Source: Bacillota bacterium
GTDB lineage: Bacteria; Bacillota; Dethiobacteria; DTU022
Assembly: GCA_033549065.1 (NCBI GenBank)
Contig: JAWSUE010000003.1
Location: 62,001-126,000, forward strand
Length of the DNA: 64,000 bases
Direction of reading: 5' to 3'
Shown here: positions 1 to 64,000 of the stretch, in pieces
Layout of the letters: each line of letters begins with the position of its first letter
Position numbering within the stretch: the first letter of the stretch is position 1
Notes under the pieces: model-generated
Seen by the model: only the letters and a program-made list of their open reading frames with translations
What the model was told of the DNA's origin: nothing
Database searches by the model: none
Translations under genes and position numbers: made by a program

Positions 1-634
1 TCTTCCCAATCAAATAAATTTTACTGCCCGGCTCGATGATATCATTGCCGTCAGGTATAATGAACTTTCCACCAGGTTTGCTGATACCAACAATAATACT
101 CTCCGTATTATTCATCGGCAGTTGGTGTAAAGGCACACCGGTTATTTCTGCCTCTTCTCCAACAGTAACACCTACCATCAGCACTTTCCCCTGCGTGAAA
201 TATTCCACCTCACTGGCATCAGGAAAATGAAGCATCTTCGAAATCTCTGTGGCAGCAACCTGCTCGGGGTTGATTACAGCGCTGATTCCCAATTTCTTGG
301 GACTGATACCAAAATTGTCATCCATATGTTCCGGGTTGCGTATCCGGCAGACTATCTGCGGTACGCCGTACTGGTTGGCCAGAATACAGGCAATGATGTT
401 TACCTCATCAAGATCGGTAACAGCTATGAGCATATCGGCATTTTTTATACCGGCCATTTCCAGGGTTGCCGCACTGGCCCCGTTTGTTTCGAGAACCATA
501 ACATCGAGCGACTCCCTGAACCGCCTGGCCTTCTCTTCAGTTTTTTCGATTACCACTATATCCTGGTTATTTTCAGAGAGGTGCTGCGCCAACTGATAGC
601 CAACCCCTCCTCCACCGACGATAATGATATGCAT
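1..634 (-). CDS. trkA: TrkA-type NAD-binding K+ transport protein (3' end off window)
   Basis: Cytoplasmic gating subunit of a Trk/Ktr potassium channel, which binds NAD(H) or nucleotides and controls the membrane subunit. About 211 residues are visible; the C-terminus runs off the left edge. The start ATG at 634 gives an N-terminus MHIIIVGGGGVGYQLAQHL, a Rossmann GxGxxG motif, followed by an acidic residue ending strand 2 (VVIEK). A TrkA_C-like segment begins in the last visible third. It is the third gene of a minus-strand run after ktrB and ktrA, about 30 bases after ktrA. Two different RCK proteins downstream of one KtrB is unusual; this one may serve another channel. Recognised by motif and context. 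Confidence 0.85.
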   Translation of the reverse strand, partial: MHIIIVGGGGVGYQLAQHLSENNQDIVVIEKTEEKARRFRESLDVMVLETNGASAATLEMAGIKNADMLIAVTDLDEVNIIACILANQYGVPQIVCRIRNPEHMDDNFGISPKKLGISAVINPEQVAATEISKMLHFPDASEVEYFTQGKVLMVGVTVGEEAEITGVPLHQLPMNNTESIIVGISKPGGKFIIPDGNDIIEPGSKIYLIGK

Positions 635-664
635 GGTTTATCCGCCTTTCTGGCACCGGGTATT

Positions 665-1321
665 TTATACCCAGTCCAGTTTCTCCAGCTGTTTGTTTTC
701 ACCAATAGCGACGATTATATCGCCTGCTTCAACAACATCTTCGGCAACAGGTGAAATATTCGTGCTGCCCCCGTTATTGCGTCTGAAAGCAATGACGCTG
801 ACGCCGTAGCGCGCTCTCAGGTTGAGTTCCAACAGCGTTTTACCGACCATCTCAGCCGGTGCCTTTACTTCCACAACACTGTAATCATCCGACAGCTCGA
901 TCATGTCAATAATGGTCGGTGCAATTAAGCTGCGGGCGATTTTTTGCCCCATGTCACGCTCCGGATAAATTACCCTGTTTATACCGATTTTTTCCAGAAC
1001 TTTACCATGAAGGTCTGTCTGAGCTTTAGCCACAATATACCTGGCTTCCTTTTCGATCAGCAGAATTGCAGCCATTATACTGGCCTGCACATCAAAACCA
1101 ATGGCTAATACAATTGCATCAAAATCTCTTACGCCAAGGGCTTTAACGCAACTTTCGGAAGTGATATCAGCAGAAACTGCATCCGTTACGTCACTGCTGA
1201 TCTGCTGAACTAAGGTTTCATCCTTATCAACCACCATAACATCATGGCCGGCATCGCAAAGTGTTCGGGCAACACTTTTGCCAAAACGTCCAGCGCCAAT
1301 TACCAAAAAAGACTTTTTCAA
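665..1321 (-). CDS. ktrA: Potassium uptake protein KtrA (RCK gating subunit)
   Basis: Regulatory ring-forming subunit of the Ktr potassium transporter, peripheral at the inner face of the membrane. The N-terminal Rossmann domain has FLVIGAGRFGKSVARTL (GxGxxG) and an aspartate after strand 2 (VVDKDE). The C-terminal TrkA_C domain follows from about residue 130 (the SDDYSVVEVKAPAEMVGKTL segment). Length about 218 aa is normal for KtrA. A TTG start at 1321 is chosen because GGAGGT lies 8 bases upstream; an in-frame start at 1339 would put that site inside the gene. Lies 33 bases after ktrB, so almost certainly cotranscribed. Confidence 0.9.
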   Translation of the reverse strand: MKKSFLVIGAGRFGKSVARTLCDAGHDVMVVDKDETLVQQISSDVTDAVSADITSESCVKALGVRDFDAIVLAIGFDVQASIMAAILLIEKEARYIVAKAQTDLHGKVLEKIGINRVIYPERDMGQKIARSLIAPTIIDMIELSDDYSVVEVKAPAEMVGKTLLELNLRARYGVSVIAFRRNNGGSTNISPVAEDVVEAGDIIVAIGENKQLEKLDWV

Positions 1322-1354
1322 ATTAAGGACCTCCATCAATATTTTGCTACGTAT

Positions 1355-2710
1355 TTAACCGATTAAGATATGTTCTTCCGGGTAATGTAAAACATCAGCC
1401 TCCCTACGCCTGGCTAAAGCAACCATCAGGGTTAGGGGGCCTATACGACCACCAAACATAGTCAGGATAAGAGCTATCTTGCTGGCAGAGCTTAAATCAG
1501 GAGTGATCCCCCTGCTTAAGCCCACAGTGCCGAATGCAGAAAATGCCTCGAAAAGCAGGGCGCTGAATTCATGATCTTCAAAGATGGTCATTACAAAAGT
1601 AGCGACAAAGATGAGGGCGATGGCCGCACTCATAATCGATATTGCCTTCATTATCTGACTTAATGAAAAGACACGTGAAAAGACTACCGGTTCCTGTCGC
1701 CCCCTGATCATATTAAGGAAAGTGAAAAATACAATACCAAAAGTGGTGGTTTTAACCCCGCCTCCGGTGGAAGTTGGTGAAGCACCGATAAACATTAAGC
1801 CCATTAGAATCAGCAACGTCGGGTAGGTTAAAGCTGCTGTATTGAGCACGCTAAACCCGGCCGTCCTGGGTGTAGCTGCGGTAAAAAGAGCTGTAAAGAC
1901 CTTTCCGCCTGCAGGTAAAGCTCCCATAGTAGCCGGATTATTATACTCGAGAGTTAAAACCATGAGCGTACCACCAACCAGTAGTACCAAAGATATCATC
2001 AATACGAGACGGCTGTGCAGAGAAATCCGTTCACGGTGCCTGAAATGCCCGATCAGTTCCAAGATCACGGTAAATCCGAGTCCGCCGATGATGAAGAGAA
2101 CCATAATTGTGCCGTTAACCAGGTAATCAGTAGGAGTAAGTGTAAGGCTGGTATAATTGCCGAAAATATCAAACCCGGCATTACCAAAGGCAGAAACTGA
2201 ATGGAATAGTGAGAAAAATATACCACGGCCAATACCAAGCTGTGGAACGAAACGAATAGACATGGCAATAGTCCCGAGCAGGATAAAAAATATGGCCATT
2301 TTGACAACAGTGAGAACCAACCTGACCAGACCGGCAACTGAATCCTGGTTTAATGCTTCTCTCACCAGCAGACGATCCCTTAATGTAATTTTTCTTCCCA
2401 GGAAAACAAAAATGAGTGTGGCCATCGTCATAAAGCCGAGGGATCCGCAGAAGATTAGAAACATGATCACCCCTTGCCCCAGGGGAGTGTAAAAGGTGCC
2501 TGTATCGACAACTACCAAGCCGGTGACACACACTGCTGAAGCAGCCGTATATAGGGCATCAATGTAGGCTATACCTGAACCCTCTGTCATCGGCGGCAGT
2601 AAGAGTAGCAAGGAACCGCTTAAAATAAGCCCCATAAACCCCAAGGCCAGTACCCGCGCCGGGTTTAAAGGTCTTGACTTGACTGCCAATTGATTCATCT
2701 CCAGACTCAA
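1355..2710 (-). CDS. ktrB: Potassium transporter membrane subunit KtrB
   Basis: Integral membrane K+ (probably Na+-coupled) channel subunit of the SKT superfamily, 451 aa. The four pore loops with their selectivity glycines can be read in order: AVCVTGL, SAFGNAGF, TPRTAGF and FSAFGTVGL. Hydrophobic M1/M2-type helices surround each. It opens the minus-strand operon ktrB-ktrA-trkA. The start is uncertain: TTG at 2710 or ATG at 2698, neither with a well placed ribosome binding site. A stable hairpin and a promoter lie immediately upstream. Assignment to Ktr rather than TrkH rests on length and on the adjacent ktrA. Confidence 0.92.
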   Translation of the reverse strand: MSLEMNQLAVKSRPLNPARVLALGFMGLILSGSLLLLLPPMTEGSGIAYIDALYTAASAVCVTGLVVVDTGTFYTPLGQGVIMFLIFCGSLGFMTMATLIFVFLGRKITLRDRLLVREALNQDSVAGLVRLVLTVVKMAIFFILLGTIAMSIRFVPQLGIGRGIFFSLFHSVSAFGNAGFDIFGNYTSLTLTPTDYLVNGTIMVLFIIGGLGFTVILELIGHFRHRERISLHSRLVLMISLVLLVGGTLMVLTLEYNNPATMGALPAGGKVFTALFTAATPRTAGFSVLNTAALTYPTLLILMGLMFIGASPTSTGGGVKTTTFGIVFFTFLNMIRGRQEPVVFSRVFSLSQIMKAISIMSAAIALIFVATFVMTIFEDHEFSALLFEAFSAFGTVGLSRGITPDLSSASKIALILTMFGGRIGPLTLMVALARRREADVLHYPEEHILIG

Positions 2711-2715
2711 TAGTT

Positions 2716-2737
2716 AAGGCTCTGGTAACAGAGCCTT
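2716..2737 (-). promoter_or_regulatory. Hairpin in the ktrB leader
   Basis: A perfect 9-bp inverted repeat, AAGGCTCTG / CAGAGCCTT with a 4-base loop, lies 6 bases before the ktrB start. It has no U-run in the minus direction, so it is not a normal terminator. It may affect translation or mRNA stability. Confidence 0.5.
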
Positions 2738-2751
2738 CTCTTATGAATCAA

Positions 2752-2780
2752 ATCTTACTCCACTTTATGGAATTTTACAA
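2752..2780 (-). promoter_or_regulatory. Predicted sigma-A promoter of the ktr operon
   Basis: On the minus strand TTGTAA (2780-2775) and TAAGAT (2757-2752) are separated by 17 bases, placing a start near 2745, upstream of the ktrB hairpin. The element is back to back with the TetR promoter, 26 bases away. Confidence 0.5.
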
Positions 2781-2806
2781 CACTCTTTTTATATTTTTTT
2801 GTGGGC

Positions 2807-2835
2807 TTGACAGAATAACATGTGTTATTTATAAT
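2807..2835 (+). promoter_or_regulatory. Consensus sigma-A promoter of the TetR gene
   Basis: TTGACA (2807-2812) and TATAAT (2830-2835), both perfect consensus, are spaced by exactly 17 bases. Such a strong promoter normally needs a repressor, and operator-like palindromes overlap it. Confidence 0.8.
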
Positions 2836-2866
2836 AACAATAGTTATATTGTATAACATATGTTAT
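2815..2866. promoter_or_regulatory. Three phased palindromic operators
   Basis: Three 14-bp dyads are centred 19 bp apart: 2815-2828 ATAACATGTGTTAT, 2834-2847 ATAACAATAGTTAT and 2853-2866 ATAACATATGTTAT (the last perfect). They share arms ATAAC/GTTAT. The first fills the promoter spacer, the second overlaps the -10 element, the third lies in the early transcript region. They are the likely binding sites of the TetR protein encoded directly downstream. Confidence 0.75.
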
Positions 2867-2883
2867 CAAAGGAGGTTTACCCG

Positions 2884-3483
2884 ATGATTCAGCCAAGTGT
2901 TTATTCCCGCTCCCAGATTGTTGATGCTGCCTATGAGTTGATCCGTGAAGAAGGATGGTCCTCCGTATCGACAAGGGCGATTGCAAAAAAACTAGGCTCT
3001 TCAACCATGCCGATTTATTCCCACGTACGATCGGTCGGAGAGTTGGAAAAAGAGCTAAGAATTAAAGCCCGTAAACTCCTCCAGGAGTACCAGCAGCGTA
3101 AATACACTGAACATGTACTTCTGAATCTTGCATTCGGTTATGTAACGTTTGCCCGTGATGAACAATATCTGTTTCGCTTTCTTTATCTTGAGAGTCCGGA
3201 ACAGTTAAATCTGGAGGACGGAATTAGCATGAAAGAGTCTTTCATCAGGGAGTTTGGTCCAGACAGTAATGTAGCGAAAGCTCTAACTGCGATGGAAGAA
3301 TCCGGTCAGGATGTATTGATCCAATATACCTGGATCTTCACACATGGCCTGGCCATGTTGGTCAATGCCGGTTCTTTTGGGAAAAACTCCGATCAGATCA
3401 TTTTAAAATTATTGATGAATGCCGGAGAGGCATTTTATACATGGGGAATCAATAATCAAGAAGGAGTGAACGATAATGAATAA
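2884..3483 (+). CDS. TetR/AcrR family transcriptional regulator
   Basis: Predicted one-domain DNA-binding repressor with a ligand-binding C-terminal half, about 199 aa. The N-terminal HTH runs from SRSQIVDAAYELIREEGW to STRAIAKKLGSSTMPIYSHV, typical of TetR. The start at 2884 is chosen because AAAGGAGG lies 8 bases upstream; an upstream ATG at 2860 sits inside the third operator. The gene probably represses itself through the three palindromes in front of it. It is followed directly by a small membrane protein gene, probably cotranscribed, and may also influence the divergent ktr promoter. Ligand unknown. Confidence 0.9.
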   Translation: MIQPSVYSRSQIVDAAYELIREEGWSSVSTRAIAKKLGSSTMPIYSHVRSVGELEKELRIKARKLLQEYQQRKYTEHVLLNLAFGYVTFARDEQYLFRFLYLESPEQLNLEDGISMKESFIREFGPDSNVAKALTAMEESGQDVLIQYTWIFTHGLAMLVNAGSFGKNSDQIILKLLMNAGEAFYTWGINNQEGVNDNE

Positions 3484-3500
3484 CCAGAAAAACGGCCTGG

Positions 3501-3728
3501 TTGATGATATTTGCAGTTTTATTCGGTTTATGTGTGTTGGGGTCCCACCTGTTCATGCAAAATGCACTGGCCGATATAGGTCAGGCGGCCAGTTGGAGTG
3601 ATTATTTTGCTGATTTTAAATACGGTGTACCGGAGTTAATCCTTCAGCTGTTAACCTTCTCGATCATATTCACTGCTTTAGAAAAGAGAAAGCAGAATAA
3701 AAATAATAAAGCCGCCACCGCAGCTTAA
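3501..3728 (+). CDS. Small two-helix membrane protein, function unknown
   Basis: Seventy-five residues (TTG start; an ATG start at 3504 is one residue shorter). Two hydrophobic stretches, IFAVLFGLCVLGSHLF and ELILQLLTFSIIFTALE, flank a short acidic-aromatic loop, and the tail is lysine/asparagine rich. The gene begins 17 bases after the TetR stop with no clear ribosome site of its own, suggesting translational coupling. Regulator plus tiny membrane protein suggests an effector controlled by the TetR, but no family was recognised. Confidence 0.6.
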   Translation: MMIFAVLFGLCVLGSHLFMQNALADIGQAASWSDYFADFKYGVPELILQLLTFSIIFTALEKRKQNKNNKAATAA

Positions 3729-3736
3729 CTGATAAC

Positions 3737-3774
3737 ACCGCCCTCCAGGTAAAACCTGAAGGGTGGTCATTTTA
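3737..3774 (+). terminator. Intrinsic terminator after the TetR operon
   Basis: A hairpin of ACCGCCCTCCAGGT against ACCTGAAGGGTGGT with a short A-rich loop, followed by CATTTTAA. It may also serve the convergent GAPDH gene. Confidence 0.75.
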
Positions 3775-3791
3775 ATAAGCAGTGTTCAGGG

Positions 3792-5045
3792 CTAAGGCAT
3801 ATTTTTATCCACATAAACTGCAAGCTTACCTAAAAAGTTAACATAGCTGCCCAGTTCATTATCATACCATCCAAATATTTTCGCATGGGTAACCGGGATA
3901 TTAATATCGCAGGCTTCCCGGATTCCACATTCCTGGAGTGTTGCTGAATTCAAAGATATAAATCCCGTTCTGGTATGAGTTTCAACCCCTTCGATCACGA
4001 TTGCCGCCTGAAAACCGGCAATATCCGAAGATACATTCTGCTTATCACTGAATACTACCATCCCTTTTTGGGCTCCACCTGCAGCCTTCAGATAGATATC
4101 ATTGACAACATTTCGGTTAACCATCGGTTCTCCGGCATCATTCAATTTGGTCCTGAAGGTCACATTAAGCATAATCAGCGAGGAAGTATTGATGGGGATA
4201 CGCACTGAATCTGCCATAAAACCGATACTTTTTATTTCAGGAAGGACTTCTTCCAGGGCTCTGGCGGCACCGGTAGTAGTCAGAATTATATTATTGAATA
4301 CTGAACGGGTTTTCCGTAAATCCGATGTACCGCTTTTTGGCACTGCATCAAGGATGTTTTGATTATTGGTTGCAGCGTGAACTGTTGACATGGAAGCAGT
4401 GATTATTTCCGATGTCTCACGGGTTTCAAGAAGAGGTTTTATCATATGAGCTAATCCGGTTGTTGTACAGCTGGCTGCAGAAATAATATGATGTTCTTGT
4501 GGGTCATATTTATTGTGGTTAACTCCATATACAAACATACCGCTGTCGGAAGGCAGCCGCTGGGCATCATCTTTTATTCTGAACGGGGCGCTGACAATTA
4601 CTTTTTCCGCACCGGATTCCAGATGGCCCCGAACGCTCCCACCGGATATATCAGCAGCTGCTGTCGGATCTGTGTAAACACCGGTGCATTCTACAACAAG
4701 CTGGACGCCTTCCCGGGACCAGCTAATGTCACGCGGGTTTCGCGCGATAGTTAGAACTTTGATCGGTATTTCGTTTATATTGAACAGGCCGGCGTCCCTG
4801 TCTATTATCTTAATTTTGTTTTTTCCACCGGAAAAACCATATAAAAAGCGATCCAATGAGCTGTATGTTGAATCTTTTATTAAATAATCGATAAGATCTT
4901 CAAGGGTTCGTCCCACATTTCGACCGGTATTGATCACGAATCCTTTAAAATGGCCTGTATTCAAATGATTCCAGAGAGTCAGCTTTCCAATCCGACCTAC
5001 TCCGTTAATCCCAAGTGGTTTTTTACTCTTCAGTTTTTTGTCCAT
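3792..5045 (-). CDS. Divergent glyceraldehyde-3-phosphate dehydrogenase
   Basis: Phosphorylating GAPDH-family enzyme, predicted to interconvert glyceraldehyde-3-phosphate and 1,3-bisphosphoglycerate with NAD(P). At 417 aa it is some 80 residues longer than the usual form. Visible are the Rossmann motif GINGVGRIGKLTLW, the catalytic cysteine C193 in SAASCTTTGLAH (the usual form is SCTTNCLAP), the catalytic histidine H223 in MSTVHAAT, the substrate segment TTTGAARALEEVLPEIKS and the C-terminal WYDNELGSYVNF. A ribosome site AAGGAG precedes ATG 5045. It ends convergent to the TetR operon and starts 17 bases after the 1356-aa gene, so the two are one operon. Whether it is glycolytic or specialised cannot be told here. 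Confidence 0.88.
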   Translation of the reverse strand: MDKKLKSKKPLGINGVGRIGKLTLWNHLNTGHFKGFVINTGRNVGRTLEDLIDYLIKDSTYSSLDRFLYGFSGGKNKIKIIDRDAGLFNINEIPIKVLTIARNPRDISWSREGVQLVVECTGVYTDPTAAADISGGSVRGHLESGAEKVIVSAPFRIKDDAQRLPSDSGMFVYGVNHNKYDPQEHHIISAASCTTTGLAHMIKPLLETRETSEIITASMSTVHAATNNQNILDAVPKSGTSDLRKTRSVFNNIILTTTGAARALEEVLPEIKSIGFMADSVRIPINTSSLIMLNVTFRTKLNDAGEPMVNRNVVNDIYLKAAGGAQKGMVVFSDKQNVSSDIAGFQAAIVIEGVETHTRTGFISLNSATLQECGIREACDINIPVTHAKIFGWYDNELGSYVNFLGKLAVYVDKNMP

Positions 5046-5061
5046 AATTTTTACTCCTTCA

Positions 5062-8000
5062 CTATTTTATATACTGCACGGGGTAGCTGCCGGCATAAAT
5101 ACTGCCTACCCTGCCGTCAATTGATATCTTATCCCTGGCCCTGATTTTAAAACCGTTAATCAGGCATTGCTTTAAGCGATCGTCAACCATCAGCTCTTTA
5201 CAATTTACCACACATACTTTTCCAAGTTTTTCTGCTGCCACGGCGGCGTGAGAAGTAACTCCCCCACGGCTTGTAACCAGGCCATCACAAATAAAAATCA
5301 TCTGGATATCATCAGGTACGGTATCAGGCCTGATCAATATATGTTTCTCTTCAGGCCATTGTTTTCTGTTTATCTGCAGGTCTTCCATGTCAAAGCTGAC
5401 CATGCCGCTGAGACAGCCACCGCCGACTCCAATACCCCGCCCAATGAACTGCATTTCTTCAACTGGAGTGCTGAAAATCATCATTTTTTCCTGTTGTATA
5501 ATATTCTGTTCCCGGATCTGTAAGATGTAAAGATCTGTCGGATCTTCCGACTCAAAGGTAAATTCAATTTCCTGATTATTGAACCCGTACTCTTCGATTA
5601 ATTGAACAGCGATCTCCCGTAAACGATTAAAAATTCCTGGAAAACTGGTTTCCAGAGATATTTCACTTTCAACAAAGTTTTCAGTACGCTGACTTTCAGA
5701 AATCGGCAGAGGGTAGACGAGCCCGGCAACAATATCCTCACCCTGGCTGCACAGAGTAAAATCACCGTAAAGGTTAATCCCCGGTTTTTTTAATTTAGGA
5801 TTATGAGTAAAGGCCACTCCTGATCCGGAGCGCTTTGAGCGATTGCCCATAACCATTTTCTGAACCAGGACAGCTGTCCCCCATTCATCGGCAATCTGCA
5901 GATGTTTGCGATAGGCTATTGTTCTCGGTGATGACCATGATTTGAAAATATTATTTATCGCCTGTTTGAGCTGTTCAAAGGGATTTTCAATAATAAATAC
6001 ACCATGGTCATTCAGCGCCTTCTTATATTCCAGGGCCAGTTCTTTCATCTGGATAGAGGTAAAATTAGATTTCCGATCAACTCCGTACTTATTTTTAAGG
6101 GACGACATTACTTCATCAAAACAATCTCTCTCAATGCCATGCGACATACCCCAACTCTGAATAAACCGGCGGTATGAATCCCAGCCCATCCAGGCTGTTT
6201 CCCTGCTTTTATCGAGAGCATCAGCAATTTGATCGTTCATTCCCACATTGAGAAAAGTGCTCATTGCTCCGGGCATCGAAATGGCTGTACCGGAACGCAC
6301 CGACAATAGGATAGGCTTTTTAGGACTACCAAACTTCAGGTTTGTTAATTTCTCCAGGTCAGTTAGATATTTTGTGATGATTTTATCCAGTTCAAGACTC
6401 ATATAGGGATGTTCGAAAATAGTTTCCCTGTGCCGGTATACTTCGGTAGTAAGGACAAATCCCGGGGGAATCGGCAACCCATAATTAATAAGCTTTTTCA
6501 AATAATAGGCCTTGGCGCCCAGAAAAACCTGGTTGTCAATCATCTGTGTTTCACGATTCAAAGGGCTTGCCGCTAAATCAGGGTTATAGGTCATCATGTT
6601 ATAAATATGGGCTTCCGAGTAATTCTCCAGCATGTTATTGATCATGTTCAGTGATTCGGAAATAAACTGATCCAGTTCCTGCACAAGAAAAGCTGAGCTA
6701 AGGATATCTCTGTAGAATTTCTCTGATTCCCTGGCGACAGTTTCCGGTTCAGAATCAAAGATCTGTGGAATAACTATATTGATTGTTTCATCGTATACCC
6801 TGATAAAATATTCATTGATCAGTTCTTTAATATGTTGGGCCATAAACCGGAATATATTCATATACTGGCTCAGGGTTACACTCGTTGAGGTAAGGCTGTA
6901 TCGAAACATTTCCAGGGTTGAATTAAAATTCTGGTTGACTACCCCATCCAGTTCCAGGCCGGTTTTGAATAACTCAAGTGTTTCATAAATTTCTTTGAGC
7001 GTTTTGGCCGAGATATACTCAAGTTTGATTTCTTCGAGAATCTTCTCCATAAGTTTTGATGCAACCTGCTCTAATCTGTACATCAATCCGAGCGCCTCAA
7101 ACTTCGGTTCCTTGTACTGTCCATACATAGAGGGTATACCGACGGCAATATGCCTCTTGTAATAAATAGTTTCGATTGCTTCCGTTGGCTCGCTGCTTAT
7201 AATTACCTCTTTAAGAATAGCCATAAAACCATACACCAGCTCGAGCGCTTTGCGGTCCTGGTTTTGCTGCAGCAGCACTTCGAGTTTTTCAATATCTTTG
7301 TTGGTGAAAAACCGGCTGCGCTGCAGTATTCCCGTAACGTCCCTGGTCTCGAAAGAATATTTTTCAAGCAGCAGGCTGTTTAACTGATAAAGATAATTTA
7401 TTCGCTTCTTGTCGCGGTCATATTTTGATGGATAGTCTGCAAAAAAGGAGATTATATCTTCCTCGGGAAGTTTTAAAAATTCTTCATGATCAACCTCGTA
7501 ATGTTGGCAGATCGCCTTCATCAGAAAGTTGACCCCGGTAAAATAATCACTTTGCTGATCAAGTGCGTTATAAACATCATTGGGCAGAATCGGTTTCAGT
7601 ATCTCAGGATTGCCATTTAGCCAGTATTCGGCCACCCGGTTAACCAGTATAATATGAGTGTTGTTACTTTCGGTATGAACCTGTTTGCGTACAAAGTGGA
7701 TCATGTAATCCTGCCGACCGGCTACTTCATCTATTATTGTACTGACTTCCCTGAGTTTTCCTTCCGCTCCGATCTCGTTGAAATATACGGGGAAGACCCG
7801 GGCTAACTGTTTAACCTGTTTGTAAACACTTCCGATATCTGCATTTAGTAATTTTGTCACATCACGCTGAAAGAGGTCCGTGTCGGCAATAAAGATACCT
7901 CCCAGTTTAAGGTTAACAACAAGAGCAGAGAGAAGTTTCTTAAACTTGTATGGTGATGTTCCGATCAACTCAAGCCAGATTCGGATATTTTTGACATGGT

Positions 8001-9132
8001 TGCTGTTTGCCTTAATTTCCCAGTCACTGGTAATTTCTATTTCACCGGGGTAAACGAATCCGAATTCTAGCAGCTTTTGAATAAAATGAGCGGTAATCTT
8101 CGGAGAGTCGATACTGACTATTTCCTTACCCAGTGTAAACAAACAATCCAGAACTGTATCGGTCTGCTGCTCTTTTAACTCAGCAAAAAGGTTAAAAAGC
8201 ATCCCTGTATAATGAATTATCTCTTCACCTTTCAGCTCTTTTAGAGCAGTTCGGATCAGCCGGTTCAAGTCGTATAGCAAGTGCTTTTTAAGCTGGATCA
8301 TACCCGGTAGATGAAGGAGGTAAACCAGGTAATAGGTTTTTTCGACTGATAGATTAAATTCTTCACTGAATTGGCGGAAATGATTTGCTATGTCGTTAAA
8401 AAAGAGATTGGACTCAATATCTTCCCACTCTTCGGAATTATCGATTTGAGCTTCCAGTCGGGAATAAAAGTCTTGTCCAACTAATTTAATCTTCTCATGA
8501 TAAATTGGTTGAAACAGCTCAGCTTTACTTTCAAACCAGTCTTCAATGTTTGAAGTTCTGGTCCAGTATGAAAGGCTTCTGCGTAAAACATCTTTGGTTA
8601 ATCTGCATACAGTCTCCGTAAACTCAGGAACAACCGCAGCCCTGTACAAGTATTTTTTAAAATAGCCGGCATTGCGCAGATAAATAATTTCATGTTGATC
8701 AATTCCTTTTTCAATAATTTGCAGACACCTGTACACTGCCGAGGGTGGGTAGTGCTCCTCGTTGATCAGCCTGTCAATAAATTTAAAAACCGACTTGATC
8801 AGTTGCTCACGCTGCTGGAAATTTAAATTTTGATCCATGAGTTCCTCGAAGATTGATACCAGAAAGCCCAATGCTCTTTCGCCATCAGCGACCGAACTGT
8901 AGAGCCATAAATCATTGAGGCTGATTGTATGCAGATTTTCAATTATATATGAATTATCCGGATGAGGGTGGTTATATTCAATAAAGAGCTCTTTAGTCCG
9001 CTTATGAATACCCCAGTAGCCAGATGACAGGGATACAAACCAACTGTGCTCTTCGGGAAGCTCAGCTGCTTCCTGTTTGGTTTGAGCGAGGTTTTCCTCA
9101 AGGGCTCTTGAAACAAATTTGCTCTCCATCAT
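5062..9132 (-). CDS. Giant ATP-grasp / phosphohistidine swivelling-domain protein
   Basis: A 1356-aa cytoplasmic protein. Residues 1 to about 860 are mostly helical and match nothing I recognise. From about 865 comes a PPDK/PEP-synthase N-terminal ATP-grasp domain (FLGAKAYYLKKLINYGLPIP, then SVRSGTAISMPGAMSTFLN). The protein ends with a swivelling domain bearing the phosphorylatable His1295 in SRGGVTSHAAVAAEKLG. The PEP/pyruvate-binding TIM barrel of true PEP synthase and PPDK is absent, so the acceptor of the phosphate must be something else. The order ATP-grasp then His domain at the C-terminus resembles rifampin phosphotransferase rather than glucan water dikinase. Operon partner: the divergent GAPDH. 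Domain calls are firm, function is open. Confidence 0.85.
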   Translation of the reverse strand: MMESKFVSRALEENLAQTKQEAAELPEEHSWFVSLSSGYWGIHKRTKELFIEYNHPHPDNSYIIENLHTISLNDLWLYSSVADGERALGFLVSIFEELMDQNLNFQQREQLIKSVFKFIDRLINEEHYPPSAVYRCLQIIEKGIDQHEIIYLRNAGYFKKYLYRAAVVPEFTETVCRLTKDVLRRSLSYWTRTSNIEDWFESKAELFQPIYHEKIKLVGQDFYSRLEAQIDNSEEWEDIESNLFFNDIANHFRQFSEEFNLSVEKTYYLVYLLHLPGMIQLKKHLLYDLNRLIRTALKELKGEEIIHYTGMLFNLFAELKEQQTDTVLDCLFTLGKEIVSIDSPKITAHFIQKLLEFGFVYPGEIEITSDWEIKANSNHVKNIRIWLELIGTSPYKFKKLLSALVVNLKLGGIFIADTDLFQRDVTKLLNADIGSVYKQVKQLARVFPVYFNEIGAEGKLREVSTIIDEVAGRQDYMIHFVRKQVHTESNNTHIILVNRVAEYWLNGNPEILKPILPNDVYNALDQQSDYFTGVNFLMKAICQHYEVDHEEFLKLPEEDIISFFADYPSKYDRDKKRINYLYQLNSLLLEKYSFETRDVTGILQRSRFFTNKDIEKLEVLLQQNQDRKALELVYGFMAILKEVIISSEPTEAIETIYYKRHIAVGIPSMYGQYKEPKFEALGLMYRLEQVASKLMEKILEEIKLEYISAKTLKEIYETLELFKTGLELDGVVNQNFNSTLEMFRYSLTSTSVTLSQYMNIFRFMAQHIKELINEYFIRVYDETINIVIPQIFDSEPETVARESEKFYRDILSSAFLVQELDQFISESLNMINNMLENYSEAHIYNMMTYNPDLAASPLNRETQMIDNQVFLGAKAYYLKKLINYGLPIPPGFVLTTEVYRHRETIFEHPYMSLELDKIITKYLTDLEKLTNLKFGSPKKPILLSVRSGTAISMPGAMSTFLNVGMNDQIADALDKSRETAWMGWDSYRRFIQSWGMSHGIERDCFDEVMSSLKNKYGVDRKSNFTSIQMKELALEYKKALNDHGVFIIENPFEQLKQAINNIFKSWSSPRTIAYRKHLQIADEWGTAVLVQKMVMGNRSKRSGSGVAFTHNPKLKKPGINLYGDFTLCSQGEDIVAGLVYPLPISESQRTENFVESEISLETSFPGIFNRLREIAVQLIEEYGFNNQEIEFTFESEDPTDLYILQIREQNIIQQEKMMIFSTPVEEMQFIGRGIGVGGGCLSGMVSFDMEDLQINRKQWPEEKHILIRPDTVPDDIQMIFICDGLVTSRGGVTSHAAVAAEKLGKVCVVNCKELMVDDRLKQCLINGFKIRARDKISIDGRVGSIYAGSYPVQYIK

Positions 9133-9227
9133 TACACCTCGGCGGAATATAAACTACTTTAAGTATAACATGGCCTGCTGTTTATAAAAATATTTGAAGA
9201 TTTGTAGTGACCTCAACAATTCTTTAC

Positions 9228-9256
9228 TTGTCCACCCGGCTTTTTTTGTATATGAT
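9228..9256 (+). promoter_or_regulatory. Predicted promoter of the DUF401 gene
   Basis: TTGTCC (9228-9233), 17-base spacer, TATGAT (9251-9256), about 42 bases before the start codon. Confidence 0.5.
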
Positions 9257-9297
9257 ATTTAATGTCGGTTTCAGAATCAACATGAAGGAGCCCTCTG

Positions 9298-10557
9298 ATG
9301 AACTTTATTAACCCGGCCGCTCTTGAAGGAGCAGGCGTAATTATATCGATCTTTATAATTATCTTCTTCATCCGTAAAGGCTGGAAAATGTATTATGTGC
9401 TGCCCATGGCGATCATTGTTCTGGCCATTACGAACGGTGATTCGTTATCCGATAATCTGGCTGTATTGTACAAATCTGCAACAAGCTTTACTGCTTTTTA
9501 CCTGGTTACAATGGTCCTGGCCATTACCATGTTGGGGCATCTGCACCATAAGATAGGAGCAATGTCACAGCTTGTCGATAATTTGCGTCTTTTGATCAGG
9601 GATCCGCGGATTTTAATTATGGTCTTACCGGCTTCCATATCGCTTTTCTCAACCATACCGGGTGGAGCAATTCTGTCAGCTCCAATGGTAGAAGAAACGG
9701 GTCGTAAACTTAACATGCCCCCGACTGAACTGGCCATGTCGAATCTTCTTTACCGGCACCTTATCGTTCTGGTTAATCCCTTCAATGCAGCGATTGTTCT
9801 GGCATCTGGGATTACCGGAATCAGCATCGCCCGCTACCTCGGTTTTGCCGGGCCGGTTATCTTCGTTGCAATCGTTATGGCCATAATTATGCTTTTCAGG
9901 AAATATCCCCGTTCGGTTGTTGAGATGACGGAACCGGTTCGCAACGGTAAAAGACAGATAATAGTAAAAGTACTTATAGCCGCCTCCCCATTTATTGTCG
10001 CCATTTTTTTAGGCGTTGCCTGTAAGGTATTTTTCCCACTTGCCCTGACCGTAGGTATTTTAATCACAATGCTGATTAACCTGCCAAAAGGTCAGATTGG
10101 GCCAGCGCTTATACAGAGATTGGGCATGCTTATCAAAGGCTTTAACTGGCCTATCGCTCTTACTTCTCTGACCATAGTTTTTTACAAAGATTTTATTTTA
10201 GAAGCCGAGGCATTCCAGCAGTTCGTCCAGTACCTGATGGATCAGGGGCTGCCCTTGATCGTGTTGGTTGTTGTTTTGTCATTCCTGACAGGATTCATCA
10301 CCGGCAATAATATTGCAGCAATCGGGATAGCAATTCCGATTATCATGCCTTTTCTGGGAGCAGATATGTTTTCAATACGCTATCTGGGGCTGGCCTATTT
10401 ATGCGCCTATGCCGGTTATCTTGGCTCACCGATCCACCTCTGTATCTATTTCACAAACGAATATTTCAAAACTTCCATGTACACCCTGCTTAAAAGAATC
10501 AACCTTTATACTTCAATAATAGTAATTCTCGGGTTGATAGCATTCTTATTTTACTAA
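9298..10557 (+). CDS. DUF401 family integral membrane protein
   Basis: Polytopic membrane protein of 419 aa with about ten hydrophobic segments; DUF401 members resemble ion/anion transporters but have no fixed substrate. Characteristic are the segments SLFSTIPGGAILSAPMVEE, SNLLYRHLIVLVNPFNAA and FLTGFITGNNIAAIGIAIPI, the last two resembling re-entrant transport loops. It has its own promoter and AAGGAG site and stands alone, ending 6 bases before the convergent nagB stop without a visible terminator. A DUF401 assignment comes from overall pattern recognition; substrate unknown. Confidence 0.8.
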   Translation: MNFINPAALEGAGVIISIFIIIFFIRKGWKMYYVLPMAIIVLAITNGDSLSDNLAVLYKSATSFTAFYLVTMVLAITMLGHLHHKIGAMSQLVDNLRLLIRDPRILIMVLPASISLFSTIPGGAILSAPMVEETGRKLNMPPTELAMSNLLYRHLIVLVNPFNAAIVLASGITGISIARYLGFAGPVIFVAIVMAIIMLFRKYPRSVVEMTEPVRNGKRQIIVKVLIAASPFIVAIFLGVACKVFFPLALTVGILITMLINLPKGQIGPALIQRLGMLIKGFNWPIALTSLTIVFYKDFILEAEAFQQFVQYLMDQGLPLIVLVVVLSFLTGFITGNNIAAIGIAIPIIMPFLGADMFSIRYLGLAYLCAYAGYLGSPIHLCIYFTNEYFKTSMYTLLKRINLYTSIIVILGLIAFLFY

Positions 10558-10563
10558 GCCGGA

Positions 10564-11289
10564 CTAAATCAAACCTGCTGCATCCCTGTCGATTAGCAGC
10601 GTTGCTTCATGGTGAAGTTGAAGAAGCGATGCCGGCCATTCAGTACTTATCTTGCCGCTTACAGTATTCCGTACCGCTTCGGCCTTGCTTCGGCCACTGG
10701 CCAGCAGGAGAATCTTTCGTGAAAACATGATGGAACCCATACCCATAGTTATCGCTTTCCGGGGTACTTCCTCGCAATTGTGAAAAAACCGACTGTTGGA
10801 TTCGATTGTCTCTTCCGCTAAATCAACAAGATGGGTGAATACAGTCAGATTTTTCGAGGGCTCATTAAATCCGATATGTCCGTTTATCCCGATTCCCAAT
10901 ATTTGCAGATCTATGCCCCCACACATGGCTATCTTTTGATCATACTCCGAGCATAAGCGGTCGACCTGAACATCTGTACAAACAGGAATATTTATATTAT
11001 CAGGATTGATATCAATATGCCCGAAGAGATGTTGATACATGAAGTGATGGTAGCTCTGCTCGTGCTCCGGTAATAGCCCCCAATACTCATCCAGATTAAA
11101 GGTAATAACATCCTTAAATGAAATTTCCTTTTTCCTGTTCATTTCAACCAACCTGGCATACATGCCTTCCGGCGTTGAACCGGTTGCCAACCCTAATACA
11201 GCTTCAGGGTTATTCCTGATTTCTGTCGCTACTATTTCAGCGGCAGTTTCACTAAGCTCAACATAATCATTGAACACTTGAATCTCCAT
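10564..11289 (-). CDS. nagB: Glucosamine-6-phosphate deaminase
   Basis: Converts glucosamine-6-phosphate to fructose-6-phosphate and ammonia in the cytoplasm. About 241 aa, normal for NagB. Family motifs: GLATGSTPEGMY (phosphate binding), FNLDEYWGL (catalytic Asp), LGIGINGHIGFNEP (catalytic His/Glu region) and ITMGMGSIM. ATG 11289 is chosen because GGAGG lies 6 bases upstream; a GTG at 11301 would overlap that site. Downstream of a nucleotidyltransferase-fold gene and a beta-helix protein, pointing to an amino-sugar-linked operon. Confidence 0.92.
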   Translation of the reverse strand: MEIQVFNDYVELSETAAEIVATEIRNNPEAVLGLATGSTPEGMYARLVEMNRKKEISFKDVITFNLDEYWGLLPEHEQSYHHFMYQHLFGHIDINPDNINIPVCTDVQVDRLCSEYDQKIAMCGGIDLQILGIGINGHIGFNEPSKNLTVFTHLVDLAEETIESNSRFFHNCEEVPRKAITMGMGSIMFSRKILLLASGRSKAEAVRNTVSGKISTEWPASLLQLHHEATLLIDRDAAGLI

Positions 11290-11314
11290 ATAAACCTCCA
11301 CTGTCAGTTTATTA

Positions 11315-12214
11315 TTAAAAAATTTCTTCTTTCTCTTCAGTGGTGTAGAATAAGGCCATCAGATGGTCACGGTCTTCAGTTTCTTCTGCTTTAAGCAGCT
11401 GATGTTCCGCAGCCTGGCGTTCCAGAGCGGCATTCTTCTCCAGCCCGGCAATTATATTAGGAATCCCTGAATCTATAAGCATTTTTCCGATTGTCCTGAA
11501 TATTTTCTTGCTGCCATAAAGATATTCCCCCTCGTATAAGATCTTGGAAGCCACCATTGATTTGAAATTATCAAATTTTAGCTGGTCGCTTACAGTTTCG
11601 AGATCTTTTATCAGGTAATCGATCTCTTCTTTTACTGCCGGATTCATTAAAAGGTTATACTTTTCACCGAATATCATACGGTCAAGATCTGATGTTAACA
11701 CTTCAGAAAGGTTATCGGTGACCACAATAATATCGAGATCTGAACCTCTGACCAGTTCGCCTGTTGATGATTCAGGCCGCGGTTCTGAATGAGCCATCCC
11801 GTAAACAACGTCACCGGCGATGATAAAGCATGCCTGATCTATATAATCCTCTTTGGCCGGGTTTGCCTCAATCAGCCTTTTTACTGTACTCTCAGCCAAC
11901 TCAACTTTTTTCCGGCTGATCAGCGTAAGCTCAGCTTCAAGTCTAACAGCCATTTCAGAAATATCCGATCTGTCTCTTTCAATGCCGATAATCGTATAAT
12001 TCAGGAATTCTCTCATAATTGAGGGAGAGAGTCGGGCATAATTTTCAACTTTAGAATCCAGCCTCAGGTATCTTGTACTGACCAGGGAAGAGATAATCTT
12101 ATCATCCATCCTGCATTGTTTCCAGGCATCAAAGGTATCCAGACCGGTACTGCTTACCACTTTTTTTCCGGTCATTGGCCCTTCTTTTTCCAGCAGTTCA
12201 TAGAGTAGGTTCAT
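11315..12214 (-). CDS. Nucleotidyltransferase-fold protein, function unknown
   Basis: A 299-aa cytoplasmic protein. The N-terminal ~60 residues look like a winged-helix (LLEKEGPMTGKKVVSSTGLD), the middle is helical, and a nucleotidyltransferase motif appears as VRGSDLDIIVVTD (GSxxDxD: two metal-binding aspartates) near residue 160. An upstream glycine-rich turn (FIIAGDVVYGMAHSEPRP) also fits a Pol-beta fold. Its start overlaps the stop of the beta-helix gene by 4 bases, so the two are translationally coupled. It may add a nucleotide to a sugar or protein target; no named family was recognised. Confidence 0.7.
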   Translation of the reverse strand: MNLLYELLEKEGPMTGKKVVSSTGLDTFDAWKQCRMDDKIISSLVSTRYLRLDSKVENYARLSPSIMREFLNYTIIGIERDRSDISEMAVRLEAELTLISRKKVELAESTVKRLIEANPAKEDYIDQACFIIAGDVVYGMAHSEPRPESSTGELVRGSDLDIIVVTDNLSEVLTSDLDRMIFGEKYNLLMNPAVKEEIDYLIKDLETVSDQLKFDNFKSMVASKILYEGEYLYGSKKIFRTIGKMLIDSGIPNIIAGLEKNAALERQAAEHQLLKAEETEDRDHLMALFYTTEEKEEIF

Positions 12215-13038
12215 ACGGAACCGTTTCGATTCAATTTTGTTGTTTTCGAAGCCTGCCTCACTTTGATGATTGAACCCGGTTTATAAAAGCCCCTGGCCAT
12301 AACATTGGGGTAGAGCAGAGTATTTTTACCAAGCAGGGAACCTGGACTTGTTACGCTATTGCAACCAGTCTCAACCCCATCGGCCAGAATTGCTCCAAAT
12401 TTGCGGAGGCCTGTTTCATATTTAACCCCTTCAACAGTGATTACAACTTGTGAATCAATCATTTTCAGGTTGGCCAGCTTTGTTCCCGCACCGAGATTAA
12501 CCCGGCCTAGAATACTGTCGCCGAGGTAAGCAAAATGGCCTGCCTTACTGCCGCCGAGCATAACGGTTGATTTAACCTCGGTAGTATGCCCCACAACACA
12601 ATCATTACCTACAAGAACATCACCCCTGATATAGGCTCCGTGACGGACTTCTGTACTATCACCAATCACTGCCGGTCCCTTGATCAGTGCTCCGGGCTCG
12701 ATCACAGAACCGCTGCCGATGTAAATAAGATCGTCCATTAAGTAGGAGCCGGCGTAAATAATACTCGCTCCCTCGAGAACCTTACCATCGACTGATACAA
12801 TGGGCTTTTTACCGGTTGAATCTATTTCGTAGCCGGAAGTAATAGTCTTTTCTTCATGTAATATGACTGTTTTTTCGATTACCGTTTTGCCTTTACGTAT
12901 GATCCCGACATTAGGGTTAAGGTAGCCTCTGATGAAAGATTTAAGCTTAATCAGGGCTTCCCAAACATATTCGGTATCATCGAAAAGTCGGATAAAGGGG
13001 TTCTCTCCAAGATCAAAAAAATCTTCAGCTTTTAACAA
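12211..13038 (-). CDS. Left-handed beta-helix (hexapeptide) protein, GlmU C-terminal-like
   Basis: A 275-aa protein built of hexapeptide repeats from about residue 90 onward (YIGSGSVIEPGALIKGPAVI, GAYIRGDVLVGNDCVVGHTT and similar), the fold of sugar-phosphate acyltransferases and the GlmU acetyltransferase domain. The N-terminal 80 residues (ENPFIRLFDDTEYVWEAL) resemble the linker of GlmU-like proteins, but the pyrophosphorylase domain is absent. It overlaps a nucleotidyltransferase-fold gene and is followed by nagB, so together they could modify glucosamine-phosphate. The acyl donor and acceptor cannot be told from sequence. Confidence 0.75.
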   Translation of the reverse strand: MLKAEDFFDLGENPFIRLFDDTEYVWEALIKLKSFIRGYLNPNVGIIRKGKTVIEKTVILHEEKTITSGYEIDSTGKKPIVSVDGKVLEGASIIYAGSYLMDDLIYIGSGSVIEPGALIKGPAVIGDSTEVRHGAYIRGDVLVGNDCVVGHTTEVKSTVMLGGSKAGHFAYLGDSILGRVNLGAGTKLANLKMIDSQVVITVEGVKYETGLRKFGAILADGVETGCNSVTSPGSLLGKNTLLYPNVMARGFYKPGSIIKVRQASKTTKLNRNGSV

Positions 13039-13108
13039 TTCATCACACTCCCATTTGAAAATACTTGCATACCAAACATGCAGGTATCATTTAAATCTTT
13101 AATCAGAA

Positions 13109-13477
13109 TCAAGTCGTCAGGTTCTTATAGCCTTTTTCCAATATCCTGAGCATCCGGATCCGGTTATAGCGCTGTGTCATTATACAGGGCAGATTAACCA
13201 CTAATCCATAAAAAATCAATATGAGGGCAACCCACCAATCAACTATTAAAAAAAAGAGAAATGCCGGTAAAAAAGTAAGCCAGTGCGTCAGCTCAGCCCG
13301 GCAGGTTTCCACTACAAATTTTTCAAGATAAGCTTCATCCTGAGAGCAGAGCCTGCGTTTTGAAAAACCGCCTTTCATCCAGCTTCCGCCATCGGGTAGA
13401 AAGCCCTTCCACCTTCTGATCCAGAAAACTTTTTCATATAAGCGTCCACTTCTTTCCCACTTTTGAGGCCGGTATAA
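13109..13477 (-). pseudogene. Remnant of CrtO-like glycosyl-carotenoid acyltransferase
   Basis: The C-terminal ~120 residues of a CrtO-type membrane acyltransferase, which caps glycosylated carotenoids in Firmicutes. Readable without a start from 13477: KWERSGRLYEKVF, IRRWKGFLPDGGSWM, ETCRAELTHWLTFLPAFLFF, NLPCIMTQRYNRIRMLRIL. An ATG at 13378 would give only 89 residues starting inside the conserved domain. An in-frame stop (13480-13478) precedes it and the expected N-terminal transmembrane segment is missing. Upstream, in another frame, is the start of a family 2 glycosyltransferase. Best explained as a deletion remnant; family match by memory of conserved pattern. Confidence 0.7.
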
Positions 13478-13625
13478 TCAGTGATAAATCAGAAGACTCA
13501 TCCGGACTATCTAAAACACCTGTTATCTCCTCCTTGTTTTTCCTCAAAAGGTGAATTTTCCAGAGCAGCCAGGTCCCGCAAAACCAAAAAATAATTTGTA
13601 AAACTATACCTATAATTTTCTACAT
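13434..13625 (-). pseudogene. Remnant of the N-terminus of a CrtQ-like family 2 glycosyltransferase
   Basis: The translation from 13625 is Met, stop (TAG), then KIIGIVLQIIFWFCGTWLLW, a transmembrane start, and later LSLIIPAS, the first strand of a GT2 domain (normally LSVIIPARNE). After that the reading frame ends at 13434. Only about 60 residues remain of an enzyme usually over 350 aa. It overlaps, in a different frame, the CrtO remnant. In Firmicutes crtQ and crtO are neighbours, so an internal deletion has joined the head of one to the tail of the other. Confidence 0.6.
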
Positions 13626-13661
13626 CCCCGCTTCCCATGTATCAAAATCATATCTCCTCAC

Positions 13662-15107
13662 TCAGGATTCAATTCCAGCCACCTGACGGGCCAGTTGTTT
13701 CTTCTCTTCCAGGTTTGCCTGGCGGGCGATCATTACTCTCTGTGCCTGCGGTGAACCTGCGCCATGCATTGACTCTGTCCTGTACCCGACAGCTGCAGTT
13801 CCCAAAGTAATATTTTCGATCAACCTGAGGACTCTCAGACGCTGTTCGGTAGGTATGTCGGCTTTACCCTGTAAATACTTTTCGATATACTTGCCAATCT
13901 CAGGGTGACGCAGATCTTTTTCTGAAGGCATGGTAACCATCAATCCACCGGCAATATCTTCGGCCAGTCGGGCAATCTCATAAGGGAAACGGGTTACATT
14001 TTGTTTACAGACGTTGGCCAGTAGAAGATCAATAAGGTATGTCCCCGAGGCAGTGACTATTCCCTGGCTGGAACAGGCAATACCGCAGGCATACAAAGTT
14101 TCATTCAGATGGATCATCTCAATCAGTTTATCCCTCACATGAGATGCCCGGGCTGTTCCGTTATATTCGGCAGCCAGGGCTGCAGCGCCGATCAGTACAT
14201 CGCCGACACCGACTTTACAGCCTCCATAGCTCTGTCGGTGATACCCGGCAAACCTTTCCACAAGCGGGTTGGTATAAGCATATTCACCACACATAAATAC
14301 TCTTTCCCAGGGGACAAAAACCTCTTCAAAAATAACCAGGCATTCGTGACCCCCGAAACGGCAGTTACCTACATCGAGAGTACCGCCTTCCAGTCTGCGT
14401 GTATCACAGGACTGCCGTCCGTATATATAGGTAATTCCGTCTGTATCAGCAGGAATGGCAAAACTGACAGCATAATCTGCATCTGCTTCGGTCATTGTCG
14501 CCGTAGGCATAACCAGTATTTCATGGGAAGAAAGAGCCCCCGTCTGATGAGATTTCGCCCCGCTGACAAATACTCCATCTTCAGTCCTGCGGATTACCCG
14601 AAGATACAAGTCGGGATCAACCTGTTCTGATGGTTTGGAAGAGCGGTCTCCCTTGGGATCGGTCATTGCGCCGTCAACAACCAGATCGTTATCCTGAACA
14701 TAACGCAGAAATTTCCTGAAACGCCTGTGGTAATCAAGATTTAAATCTCGCTCCATTTCGTACGTAACCGAGTCAACAGCATTAAATGCATCCATCCCCA
14801 CACAGCGCTGAAAGCAGGATGCAGTTTTCTGACCAAGAATGCGCTGCATTTTAACCTTGTTGATTAGATCATCGATACCCTGGTGAAGGTGGGTAAAACG
14901 GTTAACCCTTTGACCTGTTAAATTGGATTCGGCTGTCATCAGGGGTTCATACTGAGGATTATGCGCCAGTTCATAGGTCATTGCCACTGAATTTATCGAA
15001 GGTCTGATTATCGGATGGTCCGGAATGTTCCGAACCAACTCACCAAACATATAAGCCTTTACCTTCAGCTTACGCAGTGAATCAATATACTCTATTTCGT
15101 TCATCAT
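13662..15107 (-). CDS. abfD: 4-hydroxybutyryl-CoA dehydratase
   Basis: FAD and [4Fe-4S] enzyme that dehydrates 4-hydroxybutyryl-CoA to crotonyl-CoA in 4-aminobutyrate/4-hydroxybutyrate fermentation. About 481 aa, normal for the 4-hydroxyphenylacetate hydroxylase-like family. Cluster ligands are in place: TASCFQRCVGMD gives two cysteines three apart, and GYHRQSYGGCKVG gives the His and third Cys six apart, followed by the conserved Lys. Numbered from MNEIEY they are C97, C101, H289, C296, close to the clostridial C99, C103, H292, C299. GAGGTTGG lies before the ATG pair at 15107/15104. A putrescine-type aminotransferase nearby could feed the pathway. Confidence 0.92.
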   Translation of the reverse strand: MMNEIEYIDSLRKLKVKAYMFGELVRNIPDHPIIRPSINSVAMTYELAHNPQYEPLMTAESNLTGQRVNRFTHLHQGIDDLINKVKMQRILGQKTASCFQRCVGMDAFNAVDSVTYEMERDLNLDYHRRFRKFLRYVQDNDLVVDGAMTDPKGDRSSKPSEQVDPDLYLRVIRRTEDGVFVSGAKSHQTGALSSHEILVMPTATMTEADADYAVSFAIPADTDGITYIYGRQSCDTRRLEGGTLDVGNCRFGGHECLVIFEEVFVPWERVFMCGEYAYTNPLVERFAGYHRQSYGGCKVGVGDVLIGAAALAAEYNGTARASHVRDKLIEMIHLNETLYACGIACSSQGIVTASGTYLIDLLLANVCKQNVTRFPYEIARLAEDIAGGLMVTMPSEKDLRHPEIGKYIEKYLQGKADIPTEQRLRVLRLIENITLGTAAVGYRTESMHGAGSPQAQRVMIARQANLEEKKQLARQVAGIES

Positions 15108-15141
15108 CAAAACCAACCTCATTTCCCCTATCCGTCATCCA

Positions 15142-15528
15142 TTAAGAGAAGAGTTCTTTAACCGAATCCTTGCTGAGGGTTATTATCGTAAATATACCGA
15201 GCACAGTTCCCAGGGGTACGATCAGGCATTGTATGAAAGAGATGATCAGGCAAAAATTATATGCCCGACGCTGCCTTAGTCTTACCCCGGAAATAATGAT
15301 TAAAACCGCCATCGCCAACCCGAGAATAATGATAAACAACGAGAGCAGGACAAAGATGAGACCTACCACCCGTGGAGCCTGATCTCCACCGTTAAACCCT
15401 CCGGCCAAGATAGCAATACCGATAAAAAAGTGAATTAACGGGAAGAAAGAAAAAGCTGCTGTCAGGGCTCCTAATACAAAATGTAATGTTCCCAGGAGAT
15501 CGAGGTTCCTCATTTCCTGTTCATTCAT
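15142..15528 (-). CDS. Four-helix membrane protein, function unknown
   Basis: A 128-aa protein with four hydrophobic helices (LGTLHFVLGALTAAFSFFPL; FFIGIAILAGG; VGLIFVLLSLFIIILGLAMA; FCLIISFIQCLIVPLGTVLG) and no soluble domain. It lies between the diguanylate cyclase and abfD on the same strand, 13 bases after the former. The repeated GxxF-rich helices recall small DUF4190-like proteins, but no family is claimed. A cotranscribed partner of either neighbour is possible. Confidence 0.65.
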   Translation of the reverse strand: MNEQEMRNLDLLGTLHFVLGALTAAFSFFPLIHFFIGIAILAGGFNGGDQAPRVVGLIFVLLSLFIIILGLAMAVLIIISGVRLRQRRAYNFCLIISFIQCLIVPLGTVLGIFTIITLSKDSVKELFS

Positions 15529-15541
15529 AGCTATCCCTCCA

Positions 15542-17092
15542 TTAAACTGATATATTTATTACCGTACAATTACGGCCTTTCTCCTTGGCTTGATAAAGCG
15601 CTTTATCAGCCGCTTTCAGTATTTCCTCCACATTCTCTATTTCTTCATGTGAAGCTGTAACCCCCAGGCTGATTGTGAACCTGATTTCTCTCTCTTCATA
15701 AAAAACCGGTGAGGCCGATATAAGACATCTTAAATCTTCTGCCAGTAGAAAGGCGCTTTCCAAACTAGTCCCCGGTAATATTATACCGAATTCTTCTCCT
15801 CCCAGCCTGGCAAAAAGGTCTACATTACGGAGGCGCATTTTAAAAATCGAAGCAAGGTGCTCCAGGCTTTTATCGCCTGCAGTGTGGCCAAAGTTGTCAT
15901 TTATCTCTTTAAAATGATCCAGATCAAACATGATCAGGGAAAAATGCTGGTTATACCGCTTCGAACGATACAGTTCTTTATTAATAGCCTGCATAAAGTA
16001 GCGCCTGTTCCAAAGGCCGGTCAACTCATCAGTTGTAGCCAGCTTGTGAAGTTTTTCCTCAACCAGTTTGCGATCAGTTATGTCACGAATAATAATCATC
16101 TGTCCATATGGTAGACTATCCTCTTCATGCAGCGGTAAAAAATCTACCCTAAACCAGGTTGGATCATCTAATCCAGGATGTTTAAGCTCAACATGATACT
16201 TCCTGTTTTTCTTATTGAGCAGTTTAACCAGTTTAGGCCAGTAATCGAGGACTTCAGCGGCCGGTTTGCCAATTGCCAGTTGGCTGATCTGCAGGTAATT
16301 CCTGGCCGTGGTGTTCAGATCGATAATACGCATGGAGTCATCGAGAATGAGTGCGCCGTCAGGAAGTTCTTCAAACAGTTTTGTCCTGGCCACGGGCAGC
16401 AGGTCAAAAAGTCTGTAGCGAATTAAACCCCAAAAATAAAAGAGTGCGCTAATAGAGATAAAATAGGGATTTAAGTCGATACACCAGGGAAATGGCCGGG
16501 CCAGGTAAAAGAGGAAGCCTAACCAGGGGATTAACGAACCGATCAGCATAACAGCTATCTGTTTGCGATAGACCGCATTGGAACTGACCCACATAATTGC
16601 AAAAAGGATGTTACTGAACAATATAGCAAAGATAGCGTACATACTCTGAACCCAGTACCAGAGCCCTCTTTCAAAAGCGATGACAGGAAATGGCCCCTCC
16701 ACATTTAATTCATAGCTCTGGTACATCAGGCCATGATAGTGATTGGTATAGAAAAGAATTACCGTTACCACGGGTATGATAAATAAAGCAGCAATTCCAA
16801 AAGCAGATAATCTGCTTTTCCTGCCGGTATATTCCAAAGCAAAGAGAATAAAAAATGCCGGCAGAACGGAAATGCCGATATATTCAAACCGCAGAAAGAT
16901 AAGTATGAAGTCCAGGGTTGCTGAAGAAATTTCAAGAGCATAGGCCAGGGAGTACAGGGCACAGGCAAGAGCCAGCAGGGAAAAAGCAAATGAGCCTCTT
17001 CCGGATGTTTTTAAAATCCAGGCCTGATAGGCAACATGAATCATTAAGAGACTGGAAATGAATAGGGGTAATGCATATGGATTATAGTACAT
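15542..17092 (-). CDS. Membrane diguanylate cyclase (7TM-PAS-GGDEF)
   Basis: Makes cyclic di-GMP from GTP. The 516 residues show an N-terminal seven-helix histidine-kinase-type 7TM sensor (residues 1 to about 225), a PAS domain (ELPDGALILDDSMRIIDLN to ITDRKLVEEKL) and a C-terminal GGDEF domain (TTDELTGLWNRRYF onward). The active site reads FARLGGEEFGIILP and an RxxD inhibitory site (RNVD) lies exactly five residues before it, so product inhibition is expected. An HD-GYP fragment at 21.2 kb suggests that a c-di-GMP phosphodiesterase gene has been lost from this region. Confidence 0.92.
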   Translation of the reverse strand: MYYNPYALPLFISSLLMIHVAYQAWILKTSGRGSFAFSLLALACALYSLAYALEISSATLDFILIFLRFEYIGISVLPAFFILFALEYTGRKSRLSAFGIAALFIIPVVTVILFYTNHYHGLMYQSYELNVEGPFPVIAFERGLWYWVQSMYAIFAILFSNILFAIMWVSSNAVYRKQIAVMLIGSLIPWLGFLFYLARPFPWCIDLNPYFISISALFYFWGLIRYRLFDLLPVARTKLFEELPDGALILDDSMRIIDLNTTARNYLQISQLAIGKPAAEVLDYWPKLVKLLNKKNRKYHVELKHPGLDDPTWFRVDFLPLHEEDSLPYGQMIIIRDITDRKLVEEKLHKLATTDELTGLWNRRYFMQAINKELYRSKRYNQHFSLIMFDLDHFKEINDNFGHTAGDKSLEHLASIFKMRLRNVDLFARLGGEEFGIILPGTSLESAFLLAEDLRCLISASPVFYEEREIRFTISLGVTASHEEIENVEEILKAADKALYQAKEKGRNCTVINISV

Positions 17093-17154
17093 GGAACACC
17101 TCTAATTGATAATCCTTTTCTCGATGTTAATGATTATTAAACTGAAAAACAAAT

Positions 17155-17188
17155 GGAAAGGCCGGCAAGAATGCCGGCCCCTGTTTTT
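17155..17188 (-). terminator. Intrinsic terminator after the aminotransferase gene
   Basis: An 8-bp GC stem GGCCGGCA / TGCCGGCC with loop AGAA at 17160-17179. A T-run follows on the plus strand and a weaker T-rich stretch on the minus strand, just downstream of the minus-strand gene ending at 17202. Confidence 0.7.
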
Positions 17189-17201
17189 AAAAGAGACCGG
17201 T

Positions 17202-18554
17202 TTATAGTGAACCGGCGATTTCTTTTAATGCATCTTCCAGGCGGTTGAGCACTTCATCAATCTGTTCCCGGGTTATAATCAGGGGCGGTTCAAGACGGAC
17301 TGTGTTAGCGCTGATCAAAGTACCGGCAACGAGAACTTTACGTTTAAAAAGACCGGAAGCAACCTTGTAACCATATTCAGGTTCTTTAAAGTGCTGGCCG
17401 ATTAACAATCCCTTCCCGGTAATCCCCTTGTAAATCTGGGGAAACTTATCCTTAAGCGTATTTAACCCCTTCATAAAGTAATTACCCATTTCTTCAGCTC
17501 TGCCCGGCAAGTCATCCCTCAGGGTAACGTGAATTGCCGCTATAGCCGCAGCACAGCCCATCGGGTTCCCGCCGGTTGTCGTTGTATGGACAAATGGATT
17601 AGGCTCTTCAAATGCCTTCCATATCCTGCCATTCCCCATAAAGGCCCCAACTGGCATTACGCCGCCTCCCAGAGATTTGGCGACACAAAGTATATCGGGC
17701 ACCACTCCCCAATGATCCAGACCCCATAATTTTCCTGTCCTCCCCATTCCGGTCTGAACTTCATCGGCGATCAATAATACTCCATAATGGTCACAAATTT
17801 CTCTCACCCGTGGCCAGAATTCATCGGGTGGAACAATCGCCCCCGCTTCACCCTGAATTGGCTCGCAGATAAAAGCAGCGATCTCGATGCCTACTGCGCT
17901 GCATATACCAAGCTGCTTCTCCAGCGCATCAGCATCTCCAAAGGGAATGTGAAAAGTCTGCCCGCCGTAAGGCTGCAGAGCCTGGCGGTAATCTTTCTTA
18001 CCCATAACACTGAGTGAACCAAGAGTTTTTCCATGAAAGGCGGCAACCGTTGAAACAAAGTTGTGTTTTCCGGTATAAAGCCGGGCAATTTTAAGAGCAC
18101 CCTCAATAGTCTCTGTCCCACTGTTCACGAAGAAAGCATGGTCGATATCACCCGGTGTCACATGTGATAGAAGCCTGGCTAATACACCTCGTAAAGGATC
18201 CATCAGCTCCTGGCTGGGTATACCTGATTTTCCGGCCTGTGCCCTGACTGCCTTGACCACTTCGGGGTGGGACCAGCCGAGATCCAGAGCACCGTAGCCT
18301 CCGAGACAATCTATATATTCGTTTCCAAACACATCGTAGTAATAAACTCCTTCACCACGCCATTCAGTTCCGGCATAGTCACCTGCCTCGGTAACTGATT
18401 TTCTGTACTCCACCCACCCCTTGTTAAAGTGATTGACAAAATTATCAACTGTTTCGCGGGATATTTCTTTTGAAGTTTTTTCGTCCAGTTCACTGCTGCC
18501 AATAATGTCCAACCATCTTTCTGCATACTTTATAGCTTCTTCATTTCGGCTCAT
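17202..18554 (-). CDS. patA: Class III aminotransferase, putrescine aminotransferase-like
   Basis: PLP enzyme predicted to move the amino group of putrescine (or another diamine/omega-amino acid) to 2-oxoglutarate, giving 4-aminobutanal. 450 aa; the N-terminal extension of some 70 residues before GEGVYYYDVFGNEYIDC is typical of YgjG/PatA. Other landmarks are FFVNSGTETIEGALKIAR (cofactor phosphate), AFHGKTLGSLS, LLIADEVQTGMGRTGK and the PLP lysine in CVAKSLGGGVMPVGA. It could feed 4-aminobutyrate into the abfD route. Monocistronic with its own terminator. Ornithine or GABA aminotransferase is the alternative. Confidence 0.82.
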   Translation of the reverse strand: MSRNEEAIKYAERWLDIIGSSELDEKTSKEISRETVDNFVNHFNKGWVEYRKSVTEAGDYAGTEWRGEGVYYYDVFGNEYIDCLGGYGALDLGWSHPEVVKAVRAQAGKSGIPSQELMDPLRGVLARLLSHVTPGDIDHAFFVNSGTETIEGALKIARLYTGKHNFVSTVAAFHGKTLGSLSVMGKKDYRQALQPYGGQTFHIPFGDADALEKQLGICSAVGIEIAAFICEPIQGEAGAIVPPDEFWPRVREICDHYGVLLIADEVQTGMGRTGKLWGLDHWGVVPDILCVAKSLGGGVMPVGAFMGNGRIWKAFEEPNPFVHTTTTGGNPMGCAAAIAAIHVTLRDDLPGRAEEMGNYFMKGLNTLKDKFPQIYKGITGKGLLIGQHFKEPEYGYKVASGLFKRKVLVAGTLISANTVRLEPPLIITREQIDEVLNRLEDALKEIAGSL

Positions 18555-18591
18555 TGCAGCTCAGACTCCTCTCAGGTTTAATGAAATAGAT

Positions 18592-18728
18592 ACCCATTCA
18601 TGGGTTATTCTTAAAAGAAAAAAACAGGATAGATTTTTGTTTCACAATCTAATTAAACTAAATAATAGATTCATCATTAACCTGGAAATTCCTTCACTTC
18701 GCCAACCCATAAGTTATTAACCATTATG
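18592..18728. promoter_or_regulatory. Divergent intergenic region with two dyads
   Basis: The 280 bases between the aminotransferase and the 419-aa gene are AT rich. ACCCAT-TC-ATGGGT (18592-18605) is a perfect dyad near the aminotransferase start; CCATAA/TTATGG arms occur at about 18706-18728. They may be operators; no clear promoter was identified. Confidence 0.3.
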
Positions 18729-18834
18729 GACTGAATTTGGGGAGTATGATATGCTGATACTGGCTATTTCTGCCTGAATTTTCTACTACCTTCAAAAAGC
18801 CGTACATATTTCTTATCGAAAGGAGCTGGTGTAA

Positions 18835-20094
18835 GTGAAAGATGAATTCAGGGTCGATCAGACAGCCCTGGAAGTAATCAATGAATTTCTGTGCAACCCG
18901 GATAACCCTTTAACCGGGGAATTAAGAGGGATAGTCAGCAAATATGGAACTCCGGATGAGCTAAATCGGAAAGCAGCAAAATCACGCAGTATCGACTCTA
19001 TCATGGGTCGCCTGCAAAATATTGATTCTCCGTATCTGACAGATCTTGAATGGCTGATCAGGGAACGGGATAAAGGTGCTTTTGTCTCCATATCCGATTA
19101 CCGCAGAACTATCCTGGGAGAAAAAGCAGATAAACATTACTTCAGGGAATGTAATGCAGTAACCCTCGAAATCAGCGCACTGCAGTATTTCCCCTGGTTG
19201 ATTGCGGAAGCCCAAAAAGCGATCAAAGACAAAGAGATTATGCCCGCCCGCTATATCAGGGTCCGTCGGATGAAGGAACAGGAAAAAGATCAAGGGGATA
19301 TTCTGGCCATTGCCGGAGCGATGCAGATACTGGGTGCCAGTTATGTAGAGAGCCTCGATACCAAGGGAGTGGATGGTTCAAATATTCACCTCTGCGGTCC
19401 CGAAACGATAACCGGATATTTCGGAGGGATCGGCCAACCCAATGAGTATGTCTGCCGATGGGTCGATGAACTGCTGTACTACTACTCAAATTATGGTATA
19501 GAACAATACCTGAATATCAATTCCGGCACCATCCTGGCCGGATTAATGCTTTACAGGATGGGCCTGGATGTATACTTTAAAATTTCGGTTTTCACCGGTC
19601 ACGATAACCCCTTCGCAGTCCTCTGGACCCTGCTGTTAGCCAGGCTCTTTGCCCGCAGTGACGGGTCAACCCCCCTGGCCGGAATTAATTTCAGCAACTC
19701 GGTTAACAACAGGACAATCGGATTAAGCTCGGAAATCAGAAAAGCTTTTGACCTGACAGACAACGTTCGCTTCGAACATCATATTACCGAAGCCTACAAG
19801 AGTATAGTCCTCCAACCCTACAACAGGCGGAATGAACTGCTCGAAATAGCCGGTTCAGTGCCCAACATCGCTGCCAAACACGAAGGGGGAGATCCGGAAA
19901 TGGAAGAAACCCGGGAGCATCCATCAGATATTCTTGACTACTTCAGGGCAAAGGAAGAAATTGTTGAGTCGGGTGATATGGAGCTTCTGTTGGCAAATTA
20001 CCTGGATAAGCATGAAGCAGTAAACAGAACTGCCCGGGCTTTGACGGAAAAAGGGATGTCCTTCAAAGGCGCTCCGAACCTGCACCGACTTTAG
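18835..20094 (+). CDS. Conserved-looking 419-aa protein, function unknown
   Basis: GTG start at 18835 with AAAGGAG nine bases upstream. Soluble, no signal peptide or transmembrane helix. Glycine-rich segments GDILAIAGAMQILGASYVES, HLCGPETITGYFGGIGQP and LNINSGTILAGLMLYRMGLD alternate with charged helices, suggesting an alpha/beta barrel; the C-terminal third has KHEGGDPEMEETREHPSDIL and is acidic and helical. The gene is 45 bases upstream of panB, on the same strand and without a terminator between, so the two likely share a pathway. I recognise no family. It is not PanC, PanD or PanE. Confidence 0.7.
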   Translation: MKDEFRVDQTALEVINEFLCNPDNPLTGELRGIVSKYGTPDELNRKAAKSRSIDSIMGRLQNIDSPYLTDLEWLIRERDKGAFVSISDYRRTILGEKADKHYFRECNAVTLEISALQYFPWLIAEAQKAIKDKEIMPARYIRVRRMKEQEKDQGDILAIAGAMQILGASYVESLDTKGVDGSNIHLCGPETITGYFGGIGQPNEYVCRWVDELLYYYSNYGIEQYLNINSGTILAGLMLYRMGLDVYFKISVFTGHDNPFAVLWTLLLARLFARSDGSTPLAGINFSNSVNNRTIGLSSEIRKAFDLTDNVRFEHHITEAYKSIVLQPYNRRNELLEIAGSVPNIAAKHEGGDPEMEETREHPSDILDYFRAKEEIVESGDMELLLANYLDKHEAVNRTARALTEKGMSFKGAPNLHRL

Positions 20095-20139
20095 ATTATA
20101 AGAAATTTAATAAGCCACCGTCTGAAAGGAAGGTTCTTT

Positions 20140-20988
20140 ATGGCCAGAAAAAAAAGTGTTCTCGATTTTTATGAAATGAAGGCAAAGAAAGAACAAGTTG
20201 CCTGGATAACTGCCTACGATTACCCGACCGCTCTTTTTGGAGAAGAGGCCGGGATGGATATGCTCTTGGTCGGAGATTCCCTGGGAATGCTGGTGCTGGG
20301 TTACAGCAGCACGGTGCCCGTAACCATGAACGATTGTATTTCACACTGCCAGGCCGTAAGAAGGGGAGCTCCAAATACCTGGGTTATTGGCGACATGCCG
20401 CTCGGTTCCTACCAGGTGTCAAAATCTGAAGCTGTTACAAACGCCATCCGCTTTATTAAGGAGGCAGAAGTTGATTGTATCAAGCTTGAGGGCGGGCAGA
20501 GAGTAGCCGGGCAGATAAAAGCGATTACCGATGCCGGTGTGCTGGTAATGGGTCACATCGGATTAACACCGCAAAGTTCAGGTCAGCTCGGAGGATTTAA
20601 AGCCCAGGGAAGAGATGTGAAAGGCGCACGTGATGTGATAAAAGATGCTCTCGCTGTTGAAGAAGCAGGAGCATATGCACTGCTTATCGAGGCAGTACCC
20701 CCGGAAGTAACCGCTTTTATTGCCGGAAAGCTTAAAATACCCGTATACTCCATCGGGGCAGGCCCCTGTGATGGCCAGCTTCTAATCTGCGGCGATATGC
20801 TAGGCCAGTTTAAAATATTTACGCCAAAATTTGTTAAACAGTATGCCGATATCGCCGGTATAACAGTAGATGCTTTCAAGGCTTACATTGAGGACGTGAA
20901 AAGCGGGAAGTTTCCCGAAGACGAGCATGTTTATCACGTTACAGATCCACTGGAAGAGTTTGAAAAGCTCTTTAGCGAATTTAAATAA
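20140..20988 (+). CDS. panB: 3-methyl-2-oxobutanoate hydroxymethyltransferase
   Basis: Adds a hydroxymethyl group from 5,10-methylene-THF to 2-oxoisovalerate, giving ketopantoate (pantothenate/CoA pathway). 282 aa, slightly long for PanB. Motifs are AWITAYDYPTALF, MLLVGDSLGMLVLGY (Mg-binding Asp), WVIGDMPLGSYQVS, CIKLEGG, VMGHIGLTPQS and YSIGAGPCDGQLL. AAGGAAGG precedes the start. No panC or panD is adjacent, so it may be a lone CoA gene or a paralogue acting with the 419-aa protein. The need for methylene-THF links it loosely to the glycine cleavage system at 50 kb. Confidence 0.9.
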   Translation: MARKKSVLDFYEMKAKKEQVAWITAYDYPTALFGEEAGMDMLLVGDSLGMLVLGYSSTVPVTMNDCISHCQAVRRGAPNTWVIGDMPLGSYQVSKSEAVTNAIRFIKEAEVDCIKLEGGQRVAGQIKAITDAGVLVMGHIGLTPQSSGQLGGFKAQGRDVKGARDVIKDALAVEEAGAYALLIEAVPPEVTAFIAGKLKIPVYSIGAGPCDGQLLICGDMLGQFKIFTPKFVKQYADIAGITVDAFKAYIEDVKSGKFPEDEHVYHVTDPLEEFEKLFSEFK

Positions 20989-21034
20989 AAAGAAATGCGG
21001 GCGGAGTGTTTTATGCTTCCTCCCGCATTTCTTT
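20988..21034 (+). terminator. Intrinsic terminator after panB
   Basis: AAAGAAATGCGGG pairs with CCCGCATTTCTTT (13 bp) across a purine/pyrimidine loop; A- and T-runs at both ends make it bidirectional. Confidence 0.85.
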
Positions 21035-21176
21035 ACATTTGCTACAGTCTTCCCGGATTTCTGCTGCGGAATACCCCCGATAGAATATTATATGACTGCT
21101 GTATTAAACTGTGACTACCTGTCGACCATTAAATAGTTGTAGTGATGAATATAAATAAAGTGATGGCATAGTTCTT

Positions 21177-21235
21177 CTAAATTAACTCCTGCAAAAATGC
21201 TTTCACCACTTCTGGATCAAAATGCTTGCCGGGTT
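21177..21235 (-). pseudogene. Remnant of the C-terminus of an HD-GYP phosphodiesterase
   Basis: The minus strand reads PGKHFDPEVVKAFLQELI then stop at 21177. This is the usual end of an HD-GYP domain (HFDPEVVxAFL). Upstream the frame runs into the copper-ATPase remnant in a different frame, so only about 18 residues of the original gene survive. Confidence 0.55.
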
Positions 21236-21423
21236 TGAGTTAAATGCATCTGGATATGTTCAGACCAGAAAACCACGAGCAGGGTCAGTATCGAGGATAG
21301 CCAGAATTTGTCGCGGAACATGTCGGGACTGTGCCCGACGTGCTGATCATGGACTTGATTAGCGAGCTGTTTATTTTTCGAGCTTTCCGGTTGAGTATGT
21401 TGACTGTGGTGGTGGTCGTTCAT
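21217..21423 (-). pseudogene. Truncated N-terminus of a CopB-type metal P-type ATPase
   Basis: 68 residues: a His-rich head (MNDHHHSQHTQPESS; later HDQHVGHSPDMF) followed by RDKFWLSSILTLLVVFWSEHI, the first transmembrane helix of CopB/ZntA-like ATPases. The reading frame then stops after LTQTRQAF in sequence belonging to the HD-GYP tail. All catalytic domains are missing. It lies 23 bases downstream of the DUF305 gene, and the three probably formed a copper-handling cluster. Transcription into it from the DUF305 promoter is likely, but the product cannot pump metal. Confidence 0.7.
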
Positions 21424-21446
21424 GCATTAAATATGTTAGTTACCCC

Positions 21447-22328
21447 TTATGGAGACTTATTTTGGGTTCGACGAAGAACCAGGTAATCCTCCCGAGATAT
21501 TTCTCCTGTTACATAGCGTTTGTCTAAAATTTCCCGGCTGTTAATCGCAGCTAATCCGTGAGGCTTATTTGTTGAAAACAGTAATCTTACCAGCAAAACT
21601 ACGAGCACGATAAATACCAGAAATATAAGCAGTCCACCCATGACCAGAACCGGCAGGTTTCTACCAACAGCAATCGGATCCTCATTGTCCCAGGATGCCA
21701 GCCACCGCATCATCATTTGGATCTCATTACCCTGAGAATTTCTGATACTTCTGGCCAGTATTTCAACTTCTTCATGTTCTGCTAAACCGCGGTTTAGAAG
21801 TTGTTGAGACATCATTATCGCAGTCATATGGTGTGGGATCATATCTTCCATAAAAGCCCTGTCTAGTGCATCACCTTCTAAATTTTTAAGGTTGCGCATC
21901 ATCGGCTGGTAATCAACACTATGCTGCTGATCCGGATACCAGTTTTTAAGCCAGGTAGTCATCTGCTCAATCTCTGCACTTTGGGTCCTGATAATCCCTT
22001 TTGCGAACTCTCTTATTTCTTCACGCTCAGTGTTTTCTTTTAAATATGTAGCTGTTGCTACAGCCTCTTCGTGATGGGGAATCATATGCACCAGAAATTC
22101 ATATTCGCTATCGACAAATACATTCATCGCGCCCATCATCCCTGGCCCCATCATGCCGAAATCGCGGCCACTGCCCGGCTCAAACTGATCTGCTTCGGTT
22201 TGACTTGTAAATAAAGGGCAACATGGTGGAAGTGCGCTATTGCTGTAAAAAAACAATACGTAATAAACCATTAGCCCCAGCAGCACAATAATTGCCGCCA
22301 CCAGAACTACAATAAGTGTTTTTTTCAT
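21447..22328 (-). CDS. Membrane-anchored DUF305 protein with C-terminal SHOCT motif
   Basis: About 293 aa. An N-terminal signal-anchor (LIVVLVAAIIVLLGLMVYYV) is followed by a Met-rich stretch (FGMMGPGMMGAM), a DUF305 ferritin-like four-helix region with two HMIPHH/DMIPHH metal motifs, a second transmembrane helix (LVMGGLLIFLVFIVLVVLLV) and a SHOCT segment (EILDKRYVTGEISREDYLVL). The DUF305 half faces outside, the SHOCT half the cytoplasm. DUF305 proteins often accompany copper systems; the Met and His motifs and the adjacent copper-ATPase remnant agree. ATG 22328 is chosen because GAGGTG lies just before it. Confidence 0.82.
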   Translation of the reverse strand: MKKTLIVVLVAAIIVLLGLMVYYVLFFYSNSALPPCCPLFTSQTEADQFEPGSGRDFGMMGPGMMGAMNVFVDSEYEFLVHMIPHHEEAVATATYLKENTEREEIREFAKGIIRTQSAEIEQMTTWLKNWYPDQQHSVDYQPMMRNLKNLEGDALDRAFMEDMIPHHMTAIMMSQQLLNRGLAEHEEVEILARSIRNSQGNEIQMMMRWLASWDNEDPIAVGRNLPVLVMGGLLIFLVFIVLVVLLVRLLFSTNKPHGLAAINSREILDKRYVTGEISREDYLVLRRTQNKSP

Positions 22329-22344
22329 CTTATACACCTCGCCC

Positions 22345-22695
22345 TTAAGTCAGGTCTCTTTTTTTCGTTTCATACTCCTCTTTGTCTATTTCCCCCCGGG
22401 CATATCTGCTCTTAAGAATATCCAGGGGCGTTTCCGTCTTGTAGTCAGAGCTATCTATGCTGGTGCTTGATTTTTGAGTCGCAGTTACAACCGCCCAGAC
22501 TACTATCCCCAATATAACAATAACAAAGATTGGTACAAGAAACATCGCTCCGTAACCTCCCATCAGCCCTGGGCCCATCATTCCAAAACCGGTGCCCCGA
22601 AGGCCCCAGATTAATAAAAAGCCTAAAACTAGAAACACCAGTATTGCCAGTATGACACCACCAATTATTAACACTGTACTTTGGTTCCGGTTCAT
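22345..22695 (-). CDS. Small membrane protein with SHOCT domain
   Basis: 116 aa: two hydrophobic helices (VLIIGGVILAILVFLVLGFL and AMFLVPIFVIVILGIVVWAV) separated by a Gly/Met-rich loop (GFGMMGPGLMGGYG), then a linker and a C-terminal SHOCT helix pair (DILKSRYARGEIDKEEYETK). It shares the MMGPG motif with its neighbour 16 bases downstream, suggesting a common origin or a complex. AAGGAGGG precedes ATG 22695, with a promoter further upstream. Role in copper or oligomerisation is inference. Confidence 0.8.
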   Translation of the reverse strand: MNRNQSTVLIIGGVILAILVFLVLGFLLIWGLRGTGFGMMGPGLMGGYGAMFLVPIFVIVILGIVVWAVVTATQKSSTSIDSSDYKTETPLDILKSRYARGEIDKEEYETKKRDLT

Positions 22696-22741
22696 ACTAA
22701 ACCCTCCTTATGGATGAATCAACATCCCTAATCCTACTTTT

Positions 22742-22770
22742 ACTATAATCCTACTATGATTTAAAATCAA
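22742..22770 (-). promoter_or_regulatory. Predicted promoter of the SHOCT/DUF305 operon
   Basis: TTGATT (22770-22765), 17-base spacer, TATAGT (22747-22742) on the minus strand, about 47 bases before the start codon. Confidence 0.5.
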
Positions 22771-22894
22771 CAATTATTCACAGTATCATTTGCCGCTAGC
22801 AGCTTGTTCTCCGGTAAGCAATACACCAGATTATGTGGAAACATTTCTTAAAGGGCGCTATGTTTGCTACTCATAGCAGGGGGAAGTTGACAGA

Positions 22895-23158
22895 GTGGAG
22901 TTGGCAAAGGCTAACCAGTACATTGAGGCTATCCTTGAACTTGATGAAGACAGTATTATAACAAATCAAAAAGTAAGAACATATCCATTTTGGGTCCGAG
23001 AGAATACTTCCCTGGACCCTTTAAACGCTATGGTTCAATGCGCTAAGGTATCTCAATATTACTCTAACATTAAGCCATCTCAAACCAAAGGCTTTCCTAC
23101 GCTGTTTCCAGTATCTCTTTCACCGCGGCAATTGTTTTCTCGATATCGCTGCGGTTAA
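22895..23158 (+). other. Doubtful 87-codon reading frame in a 400-base gap
   Basis: The gap 22696-23096 holds the promoter above and otherwise no clear signal. A GTG-initiated frame of 87 codons has coding-like composition at its start (AKANQYIEAILELDEDS) and a weak GGGGGAAG site, but its last 20 codons run antisense into the threonine aldolase gene. It could be the head of a truncated gene. No family recognised. Confidence 0.25.
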
Positions 23159-24122
23159 CATCTTTATTTGTTGTGAAGCGCACGCGGTCCGGTTCAATGA
23201 CCACGGTTAGGATACCTCTTTTTCCCAGTTCACGACCCAGTTCCTGAATCGACATGGCTGTCGGCTTAACGATAACTATGTTGGTATCCACATCATCAGG
23301 ATTGAACTCTATCCCTTTCATCGCAGCCAGGCTGTCGGCTAAAAGCCTGGCATTTTCATGATCCTCGGCCAGGCGATCAACCATTGTTTCCAGGGCTACA
23401 ATCCCGGCCGCTGCAAAAACGCCGGCCTGCCTCATTCCTCCGCCGAGCCTCTTGCGCCAGTGACGAGCCTGGTCGATAAATTCCTTCGTTCCGGCAATGA
23501 TTGAACCGACCGGCGCTCCCAGGCCCTTCGAGAGGCAAAACTGGACTGATGTGGTACAGGCGGCATATTCTTGGGCCGGAACACCTGAGGCAACCGATGC
23601 GTTGAATATTCTCGCACCATCAAGATGCAGGGGAATACTATGTTTTTTGGCGACCTCAAATACGGCTTTCATGTCATCAAGAGGAACTACCGTCCCGCCG
23701 GCCCGGTTATGGGTATTTTCCAGGCAGATCAGTGAAGTTGGCGGGAGATGAATATCATCTTCCCGGATCGCCCATTCAACCAGTTCGGCAGGCAGTGAGC
23801 CCCTTTTACCCGCCAGGGGACGGGGCTGAACACCGGCAAAAACCGAAGCTGCCGCAGCTTCGTAGTAATAAATGTGTGAGTCTGCCTCCAGTATTATCTC
23901 GGTACCGGGCCTGGTATGTGTTAAGACGGCTATCTGATTTCCCATGGTCCCGCTCGGGACCAGCATGGCATCTTCTTTACCGAGCATCTCGGCGGCCAGT
24001 TCCTGCAGCCGGTTGACTGATGGATCCTCTCCGTAAACATCATCCCCAACCTCTGCCATGTACATAGCCTTGCGCATCTCTTCTGTCGGAAGGGTTACCG
24101 TATCGCTGCGCAGATCAATCAT
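23097..24122 (-). CDS. ltaE: Low-specificity L-threonine aldolase
   Basis: PLP enzyme splitting L-threonine or allo-threonine into glycine and acetaldehyde. 341 aa, family-typical. It starts MIDLRSDTVTLPTEEMRKAM; other landmarks are the Gly-loop VPSGTMGNQIAVLTH, PLHLDGARIFNAS with the PLP-binding Asp, and the catalytic lysine in FCLSKGLGAPVGS. It would supply glycine to the reductase and cleavage systems encoded 30 kb away. A good GGAGGT site precedes ATG 24122. Confidence 0.93.
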   Translation of the reverse strand: MIDLRSDTVTLPTEEMRKAMYMAEVGDDVYGEDPSVNRLQELAAEMLGKEDAMLVPSGTMGNQIAVLTHTRPGTEIILEADSHIYYYEAAAASVFAGVQPRPLAGKRGSLPAELVEWAIREDDIHLPPTSLICLENTHNRAGGTVVPLDDMKAVFEVAKKHSIPLHLDGARIFNASVASGVPAQEYAACTTSVQFCLSKGLGAPVGSIIAGTKEFIDQARHWRKRLGGGMRQAGVFAAAGIVALETMVDRLAEDHENARLLADSLAAMKGIEFNPDDVDTNIVIVKPTAMSIQELGRELGKRGILTVVIEPDRVRFTTNKDVNRSDIEKTIAAVKEILETA

Positions 24123-24171
24123 CGGGTTGTACCTCCTTCTTGTTACATCTTTAGTAATTTTATCACAGTTG

Positions 24172-25401
24172 TCATGAAGCCAGAGGAACTTTTTCTTCTA
24201 CTGCTTCACCACCACGGACACGAAACATCAGAAAGAGCGCTGCCAGGTAAGCCAAAGCAGCCATCGGGAATAAAACCATCCTTGTCCCTAACAAATCCAT
24301 AACCACACCAAACAGCGGCGGAGCGATAATTGCAGCCAGCATGGAGAAGAAGTAATATAAACCGGTGTAGGTTCCCAACTTTCCGGCAGGAGACATATCG
24401 CTGACCATGGGATAGGAATTGATATTGATCAGAGCCCAAAAAACCCCTCCACTGATTAATAAACCGATAGCAAGCACGATTGGTGTAGCAAAATAAAAGG
24501 AGCCCAGCATAACACACATCCCGACAAGACCGGCCAGGATAGTTTTTTTACGGCCCAGGGCAGTGGCTATAAAACCGCTCGGGATAGCCATCAGGAGGAA
24601 TGAGAGAGAAAAGAAACCGAGATAGAAAGCTGCCTGTGATTCATCAATACCCCATTTGTCCATACCGTAGAGAGTAAAGAAGGTTTCAACACCATTCCAG
24701 CCGATAAACCACATAAATATGGCAAAAAAGATAAAGCGGGTGCTGCCCTCTTTCCCCGTCATAACTTGGACTAGCGAGGCGACAATACCATCCGGACGTT
24801 TTTCTGACACCTCAAAACTCTCTTTCGGCTCTTTAATAGCCAGAAGTAGAATAATCAGGACCAGGATCATAATTATGGCGGCAACAATAAATGAAGCCTG
24901 GACACCCATAATTGCCGTAAACCCAAAGTAGAATACTAATGCCCCCAGACCGCCCATTAGATTTACTATGCCGTTGGCTTTACTCCTGTATACTGAAGGA
25001 GTCAGATCGGGCATCAGGGCAATAGTGGGGGCACGGAAAGCCGCCATGGCAATATTCATGATAATAATCACCGGGATAACGGTGATCAAGGATACACCCG
25101 CTGTAGGGATGAGGGCAAAGAAAAAAGCTGCAATCGGTATACTGATCAGCAGGAAGGGCATTCGACGGCCGAAACGGGTCCATGTCCGGTCGCTCAAAGC
25201 ACCAAACCAGGGAATCAGCAGTATGGCTGCTATATTATCAAAAGTCATGATAAAACCAACAGCAGTATCGGTATAAGGAAGATGTGTGAGCAATCTTTCC
25301 AGGATAGGCGGAACATAAGCGTTGTAAATAGACCAGGTAAGGGTGATAATCAGAAATCCAAAACCGAGAAGGACAATCTTTAAATAGCTAAATGATTTCA
25401 T
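24172..25401 (-). CDS. MFS transporter (SLC45/GPH-like)
   Basis: Twelve-helix major facilitator of 409 aa. The loop 2-3 motif is WFGALSDRTWTRFGRRMPFL, which with the two-halves layout recalls sugar/cation symporters of the SLC45-GPH type; a second copy appears as FIATALGRKKTILAG. The start is directly joined to the glycerophosphodiesterase stop (one base apart), so the two form an operon and the carrier may move glycerophosphodiesters or sugars. Substrate is not deducible. Confidence 0.82.
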   Translation of the reverse strand: MKSFSYLKIVLLGFGFLIITLTWSIYNAYVPPILERLLTHLPYTDTAVGFIMTFDNIAAILLIPWFGALSDRTWTRFGRRMPFLLISIPIAAFFFALIPTAGVSLITVIPVIIIMNIAMAAFRAPTIALMPDLTPSVYRSKANGIVNLMGGLGALVFYFGFTAIMGVQASFIVAAIIMILVLIILLLAIKEPKESFEVSEKRPDGIVASLVQVMTGKEGSTRFIFFAIFMWFIGWNGVETFFTLYGMDKWGIDESQAAFYLGFFSLSFLLMAIPSGFIATALGRKKTILAGLVGMCVMLGSFYFATPIVLAIGLLISGGVFWALININSYPMVSDMSPAGKLGTYTGLYYFFSMLAAIIAPPLFGVVMDLLGTRMVLFPMAALAYLAALFLMFRVRGGEAVEEKVPLAS

Positions 25402-26139
25402 CTACTTGCCTCCATCCAGGATTTTTTTAAGTTCCTGCGGTCGGTCGGTGATAATGGCCTCTATCCCTCCGGCAACCATCAATTCCATGTAGTTAATCTC
25501 ATTAACCGTCCAGGCAAATATGGGCAGTTTGTTTTCCCTGAAACCGGTTACAATTTCGGGATGCTGAAGGTGATAAAAGAGCGGGTGTACGGAATAACAA
25601 CCGAGTGAACGGGCATAGTTCCACGGTTCATAAAGTCCCGCTACGTAGAGTATCCCTGTCCTGATATCCGGATTGATTTTGCGGCATTCGACCAAGCTGT
25701 AGTGATTAAAGGATGATATTATCACTCTTTGTTCCAGTGAGCGACTGGCAACGCTTTTTAATACCGCCCCTTCCAATCCGGGATAAAGGACTATGCCGCT
25801 TTTTAGTTCTATATTAAAAATCAGGTTGCTCTCCAAAAACTGATCAAGCACTTCATCAAGGGTTGGGATTTTGGCCCCGCTGAATTCGGGATCGTACCAG
25901 CTTCCGGCATCCAGATTGCGCAGCTCATCAAGGCTGTAATCCTTGATCAGACCTTGACCATTTGTAGTCCGGTCGATTTTTTCATCATGGATCACAACCG
26001 GAATGCCGTCGCTGCTCATTTGTACATCGAATTCAAGACCATCGGCACCTGCTTCATAGGCTTTCTGAAAAGAAATCATCGTATTTTCCGGCGCCAGGGA
26101 AGAAGCGCCACGGTGGGCAATGTTAAGAGTCCCTGCCAA
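25402..26139 (-). CDS. Glycerophosphodiester phosphodiesterase
   Basis: Hydrolyses glycerophosphodiesters to glycerol-3-phosphate and an alcohol. 245 aa, no signal peptide, so the cytoplasmic UgpQ type. Catalytic features: IAHRGASSLAPENT (His/Arg and Glu), GLEFDVQMSSDGIPVVIHDE (metal Glu/Asp and second His) and FNIELKSG. The C-terminus has FAWTVNEINYMELMVAGGIE and ITDRPQELK, all standard. Upstream of and coupled to an MFS carrier, downstream of a DUF362 protein. Confidence 0.92.
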   Translation of the reverse strand: MAGTLNIAHRGASSLAPENTMISFQKAYEAGADGLEFDVQMSSDGIPVVIHDEKIDRTTNGQGLIKDYSLDELRNLDAGSWYDPEFSGAKIPTLDEVLDQFLESNLIFNIELKSGIVLYPGLEGAVLKSVASRSLEQRVIISSFNHYSLVECRKINPDIRTGILYVAGLYEPWNYARSLGCYSVHPLFYHLQHPEIVTGFRENKLPIFAWTVNEINYMELMVAGGIEAIITDRPQELKKILDGGK

Positions 26140-26151
26140 AGTATCCCCTCC

Positions 26152-27501
26152 TTATCTTATCTGGAAAAATGACTCATCAAACTCAGGATTACCTTCATAA
26201 CGGTTCATAAAGTAACCCGGTAGTTTATCCATCTGTTTGAATAGCGTTTCGTCAGCGTCAATGCCTGCTTTTCTTAAAGCCCTGGCGATATCTGCCGGAT
26301 CGGGGGGGCACCCCCTGGCAGCGAACATCTGCTGGATAGCCGGATGGTCTTTATTTTTACGATACATGCACTGGCCGATGAGCAGTGTTGCTTCCATACC
26401 CGGCGACGGTTCCATTATTTTACCGGTTAATACTTCGACATTATTCCACGGTTCACCCTGCCAGGCCTGCCGGATCGCCGTGAGGATTATCCCATTCAGG
26501 GCAGAACAGTAGGTGCACATTGAATCATCAAACTTTCTGTAGTAAATCCCCTGCAAGCCCTGTTTTTCGAAGGCTCGGGGCATTTCTCCTTTTTCGCTGC
26601 AGGTATACTCAAAATCAAAGGCATGAAAGGAGGCAACCTCTTCGATTATTTCACCGATTACATATATATCCGATAGATCCATAGGGCGTTTTGCTCTCTT
26701 CGCTACATGGACCAGATGCTCTACGGAGGACGGTTCATGGCCGAGAATTTTTGCACCGACCATATCTGCTGAAAGCATGTCGGTTGAGGCGATTAAGAGA
26801 TCACTGCGGTGCATCCGTCCATCAAAAGCGGGGCCTCTTTCAAGGCTGTAAATGCCGTCAATCATGGTTAATGAAGGCGGCATGGGCTCAATCAGATGCG
26901 AAATATAATAATGGAGATTTTTTTGGGGGTCGGCGCTGTGACATTTTTTCCGGGAGGCCAGATCGATCGTCCCTTTAAGATTTTTTATACCCAAACTGAC
27001 AGTTGTCTGGTTATGGGTTTTTAGAACAGGAAGATCGATCAAGAAGTCACTCTGAAGAATGTCCCGGTTAAATCTCAGATTCAGTCCATCACTAAGATCG
27101 ACTTTAACAAACGGCCTTTCCATGATATTAATGTATTTCACACCGTAACGCTTTTTCAACAGGTTATAGCCAAGCGATTCAAAGGCATGAGCAGGAGTTT
27201 CAGTATCTTTCGGATCGGCTACCAGACCCTCCCCGATCGTAATATTATTAACGCCATGTTCTATCAGTAGCTGCACAACATCCTCAACTACCTGTGAAGT
27301 TGTGATCACCCCCCATTTGGGGAAGGTACACGCTTTAGTCCAGAACACTATATTCGGTTTAATGAATACGCGTGATTGCACTGAAAGGCCGGCCAGACCA
27401 TCACAATCAAGGATTGCTTTCTTTACCGATTCGAAAGGCTCTTCATAACGAACGATGGAGACTTTCCTCTTATTCACAAATTTCACCACCAAGATATTCA
27501 T
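26152..27501 (-). CDS. DUF362 domain protein
   Basis: A 449-aa cytoplasmic protein of the DUF362 family, whose members are mostly uncharacterised and some carry ferredoxin domains. Typical segments: RVFIKPNIVFWTKAC near residue 45, INNITIGEG-like HGVNNITIGEGLV, DFLIDLPVLKTHNQTTVSL and GIKNLKGTIDLASRKKCH. No CxxCxxC ferredoxin motif is present, but a C-terminal FDDSMCTYCSALNGI could bind a metal. It lies 12 bases upstream of the phosphodiesterase and 14 bases after the DASS transporter, so all four genes look like one operon. Confidence 0.8.
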   Translation of the reverse strand: MNILVVKFVNKRKVSIVRYEEPFESVKKAILDCDGLAGLSVQSRVFIKPNIVFWTKACTFPKWGVITTSQVVEDVVQLLIEHGVNNITIGEGLVADPKDTETPAHAFESLGYNLLKKRYGVKYINIMERPFVKVDLSDGLNLRFNRDILQSDFLIDLPVLKTHNQTTVSLGIKNLKGTIDLASRKKCHSADPQKNLHYYISHLIEPMPPSLTMIDGIYSLERGPAFDGRMHRSDLLIASTDMLSADMVGAKILGHEPSSVEHLVHVAKRAKRPMDLSDIYVIGEIIEEVASFHAFDFEYTCSEKGEMPRAFEKQGLQGIYYRKFDDSMCTYCSALNGIILTAIRQAWQGEPWNNVEVLTGKIMEPSPGMEATLLIGQCMYRKNKDHPAIQQMFAARGCPPDPADIARALRKAGIDADETLFKQMDKLPGYFMNRYEGNPEFDESFFQIR

Positions 27502-27515
27502 ATTTATATTTCTAC

Positions 27516-29003
27516 TTAACGGAGGAATGCGCCAAAAATCAAGAAAGATGCAGTAACAGCAAAGGGAACTAGAAGCGTTAAAGGCAAACCGGCTTTCAGG
27601 AAATCCCGTATTGAAAAATAACCTGAAGAATAGGGGATAACATTTGTCGGGCTTGATGTTACAAGCAAGAACGCCAGCGAGGTTGCGATGGCCACCGGAC
27701 CGGCCAGCATCCAGGGGTCAATGGACATTTTAACTGATAGGGCAATTACCAGGGGAACCATGATAACGCCTGTAACGGTATTGCTCGAAAAGAAGACTTT
27801 GAGCAGTTCAACTGCCAGCACGGCCAAAAATATGCGGACGGCTGGGGTAAATTCTCCCAGAGGGGAAAATGCTGTCGATGCAAGCCAGGCGGCGGCACCC
27901 GTTTCATATACCACAGCACCCAGGGAAAGACCGGCAGCAATCAAGACAATAGCTCCCCAGTCAATATTTTTTTGAGCCTCTTTCCAGCTTATGATTTCGA
28001 TACCGGGCAGGAAAAAGAGTACAGCTGCCGAGAGCGCTACTATCTCAATCGGAATTGAAACTCCGGTCAGGCGTATTAATAGTGGATCGCCTACCCAAAA
28101 GATAACAGCCAGCAGGAATATAACCAGCGCCTTTTTTTCAACAGCAGTCATCTCTATTTTTTCACCTCTGTTTCCGGTCAAAACCGTTGATTCTTCCAAT
28201 CCGTCTGCCAGAGGTTCCGGGGGAAATATTTTGATCAGGATAAGGTATGACAGGGGAAGTATTAATATTGCAGCCGGCACTCCCACAGTCATCCAGCTGA
28301 GGAAATTGATATCTATTCCGGCCAGCTCCCTTAAATAGCCAAGGGCTACAATATTTGCCCCGTTACCAACCGGTGTAGAAATGCCACCGATAGCCGGTCC
28401 CCAGGCCACTGAAATCATCAATGCCCGGCCAAAATTACTTTTCAGGGGTAGAGCTTTACATTTATGAAGGATGTTAAGGGCAATCGGCAGCAGGATTGCC
28501 GAAACGGACATGTTGACAATCCACATTGAAAGAACTGCTCCGATCAATAAAAAAATAAAGACCAGTTTTCGTGAGTTCAACCCTACTTTGGCCAGGATCA
28601 TTCCTGTCAGCCGGTCCGCCAAACCGGATCTGGTCAATCCGACAGAAATAATGAGGATTCCGATAAAAAAAACTACAACAGTATTGCCGAATCCATAGGA
28701 CACTGTCTCTTTGAAGGGTACAAGACCAAACAGCGGGACCAGCAATATCCCGGTCAGGGCAGCTATTACAAAGGGAACCACTTCGGTAATCCACAGTATA
28801 ATGACAAAAGAGAGTATGGCCAGGGCAGCTTTACCCTCCAGGGTTAGCAAAGTATCAAGACCGTCATTATTAAATATTTGAAGCGGAAGGAAGTTGATGA
28901 TTAAAGCTACAGCAGCGGCGGCAAGCAGCATTACTAATTTTTTTAAAAAAATAATCCCCGGTTGATTGTTGGCTTGTCCCGCCTGATCCAATATTAATCT
29001 CAC
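27516..29003 (-). CDS. DASS (SLC13) family sodium:anion symporter
   Basis: Eleven- to twelve-helix membrane carrier of 495 aa for di/tricarboxylates, sulfate or similar anions, driven by Na+. Both Ser-Asn-Thr-type signatures are visible: PIGGISTPVGNGANIVALGY in the first half and FLLVTSSPTNVIPYSSG in the second, with the helical hairpin segments around them. First gene of a likely four-gene operon with DUF362, glycerophosphodiesterase and MFS genes. Exact substrate unknown. Confidence 0.88.
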   Translation of the reverse strand: MRLILDQAGQANNQPGIIFLKKLVMLLAAAAVALIINFLPLQIFNNDGLDTLLTLEGKAALAILSFVIILWITEVVPFVIAALTGILLVPLFGLVPFKETVSYGFGNTVVVFFIGILIISVGLTRSGLADRLTGMILAKVGLNSRKLVFIFLLIGAVLSMWIVNMSVSAILLPIALNILHKCKALPLKSNFGRALMISVAWGPAIGGISTPVGNGANIVALGYLRELAGIDINFLSWMTVGVPAAILILPLSYLILIKIFPPEPLADGLEESTVLTGNRGEKIEMTAVEKKALVIFLLAVIFWVGDPLLIRLTGVSIPIEIVALSAAVLFFLPGIEIISWKEAQKNIDWGAIVLIAAGLSLGAVVYETGAAAWLASTAFSPLGEFTPAVRIFLAVLAVELLKVFFSSNTVTGVIMVPLVIALSVKMSIDPWMLAGPVAIATSLAFLLVTSSPTNVIPYSSGYFSIRDFLKAGLPLTLLVPFAVTASFLIFGAFLR

Positions 29004-29092
29004 CTTTGCTGTAGGACTAGTTCAGGAAGAAGACTTATTTTGAAGCAATCATATCATTATTGCAAACTATTTAGCAATATAAGCAGCACCGG

Positions 29093-29121
29093 TTGATAAA
29101 ATCAGGGATAAGTGCTATGAT
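29093..29121 (+). promoter_or_regulatory. Predicted promoter of the thi transport operon
   Basis: TTGATA (29093-29098), 17-base spacer, TATGAT (29116-29121); transcription would start just before the TPP aptamer. Confidence 0.6.
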
Positions 29122-29137
29122 TGGGAAAAGTAAATAT

Positions 29138-29232
29138 AATCAGGGGAGCTGGGATAATAACCCGGCTGAGAAAGAACTGTACCTGTTCTGACCCTTTGAC
29201 CTGATCTGGGTAATGCCAGCGGAGGGATAAGT
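29138..29232 (+). ncRNA. TPP riboswitch (THI element)
   Basis: The conserved core is unmistakable: GGGGAGCTGGG, CCCGGCTGAGA (pyrimidine-sensing helix), ACCCTTTGACCTGATCTGGG, TAATGCCAGCGGAGGGA (pyrophosphate-sensing helix). It is followed by an intrinsic terminator and the thiamine/pyrimidine transport genes, so thiamine pyrophosphate should cause early termination. Confidence 0.97.
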
Positions 29233-29247
29233 ATAGCAGCTGTTCAG

Positions 29248-29278
29248 GCTGCCGCCCATGTTGGCGGCAGCTTTTATT
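29248..29278 (+). terminator. Expression-platform terminator of the TPP riboswitch
   Basis: A 9-bp stem GCTGCCGCC / GGCGGCAGC with 6-base loop followed by TTTTATT, 16 bases after the aptamer. Confidence 0.9.
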
Positions 29279-29303
29279 ATGCAAGCGATAAGGTGGTGAT
29301 CAA

Positions 29304-29594
29304 ATGGACAAGTGCAATGTAAGCCTGCAGATAATACCACTGGTCCCTTCTGAGAAAATATACCAGACGGTAGATAAAGTAATTGAAATGATTGATGCAA
29401 CAGGGGTTAAATACCTGGTCGGTCCGATGGAGACCACCATGGAAGGTGAACTCGATGAACTGCTGGAGATAGTTAAAAAGGCACAACAAATTTGTCTTGA
29501 TGAAGGCGCTGAAAGAGTGCTATCCATGATCAAGATCGATTACGCCCCGGGAGGTGTAACCATAGATGAGAAAATCGGCAAGTATAATAAATAG
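29304..29594 (+). CDS. Thiamine-binding protein, MTH1187/YkoF family
   Basis: 96-aa cytoplasmic ferredoxin-fold protein. The sequence MDKCNVSLQIIPLVPSEKIY then VGPMETTMEGELDELLEIV is typical of the MTH1187/YkoF family, which binds thiamine or hydroxymethylpyrimidine. Placement directly after a TPP riboswitch and before the ABC permease agrees. Its 3' end overlaps the permease start by 29 bases. Confidence 0.9.
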   Translation: MDKCNVSLQIIPLVPSEKIYQTVDKVIEMIDATGVKYLVGPMETTMEGELDELLEIVKKAQQICLDEGAERVLSMIKIDYAPGGVTIDEKIGKYNK

Positions 29595-30345
29595 TATCCC
29601 CTCCCTGATACTGATTGCGGGTTTAATTTTGATATGGGAACTGATCTCTTTTGCAGCCGGAATTCCGGCCTACATTCTGCCCCCGCCATCTGAAATAGCT
29701 GCCGCTCTTTATGAAAATTTATCGCTGCTTCTATTTCATACCAGGGCAACGCTCACTGCAGTTTTCGGTGGCCTCATCCTGGCTATTCTGGTTGCGCTGA
29801 TTCTGGCTTTCGCCATGGATCGCTGGCACTATGTAAAAAAAGCCGTATACCCGCTGCTGGTAATATCACAGGCTGTTCCTATATTTGCCCTGGCGCCTCT
29901 TATCCTGATCTGGTTTGGGGCAGGTCTCTTTCCAAAGGTACTTGTAGTAGCCCTTGTATGTTTTTTCCCGCTTGCTATCAACCTGGTAGAGGGTTTCAGC
30001 CAGGTTGATCCTGAAGCAGTGGATCTACTCCAAACCATGCAGGCCAACCGCTGGATGATTATGAAATCAGTTCAGCTGCCCTCCGCCCTGCCCTACTTTT
30101 TTTCCGGATTAAAAATTGCCGCCACCTACAGCGTTCTCGGGGCTATTATCGGTGAGTGGTTGGCTGCAAGGGCAGGACTTGGGATTTACATGCTCAGGGC
30201 AATGCATTCTTTTCAAACCAGCCGTTTATTTGCTTCAATCATTGTAGTGATATTCTTCAGCCTTATACTATTTAAACTGGTTGACCTGGCTGGATGGTTT
30301 TTCATGCCCTGGCAGAGAAAACCAACAAAAAGTAATGGAGGTTGA
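29566..30345 (+). CDS. thiX: ABC transporter permease for thiamine precursor (ThiX-like)
   Basis: Membrane subunit of 259 aa with about six helices and the binding-protein-dependent (BPD) permease EAA-like loop (ADLLQTMQ-type: EAVDLLQTMQANRWMIMKSV, then LPSALPYFFSGLKIA). Belongs to the SsuC/TauC/ThiX group. By context under a TPP riboswitch it would import a thiamine pyrimidine precursor such as formylaminopyrimidine or HMP. The start at 29566 lies inside the preceding gene, indicating translational coupling. Confidence 0.88.
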   Translation: MRKSASIINSIPSLILIAGLILIWELISFAAGIPAYILPPPSEIAAALYENLSLLLFHTRATLTAVFGGLILAILVALILAFAMDRWHYVKKAVYPLLVISQAVPIFALAPLILIWFGAGLFPKVLVVALVCFFPLAINLVEGFSQVDPEAVDLLQTMQANRWMIMKSVQLPSALPYFFSGLKIAATYSVLGAIIGEWLAARAGLGIYMLRAMHSFQTSRLFASIIVVIFFSLILFKLVDLAGWFFMPWQRKPTKSNGG

Positions 30346-30350
30346 TCAAG

Positions 30351-31340
30351 ATGTTAGTAAGAAAAAAAAGTTTTGGCCGGCTCTTATTGATTATGCTGGC
30401 TGCAGGAATATTGCTGCTCGCAGGCTGCAGTGCTGATGAGCAGGAGCAGTTGACCGGTGTAACAATCCTGTTGGATTGGACTCCAAACACCAATTACAGC
30501 GGCCTTTATGCAGCGATCGATCAAGGGTACTATCTCGAAGAAGGGCTGGATGTTGAGATAATCCAGGCTCCGGGCAGTGTAGTGCAAATGGTTGCCGCCG
30601 GACAGGCAGAGTTCGGTATTAGCTACCAGGAAGAGGTCACTTATGCCCGAATAAGCGACATGCCGGTCGTATCTATTGCCGCGATTATCCAGCATAATAC
30701 TTCCGGATTTGCTTCTTTGAAAGATAAAAATATCGAAACCCCGAAAGATTTTGAAGGAAAAAGTTATGGCGGCTGGGGTTCACCTGTGGAAGAGGCTACA
30801 ATTAAAGCACTGATGGAGCAATACGATGCTGATTTCGAATCTGTTGATATTGTGACCACCGGTGAAGTAGATTCCCTGATAGTTATGCAAAGAGAAGCCG
30901 ATTTTGTATGGATTTACTACGGTTGGACCGGTATCGAGGCTGAACTCAAAGGATTGGAGTTAAATTTTATAGAACTTCGCCAGGTTGACCCGGCACTTGA
31001 TTACTACACTCCGGTGATTATTACCGGTGAAAAATTAATCGCGGATTATCCCGGGCTGGTAGAAAAATTTATGAGAGCTACCTCCAGGGGTTACAGGTTG
31101 GCAATCGAAGATCCGCTTGAGGCTGCGGGAATTCTTCTGGAATATGCACCCGAGCTGAATGAGGAACTGGTTAAAGCCAGCCAGCAGTGGCTGGCCGACA
31201 GGTACCAAGCGGATGCCGAAACCTGGGGAATCCAGGACAGAGAAACCTGGCTGGCTTACAGTGAATGGCTCTATGAAGAAGACCTGATCGAAGAAATCCC
31301 CGATATAGATGATGCCTTTACAAACGAATTTCTGAGGTGA
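30351..31340 (+). CDS. thiY: Substrate-binding lipoprotein, ThiY/NMT1-like
   Basis: Extracytoplasmic binding lipoprotein. Signal peptide LLLIMLAAGILLLAGC with the lipobox LAGC, then an NMT1/THI5-like domain: TILLDWTPNTNYSGLYAAIDQGYYLEEGLDVE-type start, PGSVVQMVAAGQAEFGISYQ and KSYGGWGSPVEE. ATG 30351 has GGAGG ten bases upstream. The fungal CCCFC motif of THI5 is not present. Length about 329 aa is normal for ThiY. Stop overlaps the ATPase start (GTGA). Confidence 0.9.
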   Translation: MLVRKKSFGRLLLIMLAAGILLLAGCSADEQEQLTGVTILLDWTPNTNYSGLYAAIDQGYYLEEGLDVEIIQAPGSVVQMVAAGQAEFGISYQEEVTYARISDMPVVSIAAIIQHNTSGFASLKDKNIETPKDFEGKSYGGWGSPVEEATIKALMEQYDADFESVDIVTTGEVDSLIVMQREADFVWIYYGWTGIEAELKGLELNFIELRQVDPALDYYTPVIITGEKLIADYPGLVEKFMRATSRGYRLAIEDPLEAAGILLEYAPELNEELVKASQQWLADRYQADAETWGIQDRETWLAYSEWLYEEDLIEEIPDIDDAFTNEFLR

Positions 31341-32116
31341 GTAAAATAGATAAATTGCGTCTGGATAAAATATATTCCACATATTACTCGGGAGATATAA
31401 AACTTCCGGTTCTTGAGGACATATCTATCAATGTAAAACCAGGTGAGTTCGTTTCTGTTTTGGGTCCCAGCGGATCGGGCAAGAGCACGATCCTGAAGCT
31501 CGCCGCCGGCCTGCTCGGGCCGGATAAAGGTAAGGTGTTCTATGATGATTTCGACGTTACCGGTGAACCGAGAAGAGTCGGTTACATGCCGCAGCAGGAT
31601 CTCCTGTTTCCCTGGAAGACCTTGAAAGAGAATGCAGCCCTGCCTTTGCTGTCTGCAGGTGTGGTCAGGACTGAGGCGTTCCGGCAGGTTGAACAAATGC
31701 TGCCAATTTTCGGTCTTGAAGGCTTCGCCGATTACTACCCAAACGAACTCTCGGGGGGGATGCGCCAACGGGGTGCCCTGATGAGGACACTTTTGGTAAA
31801 TAGCGATCTGCTGCTGCTGGATGAACCTTTTGCTGCGCTTGATGCTATTACCCGGGAAATGTTACAAGACTGGCTGGAGCAAATCAGACAGCGCTTCAGC
31901 CATTCTGTTCTCTTTGTAACCCATAGTATAGATGAAGCGATCTATCTGTCGGACCGGGTTTATATCATCACCGAGAGGCCCGGGAAAATAGCCCTGGAAC
32001 AACCGGTAACCCTGCCGCGCCCGCGAAAGAGAACTCTGGTCACCGGACCGGAATTTGCCGCTTACAAAGCTTTGCTGATTAAAACATTGGCAAGGGAAGG
32101 TATCAATAAGCCTTAA
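31337..32116 (+). CDS. thiZ: ABC transporter ATP-binding protein (ThiZ-like)
   Basis: 259-aa ATPase energising the thiamine-precursor importer. Walker A LGPSGSGKSTILK, Q-loop MPQQDLLFPWKT, signature NELSGGMRQRGALMRTL, Walker B LLLLDEPFAALDA and H-loop VLFVTHSIDEA. GTG start at 31337 overlaps the thiY stop by 4 bases. Closes the riboswitch-controlled operon; no clear terminator before the convergent thiN. Confidence 0.93.
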   Translation: MSKIDKLRLDKIYSTYYSGDIKLPVLEDISINVKPGEFVSVLGPSGSGKSTILKLAAGLLGPDKGKVFYDDFDVTGEPRRVGYMPQQDLLFPWKTLKENAALPLLSAGVVRTEAFRQVEQMLPIFGLEGFADYYPNELSGGMRQRGALMRTLLVNSDLLLLDEPFAALDAITREMLQDWLEQIRQRFSHSVLFVTHSIDEAIYLSDRVYIITERPGKIALEQPVTLPRPRKRTLVTGPEFAAYKALLIKTLAREGINKP

Positions 32117-32137
32117 ATATTTTATGACTGGGTTTTT

Positions 32138-32794
32138 TTATTTAACCGGGCTGATTGTTTTAATCAGAAGCAATAATCCTGCCGAGAAAGAGATCCTGGC
32201 TTTCCCTGAAGTGAATTCATTGCTCAGGCCGCGGGTGGATCCGAAATTAAGGGGTTCATTCTGAAGCGGAAATTTAAGCCCTTCAGTTCTGATATTTTCC
32301 ACCTGCCCTGTCAGGGCAAAAAGTGATAGATACTCGCCGGGCAGCCCTTCTATTTCCAGATCCCCATCGGTCATCCTGATTTCCTGGCGTCCATCTATAA
32401 TCAAGGCCGGAATCCCTTTATTCAGGGGGATCTTCAAGAGCAGCAGATTGATAAAACCGTGATCTGTCCTATCCCCACCTAACGCACCAAGAATAATTAT
32501 TTCTGAAGGATTCATCTCCACCGCATGATCAAGAGCCAGCTCCAGGTCTGATTTATCTTTCCCCTCCGGGTGTTTAATCAGTTCAGGATTGGTACTTTCG
32601 ATCTCCCTTTGTTTTTCAGGTAAGAGAGAATCAAAATCTCCGATAATCAGATTTGGTTTTACTCCGATGGTTAAAGCATGGATAGATCCACCGTTGCAGG
32701 TAATAATATAATCATCGGGACGCAGCAATTCCCTGTAAAATTCAGGTTTTTTAAAATCACCGCTGGCAATGATAACAATCCTCTGTTCGGACAA
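32138..32794 (-). CDS. thiN: Thiamine pyrophosphokinase
   Basis: Transfers pyrophosphate from ATP to thiamine to make TPP. 218 aa. Motifs: DDYIITCNGGSIHALTIGV, PNLIIGDFDSLLPE (catalytic Asps), HPEGKDKSDLELALDHAV and GALGGDRTDHGFINLLLL. The C-terminal thiamin-binding domain carries RTEGLKFPLQNEPL and STRGLSNEF. TTG start at 32794 with AAGAAGG eight bases upstream. Convergent with the transport operon, 22 bases apart, completing a precursor-import and activation locus. Confidence 0.93.
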   Translation of the reverse strand: MSEQRIVIIASGDFKKPEFYRELLRPDDYIITCNGGSIHALTIGVKPNLIIGDFDSLLPEKQREIESTNPELIKHPEGKDKSDLELALDHAVEMNPSEIIILGALGGDRTDHGFINLLLLKIPLNKGIPALIIDGRQEIRMTDGDLEIEGLPGEYLSLFALTGQVENIRTEGLKFPLQNEPLNFGSTRGLSNEFTSGKARISFSAGLLLLIKTISPVK

Positions 32795-32834
32795 TAGTCA
32801 TGCCTTCTTTCATCTGTTTGGTAAAGCAAAAAAA

Positions 32835-34025
32835 CTATTGGGAGCTATCAAGGTCGGCAAAAAACTTTTCAAGTCGTGTAAGTCCTTCCTTTAATGTTTC
32901 CATCGAACAGGCATAAGAAATCCGGATGTATCCTTCCGCCCCGGGACCAAAATCTATTCCGGGGGTTACCGCTACCTTTGTTTCTTCGAGAATGCGGTGG
33001 GCAAAAGATAATGAATCGCTGGTATATTTTTTAACGTTGGCCAGCATATAAAAAGCCCCATCCGGTGGTTTTGCGGGAGCGATGCCGATCTTTTTTAGGA
33101 AATCATAAAGGTATAGCCGCCGCTCATTATACCCGCTGAATCTCTTTTCGAGGATATCTGTGCTTTCCTGTAAAGCCGCAATTCCGGCTGCCTGCACAAA
33201 AGCACAGGCACAGATAAAGAGGTTTTGCTGCAGCTTCTGGATACTGTTAACCAACTCCCGGGGGCCGATCATGTAACCCAGTCGCCAACCGGTCATTATA
33301 TTTCTTTTGGAAAAACCATTAATTACTATTGATTTATCGGTGAATTCCAGGATCGATCTGTCCCGTCCAATGTAATTAATGCCGTGATATATTTCATCTG
33401 AAATGATGTATGTGTCAAGATCGGCAAACTCCTCTAATTCCCTTTCTCCGAGCACTGCTCCGGTGGGATTGGCCGGTGAATTGATCAGGACTCCTTTTAC
33501 TTGGTCGGTCAGATATTTTTTTACATCTGAAGCACGCAGTTTGAATGCATCTTCCTCTTTAACCGGAACAAGCAGCGGTTCAGCCCCGAGATACCTGACA
33601 AAGTTGGGATAGCAGGCATAATAGGGATCGGAAACAATCAGTCGATCACCGCTTTCCAGCAGAGCGGAAAAAGCCAGTAACATGGCCGGTGAAGATCCGG
33701 AAGCAACCAAAACCTGTTCCGGCTCAAGATCAACATTATAGGTTCGTTTATAATATTTAACGATTTCTTCCCTGAGCTTTGGTTTGCCGAGACTGTGGGT
33801 ATATCCGGTATCATTATTCTGAACTGCTTCTATGACAGCATTTTTTATTGCCGAAGGGGTTTCTCCTCCAGGTTCCCCCACCTCCATGCGGATAACATCA
33901 ACTCCATCTGCCTCCATCTGTTGAGCTTTCTGCATAATTTCCATTGCCAGAAACGGTTTTACTGCTTTAACTCTGGCCGGTAGTTGTTCGGTAATATCGA
34001 TCTTGTCATCAAACACCGGGTTCAT
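32835..34025 (-). CDS. Class I/II PLP aminotransferase
   Basis: 396-aa fold-type I aminotransferase of the aspartate/alanine/tyrosine type. Motifs: VIRMEVGEPGGETP, ASGSSPAMLLAFSALL, NSPANPTGAVL, ISDEIYHGINY and the PLP lysine in NGFSKRNIMTGWRLGYM; the C-terminal arginine lies in EGYIRISYACS. Donor and acceptor are not determined; alanine or aromatic amino acids are plausible for a Stickland-type fermenter. Downstream of CBS and GNAT genes on the same strand. Confidence 0.88.
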   Translation of the reverse strand: MNPVFDDKIDITEQLPARVKAVKPFLAMEIMQKAQQMEADGVDVIRMEVGEPGGETPSAIKNAVIEAVQNNDTGYTHSLGKPKLREEIVKYYKRTYNVDLEPEQVLVASGSSPAMLLAFSALLESGDRLIVSDPYYACYPNFVRYLGAEPLLVPVKEEDAFKLRASDVKKYLTDQVKGVLINSPANPTGAVLGERELEEFADLDTYIISDEIYHGINYIGRDRSILEFTDKSIVINGFSKRNIMTGWRLGYMIGPRELVNSIQKLQQNLFICACAFVQAAGIAALQESTDILEKRFSGYNERRLYLYDFLKKIGIAPAKPPDGAFYMLANVKKYTSDSLSFAHRILEETKVAVTPGIDFGPGAEGYIRISYACSMETLKEGLTRLEKFFADLDSSQ

Positions 34026-34044
34026 CTCTGCTCTCCCCCCTCGT

Positions 34045-34473
34045 TTACCTGGTTACTCTGTTTTCCTCTTTTTCTTTTATTAAATCAACACAATACTCAA
34101 TTATTTCGCGGCGCCTGATAATCCCGATAAAAATACCCTGATCGTCAACAACGGGGACAAAATTTTGTTCGCTGGCCAGCTCAAGGAGATCAACCACCCG
34201 GGAATCAATGCGTGCTGGCTTATTTTTTGAATGGACTGCAATATCTTTCAGCAATATTTTTTCCATGGCGCTCAGACTTAAGCCTGGTGAATCCTTCAGT
34301 TTCCAGAGCAGGTCTCCTTCGGTCACTGTTCCGGCATAGCAACCCTGGTTGTCAACCAGGGGAACTGCAGCATAGCTGTGTCTTTCCATTCTTTCCAGAG
34401 CCTGTCGCATTGTAGTCTGAGGTGTCAGGTAAACAACTTCACTTTTAGGAATCAAAAAAAAAGCAACTTTCAT
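34045..34473 (-). CDS. Tandem CBS-domain protein
   Basis: 142 aa made of two CBS motifs, YLTPQTTMRQALERMERHSY to VTEGDLLWKL and IAVHSKNKPARIDSRVVDLL to GIIRRREIIEYC. A stand-alone regulatory domain that probably binds adenosine nucleotides. It lies 19 bases upstream of the aminotransferase and 6 bases after the GNAT gene, in one operon. The N-terminus MKVAFFLIPKSEVV is typical of the YtpR/CbpB-like group. Confidence 0.85.
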   Translation of the reverse strand: MKVAFFLIPKSEVVYLTPQTTMRQALERMERHSYAAVPLVDNQGCYAGTVTEGDLLWKLKDSPGLSLSAMEKILLKDIAVHSKNKPARIDSRVVDLLELASEQNFVPVVDDQGIFIGIIRRREIIEYCVDLIKEKEENRVTR

Positions 34474-34479
34474 CAGGAA

Positions 34480-34887
34480 TCAAAACCCTTCCGCTTCATT
34501 TTCGTTATCGATCAGTCCACCACCAACTATCCTGAAACCTGCCCTTTCATAAAAGTGAGCCAGTTCCGGCTCAAATAAAACATTGACAGTTTTTATCTTA
34601 TCGGTCTTTACCCGATGTGTTACCATCTTTAAAAGTCGAAGGCCGATCCCCTTTCGCTGATAGTCAGGATGGACAATCAGGCTGCGAATCAGGGCATCAT
34701 CAACTTCATCACTGAGAACATCTACGAAACCAACAAGTAACTTTCCATCATAGCAAACCGCTGTCAGGTAGGTACAGCCCAAAATCTTTTCAATTTTATC
34801 TTCCCTGGAGTCCCATCCGACTGCCTTACGTAAAGCAGCCACCTCTTTAACTTTCAACTCGGGATTTTCTAAGTATCGCAGTTTCAA
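34480..34887 (-). CDS. GNAT family N-acetyltransferase
   Basis: 135-aa acetyl-CoA-dependent N-acetyltransferase. The acetyl-CoA loop is RSLIVHPDYQRKGIGLRLLK (Q/RxxGxG/A), preceded by LLVGFVDVLSDEVDDALI and followed by VNVLFEPELAHFYERAGF, typical of single-domain GNATs. Substrate unknown. First gene of a small operon with CBS and aminotransferase genes. Confidence 0.87.
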   Translation of the reverse strand: MKLRYLENPELKVKEVAALRKAVGWDSREDKIEKILGCTYLTAVCYDGKLLVGFVDVLSDEVDDALIRSLIVHPDYQRKGIGLRLLKMVTHRVKTDKIKTVNVLFEPELAHFYERAGFRIVGGGLIDNENEAEGF

Positions 34888-34948
34888 TAGTTCACCTCAA
34901 ATAATCTGATCATTTGCTGCTGCATTTTAACCATAGCTGCTCTTCAAA

Positions 34949-35125
34949 CTAATTCTTACGACGAAGATTATTTACATAAACATAAATAATAAATCCGGCG
35001 ACAATCAGGAAAAGGACAATTGTAAAGGGATCAAGTTCAACCTGTCCGGAAGCAACAATCAAATATAGACCCAGCAGACCAATAATAATTGAAGCAGCAA
35101 TGACTATTAAATTTTTCAGGGGCAC
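34949..35125 (-). CDS. Small two-helix membrane protein
   Basis: 58 residues from a GTG start at 35125, with GGGAGGT seven bases upstream. Two hydrophobic helices (LIVIAASIIIGLLGLYLIVA and FTIVLFLIVAGFIIYVYV) are joined by a short acidic loop (SGQVELDP), and the tail is basic (NNLRRKN), so both ends face the cytoplasm. Good ribosome site and strong helix pattern support a real gene. Function unknown. Confidence 0.65.
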   Translation of the reverse strand: MPLKNLIVIAASIIIGLLGLYLIVASGQVELDPFTIVLFLIVAGFIIYVYVNNLRRKN

Positions 35126-35227
35126 CTGTTAACCTCCCTGTATTATGTTTATTTCTGCATAAAATATTTTCTACGATCGATGACCGATTACCTGCAATAA
35201 TCAAAAGAAATGCCAGACAAGGGGACA

Positions 35228-35294
35228 CAGACTAGGGGACAGGGACTTGTCCGTACAGGATAGAGGATAACAGACTAGGGGACAGGGACTTGTC
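35228..35294. repeat. Upstream pair of RAYT palindromic repeats
   Basis: 35228-35251 and 35271-35294 are identical 24-mers of the form CAGACTAGGGG-ACAGGGACTTGTC. The sequence GACAGGGACTTGTC is itself an imperfect dyad. Confidence 0.85.
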
Positions 35295-35347
35295 TGATTT
35301 TTATAAACGTGTTATAAATATTGTTGGTTTAAAAAGGGGGGCTCAAT

Positions 35348-36106
35348 ATGCCAAGACAAGCTCGCGAGAAAAGCTCAACAGGGATTTATCATGTCATGGT
35401 TAGAGGTATAAACCGACAAAAAGTATTTATTGATGATGGGGATTGTATACAATTTATAAAAAAAATCGAAGAAGCCAAAGAAAAAAGTGACTTCGAGTTT
35501 TATGGCTATTGCTTAATGGGAAACCACGCCCATCTGCTGTTTCGTGAGGTAACTGAGTCATTATCTTTAATTATGCAAAAAATATTTTCCAGATATGTTT
35601 ACTGGTATAACTGGAAATATGATCGCTTTGGCCATTTGTTTCAGGAAAGGTTCAAAAGTGAAGTTGTTGAGGATGACTCGTATTTACTTACCGTTTTACG
35701 ATATATACATCAAAATCCGGTAAAAGCAGGAATAGCTGATTCAATTGATGACTATCTCTGGAGCAGCTATCCTGAATATCTTGGAAAATCAAAATTAGTT
35801 GATACCTCATTCGTTCTGAAACTATTTTCTGCTGATACGCAAGATGCTATCATAGAATTTATAAAGTTTATGAATCTTAGTAACGATGACCGCTGTTTAG
35901 ATTACAAAGAAATTCATCGCTATTCAGATGAAGAAATATTAAAAGCTATCGAAGAAAAATTCGGCGTTAAAAAAGACTCGTTTCACTTATTAGAACAAAC
36001 AGAAATGTCCAAGGTATTAAGTTATATGAAATTAATTGATGGTGTTACGATCAGGCAGCTTGCCGAGATAACTGGTGTTAGTAAATACAGGGTAGAAAAA
36101 GCTTAG
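35348..36106 (+). CDS. REP-associated tyrosine transposase (Y1, IS200-like fold)
   Basis: HUH single-strand transposase of 252 aa. N-terminus MPRQAREKSSTGIYHVMVRG, HUH motif in YCLMGNHAHLLF, the conserved RFGHLFQERFKSE, and the catalytic tyrosine in LRYIHQNPVKAGI. The C-terminal third (EEKFGVKK to RQLAEITGVSKYRVEKA) is a helix-turn-helix found in many such proteins. Start has AAAGGGGGGC upstream. The gene looks intact. GC content is lower than in flanking genes, consistent with transfer. Confidence 0.9.
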   Translation: MPRQAREKSSTGIYHVMVRGINRQKVFIDDGDCIQFIKKIEEAKEKSDFEFYGYCLMGNHAHLLFREVTESLSLIMQKIFSRYVYWYNWKYDRFGHLFQERFKSEVVEDDSYLLTVLRYIHQNPVKAGIADSIDDYLWSSYPEYLGKSKLVDTSFVLKLFSADTQDAIIEFIKFMNLSNDDRCLDYKEIHRYSDEEILKAIEEKFGVKKDSFHLLEQTEMSKVLSYMKLIDGVTIRQLAEITGVSKYRVEKA

Positions 36107-36112
36107 CACAAA

Positions 36113-36185
36113 CAGACAAGTCCCTGTCCCCCTGTCTGGTTGTGCTGACTTAGCGTTATCAGACAAGTCCCTGTCCCCTTGTCTG
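36113..36185. repeat. Downstream pair of RAYT palindromic repeats
   Basis: 36113-36138 and 36160-36185 are near-identical 26-mers CAGACAAGTCCCTGTCCC-(C/T)-TGTCTG, inverted relative to the upstream pair. The second supplies the last codons and stop of the neighbouring aminotransferase. Confidence 0.85.
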
Positions 36186-37334
36186 GGAGGTGGAGAGGGC
36201 TTCTTCGATTGAACATTTATGGCCCAATTCGTTTAACACTTTACCGAGGGATTTGATTAGTCTTTCGATATTTGTCAGGTTTGAACCGTTGCCCATCATG
36301 CCGATACGCCAGATTTTTCCTTTCAGTGGTCCGAGTCCACCGCCGATTTCAATCAGGTGTTCGCGGCGCAACCTGCTTCTTACTTCAATATCATCAACAT
36401 CTTCCGGAACCCATACCGCCAGCAAGCTGGGCAAGCGGTACTCTTCTGAAACAACCGGCCGGACTCCCATCGTGCTTAATCCGAAGATCAGGGCGCTGCT
36501 GTTGAGCCTGTGTCTTTGAAATCTTTTTTCCAGACCTTCTTCTTTGATCATTTTCAGCGCTTCATAGAGAGCATAGATCATATTGATCGGGGCTGTATGG
36601 TGATAAAATCTTTCATCCCCCCAGTAGCGTGTCAGAAAAGAAAGATCCAGATACCAGCTTTGAACTTTTGCCTTGCGCTTTTCGAATTGAGCCAGAGCTC
36701 TTTCATTAAAAGTTATCGGAGCCAGTCCCGGAGGCGCTCCTAAACACTTTTGAGCCCCGCTATAGACAATATCAAGATCACGTTTATCGACCGCAACCGG
36801 CAGTCCGCCAAGTGAAGTTACGGTATCAACCAGGAAAAGGGCTTCGTGTTGATGAGCCAGCTTTGCCAGCGGTTCCAGTGGCTGTTCTACCCCGGTTGAA
36901 GTTTCGGCATGGATAACTCCGACCATTTTAATTTTATTGTTTGCGGAAAGCGCTTTTTTCAGAGCGTCAGGCTCTACGGGCTGACCCCATTCCGCTTTGA
37001 CTTCAATGACTTCCGCTCCGCTGCGGGAAGCGCCCTCTGCCATACGTTCCCCGAAAACACCCTTCACCAGAATAACAGCTTTGTCTCCGGGTTCCAGTGT
37101 ATTGACCAGTGCCGCCTCCATTCCGGCACTTCCGGTTCCCGATACAGGAAAGGTTATCCGGTTATCCGTTTCAAACACATAACGCAGCAGCTCAGTCGTT
37201 TCATTCATAATAGTCATGAAATCGGGATCAAGATGACCTAAAGTATGGCAACTCATTGCCTCAAGCACCCTCTTGTGAACCGGGCTTGGGCCGGGGCCAA
37301 GCAGCAATACTTCAGGTAATTTATTTAGTTCCAT
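36159..37334 (-). CDS. Class V aminotransferase, alanine/serine-glyoxylate type
   Basis: PLP enzyme predicted to convert glyoxylate to glycine with alanine or serine as donor. 391 aa. Motifs: LLLGPGPSPVHKRVLEAM, HLDPDFMTIMNE, FPVSGTGSAGMEAAL, LFLVDTVTSLGGLPV, the PLP lysine in VYSGAQKCLGAPPGLAP and WRIGMMGNGSNLTNI near the end. The last nine codons (QTRGQGLV plus stop) are derived from the RAYT repeat, so the natural C-terminus has been replaced by a short tail. Context (glycine genes on the same strand) supports a glycine-forming role. A phosphonopyruvate or AEP aminotransferase is less likely. Confidence 0.85.
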   Translation of the reverse strand: MELNKLPEVLLLGPGPSPVHKRVLEAMSCHTLGHLDPDFMTIMNETTELLRYVFETDNRITFPVSGTGSAGMEAALVNTLEPGDKAVILVKGVFGERMAEGASRSGAEVIEVKAEWGQPVEPDALKKALSANNKIKMVGVIHAETSTGVEQPLEPLAKLAHQHEALFLVDTVTSLGGLPVAVDKRDLDIVYSGAQKCLGAPPGLAPITFNERALAQFEKRKAKVQSWYLDLSFLTRYWGDERFYHHTAPINMIYALYEALKMIKEEGLEKRFQRHRLNSSALIFGLSTMGVRPVVSEEYRLPSLLAVWVPEDVDDIEVRSRLRREHLIEIGGGLGPLKGKIWRIGMMGNGSNLTNIERLIKSLGKVLNELGHKCSIEEALSTSQTRGQGLV

Positions 37335-37375
37335 TGAATCCGCCTCCTTTAGATGAAGATCATAATTCAGGTAGA

Positions 37376-38125
37376 TTAACTGCCTTCAAGCACGGAAAGC
37401 AGATCTTCCAGCGCCCTGGTACTGTTTTCATGCAGAACAACTTCTGAATGTAAATCATACTCTGTCGGTTGAAGATTAATAATGGCCAATTTATCAGATA
37501 AACGGGGCAGATCGGCTACCGGATAAACCACAAGGCTGCTCCCGACAACCAGCATAAAGTCACATTCGCTTTCAATCTTATGCTGCAATTCAAAGAAAAA
37601 CCCGGGCATGGGATCACCGAAAAGCACCACTTCCGGCCTGAGCATGCTGTGACAGTTATGACAAACCGGCGGTATACGCTTTAGCTCAACCTGCTGGACA
37701 AGTTCTTCAAAGGGATATTTCTTTTTACAACCCACACAGTATCCAGTGCGTAAATGGCCGTGGACTTCCCATACATTTTTCGAGCCGGCCTTGACATGCA
37801 GCCCGTCTATATTCTGCGTAACCAGGCCCTTGAGATAACCAAGTTCTTCAAGTTGAGCCAGGATATAATGGCCACGGTTCGGTTCGGCAAGCGATATTTT
37901 TGAGAAGCGGGTAAATCCGGCTTCATAAAATAGTCTCGGGTTGCTGTAGAGAACATCAACAGAAGAGACGGCAATCGGATCAACTTTTTCCCACAGTCCT
38001 GTTCCGGGTGACCGAAAATCGGGTATACCGCTGTCAGTACTCATTCCGGCACCGGTTAAAACAAAAAACCGGTTATGGTTCCTGATCAACTCCGCAAGCC
38101 GATTGATCTTTTCCATGTATTCCAT
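37376..38125 (-). CDS. NAD-dependent protein deacylase, Sir2 family
   Basis: Removes acetyl or other acyl groups from lysines, using NAD+. 249 aa. Motifs: LTGAGMSTDSGIPDFRS (NAD loop), VTQNIDGLH, the catalytic His in WEVHGHL, a zinc site CVGCKKK / CHNCHS and LVVGSSLVVYPVADLP, ELQHKIESE. A class U/III Sir2 of the CobB type. It follows two HAD phosphatase genes. AGGGGGG precedes ATG 38125. Confidence 0.93.
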   Translation of the reverse strand: MEYMEKINRLAELIRNHNRFFVLTGAGMSTDSGIPDFRSPGTGLWEKVDPIAVSSVDVLYSNPRLFYEAGFTRFSKISLAEPNRGHYILAQLEELGYLKGLVTQNIDGLHVKAGSKNVWEVHGHLRTGYCVGCKKKYPFEELVQQVELKRIPPVCHNCHSMLRPEVVLFGDPMPGFFFELQHKIESECDFMLVVGSSLVVYPVADLPRLSDKLAIINLQPTEYDLHSEVVLHENSTRALEDLLSVLEGS

Positions 38126-38139
38126 CCGAAGCCCCCCTT

Positions 38140-38850
38140 TTATTCCTTTATCCCATTACCTCTCGGACAGCAAAGCGACCTTTCCGAGCGGTCTCGAAAC
38201 TGAGGTTTTTCTACCATAATAATATCGTGAAAATCATCCCACGGTGTATAGGAAAAACTGTTTTCCCGGCAGTGTTCAGCCAGCCCCTCCCGGGCACAGA
38301 TATGATCCGCCCAGGATGCTCCATAGCGATCATTACTGCCATCACCGATATAGATAACCGGTCTGCCTTCGTCTTTCATATCGCAGACATGATTCGCCTT
38401 GCAGTTACCGCAGACCCTGCAGATAGGGTGAGCATGGGGGGTAATGATTTCCAGGGTTCCTTTTTCATTAATAGATGTGTTATTGCAGTAAAGAAGATCA
38501 ACAAAGGCCAATGCACCGAATTTCCTGAGAACAGGCTCAATATAATAACCGAGCCCGTCGCTGGCAACAATTACAGGGCTGTTCTGCTCGCTGGCATAGT
38601 TTAGAAAGTCCAAAAAACCGGGCCTGACACCTGCCCATTCAAGCGCTTTCTTATGCAGCTCCTCCATGTCAGGAGGCAGTAGAGATACAATCTTCTCCAG
38701 CCAGAGGCGGATTGGAATTTCTCTTTTTCTATACTGGTTCTCGACTTCCAGGTAAGCAGGACCACCGAAATATGCGGCGAGTTCACAAGTCAGATCACTG
38801 TCAGTAATTGTCCCGTCAAAATCAACAAGATAAGCTGCACTTTTCTCCAT
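38140..38850 (-). CDS. HAD-family phosphatase, MtnX/phosphoserine phosphatase-like
   Basis: About 236 aa. Catalytic loop YLVDFDGTITDSDLT (DxDGT), the second motif IVASDGLGYYIEP and the Mg loop VIYIGDGSNDRYGASWADHI. A cysteine-containing insertion HPICRVCGNCKANHVCDM looks like a small metal site, as in the MtnX/PHOSPHO group. ATG 38850 is taken because GGAGA lies five bases upstream. Substrate not deducible. Confidence 0.8.
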   Translation of the reverse strand: MEKSAAYLVDFDGTITDSDLTCELAAYFGGPAYLEVENQYRKREIPIRLWLEKIVSLLPPDMEELHKKALEWAGVRPGFLDFLNYASEQNSPVIVASDGLGYYIEPVLRKFGALAFVDLLYCNNTSINEKGTLEIITPHAHPICRVCGNCKANHVCDMKDEGRPVIYIGDGSNDRYGASWADHICAREGLAEHCRENSFSYTPWDDFHDIIMVEKPQFRDRSERSLCCPRGNGIKE

Positions 38851-38874
38851 AAATTTCTCCATTGAGTATCAAGA

Positions 38875-39531
38875 TTATTTAAAGAGGGCGGAAACTACTG
38901 AAGGATGTTCAGCCAGAACTTCGGCTCCCGCTTCCTTCAACTCATCTGACGGCCTGAATCCCCATAAAGCACCGACCGGATAAAAGCCGCCGTTTTTCGC
39001 GGTAGTCATATCGATATCTGTATCACCAAGATAAATGATCTGTGATGGGTCAATCTGCATTTTTTCTGCAATTTTCAGCGCTCCCAGAGGATTAGGTTTC
39101 CTTGGAGTCCCCGTTTTTATACCGATAATATCGATGAATGTCCAGTCTGGAAGCAGTTCTGTTACTGTCAAAATGGCAAATTCATGTAATTTATTGGAAA
39201 AAATTCCCTTTGGGATATTATTGCGTTCCAGGAATTCCAGCAGCTCAACAATGCCATCATATGGTTTTGTGTGATCATTCCAGCGTCGGCTGTATTCTTC
39301 CTTGACCTCATCAATTATCTTAGTCAAACCATTTTTCCCGATGAAATCTGCCGGAAAGGCCCTTTGAACCAGTACGTCAATCCCGTCACCGACAAAGAAG
39401 CGGTAATCATCAACTGGATGTTCTTTTAGAGCGTATTTTTCCAGCACGGCATTAACAGAAAATGCCAGATCTTCGATAGTATCCAGAAGTGTCCCATCAA
39501 GATCAAAAATAATTGCTTTTAAGTCAGGCAT
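38875..39531 (-). CDS. gph: HAD hydrolase, phosphoglycolate phosphatase-like
   Basis: 218-aa member of the Gph/PGP subfamily. Motif I IFDLDGTLLDTIEDLAFS, a cap helical domain, motif II IFSNK, the lysine in KTGTPRKPNP and motif III IYLGDTDIDMTTAKNGGFY. Phosphoglycolate phosphatase would give glycolate, and the neighbouring aminotransferase could take glyoxylate, but broad HAD specificity makes this only a guess. Own leader with a hairpin upstream. Confidence 0.82.
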   Translation of the reverse strand: MPDLKAIIFDLDGTLLDTIEDLAFSVNAVLEKYALKEHPVDDYRFFVGDGIDVLVQRAFPADFIGKNGLTKIIDEVKEEYSRRWNDHTKPYDGIVELLEFLERNNIPKGIFSNKLHEFAILTVTELLPDWTFIDIIGIKTGTPRKPNPLGALKIAEKMQIDPSQIIYLGDTDIDMTTAKNGGFYPVGALWGFRPSDELKEAGAEVLAEHPSVVSALFK

Positions 39532-39553
39532 ATCATAGTCTCCCTTAAATTAT

Positions 39554-39579
39554 CAGTCTTCTACGCAGGTAGAAGACTG
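39554..39579. promoter_or_regulatory. Perfect 11-bp hairpin between gph and the diaphorase operon
   Basis: CAGTCTTCTAC / GTAGAAGACTG with loop GCAG. No U-run follows on either strand, so termination is uncertain; it may be a processing site or operator. Confidence 0.5.
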
Positions 39580-39630
39580 TAAGGTGATTATAGCATAGCT
39601 GGCGAGAGCTGTAAAAATGCAGGCCAACAT

Positions 39631-40290
39631 TCAGTCTTCCCGGACCTCTTTTTTATAATAAAGAGCACCTACAGGGCAGGCATCGACACAGAGTGTACAC
39701 TGGGTGCAGATAGATTCGGCCAGAGGAATATCCTTAAAGGTTGTCACCGCCCTATTTATTCCACGCCTGGTAAAACCGATAGCCCCAACTTTGGCTTTCT
39801 CCCGGTCAGCCCAGATACACTGACCGCAAAGCACACATCTGCTGCGGTCAAAAGCAAAAACTTCCGGGCTTTCATCAATTTCAAATTCCCTGGTAATTGG
39901 TTTAAACCTACGCTGCTGAAGTTTGATCTTTCGCTTGCTTGCTATTTCCTGGAGAGCACAGTTCTTGTTAGCCGGACATTCCCGGCACTTTAAATTGTGA
40001 TCAGATAAAATCAACTCAAAACCTGTTTTAATCAGCCGGTCGATCCTGGGACTCCTGGTCTTAACAATCATCCCATCCTGGACGACTTTTGTGCATGAAG
40101 TTACCGGATTCTTATAACCTACGATCTCAACGAAACAGAGGCGACAGCCGGCATTTGGTCTTTCTTCATCTTTAATAGCACAGAGGTGTGGAATATAAAT
40201 ATCATTTTCCAGGGCAACCCAGAGCAGCCTATCGCCCTCATTGGCTTTTATTTTCTTCTGATCAATAGTAATCCATATTTCCCTGCTCAT
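39631..40290 (-). CDS. HoxU/NuoG-like iron-sulfur subunit
   Basis: 219-aa electron-transfer subunit. A plant-type [2Fe-2S] domain uses C37, C49, C52, C66; a NuoG-type cluster site SDHNLKCRECPANKNC gives H98, C102, C105, C111; a double [4Fe-4S] domain follows. The second of these is complete (C195, C198, C201, C205), but the first reads CVLCGQCIWAD, with Asp162 where the fourth cysteine should be. Its start overlaps the NuoF-like stop by 4 bases. With the two upstream genes it forms a HoxEFU-type NAD(P)H diaphorase module; the catalytic hydrogenase or dehydrogenase subunit is not encoded here. Confidence 0.87.
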   Translation of the reverse strand: MSREIWITIDQKKIKANEGDRLLWVALENDIYIPHLCAIKDEERPNAGCRLCFVEIVGYKNPVTSCTKVVQDGMIVKTRSPRIDRLIKTGFELILSDHNLKCRECPANKNCALQEIASKRKIKLQQRRFKPITREFEIDESPEVFAFDRSRCVLCGQCIWADREKAKVGAIGFTRRGINRAVTTFKDIPLAESICTQCTLCVDACPVGALYYKKEVRED

Positions 40291-42197
40291 TTAACCGCTC
40301 CCTCCTTTTCCTTCGGCAGGACCGGTGGTGATAGTTTTACAATTGCATTGTATTCAGGTGGACAAGCCTTCAAACAGTTATCGCATTTTACACATTTTTC
40401 CTGATCAATTTCCTTCAGGCCGTCCTCCCTTGTAAAAATCGCTTCTGTGGGGCAGCTGCCAACGCAAACATTACATAGTTTGCTGCACTTAGGTGGTTTT
40501 ATGTAGTAAAGGATCAGGTCCCGGCAAACCAGTGCCGGACAGCGTCCTTCCTCTATATGTGCCCTATATTCATCACGGAAATACTTTAGCGTAGTCAATA
40601 CCGGGTTTGGAGCTGTCCGTCCGAGGTTACAGAGAGAACCGTCTCGCACATCTTCGGCCAGTTCTTCAAGCAGGGTCAAGGATTCCATAGTGCCCTTGCC
40701 ATCAGTTATATCAGTCAGTATATCAAGCATATGCTTCGTACCCAGGCGGCAAAAAGTGCACTTTCCGCATGATTCATGCTGAGTGAATTCCAGGAAGTAG
40801 CGGGCAACGGCCACCATGCAATCGTCCTGATCCATTACTACCAGCCCACCGGAACCCATGATCGCTCCCGCATCATGGAGAGAATCAAAATCAATCGGCA
40901 CATCGAGAGCCGATTCTGGTAGGCAACCACCGGAGGGTCCGCCAATCTGGACTGCTTTAAATTCTTTAGCATTGGGCAAGCCGTCACCCACCTCATAAAT
41001 CAGTTGGCGTAAAGTAGTCCCCATGGGAACTTCAACCAGCCCGGTATTTACAACTTTGCCAACCAGTGAGAAAACAGCTGTTCCCGGGCTATCCGGTGTT
41101 CCTATCGACTTGAACCAATCAGCTCCATTGCGGATTATCAGGGGCACATAAGCAAATGTTTTTACATTATTGAGGATGGTAGGCTTACCACGGTAACCTT
41201 TCTGAGCCAACCTGGGTGGTCTGCTTTCGGGAAGTCCCATTTTGCCTTCCATTGAATTAACAAGGGCGGTTGCTTCACCACAGACAAATGCTCCCGATCC
41301 CTGGAATACTTCAAGATCAAAATTAAATTTTGTTCCGAGTATCGCATTCCCCAAAAGTCCCATCTGCCTGGCCTGATCAATTGCCTGCTGGACATGCCTG
41401 ACAGCCCTGGGATATTCAGCTCTAATGTAGAGATAACCTTTTTGCGCACCGATAGCATAAGCGCAAAGAACCATCCCTTCAATAACCAGGTGAGGGTCAG
41501 ACTCTAAAATACTGCGATCCATAAATGCCCCGGGGTCACCTTCATCAGCATTACAGATAACATATTTCTCATTCTCGCTGCTGCTCAGGCAGGCTTCCCA
41601 TTTGTCACCCGCGGGGAATCCGGCGCCTCCCCGACCTCTTAAATTAGCTGCTTTTACTTCATTCAAAACAGCCAGCGGTTCATCTTCAAGGGCTTTGGCC
41701 AGTGCACTGTAACCGTCTCTGGCCAGGAAACTGTTAATGTCCCCGGCATCTATGTAACCACATTGTCCGAGGATCAATTTTTCCTCATGCACACCACGGG
41801 GAAAATCTTCAAAAGTGGGAAAGACGTCATTACGTTCAAGTGCGGCCAGGGCATATTCATAGCAGGGATCATCTCCTGCCAGGTAATCTTCAACCAACCT
41901 GTTAACCAATCCATCATCAAGTTTACCGTAACACATGGGGGGAAAACCCGGTTTGGCAATGACCGCCATCGGTTCAGCGTAGCAGTGCCCCATACAGCCT
42001 ACTTCAATTACTTCGGCATCCAGGCCTTTTTTCTCTATCCCTTTAACAAATTCATCTCTAACCTTCAGAGCACCTGCAGCCACTCCACATGTTGCAGTTC
42101 CCACTAGGATGCGGGTTTTCTCAGTTTTGGCTTCTTCCCTTGATTTAGCTTCATCTGCCATTCTTTGATAGATATCGAGAGGGTTCATTGAATTCAT
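40287..42197 (-). CDS. NuoF/HydB-like NADH-binding subunit
   Basis: 636-aa flavoprotein. An N-terminal thioredoxin-like segment (LVGTATCGVAAGALK to VGCMGHCYAEPM), then the NADH/FMN domain (ANLRGRGGAGFPAGDKW; CNADEGDPGAFMDRSI), a SLBB region, the N3 [4Fe-4S] site ESCGKCTFCRLGTKHM with a fourth cysteine in SLCNLGRTAPNP, and a C-terminal double [4Fe-4S] ferredoxin domain (CSKLCNVCVGSCP; CVKCDNCLKACPP). Architecture is that of bifurcating hydrogenase/formate-dehydrogenase beta subunits. It lies two bases after the NuoE-like gene. Confidence 0.93.
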   Translation of the reverse strand: MNSMNPLDIYQRMADEAKSREEAKTEKTRILVGTATCGVAAGALKVRDEFVKGIEKKGLDAEVIEVGCMGHCYAEPMAVIAKPGFPPMCYGKLDDGLVNRLVEDYLAGDDPCYEYALAALERNDVFPTFEDFPRGVHEEKLILGQCGYIDAGDINSFLARDGYSALAKALEDEPLAVLNEVKAANLRGRGGAGFPAGDKWEACLSSSENEKYVICNADEGDPGAFMDRSILESDPHLVIEGMVLCAYAIGAQKGYLYIRAEYPRAVRHVQQAIDQARQMGLLGNAILGTKFNFDLEVFQGSGAFVCGEATALVNSMEGKMGLPESRPPRLAQKGYRGKPTILNNVKTFAYVPLIIRNGADWFKSIGTPDSPGTAVFSLVGKVVNTGLVEVPMGTTLRQLIYEVGDGLPNAKEFKAVQIGGPSGGCLPESALDVPIDFDSLHDAGAIMGSGGLVVMDQDDCMVAVARYFLEFTQHESCGKCTFCRLGTKHMLDILTDITDGKGTMESLTLLEELAEDVRDGSLCNLGRTAPNPVLTTLKYFRDEYRAHIEEGRCPALVCRDLILYYIKPPKCSKLCNVCVGSCPTEAIFTREDGLKEIDQEKCVKCDNCLKACPPEYNAIVKLSPPVLPKEKEGAVK

Positions 42198-42199
42198 TC

Positions 42200-42742
42200 T
42201 TAATGTTCCTCCCCTTTTTGCATTTCCGGCTCTGATACTTTTTCTTTGTCGGATTCCTCAAAGGTAAGCATAATTCCATCAACCCGGGTTGGTGTTACTT
42301 TCCCTTCCACTTCTTCATTTACGACTACAACCGGGGCCAATGTGCAGCAACCGACACAGGCTACCCTTTCCAGGCTGTATAGACGATCAGCGCTTGTTTC
42401 TCCTTCTTTTATTTTCATCCTTCGCTCGAATGATTCAAGGGTTATATCCCCGCCTACCATGTAACAGGCTGTTCCAAGACATACTTTTACCTGATGTTTG
42501 CCCGGTGGGTTGAGACGAAATTGGTTATAAAATGTAGCCAAACCATAAACATCTGCAGCCGGGATATTTAATCCCTCCGAAATCTTTTCCATGGCGAGGG
42601 CGGGAAGATAGCCTAGTTTGGCCTGGACTTTCTGAAGAACGGGAATTAAGTCTTCGCGGTTTTTGCTGCTCTTACTAATTACTTCCTGTACAGATGCAAG
42701 GATCTGCTCTCTTTCACCTTCTAAAAGTTGCAACGAATACAT
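42200..42742 (-). CDS. NuoE/HydC-like [2Fe-2S] subunit
   Basis: 180-aa subunit with the [2Fe-2S] thioredoxin-fold domain: CLGTACYMVGG (C-x4-C) and VACVGCCTLAPVVVVN (C-x3-C). The N-terminal helical part (LIPVLQKVQAKLGYLPALAM) is standard for the 24-kDa subunit. A Glu/Lys-rich tail of about 20 residues follows. First gene of the three-gene diaphorase, coupled closely to the NuoF-like gene. Confidence 0.93.
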   Translation of the reverse strand: MYSLQLLEGEREQILASVQEVISKSSKNREDLIPVLQKVQAKLGYLPALAMEKISEGLNIPAADVYGLATFYNQFRLNPPGKHQVKVCLGTACYMVGGDITLESFERRMKIKEGETSADRLYSLERVACVGCCTLAPVVVVNEEVEGKVTPTRVDGIMLTFEESDKEKVSEPEMQKGEEH

Positions 42743-42851
42743 CCCCTTATTGAGTATGATTCTTTCAAATCCCGCAACTATAATAGCATATTTTCATGGA
42801 TTAAATGAAGCAGACATACTCTTTAAGATGTTATGTAAACCCTTCAAATAG

Positions 42852-43970
42852 CTAACTCGACACGGGGAAGATCAACTCTTCCCTGTAACCGGTTACAATC
42901 CTGTAATAACCCCGGAGTGCTTCATCCAGCTTTTCGTCACCGGTATCTACCAAAAGATGTTTATTGTCGAGGGCCAGAATTTTCTCCTTCGATGCAATAA
43001 TAATAATATTTTCTTTCCCGGCCTGATTTATTACCGTAGAGCTGATCTGCTGGTTACCGCGACCAAAGATATAACCCTGGCCACCGATTACAGTCACGAT
43101 TATTTTCGTTTTTCTTCCTTTTATTATTCGCAGTATATCTTTTTCTCCGGCATCTCTGGCCAGTAGCTCTTCATTCAATACCAGATCAACTCCAAGCAGG
43201 CTATAAGCCAAGCCAAGCTTTTTCATGATCGGAACAGTCGTGGAGCCGGGACCGATGATATAGATTACATCCTGCTCCATATTTTCGACAACCTGTTCGG
43301 CTATCGCCAGCAGCACCGATTCTTCAGTTTCCGCCCCGCCTACCTTCAGATGCTGCATTAAACTTCCGGCCTTGGGTACATAAAGATATCCGTAAAGGCA
43401 TGCAGATAGCCTGCCTGCACGAAAGGATTCTTCGTCGATATCCATAACTTCAGCCAGGTGGACGTGAATACCGGAATCCATCATATACATTCTGGCCAGT
43501 TCACCGGCATTTCGCGGTGTGGTTGCATATACAGCAGAATGTATTTTTACCCCTGCCGGGATACCGATTACCGGCAAATCGGGGCTGTCTCCCAGGGCAT
43601 TGTATATATTACGGGCTGTGCCATCTCCGCCGGCAAAAAGGAGCAAATTGACACCGTTTTCTCTCATCGATAATGCCGCTTTTTCAGTATCACGGGCCGA
43701 AGTCGGCTCATCAATACCCTCGATCAGTGACGGCTCGAATCCACACTGCCGGGCTGCATCTTCTCCCATAGAGCCCGGGCAAGTAATCATTTCAATCTTC
43801 TCCCGAATGTCTGTGAGCATTTTAAGCGCCATGACAGCTCTTTGGGCAGATTCCGGTTTCGCACCCAGGGTCAGGGCTTTTTTAACTATTTCCGGCCCAT
43901 CGGTCCCTTTTAAACCGACCCTTCCACCCATACCGGCTACTGGATTGATGATTAATCCTAATTTTTTCAT
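42852..43970 (-). CDS. acoX: AcoX-like ATP-NAD kinase family protein
   Basis: 372-aa protein of the NAD kinase superfamily, as in AcoX of acetoin/glycine operons. Motifs: LGLIINPVAGMGGRVGLKGT at the start, the kinase GGDGTARNIYNA (GGDG) and VIGIPAGVKIHSAVYATTP. The C-terminal half (YIIGPGSTTVPIMKKLGLAY) is AcoX specific. Start overlaps the lpd stop by 4 bases. Real substrate is unproven; in this context it could tune NAD/NADP for glycine synthesis or cleavage. Confidence 0.87.
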   Translation of the reverse strand: MKKLGLIINPVAGMGGRVGLKGTDGPEIVKKALTLGAKPESAQRAVMALKMLTDIREKIEMITCPGSMGEDAARQCGFEPSLIEGIDEPTSARDTEKAALSMRENGVNLLLFAGGDGTARNIYNALGDSPDLPVIGIPAGVKIHSAVYATTPRNAGELARMYMMDSGIHVHLAEVMDIDEESFRAGRLSACLYGYLYVPKAGSLMQHLKVGGAETEESVLLAIAEQVVENMEQDVIYIIGPGSTTVPIMKKLGLAYSLLGVDLVLNEELLARDAGEKDILRIIKGRKTKIIVTVIGGQGYIFGRGNQQISSTVINQAGKENIIIIASKEKILALDNKHLLVDTGDEKLDEALRGYYRIVTGYREELIFPVSS

Positions 43971-45376
43971 AACCGCCCAAAATGAAGACCAGTCTTATTA
44001 ATGGCCATTGCCGCTTCCCAGAATGATTCACAGAGAGTCGGATGGGGATGAATCAACTCGGCCAGTTCAACTGCACGAACACCCTGAGCAACAGCCAGTG
44101 CTCCTTCCTGAATCAAATCGGAAGCATGAGGCCCGAGTATATGCACCCCAATTACTTTTTGATCTTCACCAGCTGCGATAATTTTTACAGCGCCCTCGGA
44201 TTCACCCTGGGTAGCTGCTTTTCCGCTGGCTGAAAAGGGGAATTTTCCGATTTTCAGATCTTTATAACCCTTATCCTTCGCTTCCTCCTCCGTTAAACCA
44301 ACACAGGCCAACTCAGGATCGGTAAATAAACAATTCGGCACTACACTTCCATCAAAATATGACTCCTGCCCGGCGATATTTTCAGCAGCAACAATTCCCT
44401 GATGATAGGCCACGTGGGCTAGGAAATAACCAGGTGCAGTTGCATCACCGACAGCATAAATCCCGGGAACTGTTGTTTCCATTCTTGTATCTACTTCAAT
44501 GCCTTCATCACTGAATGCTACTCCCAGGCCTTGAAGATCCTGACCACCGAAAGCTGCCCTGCGTCCAACAGATAGCAGAACTTTTTCTGCTTCAACAATC
44601 TCTTCTCCCTTACGACTCTCAACAATCAGTCTTAAACCGTTATCAAGAGCCTCAATGTGTTTAACAGGACTGTTCATCATTATCTCCAGACCGCCCTTAC
44701 GAAGGTAGGTAGATAAACGGCGGACCATTTCGAGATCCATCCGACGTAGAAGCCGTTCACTGCGATGAACAATGGTTACCTTGGTGCCCAAACCGGAGAA
44801 TATCGAAGCCATCTCCAGGGCAATTACTCCCCCACCGATTACAGCCATTGTATCTGGCAGTTCTTCAAGGGCCAGAGCCTGGTCAGAAGTGATCACTCCA
44901 GGCAGATCAAGGCCGGGAGTGGGAGGGTAGATTTCTTCACTACCGGTTGCCAGAATTATATTATCTGTTTCAATTTTAATTTCCTCTCCGCTGTGCAGCT
45001 TGATGCTGATTAATTTCTCGCTAAGAGCTTTACCGGCTCCAAGGTAAACATGGACCTTGCTTTTTTGTAAAAGTTCACCGATATGACCGGTTAGTTCCGC
45101 TACAACTGCGTTTTTCTTTTCCTGAAGGCGGCTAAAAGAAAAATTAATGTTTGAAAGACTGAAACCAAATTCTTCGGCTTTATGAATACGCTTATACATT
45201 GCAGCACCATGGGTAAGCACCTTAGTGGGAATACATCCGTGGTTTAGGCAGACACCACCAAGCGCTTCTTTTTCAATGACTGCTGTTTTGAGACCAAGTG
45301 AACCGGCCCTTAATGCTGCAAGGTATCCGCCGGGACCACCCCCGATGATGGCTACCTGATATTTTTCACTCATCAT
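43967..45376 (-). CDS. lpdA: Dihydrolipoyl dehydrogenase (L-protein)
   Basis: FAD enzyme that re-oxidises dihydrolipoyl-GcvH with NAD+. 469 aa. FAD motif VAIIGGGPGGYLAALRAG, redox disulfide C43/C48 in GGVCLNHGCIPTKVL, NAD motif MAVIGGGVIALEMASIF and GIYAVGDATAPGYFLAHVA, and the catalytic His-Glu pair in HPHPTLCESFWEA. Encoded beside lipoyl-assembly genes and the glycine cleavage operon rather than a 2-oxo-acid complex, so its partner is most likely GcvH. Confidence 0.95.
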   Translation of the reverse strand: MMSEKYQVAIIGGGPGGYLAALRAGSLGLKTAVIEKEALGGVCLNHGCIPTKVLTHGAAMYKRIHKAEEFGFSLSNINFSFSRLQEKKNAVVAELTGHIGELLQKSKVHVYLGAGKALSEKLISIKLHSGEEIKIETDNIILATGSEEIYPPTPGLDLPGVITSDQALALEELPDTMAVIGGGVIALEMASIFSGLGTKVTIVHRSERLLRRMDLEMVRRLSTYLRKGGLEIMMNSPVKHIEALDNGLRLIVESRKGEEIVEAEKVLLSVGRRAAFGGQDLQGLGVAFSDEGIEVDTRMETTVPGIYAVGDATAPGYFLAHVAYHQGIVAAENIAGQESYFDGSVVPNCLFTDPELACVGLTEEEAKDKGYKDLKIGKFPFSASGKAATQGESEGAVKIIAAGEDQKVIGVHILGPHASDLIQEGALAVAQGVRAVELAELIHPHPTLCESFWEAAMAINKTGLHFGRL

Positions 45377-45457
45377 TCACACATCCTTTCATCCGGTAAA
45401 ACCACCGGTAATACCAATCCTAATGAATATTTATTGGTTCAAGATCTATAAGCAACA

Positions 45458-46216
45458 TTACTGTACTTTCAGCAACGTATTCAAACTGGAAAAAACTGCG
45501 GGGATAACCATCGAAAAGCCTTTTACTAATGCCCTTGTCATTCGTTCATAACTAACATTGTACCCAAGGTCAAGCAAACCTGCCGCCTTCTCTGTAAGTT
45601 CAGCTTGCGGATTATGATCAGGATGATGTTTCCCCGGTTTTAACAGGCTGGAATATAATTCGGCAGGAAGTTCAAAAAGTATGGCGCCGTGCTGCAGAAC
45701 AATGCCATCCCGCCTGAGTTGAGCACTGCCGACTACTTTTTTCCCGTCTATCTTTATCTCATAGGCAGACGGAGTATCAAAACAAGAACCGGGGGCAAGT
45801 CCGGCCTGACCTTCTTTTTCCGGAGTGATCGAGGCCGTAATGCCCAATAAGCTGAAGGCGGTAACTATACCGCGGCTGATTGCCCGGTAGGCATCCAATA
45901 CGCCACCCCGGTTAATAAAAGGGTGGATCTCAGGCACAACAATGCTGTAAGTTAATTCATGATAATGGAGGACTGCCCGCCCGCCTGTCGGTCTGCGAAC
46001 TACATCAATCCCTTTTTCCCGACACCCCTCGAGGTTAACCACTTCATCTTCATCCTGAAAATATCCAATGGAGAGCGTCGGTGGGGACCAACGGTACAAA
46101 CGCAGGGTGGGAGGGCATTCACCGGATGCCACTTCTTCCATAATCGCTATGTCTTTCTGCATATTATCAAGCCCGGTCATGGGTGGGTCGAGAATTAAAC
46201 GCCATTGGTGGTGCAC
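45458..46216 (-). CDS. lipM: LipM-like octanoyltransferase (lipoate-protein ligase family)
   Basis: Transfers octanoyl from acyl carrier protein to GcvH. About 252 aa. The family motifs are RRPTGGRAVLHYHELTYS and IDGKKVVGSAQLRRDG ; a conserved cysteine lies in GSCFDTPSAYEI, as in the LipM catalytic cysteine, distinguishing it from LplA. GTG 46216 is chosen because GGAGGG lies 8-9 bases upstream; the start overlaps the radical SAM gene stop by 22 bases. Octanoyl-GcvH made here is the substrate for the two radical SAM neighbours. LplA-type lipoate salvage is the alternative. Confidence 0.82.
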   Translation of the reverse strand: MHHQWRLILDPPMTGLDNMQKDIAIMEEVASGECPPTLRLYRWSPPTLSIGYFQDEDEVVNLEGCREKGIDVVRRPTGGRAVLHYHELTYSIVVPEIHPFINRGGVLDAYRAISRGIVTAFSLLGITASITPEKEGQAGLAPGSCFDTPSAYEIKIDGKKVVGSAQLRRDGIVLQHGAILFELPAELYSSLLKPGKHHPDHNPQAELTEKAAGLLDLGYNVSYERMTRALVKGFSMVIPAVFSSLNTLLKVQ

Positions 46217-47199
46217 CTGGTTTTCCCTCCCGGATAGAAACAACTATAATTAATTGAATCAATTAAGACTTTTAACTCTCCTGCTTTTTCGGCCTGACCA
46301 AGCGGGCGATGGTAATTATAAATTGTTCCGCCCGGACGTTCATTGTAATATGGCCGGTTACAATCGGAACAGCCGCTCGTCTGAAATGCTTTCCCATCTG
46401 ACAAAAGCCCAATTAAATTCTCTTCCGGTATACCATATGAAGCTACCTGGCCGTTAGTAAAAATTAATTCCTTAATATCTACTTTTTTCCTCAGAAGCAG
46501 GTAAAGTCCGGCCTGAATCCTTCGGTAGGAATCGAGCTCAGGTGATTCTCTCTTCTCCAACCTGGTTCCCTTAAGGGGAACAAATGCAAAAAGGGCAACT
46601 GTTACCCCTGCCTTGATTAATCTGTCGATCAAAACCAGTGTTTCCTCTTCAGTCTCACCCAAACCGCAAATAATATGTGTACTAACTCTACCTTTATACA
46701 GGTTGGCAAACTTTAGAAGCAGATCAAGACGGTCAGTAAATGAACCGCCCTTGATCTTTGTGAATGCTTCAGGATTAACCACATCAAGAGATATGCTAAA
46801 TCTGTCCACACCGGCATCAACTACAGCAGCAGCTTCAGCTTCATTTCTAATCCAGGCTGACAGCGACAGAGGTAGGTCAGATATACTTTTTATTTTTCTG
46901 ATTGTGCCAAGCAGGGTTTCAATCCCATCATTATGCCTGACCGATTGAAGACAGATTCTTTTGATTCCTGATTTCGCTGCAGTCCTGAAACCTTTTTCAA
47001 TTTCATCCCAGGTAAACTCCGGCCATGTCACCCTGCCGAGTTTATTCAGCGCTTCACTGCTGCTCAAACCCTGAGGGCAAAAAGCGCATTTCATCAGGCA
47101 CCGGTTTCCGGAAAGCAGGTAAGCAGTTGTAGGATAGCTATCCATTTTAATGCCGGTAAGCCCCAGGCAGGCGGCGGTGCCGGCTGAAAGACGGATCAT
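46195..47199 (-). CDS. Radical SAM protein, probable half of two-component lipoyl synthase (LipS type)
   Basis: 334 aa. The radical SAM site is SGNRCLMKCAFCPQGL (C-x3-C-x2-C); a C-terminal SGCSDCNRPYYNERPGG could bind an auxiliary cluster. Biotin-synthase-like core with IKRICLQSVRHND and VDRFSISLDVVNPEAF. ATG 47199 has GAGGAG upstream and overlaps the partner stop as ATGA. It is paired with a second radical SAM gene and LipM, matching the known LipS1/LipS2 lipoyl synthases that replace LipA. Which of the two is LipS1 or LipS2 I leave open, though the order suggests LipS2 here. Confidence 0.78.
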   Translation of the reverse strand: MIRLSAGTAACLGLTGIKMDSYPTTAYLLSGNRCLMKCAFCPQGLSSSEALNKLGRVTWPEFTWDEIEKGFRTAAKSGIKRICLQSVRHNDGIETLLGTIRKIKSISDLPLSLSAWIRNEAEAAAVVDAGVDRFSISLDVVNPEAFTKIKGGSFTDRLDLLLKFANLYKGRVSTHIICGLGETEEETLVLIDRLIKAGVTVALFAFVPLKGTRLEKRESPELDSYRRIQAGLYLLLRKKVDIKELIFTNGQVASYGIPEENLIGLLSDGKAFQTSGCSDCNRPYYNERPGGTIYNYHRPLGQAEKAGELKVLIDSINYSCFYPGGKTRCTTNGV

Positions 47200-48071
47200 A
47201 AAGAACAGCACTCCTCTGAAACTTTTATTGAGAGTCCCAAATTTACAGCCAGACGCCTGGTTTCCGGGCCCGGTAATACTATTTTGTTTACCCCGGCTTT
47301 TACAGCATATTGATCAACCTTTTCCCTGTAACTACCTCCAGGACGCATACATCCGAGGTAAAGCGGGGTTCGGGGAAACATCAGGCGGGCGGTAGCTATA
47401 AACCTGGCTACTTCTTCCGGTGACGGGGGTTCCGCTGCACTGAATTCTGTACCTTCGGTTGGACGAAAAATAATCATGCAGATCGCTTCAACTGCTTCGT
47501 TTCTCAGTAATTCCAGCGCCCTGTATTCAGAGTTTATTCTGCCGGAATCAAGACCAACGCAGATATGGGGAATCACGCTGTTATATTTAAGCAGATGACG
47601 GTATGAGGAAAGATAATCGTCAACAGTAGCTGACAGGCCGTACACTTTAGCAATTGTTTCATTGTCACCGACGAAGTCAAAAGATATTACCCGGGCAATT
47701 TTTGATAATTTTTTCGCTTCCGCTTCATTAACCAATCCCGTATGAAGATTAAGAGAACCCCTGTCGGCGAGTTTTTCCAGTTGATCCCATTTGTCAAAAA
47801 GTGGAACCTTGCCATTCTTGTCGGATCCGCCTGATACAAGATAGCTGCTTTCATTGTTATATTTTTTTCCCATAATCTCTTCGAGAGGGACCATCTTCTT
47901 CAGGTATTGTCCACCACAGTGGGCACAATTAAGCGCACACCTGCTTCCTGTCACACTAACAGCCAGTGTCTTGCCGGGAATGGTAAACTCAATTAGATCC
48001 GGGAAAAAAGCCTGACGAACATTCCAGGCCTGTTCGAGAATCTTGTCCAATCTATTTATATTCTGAACCAT
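47196..48071 (-). CDS. Radical SAM protein, second half of two-component lipoyl synthase (LipS type)
   Basis: 291 aa. Radical SAM motif SRCALNCAHCGGQYL (C-x3-C-x2-C), then SYLVSGGSDKNGKVPLF, TGLVNEAEAKKL and IPHICVGLDSGRIN. Additional cysteines near the end (LGCMRPGGSYREK; EECCSL) are candidates for the auxiliary [4Fe-4S] cluster that donates sulfur. GGAGGG precedes ATG 48071. Directly coupled (ATGA) to the next radical SAM gene. No lipA was seen in the window. Confidence 0.78.
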   Translation of the reverse strand: MVQNINRLDKILEQAWNVRQAFFPDLIEFTIPGKTLAVSVTGSRCALNCAHCGGQYLKKMVPLEEIMGKKYNNESSYLVSGGSDKNGKVPLFDKWDQLEKLADRGSLNLHTGLVNEAEAKKLSKIARVISFDFVGDNETIAKVYGLSATVDDYLSSYRHLLKYNSVIPHICVGLDSGRINSEYRALELLRNEAVEAICMIIFRPTEGTEFSAAEPPSPEEVARFIATARLMFPRTPLYLGCMRPGGSYREKVDQYAVKAGVNKIVLPGPETRRLAVNLGLSIKVSEECCSL

Positions 48072-48103
48072 TAAACCCTCCATAACCTATCATTTCAGGA
48101 GAA

Positions 48104-48125
48104 AGGGAACAGGTTACCTGTCCCC
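48104..48125. repeat. Short palindrome, REP-like
   Basis: GGGAACAGG-TTA-CCTGTCCC is an imperfect dyad between alanine dehydrogenase and the lipoyl genes; its GGGACAGG core recalls the RAYT repeats at 35-36 kb. Confidence 0.5.
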
Positions 48126-48155
48126 CATTATTTTCTAACATCTGAATTTATAAAA

Positions 48156-49271
48156 TCAAAGCAGTTCTTCTATAGGAGTATAAGGCAGTTCCAGTGAACT
48201 GGCGACAATCTCATGAACAATCTTACCGGCATATGTATTCATACCCTTGGCGAGTGCACTGTCTTCTTTTATGGCATTTTCCAGGCCTTTATCTGCAATT
48301 TTCAGGGCATAGGGTAGTGTGGCATTGGTTAAAGCAAGGGTGGAAGTTCTCGGCACTGCTCCCGGTATGTTCGCCACGCTGTAATGAATCACACCGTGTT
48401 TTTCGATGATCGGGTCGCTGTGCGTGGTCGGCATATCACATGTTTCAATACACCCACCCTGATCAATTGCTACATCGACAACAACCGATCCCGGTTTCAT
48501 CTGCATAATCATCTCTTCAGTAACGATGTGAGGAGCTTTTGCTCCGGGGATCAATACCGCACCAACCAGCAGATCCGCTTCTGCAACCAGCTTGCTGACC
48601 CAGTAGTGATTAGATATCACGGTATCAATACGACCACCAAATATATCATCAAGATAACGCAGTTTATTGGCGTCTATGTCGAGCAGGCTAACCCTGGCAC
48701 CCATGCCGAGCGCTACTTTAGCGGCATTTACCCCGACCATGCCCCCGCCGATGACAACCACATGAGCAGGAGGAACACCGGGAACTCCACCAAGCAGAAC
48801 GCCGGCTCCACCGGCTCTCTTTTCAAGGTAATGAGCTCCAACCTGGACAGCCATTTTCCCAGCTACCTCACTCATTGGAGCCAACAGGGGCAGAGACCGG
48901 TCAGCTTTCTGGACCGTATCGTAGGAAATTCCCGTTACCTTACTTTCCATCAGTGCTTTAGCAAGTTTTGGAGCTGCTCCCAGGTGCAAGAAAGTAAAGA
49001 GAACAAGGCCTTCTCTGAAATAAGCATATTCTGAAGTCTGCGGTTCCTTGACTTTCAGGATCATTTCCGATCGGCTAAACAGATCATCCGGCTCGGCAAT
49101 TATTTCTGCCCCGGCATCTTTGTACTGTACATCCGAAAAACCGCTTCCCTCACCTGCTAATTTTTCGATCAATACTTTATGGCCGGAATTTACAAAAACT
49201 TCAACACCTCCGGGTGTGATAGCCACCCTGTTCTCATCACTTTTTATTTCCCTGGGCACACCAATGATCAT
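48156..49271 (-). CDS. ald: Alanine dehydrogenase
   Basis: NAD-dependent oxidative deamination of L-alanine to pyruvate and ammonia. 371 aa. N-terminus MIIGVPREIKSDENRVAITP, substrate Lys/Arg and LVLFTFLHLGAAP, VAGKMAVQVGAHYLEK, the Rossmann motif HVVVIGGGMVGVNAAKVALG and VDVAIDQGGCIET. ATG 49271 follows GGAG at a proper distance; an upstream in-frame ATG lacks a site. In a Stickland fermenter alanine is an electron donor that pairs with glycine reduction, so this placement next to gcv and grd genes is meaningful. Confidence 0.95.
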   Translation of the reverse strand: MIIGVPREIKSDENRVAITPGGVEVFVNSGHKVLIEKLAGEGSGFSDVQYKDAGAEIIAEPDDLFSRSEMILKVKEPQTSEYAYFREGLVLFTFLHLGAAPKLAKALMESKVTGISYDTVQKADRSLPLLAPMSEVAGKMAVQVGAHYLEKRAGGAGVLLGGVPGVPPAHVVVIGGGMVGVNAAKVALGMGARVSLLDIDANKLRYLDDIFGGRIDTVISNHYWVSKLVAEADLLVGAVLIPGAKAPHIVTEEMIMQMKPGSVVVDVAIDQGGCIETCDMPTTHSDPIIEKHGVIHYSVANIPGAVPRTSTLALTNATLPYALKIADKGLENAIKEDSALAKGMNTYAGKIVHEIVASSLELPYTPIEELL

Positions 49272-49425
49272 TTTTATCAACTCCATTCAGATGATTTGAA
49301 AGCAAGGTTATCGGCCGATGATTATTCTGCTATTAAATATTATATGCGAAAGAAGAAGGCAGGGGAAGCAGAAAGAGTCAAACCTTTCCTGCGTCACCAT
49401 TGACTTTAATCATTATTGACCAGCC

Positions 49426-50883
49426 TTACCCTTTATGCCACCGTAATACCGGATTGCGGGCAGCCCTGACCTCATCCAACCGTCCTACAACGGTTTTATA
49501 AGGACCATGGGCAACTTTTTCAGCATCTTCGTTGATATCTCTGGCAATCTGTTCCATAACAGCGGCGAATTCATCCAGAGTCTCTTTACTTTCAGTATCA
49601 GTCGGTTCGATCATCAGGGCTTCTTCCACGATCAATGGGAAATATACCGTTGGAGGATGGAATCCTCTGTCGAGCAAAGCTTTGGCAATATCGCCCGCCC
49701 CCGCTCCCATTTTCTTTTCCGGTCTTGCAGAGAGAACAAATTCATGCTTGCAGATACGGTCATAAGGCAGATAGTATGTATTCTTCAAAAGGTTCATCAG
49801 GTAGTTGGCATTGAGAACTGCATCGGATGCAGCCTGTTTCAGGCCATCCCCGCCCATCATGCGCAGGTAAGTGTAAGCTTTGATCACTACCCCGAAATTT
49901 CCGTAGAAAGAATGAACCTTGCCGATACTATCCGGCAGATCATAATTGAAAATATATTTATCTTCCGCCTTATCAACAAGTGGAACCGGTAGGAACGGCA
50001 CCAGTCTTTCTTTTACTCCAACCGGGCCTCCTCCTGGTCCACCACCACCATGGGGGGTGGAAAATGTTTTATGAATATTTAGGTGGACAACATCAAAACC
50101 CATATCGCCCGGTCGGGTATAACCCATGATCGCATTCATATTTGCCCCGTCATAATAGAGTAAGCCTCCGGCTTCATGGACGGTCTTGGCGATGGCTATA
50201 ATATCTTCTTCAAATAATCCGAGGGTGCTCGGGTTGGTCAGCATCAGGGCAGTTGTGGTTTCATCAACAACTTCTATTAAGGCTTTCAGATCGACGAGAC
50301 CGCGCTCATCGCAGGGCACCTGGATCACATCATAGCCGGCCATGCTAACAGTGGCAGGGTTAGTGCCATGAGCTGAAAGCGGGATTAGCACTTTATTTCT
50401 CTTGTGGTCGCCCCTTTTACGGTGGTATGCCTGAATTATCATTAATCCCGTCAATTCACCGTGAGCGCCCGCTGCCGGTTGAAGGGTGAATCTATCCATT
50501 CCTGTCAGTTCTTTCAGGCACTTCTCCGTATTGTGCAGCAGTTCCAGTGCACCCTGGGCAGTTTCCTCCGGTTGGCAGGGATGCATAAGTACAAAGCCGG
50601 GCAAAAGAGCCGCTTCTTCATTTACCTTCGGGTTATATTTCATGGTACAGGAGCCCAGGGGGTAAAAACCGGTGTCTACGCCAAAGTTGCGGGTCGACAG
50701 TTCCGTAAAGTGGCGGACAACCTCCGCTTCTGACAGTTCGGGGAGCTCCAGGGGCTCCTTACGCTGGAGTTTAGCCGGTAGTAGTTCATCGATTTTCTTT
50801 TCCGGAACATCGCAGGCTGGCAAAGAATATCCCTGGCGCCCTTCACGGCTCATTTCAAATATTAGCTTTTTAGATTTTCTCAT
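49426..50883 (-). CDS. gcvPB: Glycine dehydrogenase (decarboxylating) subunit 2
   Basis: PLP-bearing half of the split P-protein; decarboxylates glycine and loads methylamine onto lipoyl-GcvH. About 485 aa. Key segments: [51 protein letters not shown], and the PLP lysine in [23 protein letters not shown] 50883 overlaps the gcvPA stop as ATGA, with GGAGGG upstream. Split P-protein is usual in Firmicutes. Confidence 0.96.
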
Positions 50884-52229
50884 TTCCATCCCTCCAGCTC
50901 ACGAACCAGGGTGTCAATCTCTTCCCGGCTTCTGTTTTCTGTCACAGCAATCAATACTGTATTTGGCAGCTCGGGATAAAATGGTGATATATCTACACCG
51001 CCGAGTATATTTTTCTCCAGCAATTTTCTGTTCAATTCGCAGGGATCTCCCGGGAGGGTGACGGCAAATTCCTTGAAGTAAGCTCCGCTGAAAGGTGTAA
51101 CATATCCATCAAGGACAGTAATTTTATCCCTCGCGTATGCAGCTTTTTGCAGACATTGTTCAGCTACTTCCCGCATGCCCTTGGGGCCTAGAGTTGACAT
51201 GTAAACCGAGGCAGCGAGAGCAACAAGGGCTTCATTCGAGCAGATATTTGAAGCTGCCTTTTCTCGCCGTATATGCTGCTCCCTTGTCTGCAGGGTTAAC
51301 ACGAATCCCCGATTTCCTTCACTGTCAACTGTTTCACCGGCAATACGTCCGGGCATCTGACGGACAAATTTATCACGGGCTGCCATGATACCTAGAACCG
51401 GACCGCCGAAAGATGCGGAGACACCGAGCCCCTGACCTTCTCCGACCACAATATCTGCTCCGTACTCTGAAGGTGCCTGCAGCAGTGGTAAAGAAAGCGG
51501 ATCAGCGGAAACAACAAATACTGCTTTATGAGCATGGATCAAATCGGCAACGTCATCCATATCTTCAACCAGACCAAAAAAGTTAGGCTGTTGAAGAACT
51601 ACCGTGGCTATGTCATCACCAAGCATTTTCTCCAGGCTGTCCTTATCTGTACAGCCCTCTTTCAGAGGAATCTCCTCCAGTAGAAGGCCACGGCTGTAAA
51701 AATAGTTTTTCAGGACAGCCCGGTAAAAGGGGCTTACAGAACGGGAAACAAGAACTTTGGAGCGCCTGGTAGCGCCACAGCCCATAACCGCTCCCTCGGC
51801 GACAGCAGTTCCGCCATCATACATCGAAGCATTGGATACATCCATCCCCGTCAGTTGACAGATCATCGTCTGGTATTCAAAAATTGCCTGCAGAACACCC
51901 TGGCTGACTTCGGGCTGATAAGGCGTATAGGATGTATAAAACTCGCTGCGACCGGTTATATGCTTAATGACTGAGGGAATAAAGTGATCATAGATCCCTG
52001 CTCCCATAAATGAAACTGAATTCTGGAAATGCTTATTTTTCGCGGCCAATCCATTCAGGTGCTTGAGAACCTCTGATTCCGATAAAGCCGGAGGAAGCTC
52101 GAGGCCCCTTTTCAAGCGGACTTCTGCAGGAATATCGGCAAAAAGATCATCAACCGAGCCGGCACCGATAGCAGCAAGCATTTCACGCCTGTCCTCATCG
52201 GTCAGGGGAAGATAATGTTTACCACCCAT
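50880..52229 (-). CDS. gcvPA: Glycine dehydrogenase (decarboxylating) subunit 1
   Basis: Second half of the split P-protein, 449 aa, same fold as GcvPB but without the PLP lysine. Recognised by [51 protein letters not shown] and the [14 protein letters not shown] segment. Four bases after gcvH, overlapping gcvPB. Confidence 0.96.
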
Positions 52230-52232
52230 CGG

Positions 52233-52631
52233 TTATTTCTCCTCCTCCTCTACCACATATTTTTCGTAAGTCTCTTTATCCATTAAGCTGGCATACTGGT
52301 TTTCATCTTTTATCTCGACTTTGTAAACCCACCCTGCACCATATGGATCGGAGTTGATCAGCTCCGGTTGGTCAAGCAGTTCTTCATTAACTTCGACTAC
52401 TGTGCCATCTACCGGGGCATAGAGATCAGCTACAGCTTTTACTGACTCGATCACGGCTGAACCCTTACCCACTTCTACTTCAGCACCGACATCGGGCAGC
52501 TCAACAAAAACAATCTCTCCCAGTTTATCCTGGGCATAATCACTTAGCCCGACTACAACTGTATCGCCCTCCTGACGAGCCCACTCATGTTTCTTGGTAT
52601 ACCTGATACCATCAACAATCTTGTATTTCAT
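52233..52631 (-). CDS. gcvH: Glycine cleavage system H protein
   Basis: Lipoyl carrier shuttling the aminomethyl group among P, T and L proteins. 132 aa. Lipoylation lysine K65 in VIESVKAVADLY. N-terminus MKYKIVDGIRYTKKHEWARQ and C-terminal GWVYKVEI are standard. Its ATG shares one base with the gcvT stop (TAATG). It must be lipoylated, presumably by the LipM and LipS proteins downstream. Confidence 0.96.
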   Translation of the reverse strand: MKYKIVDGIRYTKKHEWARQEGDTVVVGLSDYAQDKLGEIVFVELPDVGAEVEVGKGSAVIESVKAVADLYAPVDGTVVEVNEELLDQPELINSDPYGAGWVYKVEIKDENQYASLMDKETYEKYVVEEEEK

Positions 52632-53734
52632 TATTTTTTCCTCCTGTAAAAAGGTAATTTTGTTGTCCGCGCCCGGTAAGCCCGGCCACGAATCATCACA
52701 CTTACTTCACTGTATTGGTCAATAACATTGGGATCCAGAAATGCCATTGCAATAAACTTGTCAAGTGTTGGAGAGTAAGAACCGCTGCTGATCCAGCCGA
52801 TTTCACTATCTCCGTGGTTTACAGGATAACCTTCCCGCGGTACTCCGCGTTCCAGCATTTCAAGACCGTATAGCATCCTGTCCATTCCGGTTTCTTTCTG
52901 CTTAATCAGGGCTTTCTGTCCGTTAAACTCATTAGCTTTATTGAGAACAACAAACCGCTCAAGACGGGCCTGCAGTGGAGTTATCTCCCTGCTCAACTCA
53001 TGCCCGTAAAGAGGCATTGCCGCCTCCAGTCTCAGCACATCCCTGGCTCCCAGTCCTGCCGGATTAAGTTCAAAACTTTTTCCTGCTTCCCACAGGGCAT
53101 CCCATAAGCCGGGTGCAGCATCATTGCTGCAGTAAACCTCAAACCCATCTTCGCCAGTGTATCCGGTTCTGGAAACCAAACAGCTGACACCGGCAACATT
53201 TACTTCCGGTAGAAAGTTATAATACTTCATTTCGTCCAGTGAAATGTCCGTTAACTTCTCTAGTATAAAAACACTATTTGGTCCCTGCAGGGCAATCTGA
53301 GCATATTCGGCTGATAAATTTCTTAATGTTACATCTTCTGTAACATTTTCCCTGAACCAATCAAAATCTTTATCGGTATTTGCCGCATTTACAACCAGGA
53401 AAAACTTATCGTTTTTGATTCTATAAACCAGAATGTCATCAACTACTCCACCGTCAGGATAGCAAACCGGACTGTAAATAATTGCATTATCTTTTAACCG
53501 GTTTAGATCATTGGTCAGGACTTTCTGTAAAAAACTGCCTGCACCAGGGCCTTCCACCAAAACTTCCCCCATGTGTGAGACGTCAAATACTGTTGCCCGT
53601 TTTCGGGTATCATGAACTTCTTCAACCAGCCCCTTGGAATACTGGACCGGCAAAAACCACCCACTGTAATCAACAATTTTCCCTTCTAACTGCAGATGTT
53701 TTTCATAAAATGGTGTTTTCTTTGCCTCACTCAA
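52631..53734 (-). CDS. gcvT: Aminomethyltransferase (T-protein)
   Basis: Transfers the methylene of aminomethyl-GcvH to tetrahydrofolate, releasing ammonia. 367 aa. FDVSHMGEVLVEGPGAGSFL, the folate-binding Asp/Tyr region YDLSHMGEI-like start, SRTGYTGEDGFEVY and LGARDVLRLEAAMPLYGHE. TTG start at 53734 with AGGAGG about ten bases upstream. First gene of gcvT-gcvH-gcvPA-gcvPB, after a glycine riboswitch and terminator. Confidence 0.95.
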   Translation of the reverse strand: MSEAKKTPFYEKHLQLEGKIVDYSGWFLPVQYSKGLVEEVHDTRKRATVFDVSHMGEVLVEGPGAGSFLQKVLTNDLNRLKDNAIIYSPVCYPDGGVVDDILVYRIKNDKFFLVVNAANTDKDFDWFRENVTEDVTLRNLSAEYAQIALQGPNSVFILEKLTDISLDEMKYYNFLPEVNVAGVSCLVSRTGYTGEDGFEVYCSNDAAPGLWDALWEAGKSFELNPAGLGARDVLRLEAAMPLYGHELSREITPLQARLERFVVLNKANEFNGQKALIKQKETGMDRMLYGLEMLERGVPREGYPVNHGDSEIGWISSGSYSPTLDKFIAMAFLDPNVIDQYSEVSVMIRGRAYRARTTKLPFYRRKK

Positions 53735-53758
53735 AAACTAACATCCTCCTTTCTTTTT

Positions 53759-53882
53759 GTGTCAGGGGGACGGTTCTCCTGACACATTATTTCTCCCCAG
53801 ATTCTAATAAATTAAATGCTCTCTGAAATAAATCTGATGATTACTTAGAAATATATTGTCAACAACCCCGTCCCCCTGACAT
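53759..53882. repeat. Inverted REP-like pair in the gcvT leader
   Basis: 53759-53785 is a dyad GTGTCAGG...CCTGACAC containing GGGGGACGG; 53866-53882 carries CCCCGTCCCCCTGACA, its inverted partner about 95 bases away. They lie between the riboswitch terminator and gcvT, so they are transcribed in the leader. The GGGACAGG-like core resembles the RAYT repeat but the flanks differ. Confidence 0.6.
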
Positions 53883-53910
53883 TTGCCTTCCTGAGTTAAA
53901 GAACGAATAC

Positions 53911-53949
53911 AAAAAGGACAGAGAAAGCCGAACGGCTTATGCTCTGTCC
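53911..53949 (-). terminator. Expression-platform terminator of the gcv glycine riboswitch
   Basis: On the minus strand GGACAGAG-CATAAGCC / GGCTTTCTCTGTCC then TTTTTG. Its 5' arm begins right after aptamer II, so glycine binding can prevent it from forming. Confidence 0.85.
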
Positions 53950-54133
53950 CTGTTACCTGAGAGATTGCTCCTACAATTGATATAAGGGCTTTCCCCGTCG
54001 GTGTCCCGCGTTAGCGGGTACTCTCCAGAGGTGCATTCCCCGATGGTACTGAAGCCTGAGAGTTTCCCATTTAACTGCCAGCTAAAAGGTTGCTCCTTCG
54101 GCGCCTGCGTGGCAGGACTCTCCCACAGGGGTC
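53950..54133 (-). ncRNA. Tandem glycine riboswitch upstream of gcvT
   Basis: Two aptamers on the minus strand. Aptamer I (about 54133-54040) has GGGAGAGTCCTGCC, GGCGCCGAAGGAGCAACC and ACTCTCAGGC. Aptamer II (about 54035-53950) has CTGGAGAGTACCCG, ACACCGACGGGGAAAGCC and ATCTCTCAGGTAACAGGGAC. Followed by the terminator, it is an activating glycine sensor for the cleavage operon. Confidence 0.96.
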
Positions 54134-54199
54134 ATCTGCAGCTATTAAATTAAAACATTGCATCTTTAAAACTTTAATTATCCGTAAAACTCTTTCTAC

Positions 54200-54228
54200 A
54201 TAATAACTAATATTCAGGAGTTGTGCAA
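54200..54228 (-). promoter_or_regulatory. Predicted promoter of the gcv operon
   Basis: TTGCAC (54228-54223), 17-base spacer, TATTAT (54205-54200) on the minus strand, with a start about 60 bases before the riboswitch. Confidence 0.55.
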
Positions 54229-54260
54229 GCACAGACTGCACACGGCAGCGGTTATATTTT

Positions 54261-54470
54261 TCAGCCTCCGCCACCGAACCCAATATTCTTAACTTCCCCG
54301 TTTTCAACTACCACAGGTACCCTGTCAGCCTTGAAATCTTCCCTGGCCTTTTTTAAAGCTTCAGGATCTTTGCTGACGTTGTATAGATTATACTCAACTC
54401 CTTTACGATCAAGCACCGAAAGTTGTTTTTCACAGTAAGGACAACCGTCTTTAACATATATCTCAAGCAT
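54261..54470 (-). CDS. Glutaredoxin-like protein
   Basis: 69-aa thioredoxin-fold redox protein. Active site CPYC in VKDGCPYCEKQLSVL, cis-Pro in DRVPVVVENG, C-terminal GFGGGG. It starts MLEIYVKDG (ATG 54470 with GGAGG). Last gene after grdB, in the place where thioredoxin or thioredoxin reductase stands in other grd operons, so it probably supplies electrons to reduce the selenoenzyme. No trxA/trxB is in the window. Confidence 0.88.
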   Translation of the reverse strand: MLEIYVKDGCPYCEKQLSVLDRKGVEYNLYNVSKDPEALKKAREDFKADRVPVVVENGEVKNIGFGGGG

Positions 54471-54540
54471 TACTAACACCTCCTTCATTAAACAATATAA
54501 TTATAAAAAAAATACAAAAACCCTTTTTAAAAGAATCTAA

Positions 54541-55860
54541 TCATTTTTCGAAAACTGTCTGTTCCTGAATATCTGTCTGAAGTGCAACCAATGCCTTATC
54601 GACAAGCGAACGTCGTAATTCTTTTTCTTCTGGTGCTGATAATTCCGGATTTCCTAACGGATGCGGGATTGCCACCGCAGGTACGATCCGGTTCGCTCCA
54701 ACTGTAAGTGATATTGGAACGACTGTACATATGTGTACAACCGGCAAGCCTGCCCTTTCAATCTCTTTGACCATCGCTGCACCGCAGCGAGTACAGGTGC
54801 CTCACGTTGAAGTCAGTATAACAGCATCTACACCTGCTTCAGCAAGGTCGGCGGCAATAGCGGCACCATAGCGGGCAGCATTTGCAACAGAAGTACCGTT
54901 ACCAACTGTTGCATAATGATAGGGATGAAGCTTCTTTACAATTCCTTTTGATTCAAAATCCCTCATTACATCCAGAGGTAATACCCGGTCGGGATCCTGG
55001 TTGGCATACACCGGATCATAACCGCCATGTGCTGTTTCATGCGATTCCCGGGTCAGGTCATTCAGACCTTCCAAGCTGTATTTGCCATATTTTGAGGCAC
55101 TTGAAGATTCTATCCGGTCCGGATTTCCTTTCGGTACAATTCCTCCCGAAGTCACCAATGCAACAGTCGCATTACTCATATCAACTATCGGAGGCTGCGG
55201 TTGCACACGATCGAAATCGGGCATAGGCAGTTCAGTTACATAAGGCTCTACCTTAAGTTTAGCAATTAACATTTTTACCGCACGTTCTGCACCGGTTTCT
55301 TCTGCAAAATAGTTTTGCCTGATTCCCCTGGGTAAGTACCCCTCATCCGAGGGAGAACCTACCGGCTCCTTGTCAACAAGTTTATAGAGCAGGGAAACCA
55401 TTGTTGGGACGGCATCGCGCATGCCCCGAGCCGAATCGGCCGTAGAGATAATGTATATATCTTTACGATAGAGTTCAGCGCCAGGGTTTTCAAGATACAT
55501 TCCCGTTACTACCGGTATTTTCAACTCCTGACTAACAGCCTGACCTACAGCACCACAGGCTAGACCATAGCGTCCGGCGTTGAAGGCCGGCCCGGCCACA
55601 AGGGCATCGGGCTCATATTCTTTAACCAAATTAACAATTTCCCTGGTTGCCTGTTCAATATTATCAGCAACATAGTTATCGCCGCAAATGACCGTGGCAA
55701 CGACTTCTCCCCTGTCACCAAGAGATTCCTTTACGGCAATTCCCGGGCCTACCGGACCGACCTTTACGAGAGGCTTGGTACCGGCCATATCTTCGCCACC
55801 AATTTGGCCAAAAAACTGATTCAGGTAATGAATTACTCTTAATTTTTTTTCTGTAACCAT
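54541..55860 (-). CDS. grdB: Glycine reductase component B gamma subunit, selenoprotein
   Basis: Selenoprotein that binds the amino-acid substrate with the pyruvoyl GrdE and passes a carboxymethyl group to GrdA. 439 residues when the in-frame UGA at 54804-54802 is read as selenocysteine 353; the motif is LTST-U-GTCTRCG (U-x2-C-x2-C). The upstream part starts VTEKKLRVIHYLNQFFGQIG and includes AHGGYDPVYANQDPDRVLP; the downstream part AAMVKEIERAGLPVVHICTV to NPELS. Homology on both sides of the UGA rules out a true stop. A hairpin follows the UGA. AGGAGGGG precedes ATG 55860. Confidence 0.95.
54774..54804 (-). promoter_or_regulatory. grdB UGA selenocysteine codon and candidate SECIS hairpin
   Basis: UGA at 54804-54802. 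From 54790 to 54774 the RNA can fold TCGCTGC-GGT-GCAGCGA, a 7-bp stem with a three-base GGU loop, about 12 bases downstream of the UGA, the usual bacterial SECIS position. Confidence 0.7.
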
Positions 55861-55892
55861 TTTACCCCTCCTCTCCTGAAGTTTTGATCATT

Positions 55893-57179
55893 CTAAAAAC
55901 CTTCCCCGCGGAGTTTGCTGAAACCAAGCTCATTGGTCGAACCGATTATTGCCTGAATTTCGACCTGCAAACTGCCATCTTCTTTAAGCGCTCCGGCGAA
56001 TCCACCGGCTATCAATTCTGCAGTACTAATGTCACCAATTATTCTTTTACGGGGTGGCAGTTCAATTGTTTCATTGGCATTTCCGACACTGATGACAGCA
56101 TCAGCTTCGGGCACCGCATCAGCAAGAGATTGAGAAGCGCCATCACGTCCGGCGTATTCATCAGTTATCAGAACCGTTTTAATTCCAAGGGTTTCAAGCT
56201 TACGGCAATTCATTACAAGGTCAGTATCTGGATTTCCAAAACCTTCCTCTGATACAATAGCTCCATCGGCTCCAATCATTTTAACCAACCCAGCTGCATA
56301 ACTTGAAGATCTTTCTTTGTCGGCAAGCGTAACATTTTCATTGCTGATTACTACACCAATAAAAGATAGTTCCTGACCATGATACTTGAATAGTTCTCTA
56401 ATAACAGGGTTATTCTGGTGATGAAAGGTAGTATTTTTATCACAGGCAGAAACGCAGTTACCGCTTACTATGGCGCCATCGAATACCTCTGCTGGATTGA
56501 TCAGCGTAGGGATGATCCTTTTGGCATCTACTCCGTAAACGTAGGTGTCATGCAGTAATCCCTGGGTTTGGAGCATGTAAAGGTAGGCTACTTTAGGCAA
56601 TGCAGGATATTTTGCTGCATTCTCAAGAATAGAGCCTGTATCATAAGTTTCAATATGATCTGGCTCAATATTACTCCCGGCTTTTCCTAGATATGCTGCT
56701 GCTTCTAAACCGGCCATCCGTACTGTCTGCTCATGTTTGTGCTGGGCTAATCCTTTTTCTGGAGTGATAGTAACAACAAGATTCAGGGTTTTTGAAAATG
56801 GTGTATACTCAGCTCCGGGTCCACTCATGTCGATTATTCCTTCCTGGAAACCGACAATTTTCCCGGTTGTCACTACAGCAGTACCGGCAAGGACATGCGT
56901 CCGCCCATTACCAACTTTCTCAACTTTGCTGATAAAACCGGGAAATACACCTCCGGGTCCTTTGACCTTTACTCTCGGCTCGATTACATCTTTTACCGGA
57001 ATGATTCTTACATCATCACCGGGTTTGGCCAGGTCCAGCTCAACATTTTCGATATTCGGATCTTCTTTCAACAATTCTGTTAATTCTATTTTGTTTATAT
57101 AAAGACACCTGCTATGAACCTCAGTTTTGTCGCCAAATGCAATATCATCAATTTTTAATATCCCTAACTCAAGGCACAC
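55893..57179 (-). CDS. grdE: Glycine reductase component B precursor (pyruvoyl)
   Basis: 428-aa proprotein of the substrate-binding component B, normally cleaved to a 25-kDa and a 22-kDa chain with a pyruvoyl group formed at Cys242. Asn241-Cys242 lies in IVSGNCVSACDKNTT, exactly the expected site and number. Other recognisable parts: MCLELGILKIDDIAFGDKT at the start and GNANETIELPPRKRIIGDI near the end. GTG start at 57179 with GGAGGA. Between grdX and grdB. Confidence 0.95.
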   Translation of the reverse strand: MCLELGILKIDDIAFGDKTEVHSRCLYINKIELTELLKEDPNIENVELDLAKPGDDVRIIPVKDVIEPRVKVKGPGGVFPGFISKVEKVGNGRTHVLAGTAVVTTGKIVGFQEGIIDMSGPGAEYTPFSKTLNLVVTITPEKGLAQHKHEQTVRMAGLEAAAYLGKAGSNIEPDHIETYDTGSILENAAKYPALPKVAYLYMLQTQGLLHDTYVYGVDAKRIIPTLINPAEVFDGAIVSGNCVSACDKNTTFHHQNNPVIRELFKYHGQELSFIGVVISNENVTLADKERSSSYAAGLVKMIGADGAIVSEEGFGNPDTDLVMNCRKLETLGIKTVLITDEYAGRDGASQSLADAVPEADAVISVGNANETIELPPRKRIIGDISTAELIAGGFAGALKEDGSLQVEIQAIIGSTNELGFSKLRGEGF

Positions 57180-57253
57180 TAATTTTCCTCCTCTCTCTAG
57201 TTATTATTTCTGTAATTCTGTTATTCATCCAACTTTCTAAGACAATCGGGCTT

Positions 57254-57634
57254 TCAGGACAGGACTATACCGCTTTCCAGGAACGCTTGCAGGTGCAATA
57301 GATCGACCATGGCATAATCTAAAAGAATTTCTTGATCATTAATCCCAGATAAATCTGTTTTTGTTTTATGGTAGGTTTCTATACTGTTTTCAATATAATA
57401 AAGGGATTCTAAATCAAGTTGTGCTTTTCCACTGGTCAAAACAATTGTCTTATACGGCATAGTCCCCGGTTTAAGGCTACCACTTAACGGATGCATTAAT
57501 AGACGATGTCCCTTGTGGATTAAATCCCTCACATTGAAAAACAGCTGTAGTATAGTTCCTTCAACGCAGTACACATTAAAGTCTTGATATGATTTCGCTA
57601 TTTCAGGATTGTTCGTCATAATCATAAAATCCAT
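57254..57634 (-). CDS. grdX: GrdX family protein
   Basis: 126-aa protein found in many glycine/sarcosine/betaine reductase operons; no defined reaction. Start MDFMIMTNNPEIAKSYQDFN fits the family, and GHRLLMHPLSGSLKPGTMPY is its most typical segment. ATG 57634 has a GGAAAGG site; an earlier in-frame start at 57652 is possible. Order here is grdA-grdX-grdE, whereas grdX commonly heads the operon. Confidence 0.87.
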   Translation of the reverse strand: MDFMIMTNNPEIAKSYQDFNVYCVEGTILQLFFNVRDLIHKGHRLLMHPLSGSLKPGTMPYKTIVLTSGKAQLDLESLYYIENSIETYHKTKTDLSGINDQEILLDYAMVDLLHLQAFLESGIVLS

Positions 57635-57740
57635 ACCAATCGACCTTTCCAACCCGGGTTAAAGTAATGTACCTTAAACCACTCAGCAAGGCAGGTGAAT
57701 TTAGCTGCTTTTTGCTGCCACTTTCACCCAACCTTTGATA

Positions 57741-58196
57741 TCAACTTTCCCTGATTTGTTTAACGATTTTAGTAATCGCTTCCTTATCAAGAACCATCTC
57801 CATCATTCCGACCTGTTGTTGATATACTTTAGGGTCGATATGTTCTTTTACCTCGTCTTCAATAATGTGATACACGGGGAGTCTCAACGAAACTCCGGCT
57901 AAGGGACCTGCGTAAGTGGGATCTCCATTTGTAACAGTCTCTGCATAGATTTCCGCACTTTTTTCATCAGGGGAACCTAGAATAACCATTACAACATCTT
58001 TATCACTCTGTTCATCAACCGTTTTTTTGATAATCCCCTGATCTTCCAGATCCATAGCTCCAGCTGCCGTTCAGACAAAGCATTGTGTGAGCTGTAGAAC
58101 AGGTTCACCGCCTGCTGTCTTTATGCATTCAGCAATCGCTGAGCCCGGTACTCCGTCTCTTTCTCCAATGCACAAGACTTTTTTCCCTTGAAACAT
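57741..58196 (-). CDS. grdA: Glycine reductase selenoprotein A
   Basis: Small selenoprotein that carries the Se-carboxymethyl group between component B and component C. 151 residues starting MFQGKKVLCIGERDGVPGSA. The in-frame UGA at 58073-58071 encodes Sec42, in TQCFV-U-TAAGAMDLEDQ, the canonical Cys/Sec motif. Downstream reads GIIKKTVDEQ and QQQVGMMEMVLDKEA to the stop at 57741. AGGAG precedes ATG 58196. A short stretch after the UGA can fold, though less clearly than in grdB. Confidence 0.96.
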
Positions 58197-58221
58197 ATTC
58201 TCACTCCTGTTCATAAATAAT

Positions 58222-59658
58222 TTATTTTCCACTATTCTTCTCTACTATGAAAGACATCCCATCTGATAAATTTGTCATTTTGGCCAGAAAGAGACTGCCC
58301 TTTCCGACAAACATGGCATTATCAATTTCTCCCTGGAGAATTGCTCTGCAGGCATGGCCAAGATACGGAAGGGAAGATGGGATATGTCCTTGAGTTGGTG
58401 AATAGCCGGGCATTCCGTGGATTTTCTCAAATTCATCCAGATCTTCGCGCGGTAGCTGCCCCTGCATAACTGCTAATCCAGCAATCATGCGGTAATTATT
58501 TTTTGGTACATTTCCACTTCCGGCAGGTTCAGTTATTTCAGGATTGTGCAGTTCTGTTGCATATTTGTTGATATCGGGTATTTTCATCCCCAATTTGTCG
58601 AGCGGTTTTTTTACAAGTGATTCATAAATCGCCTGTTGTGAGGAGCCTGCTCCAACTTCATGTTTGCCAATTACATCAAGTCTAATTTGAGGACTTTGCC
58701 CATCATCTTTCCCGAGAACTATGGCGAATGCCGCGAGAACATCTTCAAGGATTGGGATCGAATTCGTCAGATGGCCCTTCATCTTCATTCCCAGTTTCGC
58801 TAGCGATCCTCCTCCGACCACTACTACATTGTCAAAAATTCCTGATTGAATAAGACTGCCGGCCATTATCATCGTATGCACGGGTGCGCAGCAAAAAGCC
58901 TTGATATCAGCTCCTGTACAATTAATACAACCAGATCTTTCAGCCATTGCTTTTGCCAGGTTTCCTGCTCCTCGTTGGTACCTGTCTCCCACACCTTCTT
59001 CTCCGGAGTTCATAACAAAATCAACTGAAGATGGATCTAACTTCAATGAGTTGATCACTTTGCGGATCGCCAACACACCTGATGCCTTACAGCTTAAATT
59101 TTCTAACAGGATATCAGCTTTAAGGTTGTCATCTTCATCGTGCCCGTCCTGTATGCATCCGACAGTATTTCCCCCGATCTGCAAAGACATTGCTCCTGCC
59201 TTGATCTTTTCTTCGATCTTTCCTAACTCAACCCCTGAACCCAAACGTTCAATTTCCGCAGGTTCGAAAAGTTCATTTTTTTCATATTTATTTCTGACCT
59301 GATCTGTAAACTCCCGGGATAAATATATCAAATCGAATTCATCTACAATTTTTAACAGGGCATAAAATTCATCCTCAGGCATTATTTCGCCCCAAGGACT
59401 TGTACGAAGGCTGCCAGTAAGTAAGTTTTTAAACCATGGTTTTTCATAATTCCATAAATCCTCAGGCTTAATATTTCCAATAAATGCCTGATGAGGAGGA
59501 TAATCTTTGGCTTCATCGTAACTACGCAGATTTGAAGTGATCCTATCACGTAATGTACTATCTTTGATCAATTCTCTTGTTGGCTTGGAACCATATACAA
59601 CAAGATCAGGCACATGTGCAATTATATAAGAAAAACCTTTTATAATCGGAAAACCCAT
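58222..59658 (-). CDS. grdC: Glycine reductase component C beta subunit
   Basis: 478-aa thiolase-like subunit of the acetyl-phosphate-forming component C. Starts MGFPIIKGFSYIIAHVPDLV. A cysteine-rich catalytic region GCINCTGADIKAFCCAPVHT, then MAGSLIQSGIFDNVVVVGGG, and PAGSGNVPKNNYRMIAGLAV. ATG 59658 has GGAGG nine bases upstream; an upstream in-frame start (59694) lacks this. Its usual partner grdD is not encoded in the window. First gene of grdC-grdA-grdX-grdE-grdB-glutaredoxin, preceded by a glycine riboswitch. Confidence 0.93.
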   Translation of the reverse strand: MGFPIIKGFSYIIAHVPDLVVYGSKPTRELIKDSTLRDRITSNLRSYDEAKDYPPHQAFIGNIKPEDLWNYEKPWFKNLLTGSLRTSPWGEIMPEDEFYALLKIVDEFDLIYLSREFTDQVRNKYEKNELFEPAEIERLGSGVELGKIEEKIKAGAMSLQIGGNTVGCIQDGHDEDDNLKADILLENLSCKASGVLAIRKVINSLKLDPSSVDFVMNSGEEGVGDRYQRGAGNLAKAMAERSGCINCTGADIKAFCCAPVHTMIMAGSLIQSGIFDNVVVVGGGSLAKLGMKMKGHLTNSIPILEDVLAAFAIVLGKDDGQSPQIRLDVIGKHEVGAGSSQQAIYESLVKKPLDKLGMKIPDINKYATELHNPEITEPAGSGNVPKNNYRMIAGLAVMQGQLPREDLDEFEKIHGMPGYSPTQGHIPSSLPYLGHACRAILQGEIDNAMFVGKGSLFLAKMTNLSDGMSFIVEKNSGK

Positions 59659-59743
59659 AATCGTTATTGACCTCCTTATAAATTTCTTGTTCACTTCGGT
59701 TATATCTTTTACATAATAAGTTGACCTAACTGCTCTTTAAAAC

Positions 59744-59781
59744 AAAAAAGACAGAGAAAGCCAACCGGCTTTTTCTCTGTC
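59744..59781 (-). terminator. Expression-platform terminator of the grd glycine riboswitch
   Basis: GACAGAGAAAAAGCC-GGTT-GGCTTTCTCTGTC followed by TTTTTTGTTTT on the minus strand, near identical to the gcv platform hairpin. Confidence 0.88.
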
Positions 59782-59960
59782 CCTGTTACCTGAGAGATTG
59801 CTCCTTAGCTTACAAAGGGCTTTCCCCGTCGGTGTTCCGCTACTGCGGATGCTCTCCAGAGGTGCATCTCCCGATGGTACTGCAGCCTGAGAGTTTCCCT
59901 TCTAAGCGCCAGCTAGAAGGTTGCTCCTTCGGCGTTCGTTATCCGAAACTCTCCCAACGG
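59782..59960 (-). ncRNA. Tandem glycine riboswitch upstream of grdC
   Basis: Two glycine aptamers on the minus strand: GGGAGAGTTTCGG and GCCGAAGGAGCAACC with AACTCTCAGGC (aptamer I); CTGGAGAGCATCC, ACCGACGGGGAAAGCCC and ATCTCTCAGGTAACAGGGAC (aptamer II). Near identical to the gcv switch and with the same terminator, so both operons should be induced by glycine together. Confidence 0.96.
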
Positions 59961-60029
59961 GTTCATTTGCTTTGATAATATTTTCACATATTTTTTCGGC
60001 ACTTTTTTCAAAATTCCTTCTTTTTTATA

Positions 60030-60084
60030 AAAAAAGTGCAATAAGTGTACGAAAAGTGGACAGGCTTTGGATCGTACACTTATT
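60030..60084 (-). terminator. Intrinsic terminator after the class II aldolase
   Basis: A 13-bp stem AATAAGTGTACGA / TCGTACACTTATT with a 19-base loop, then GCACTTTTTTT on the minus strand. Confidence 0.85.
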
Positions 60085-60088
60085 TTGA

Positions 60089-60943
60089 TCAGGCTTTTCC
60101 GGAGGAGCCGAAAAGGCGGATTTTTTCGCGGATAATTTCCACTCCGGCATCCCGGGCCGGGCCTAAAACTTTACGGGGATCTATTTCACCGGGGTTATTA
60201 TCCAGAACTTTACGCATTGCACCGACAAAAGCTTCACGGATATTGGTATCTATATTAATTTTGCGTACTCCCCGTTCAATTGCCTTGCTTATACTTTCAT
60301 CGGGAACTCCCGATGAGCCGTGCAGGACGAGGGGGCAGGATACCCTGCGGCTGATTTCAGCCAACCGGTCGAAGTCCAGTTTAGGCTCTCCTTTGTACTG
60401 CCCGTGGGCAGTACCGACAGATACAGCCAAAGCATCAACCCCGGTTTCCCTGACAAATTGCTCTGCCTCGGCAGGATCAGTAAAAAATGCTTCCTTATCA
60501 CTTACACTGATTTCATCTTCAGTCCCACCTATTCTTCCGAGTTCGGCCTCAACCGATACCCCGAAAATACGGGCAATTTCCACTACTTTGCGGGTCTGGG
60601 CAATATTTTCTTCCAGGGGGTGATGTGAACCATCATACATAACAGAGGTAAAACCAAATCGGATGCACTCCATAACCTGATCAAAGCTTGTTCCATGATC
60701 AAGATGCAGAACTACCGGTACAGATACTGTCTCTGAAGCCTGCCTGGCCAAGGAAATAATATAGCCGAGACCGGCATACTTGATTGCTCCCTGGCTGGCC
60801 TGAATAATCACCGGAGAGTGCTCGGCTTCTGCAGCGAGAACTATGCTCTGGACAATCTCCATATTGTTGCAGTTAAATGCACCCAGGGCATATCCTCCCT
60901 GGTCAGCTTTCTTAAGTAAATCGGCTAACGGAATTAATGACAT
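60089..60943 (-). CDS. fba: Class II fructose-bisphosphate (ketose) aldolase
   Basis: Zn-dependent aldol cleavage of fructose-1,6-bisphosphate or related ketose bisphosphates; 284 aa. Motifs: YALGAFNCNNMEIVQ, VVLHLDHGTSFDQV (Zn His/Asp), SVMYDGSHHPLEENI, VEAELGRIGGTED, GTAHGQYKGEPKLDFDRL and LVLHGSSGVPDE. ATG 60943 follows GGAGG. Single gene with its own terminator. GatY/KbaY tagatose enzymes share the fold and cannot be excluded. Confidence 0.93.
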   Translation of the reverse strand: MSLIPLADLLKKADQGGYALGAFNCNNMEIVQSIVLAAEAEHSPVIIQASQGAIKYAGLGYIISLARQASETVSVPVVLHLDHGTSFDQVMECIRFGFTSVMYDGSHHPLEENIAQTRKVVEIARIFGVSVEAELGRIGGTEDEISVSDKEAFFTDPAEAEQFVRETGVDALAVSVGTAHGQYKGEPKLDFDRLAEISRRVSCPLVLHGSSGVPDESISKAIERGVRKINIDTNIREAFVGAMRKVLDNNPGEIDPRKVLGPARDAGVEIIREKIRLFGSSGKA

Positions 60944-61020
60944 TGTTTCTTCTGCCTCCATCCGGATTATTTTTTATAAATAATAATCGTCTATTTTACA
61001 TATTCTCTTCCCTTTTGGAA

Positions 61021-61884
61021 CTACATGGCCAGTTCCCTTCTTGCAAAATCTGCAATCGTACCCGGTTGCCGCTCTAACAGGTGCGTTAACACTCCTGGAT
61101 TACCCCATAATCCAAATTGGCCATAGTAGATAAACATTTTTTGCAGCGTTTCAACGGCATAGGATTCCATACCTGCTTTTTCTACCTCATTACGCCAGTC
61201 ACCAAGAGAAACTTCCCGGACACTAATAATCTTTCCAATTCCCTCGCTTATCTGAGCAGCCACCTCAAGCTGGCTAATTCCTTTCGTTCCGACAATTTCA
61301 TAGATTGAACCTACATGTCCCGGTTCGGTAAAAACTTTAGCCGCCACTTCCCCCAGATCAGCCAGGTCAAGCATGCTTAGCCGGGTCTGCGCCGGGTAAG
61401 GAAGAGGATATTCTCCTTTATCCATGATATCGTTATTAAAAGCCAGGATATTTTGCATATACGGGGCTGGCTGAAGAATAGTGAAGTTTAAACCAGATTC
61501 AAAGAGCATCTCCTCAACCTTCAACTTCTGCCAGTGGTGAGGCATTTTTCCGGTGTGCGGGTGCAGTACAGAATGATATACAAAGTGTTCAATTTTATTT
61601 TCAAGCGCAGCGATTATTGCCTTCCGGCCGATCTCAGTTTCTTCAGGATGCATATTTGGGCATATGTGATAAACAGCATCAACGTCTGCCAGGGATCGAC
61701 TGTAAACAGCAGGATCAGTCATATCGCCGATAACAGCATCAGCCGCCCCGGCCTTACTTAGTTCTTCAGCCTGTTCCCGACGGCGGACCAAAACCCTGAC
61801 ATCAGCTTTTTTATCTAACAATGATTTTAAAATCGCCCGTCCGGTTTTACCGGCCGCACCGGTAATCAGGATCATTCTTATCAC
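61021..61884 (-). CDS. NmrA-like atypical SDR (NAD(P)-binding)
   Basis: 287-aa Rossmann protein of the NmrA/QOR2 group. NAD(P) motif ILITGAAGKTGRAILKSL, then VRVLVRRREQAEELSKAG and HFVYHSVLHPHTGKMPHHWQ. The catalytic Tyr-x3-Lys is incomplete, as is normal for regulators of this group. C-terminal half IYEIVGTKGISQLEVAAQIS. Could be a quinone or aldehyde reductase or a redox sensor; no partner gene. Confidence 0.83.
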   Translation of the reverse strand: MIRMILITGAAGKTGRAILKSLLDKKADVRVLVRRREQAEELSKAGAADAVIGDMTDPAVYSRSLADVDAVYHICPNMHPEETEIGRKAIIAALENKIEHFVYHSVLHPHTGKMPHHWQKLKVEEMLFESGLNFTILQPAPYMQNILAFNNDIMDKGEYPLPYPAQTRLSMLDLADLGEVAAKVFTEPGHVGSIYEIVGTKGISQLEVAAQISEGIGKIISVREVSLGDWRNEVEKAGMESYAVETLQKMFIYYGQFGLWGNPGVLTHLLERQPGTIADFARRELAM

Positions 61885-62089
61885 CTCAAACCATCACATT
61901 AATAATTTTTATTTACTTTTACTTTTAATTTAACCGAACACATTCCTAAATCCTGCCTGACCGATATTCTAAATATAAATTCAAAGTATAAAACTATGCC
62001 TGTTGCATGGAAAACCTGAAAATTATTAACATTATTTGTGATAAAATATTTTTTAATGATTACAATCTTTTCCTGCCGGAGGTATAATA

Positions 62090-62791
62090 ATGCGTTTTAT
62101 AGTTGATGAACACTTTTTTGCGAAACTGCCCCATGCCTGTTTTGGAGTAGTTGTCGCCAGAAAAGTGAATAACCAGGGGAGTGTATCTGAGATAAAATCA
62201 TTGCTTGAACAGGCCATAGAAGAAGTACGGAAAAAATTTCAATCATCCAAGCCGAAGGAACATCCAGCAATAACTCCCTACCGTGATGCATTTCAAATGC
62301 TGGGAATAAACCCTAATCGTTTTCCATGCTCCGTAGAAGCGCTAATAACAAGAATTGCCAAGGGTGGAAGCCTCCCGGATATTAACCCTGTTGTTAACCT
62401 GGTCAACGCTTTCTCGCTTAAATATATCCTTCCTATGGGCGCTCATGATCTCGGCGCTGCTTCGGGAGATATTGAAGTCCGTATCAGCAGGCCTGATGAC
62501 CTGTTCATACCCTTCGGCCAGAAAGATGCAGAAAAACCGGATGACGGGGAAATTGTTTATGCCAGTGGTAATATGATTAAAACGAGAAAGTGGATCTGGA
62601 GACAGAGTGATCAGGGCAAGGTCACCGAAAGCAGCAGGGACATCTTCCTGCCTATTGACGGTTTTGCAAACTACAACCTGGAGTCTGTAATTTCCGCACG
62701 GGACGAACTCGCCAAAGTATTAGAAGATTTTTTTAACGCTAACATTAAAACTTTCTTGGTCGATAAAAATTGTAGTAACATCGAACTGTAA
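62090..62791 (+). CDS. B3/B4 tRNA-binding-domain protein
   Basis: 233-aa single-domain B3/B4 protein, related to the editing domain of phenylalanyl-tRNA synthetase beta. Typical: ITPYRDAFQMLGINPNRFPC, SLPDINPVVNLVNAFSLKYI and LPMGAHDLGAASGDIEVRIS, ending IFLPIDGFANYNL. Such free-standing proteins may deacylate mischarged tRNA, but none in this group has a fixed role that I can name. Start has CCGGAGGT. Confidence 0.85.
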   Translation: MRFIVDEHFFAKLPHACFGVVVARKVNNQGSVSEIKSLLEQAIEEVRKKFQSSKPKEHPAITPYRDAFQMLGINPNRFPCSVEALITRIAKGGSLPDINPVVNLVNAFSLKYILPMGAHDLGAASGDIEVRISRPDDLFIPFGQKDAEKPDDGEIVYASGNMIKTRKWIWRQSDQGKVTESSRDIFLPIDGFANYNLESVISARDELAKVLEDFFNANIKTFLVDKNCSNIEL

Positions 62792-62821
62792 ATCGGAGAT
62801 ATGATATTGGAGAGAACAGAA

Positions 62822-63175
62822 TTGGACAATAATAATCAATAATACCGAGGCTTGGCCGAAATCTATGATCAAATTATGTGCGGCGTTGATTATGCTGGCT
62901 GGGCTGATTATGATGAATTTACCATGATCTGGGAAACAAGTTACGATCGTAATAATGAATTATGGTCTGTCGTGCTGACTCTCTTTCAGAAAAATGATTG
63001 TGGTCTCTTCAAAAAATTCCAGGAAAAACACCGGGAGAAAGATTATGAACCCGATCTTATCACAGGGTTGCTTGAGAAATCTGGATTTACATTACTCTGT
63101 CTACATCCCACTTATACCTTCGATCAGGTGAATGGCAATGAACAAAAACTAACTTTCGTTGCCGCTAAGTTATAA
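62822..63175 (+). pseudogene. Internally deleted class I SAM methyltransferase
   Basis: The sequence reads (TTG)DNNNQ, stop TAA at 62840, then YRGLAEIYDQIMCGVDYAGWADY, the usual head of a small SAM methyltransferase, directly joined to DEFTMIWETSYDRNNELWSV and the tail ITGLLEKSGFTLLCLHPTYT. The glycine-rich SAM-binding motifs I to III, about 130 residues, are missing between residues ~23 and 24. A TTG at 62852 could initiate a 107-residue product, but it would lack cofactor binding. Confidence 0.72.
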
Positions 63176-63253
63176 ATCCATCACCGTTTCCCCCAATATA
63201 TCCCTATTATTTAATAAAAAGGTAGAGAATAACTGTGAAAAAATAATTTTAAA

Positions 63254-63297
63254 TACTATTGCATGTAGTAGAAAGGTATAGTATGATACAAATACTA
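63254..63297. promoter_or_regulatory. BlaI-type operators and promoter
   Basis: Two dyads, TACTA-TTGCATG-TAGTA (63254-63270) and TAGTAT-GATACAA-ATACTA (63279-63297), 17-19 bp each, resemble BlaI/MecI operators. A promoter TTGCAT (63259-63264), 17 bases, TATGAT (63282-63287) is embedded in them, so the repressor can block it. Confidence 0.7.
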
Positions 63298-63317
63298 TTG
63301 AATTACTGGGGGTTAAA

Positions 63318-63761
63318 ATGAAAGGTCATTTCTTAAGCGGTTACCGTCCGGGCAAGCAGGGTTTGGAAAAAGTCCTTGGCAGTCTCGAATCCGAGGTTAT
63401 GGAGATCATCTGGCAAAAAGACTGCGCTGTATGCGTCCGCGATGTGCTTGAAGCTTTAAATCCCGAGAAAGATCTGGCCTATACTACGATCATGACAATC
63501 ATGGGTCGACTGGCTGATAAAAAGCTGCTGACCAAAACCAAGGTAGGAAATGCTTTTTTCTTTCAGCCATCTTTAAGTCGTGATGAATTTACCGGGCAGA
63601 TTGTCGGAGGTATGATCGATGACCTTCTCACTGATTTCAGCGATGCTGCTTTAAGTCACTTTATACGACGGGTAGAAGAAAAAGACAGGGCTGTTCTTGA
63701 AAAACTGGAACAGGCTCTTGCCAAGTCCAAGGAGCAGGATAATGAACATACCACTAAGTGA
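63318..63761 (+). CDS. BlaI/MecI/CopY family transcriptional repressor
   Basis: 147-aa winged-helix repressor, dimeric. N-terminal winged helix LGSLESEVMEIIWQKDCAVC, DLAYTTIMTIMGRLADKKLL, then the dimerisation helices DDLLTDFSDAALSHFI. Start follows GGGGGTT, behind two dyads. Its last codons overlap a zinc metallopeptidase (M56) gene by 20 bases, as in blaI-blaR1 pairs: the sensor cleaves or causes loss of the repressor under cell-wall stress. Confidence 0.92.
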   Translation: MKGHFLSGYRPGKQGLEKVLGSLESEVMEIIWQKDCAVCVRDVLEALNPEKDLAYTTIMTIMGRLADKKLLTKTKVGNAFFFQPSLSRDEFTGQIVGGMIDDLLTDFSDAALSHFIRRVEEKDRAVLEKLEQALAKSKEQDNEHTTK

Positions 63762-64000
63762 ACTGCATACACACATAATTTATGTTCTTTTCGGGTATAC
63801 GCTGATCTTCCCTTTATTAATGGGTGTTCTGAAAGTTTTCAAAATCGAAGATCCCCTGCAGCGCTTACGCCTGTACCTTTTGGCATTTCTCACTCCTCCT
63901 GCAGCATTCATCATCTACCACACAGTCCTTATTAAACGCTGCCAGGCAGGGCTTCCTATATTCACTACAGATGGTGCATTCCATTTTCTCTGCACCATCT
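63742..64000 (+). CDS. M56 (BlaR1-type) membrane metallopeptidase, 3' end off window
   Basis: First 86 residues of a membrane sensor-protease. Starts MNIPLSELHTHIIYVLFGYT, with two hydrophobic segments (IIYVLFGYTLIFPLLMGVL and LYLLAFLTPPAAFIIYHTVL). The HExxH catalytic part lies beyond the window. Start overlaps blaI; pairing with a BlaI-type repressor supports the call. The rest of the gene is not visible. Confidence 0.75.
   Translation, partial: MNIPLSELHTHIIYVLFGYTLIFPLLMGVLKVFKIEDPLQRLRLYLLAFLTPPAAFIIYHTVLIKRCQAGLPIFTTDGAFHFLCTI

What the first reader, a model, noticed from the sequence alone, without database searches (positions are those of the whole stretch)
45458..48071. Two-component LipS-type lipoyl synthase with LipM next to the glycine cleavage system
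Two coupled radical SAM genes followed by an overlapping octanoyltransferase, then lpd, fit the LipS1/LipS2 type of lipoyl synthase known from archaea and some bacteria. The pathway would build lipoyl directly on octanoyl-GcvH. The association with LipM (a Cys-dependent octanoyltransferase), GcvH and Lpd in one block makes GcvH the likely only client.
Basis: partly seen in the sequence, partly recalled or inferred. Interest (0 to 1): 0.5.

Follow-up and report, generated by a model that had tools for sequence, protein, structure and literature searches.

The report
GcvH-dedicated LipS1/LipS2 lipoyl synthase operon
This anaerobic bacterium appears to build the cofactor lipoic acid with a known two-enzyme alternative to the textbook lipoyl synthase, encoded inside the glycine-cleavage gene block, and seems to use it for one protein only, GcvH.

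Summary
Window 47196-48071 (-) and 46195-47199 (-) score above the curated NCBIfam cut-offs for LipS1 and LipS2. All cluster-ligand Cys/His residues mapped in Thermococcus LipS1/LipS2 have invariant counterparts here and in relatives, and the two proteins form clades apart from LipA and other radical SAM proteins. The third gene is a LipM-type transferase carrying a Cys loop that LplA and LipB lack. The genome (98% complete) has no LipA above cut-off, one LplA/LipB-fold enzyme (this one), one GcvH, and no 2-oxoacid dehydrogenase E2. In 60 related genomes LipS2 and GcvH co-occur almost perfectly (34 both, 23 neither, 3 discordant), while LipS2 does not follow E2. The block gcvTHPAPB-lipS1-lipS2-lipM recurs across Bacillota. 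LipS1/S2 with LipM is already published (PMC10332631), so this is a new member of a known kind. What it adds is strong genomic evidence for a single-client lipoylation module dedicated to GcvH, with LipA in the same lineage found beside other clients.

The parts
47196..48071 (-). lipS1, radical SAM lipoyl synthase component 1 (predicted second sulfur insertion, C6)
   Evidence: NF053742 277 bits, cut-off 230; Cx3Cx2C C49/C53/C56 and C245, C292, C293, H173 invariant in 29 of 29 aligned rows (numbering from the longer ORF 47196-48083)
46195..47199 (-). lipS2, radical SAM lipoyl synthase component 2 (predicted first sulfur insertion, C8); ATGA overlap with lipS1
   Evidence: NF053743 348 bits, cut-off 270; C38/C42/C45, C87, C281, C284, H179 invariant in 30 of 30 rows (numbering from the longer ORF 46195-47211)
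45458..46216 (-). lipM-type octanoyl-ACP:GcvH octanoyltransferase (ORF call from TTG at 46243; GTG 46216 preferred)
   Evidence: PF21948 127.9 bits, cut-off 27; C154 invariant in 25 of 25 rows, in a loop missing from two LplA and one LipB of relatives
43967..45376 (-). lpd, dihydrolipoyl dehydrogenase (L-protein)
   Evidence: TIGR01350 494.9 bits, cut-off 408.8
52233..52631 (-). gcvH, lipoyl carrier and predicted sole client; ESVKA lipoyl-lysine motif (motif recalled)
   Evidence: TIGR00527 160.5 bits, cut-off 115.85; only GCV_H over cut-off in the genome; sequence
52631..53734 (-). gcvT
   Evidence: ORF, named from sequence by eye; conserved in place in relatives
50880..52229 (-). gcvPA
   Evidence: ORF, named from sequence by eye; conserved in place
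49426..50889 (-). gcvPB
   Evidence: ORF, named from sequence by eye; conserved in place
48156..49286 (-). ald, alanine dehydrogenase, lying between gcvPB and lipS1
   Evidence: TIGR00518 545.7 bits, cut-off 391.85; not in this position in any of the 80 loci
42852..43970 (-). NAD-kinase-like protein overlapping lpd by 4 bases
   Evidence: PF01513/PF20143 over cut-off; found near the block in 19 of 80 loci

Best explanation
The three genes encode a de novo lipoylation module for GcvH. LipM moves an octanoyl group from acyl carrier protein to the lipoyl lysine of GcvH. LipS2 then inserts sulfur at C8, and LipS1 inserts sulfur at C6, each with SAM and an auxiliary [4Fe-4S] cluster as the likely sulfur source, giving lipoyl-GcvH. 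GcvT, GcvPA/PB and Lpd use it in glycine cleavage (or its reverse). In this genome GcvH is the only client. Shown here: gene identity, conserved ligands, gene order, absence of LipA and of lipoylated E2, and co-occurrence with GcvH. Inferred from published homologues: the chemistry, the order of sulfur insertion and the octanoyl-ACP donor.
For: LipS1/LipS2 equivalog matches. Experimentally mapped ligands of T. kodakarensis LipS1 (C27/31/34, C230, C276, C277, H159) and LipS2 (C39/43/46, C85, C276, C279, H178) have invariant counterparts with like spacing. LipS1 and LipS2 each form one clade apart from LipA and nine other radical SAM proteins of the genome. LipA best score 28.7 bits against a cut-off of 203. 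One PF21948 protein in the genome; one GcvH; the strong Biotin_lipoyl hit is a biotin carrier (EAMKM, motif recalled) beside a decarboxylase-pump-like gene. The sole E2-like fragment matches a lipoyl-less E2-like protein (71% over 45 residues to L068, against at most 47% over 36 to real E2s). LipS2 x GcvH in 60 genomes: 34 both, 1 LipS2 only (73% complete), 2 GcvH only, 23 neither, Fisher p = 3e-13 (the genomes are related, so they are not 60 independent trials); on one contig in 27 of 34, 4.0-5.9 kb apart; the other 7 lie on different contigs of draft genomes. LipS2 x lipoylated E2: p = 0.39.
Against: No activity data. No curated LipM model was matched; the best NCBIfam hit is the LplA large subunit model far below cut-off (96.6 against 480). 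G033 has a lipoylated E2 but only LipS2 and a single LipM (79% complete), so the module may serve E2 in some relatives. G028 has E2 and LipA but only one transferase, the lipS-linked LipM, so that LipM may feed LipA there. LipS2 loci without gcvH within about 10 kb exist (6 of 36 full-flank loci). The genome is 97.8% complete, so a missing lipA or E2 is not fully excluded.
Confidence: 0.9

Rival explanations
1. LipS1/LipS2 are right, but the third protein is a lipoate/octanoate ligase (LplA catalytic part) that salvages free octanoate or lipoate with ATP, as the archaeal LplAB does.
For: Best NCBIfam hits are LplA_large and LplAB, below cut-off; archaeal and many bacterial LipS1/S2 clusters carry Lpl-type ligases.
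Against: C154 sits in a loop absent from LplA of G024 and G036 and from LipB of G043 and is invariant in 25 of 25 rows. Gaps leave no room for an LplB gene between lipM and lpd (81 bases) or ald and lipS1 (72 bases). LipM with LipS1/S2 is described for other bacteria. LplB elsewhere in the genome was not searched.
Confidence: 0.12
2. The module also serves other lipoyl domains, through a promiscuous LipM or lipoyl relay.
For: Relatives G024 and G033 have lipoylated E2 and LipS2 but no LipA.
Against: The window's own genome has no lipoylated E2 or second lipoyl carrier over cut-off. G024 has its own LplA on the E2 contig.
Confidence: 0.08
3. The radical SAM pair are biotin synthases or other sulfur-inserting enzymes.
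For: Weak BioB and BATS-domain similarity.
Against: BioB scores 33 and 53 bits against a cut-off of 225; LipS1/LipS2 equivalog cut-offs passed; auxiliary Cys pair and His as in characterised LipS1/S2; gcv context.
Confidence: 0.02

Closest known systems
LipS1/LipS2 lipoyl synthase of Thermococcus kodakarensis (PMC9585515, abstract and one Results section read)
   Same: Two radical SAM proteins with the same radical SAM and auxiliary cluster Cys/His positions
   Different: Archaeal; there the partner is an LplAB ligase (PMC10332631, section 9). Here they sit in a gcv block with LipM
sLpl(AB)-LipS1/S2 pathway of sulfur oxidisers (PMC10332631, abstract, four Results sections and passages read)
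   Same: LipS1/S2 pair dedicated to a GcvH-like client encoded nearby
   Different: Client there is LbpA, with a ligase and often LipT; here the client is the genuine GcvH and the attaching enzyme is LipM-like
LipM with LipS1/S2 reported for Schekmanbacteria, Synergistota, Thermotogota (PMC10332631, section 8)
   Same: Same enzyme combination without a ligase
   Different: The sections read do not describe the gcv-linked Bacillota block; its supplementary tables were not available to check
Bacillus subtilis LipM-LipA-LipL relay (PMC7253636, passages and one section)
   Same: LipM octanoylates GcvH
   Different: LipA not found here, only one LplA/LipB-fold protein, and no E2 to relay to

Membership tests
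LipS1 lipoyl synthase | Curated equivalog score | tested here: met
   NF053742 277.1 bits, cut-off 230
LipS1 lipoyl synthase | Cx3Cx2C motif plus auxiliary ligands (Cys, Cys-Cys near C-terminus, His) | tested here: met
   C49/53/56, C245, C292-C293, H173 invariant in 29 of 29
LipS1 lipoyl synthase | Sulfur insertion into 8-mercaptooctanoyl substrate | not testable with these tools
   needs enzyme assay
LipS2 lipoyl synthase | Curated equivalog score | tested here: met
   NF053743 348.3 bits, cut-off 270
LipS2 lipoyl synthase | Cx3Cx2C motif plus C85/C276/C279/H178 counterparts | tested here: met
   C38/42/45, C87, C281, C284, H179 invariant in 30 of 30
LipS2 lipoyl synthase | Sulfur insertion into octanoyl substrate | not testable with these tools
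   needs enzyme assay
LipM octanoyltransferase | Single-domain PF03099/PF21948 fold, no accessory LplB domain | tested here: met
   261 aa, only the catalytic domain matched
LipM octanoyltransferase | Active-site Cys on a loop different from LipB | tested here: met
   C154 in a loop missing from LipB and LplA rows; identity with the B. subtilis LipM Cys is recalled, not aligned here
LipM octanoyltransferase | ATP-independent transfer from octanoyl-ACP | not testable with these tools
   needs enzyme assay
LipM octanoyltransferase | Match to a curated LipM model | tested here: inconclusive
   no LipM model matched in NCBIfam; whether the library holds one for this branch was not checked
LipA lipoyl synthase | Score over LipA cut-off | tested here: not met
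   26.3 bits for the LipS2 protein, cut-off 203; separate clade
BioB biotin synthase | Score over BioB cut-off | tested here: not met
   33.2 and 53.4 bits, cut-off 225

The most novel reading that the evidence does not exclude
In a large group of anaerobic Bacillota, lipoic acid synthesis has become a one-client pathway: LipS1/S2 and LipM travel with, are lost with and serve only GcvH, while LipA in the same lineage is kept only for other carriers (PDH-type E2, or a GcvH-related protein in a methyltransferase-like gene cluster). Some cells would then use separate lipoyl synthases for separate clients.
Probability: 0.6. Interest if true: 0.5.

Novelty: new member of a known kind. Interest (0 to 1): 0.36.

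Why it matters
It gives a clean natural case of a lipoylation system with a single client. [quoted passage not shown] a living genome of that type, with relatives that carry E2, lets that idea be tested. It also shows that LipS1/S2 in bacteria is not tied to LbpA-type clients, and no LipS1 or LipS2 structure turned up in the solved-structure search, so compact bacterial homologues are useful targets.

Tried and rejected
The E2-like fragment in the genome (G000:C3:171381) first looked like the remains of a lost pyruvate dehydrogenase. It is closest to a lipoyl-less E2-like protein of relatives, so that reading was dropped.

Weak Biotin_lipoyl hits (L015-L018) were read by eye as two RnfC-like proteins, an ATPase subunit and a molybdenum-hydroxylase accessory protein, not lipoyl carriers (names recalled, not scanned).

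A generic Radical_SAM search (PF04055) finds LipS2 but not LipS1, so it is not a fair test for LipS1 paralogues elsewhere in the genome. Structure prediction was not run, since the sequence evidence already decided family membership. A paper search for lipoyl synthase with glycine reductase, glycine cleavage and Firmicutes found none.

Full report
Observation. The minus strand carries gcvT, gcvH, gcvPA, gcvPB, ald, lipS1, lipS2, lipM, lpd and an NAD-kinase-like gene in that order from 53734 down to 42852. gcvT, gcvPA and gcvPB were named by eye from sequence. lipS1 and lipS2 overlap by the four bases ATGA if lipS2 starts at ATG 47199, the start that matches the N-terminus of relatives, and lipM overlaps lipS2.

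Identity. LipS1 and LipS2 pass the curated equivalog cut-offs, and BioB and LipA models fall far short. The ligands found by mutagenesis in T. kodakarensis (PMC9585515, section on auxiliary ligands) have counterparts here with similar spacing, invariant across the aligned relatives (29 LipS1 rows, 30 LipS2 rows, window included; rows with less than 200 aligned residues were left out). A tree of 52 proteins puts LipS1 (19 rows), LipS2 (19 rows) and LipA (5 rows) each on one side of a well supported branch (97/97, 99/97, 100/100). The nine other radical SAM proteins of the genome used there, of 26 Radical_SAM matches, are mostly long branches, and the tree carries a long-branch warning, so it shows separation of groups rather than deep relationships. 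No T. kodakarensis sequence was at hand, so the residue correspondence rests on the published positions, not on an alignment.

The third gene. It is a single-domain LplA/LipB-fold protein. It has C154 in a loop PGSCFDTPSAYE that is missing from two LplA ligases and one LipB of relatives, and that Cys is also in a LipM-like protein beside lipA in G053. PMC7253636 states that the active Cys of LipM and of LipB lie on different loops. LipM is therefore the better reading, without a curated LipM match.

The rest of the genome. The genome (2.39 Mb, 61 contigs, 97.8% complete) has no LipA over cut-off (best 28.7 of 203 bits), one PF21948 protein, one GcvH, a biotin carrier with the EAMKM motif as the only Biotin_lipoyl match over cut-off, and no E2 over cut-off. 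The one E2-like fragment is akin to a lipoyl-less protein. GcvH is thus the only lipoyl client detected.

Relatives. Of 60 genomes (own included), 35 have LipS2, 36 GcvH, 5 LipA and 34 a PF21948 enzyme. LipS2 and GcvH agree in 57 of 60; discordant are G035 (LipS2 only, 73% complete), G013 (GcvH fragment, 66% complete) and G037 (GcvH, with PF21948 fragments). They lie on one contig in 27 of the 34 genomes that have both, and on different contigs in 7. Lipoylated E2 is found in five genomes by full-length hits (G024, G028, G033, G036, G043); a partial hit in G055, lipoyl-less relatives in G003, G008 and G021, and the own-genome fragment were left out of the count. LipS2 shows no link with E2 (p = 0.39). 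LipA shows a borderline one (2 of 5, p = 0.05). Four genomes with LipS2 show no PF21948 hit (G012, G016, G021, G022) and three show the reverse (G036, G037, G049); the LipS2 contigs of those four end near the gene, so a cut contig is a likely cause.

Where LipA sits. The six LipA copies in five genomes were read in their neighbourhoods: two lie beside a lipoylated E2 (G028; G043, with LipB and Lpd), three beside lpd and a GcvH-like gene near methyltransferase-like genes (G053, G049, G057; the G053 and G049 genes match the GcvH-related family NF045810 below its cut-off, the G057 neighbour was named by eye), and one beside a LipM-like gene at a contig end (G053). The lipoylation enzyme thus tends to lie beside its presumed client. 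Exceptions are told: G033 has E2 and no LipA or second transferase; G028 has LipA and E2 but only the LipM of the lipS block.

Wider spread. The scan of named genomes gave 452 LipS2 relatives, of which the best 80 were kept and examined. LipS1 was found in 77 of 80, a LipM-type gene in 69, at least one gcv gene in 69, GcvH in 58. Many contigs are short; among 36 loci with full flanks GcvH is present in 30. The nearest named records are Syntrophomonadaceae MAGs; others include Dethiobacter, Desulfosporosinus, Desulfotruncus, Carboxydothermus, Halobacteroidaceae, Peptostreptococcaceae and Chloroflexi. This sample is the best-scoring part, so it leans towards near relatives.

Against what is known. 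PMC10332631 (abstract, sections 7-10 and passages read) established LipS1/S2 in bacteria and reported LipM with LipS1/S2 where no ligase is present. The enzyme combination is therefore not new. The gcv-linked block in Bacillota was not described in the parts read; supplementary tables could not be read, and searches listed no other paper on it. I make no claim that it is unpublished.

Context. Upstream, 54.4-59.7 kb holds glycine reductase genes with in-frame TGA read as selenocysteine in grdB and grdA. The same organism could thus both cleave and reduce glycine, which would make lipoyl-GcvH central to its energy metabolism; that is inference.

Verdict. Enzymes of a known alternative kind, in a tidy arrangement that makes GcvH the sole detected client. 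Score 0.36.

Noticed in passing
window 54400-59694 (-): Glycine reductase gene cluster (grdB, grdE, grdA, grdC-like and a GrdX-like ORF, named by eye) directly upstream of gcvT; in-frame TGA codons consistent with selenocysteine in grdA (CFVU) and grdB.
   Followed up: partly
window 48156-49286 (-): Alanine dehydrogenase gene sits between gcvPB and lipS1; in the 80 loci it is never in that place.
   Followed up: partly
window 42852-43970 (-): NAD-kinase-like gene overlapping lpd by 4 bases, near the block in 19 of 80 loci; role in glycine cleavage unknown.
   Followed up: no
L157, L158, L159, L161: In relatives G053, G049 and G057, lipA and lpd stand beside genes for GcvH-related proteins (NF045810, below cut-off) among methyltransferase-like genes: a possible separate lipoyl-dependent one-carbon system.
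   Followed up: partly
L118, L121, L130, L137, L143, L149: Desulfofundulus and Peptostreptococcaceae-type loci have gcvH with lipS1-lipS2 but no gcvT/gcvP found in the stretch held; C. difficile L121 has a ferredoxin-like large protein between gcvH and lipS1.
   Followed up: no
L066, L067, L068 and G000:C3:171381-171500: Lipoyl-less E2-like proteins of about 275 aa in relatives, with a 52-aa fragment of one in the window's genome.
   Followed up: partly
window 39631-42742 (-): NuoE/NuoF/NuoG-like genes downstream of the block (by eye).
   Followed up: no
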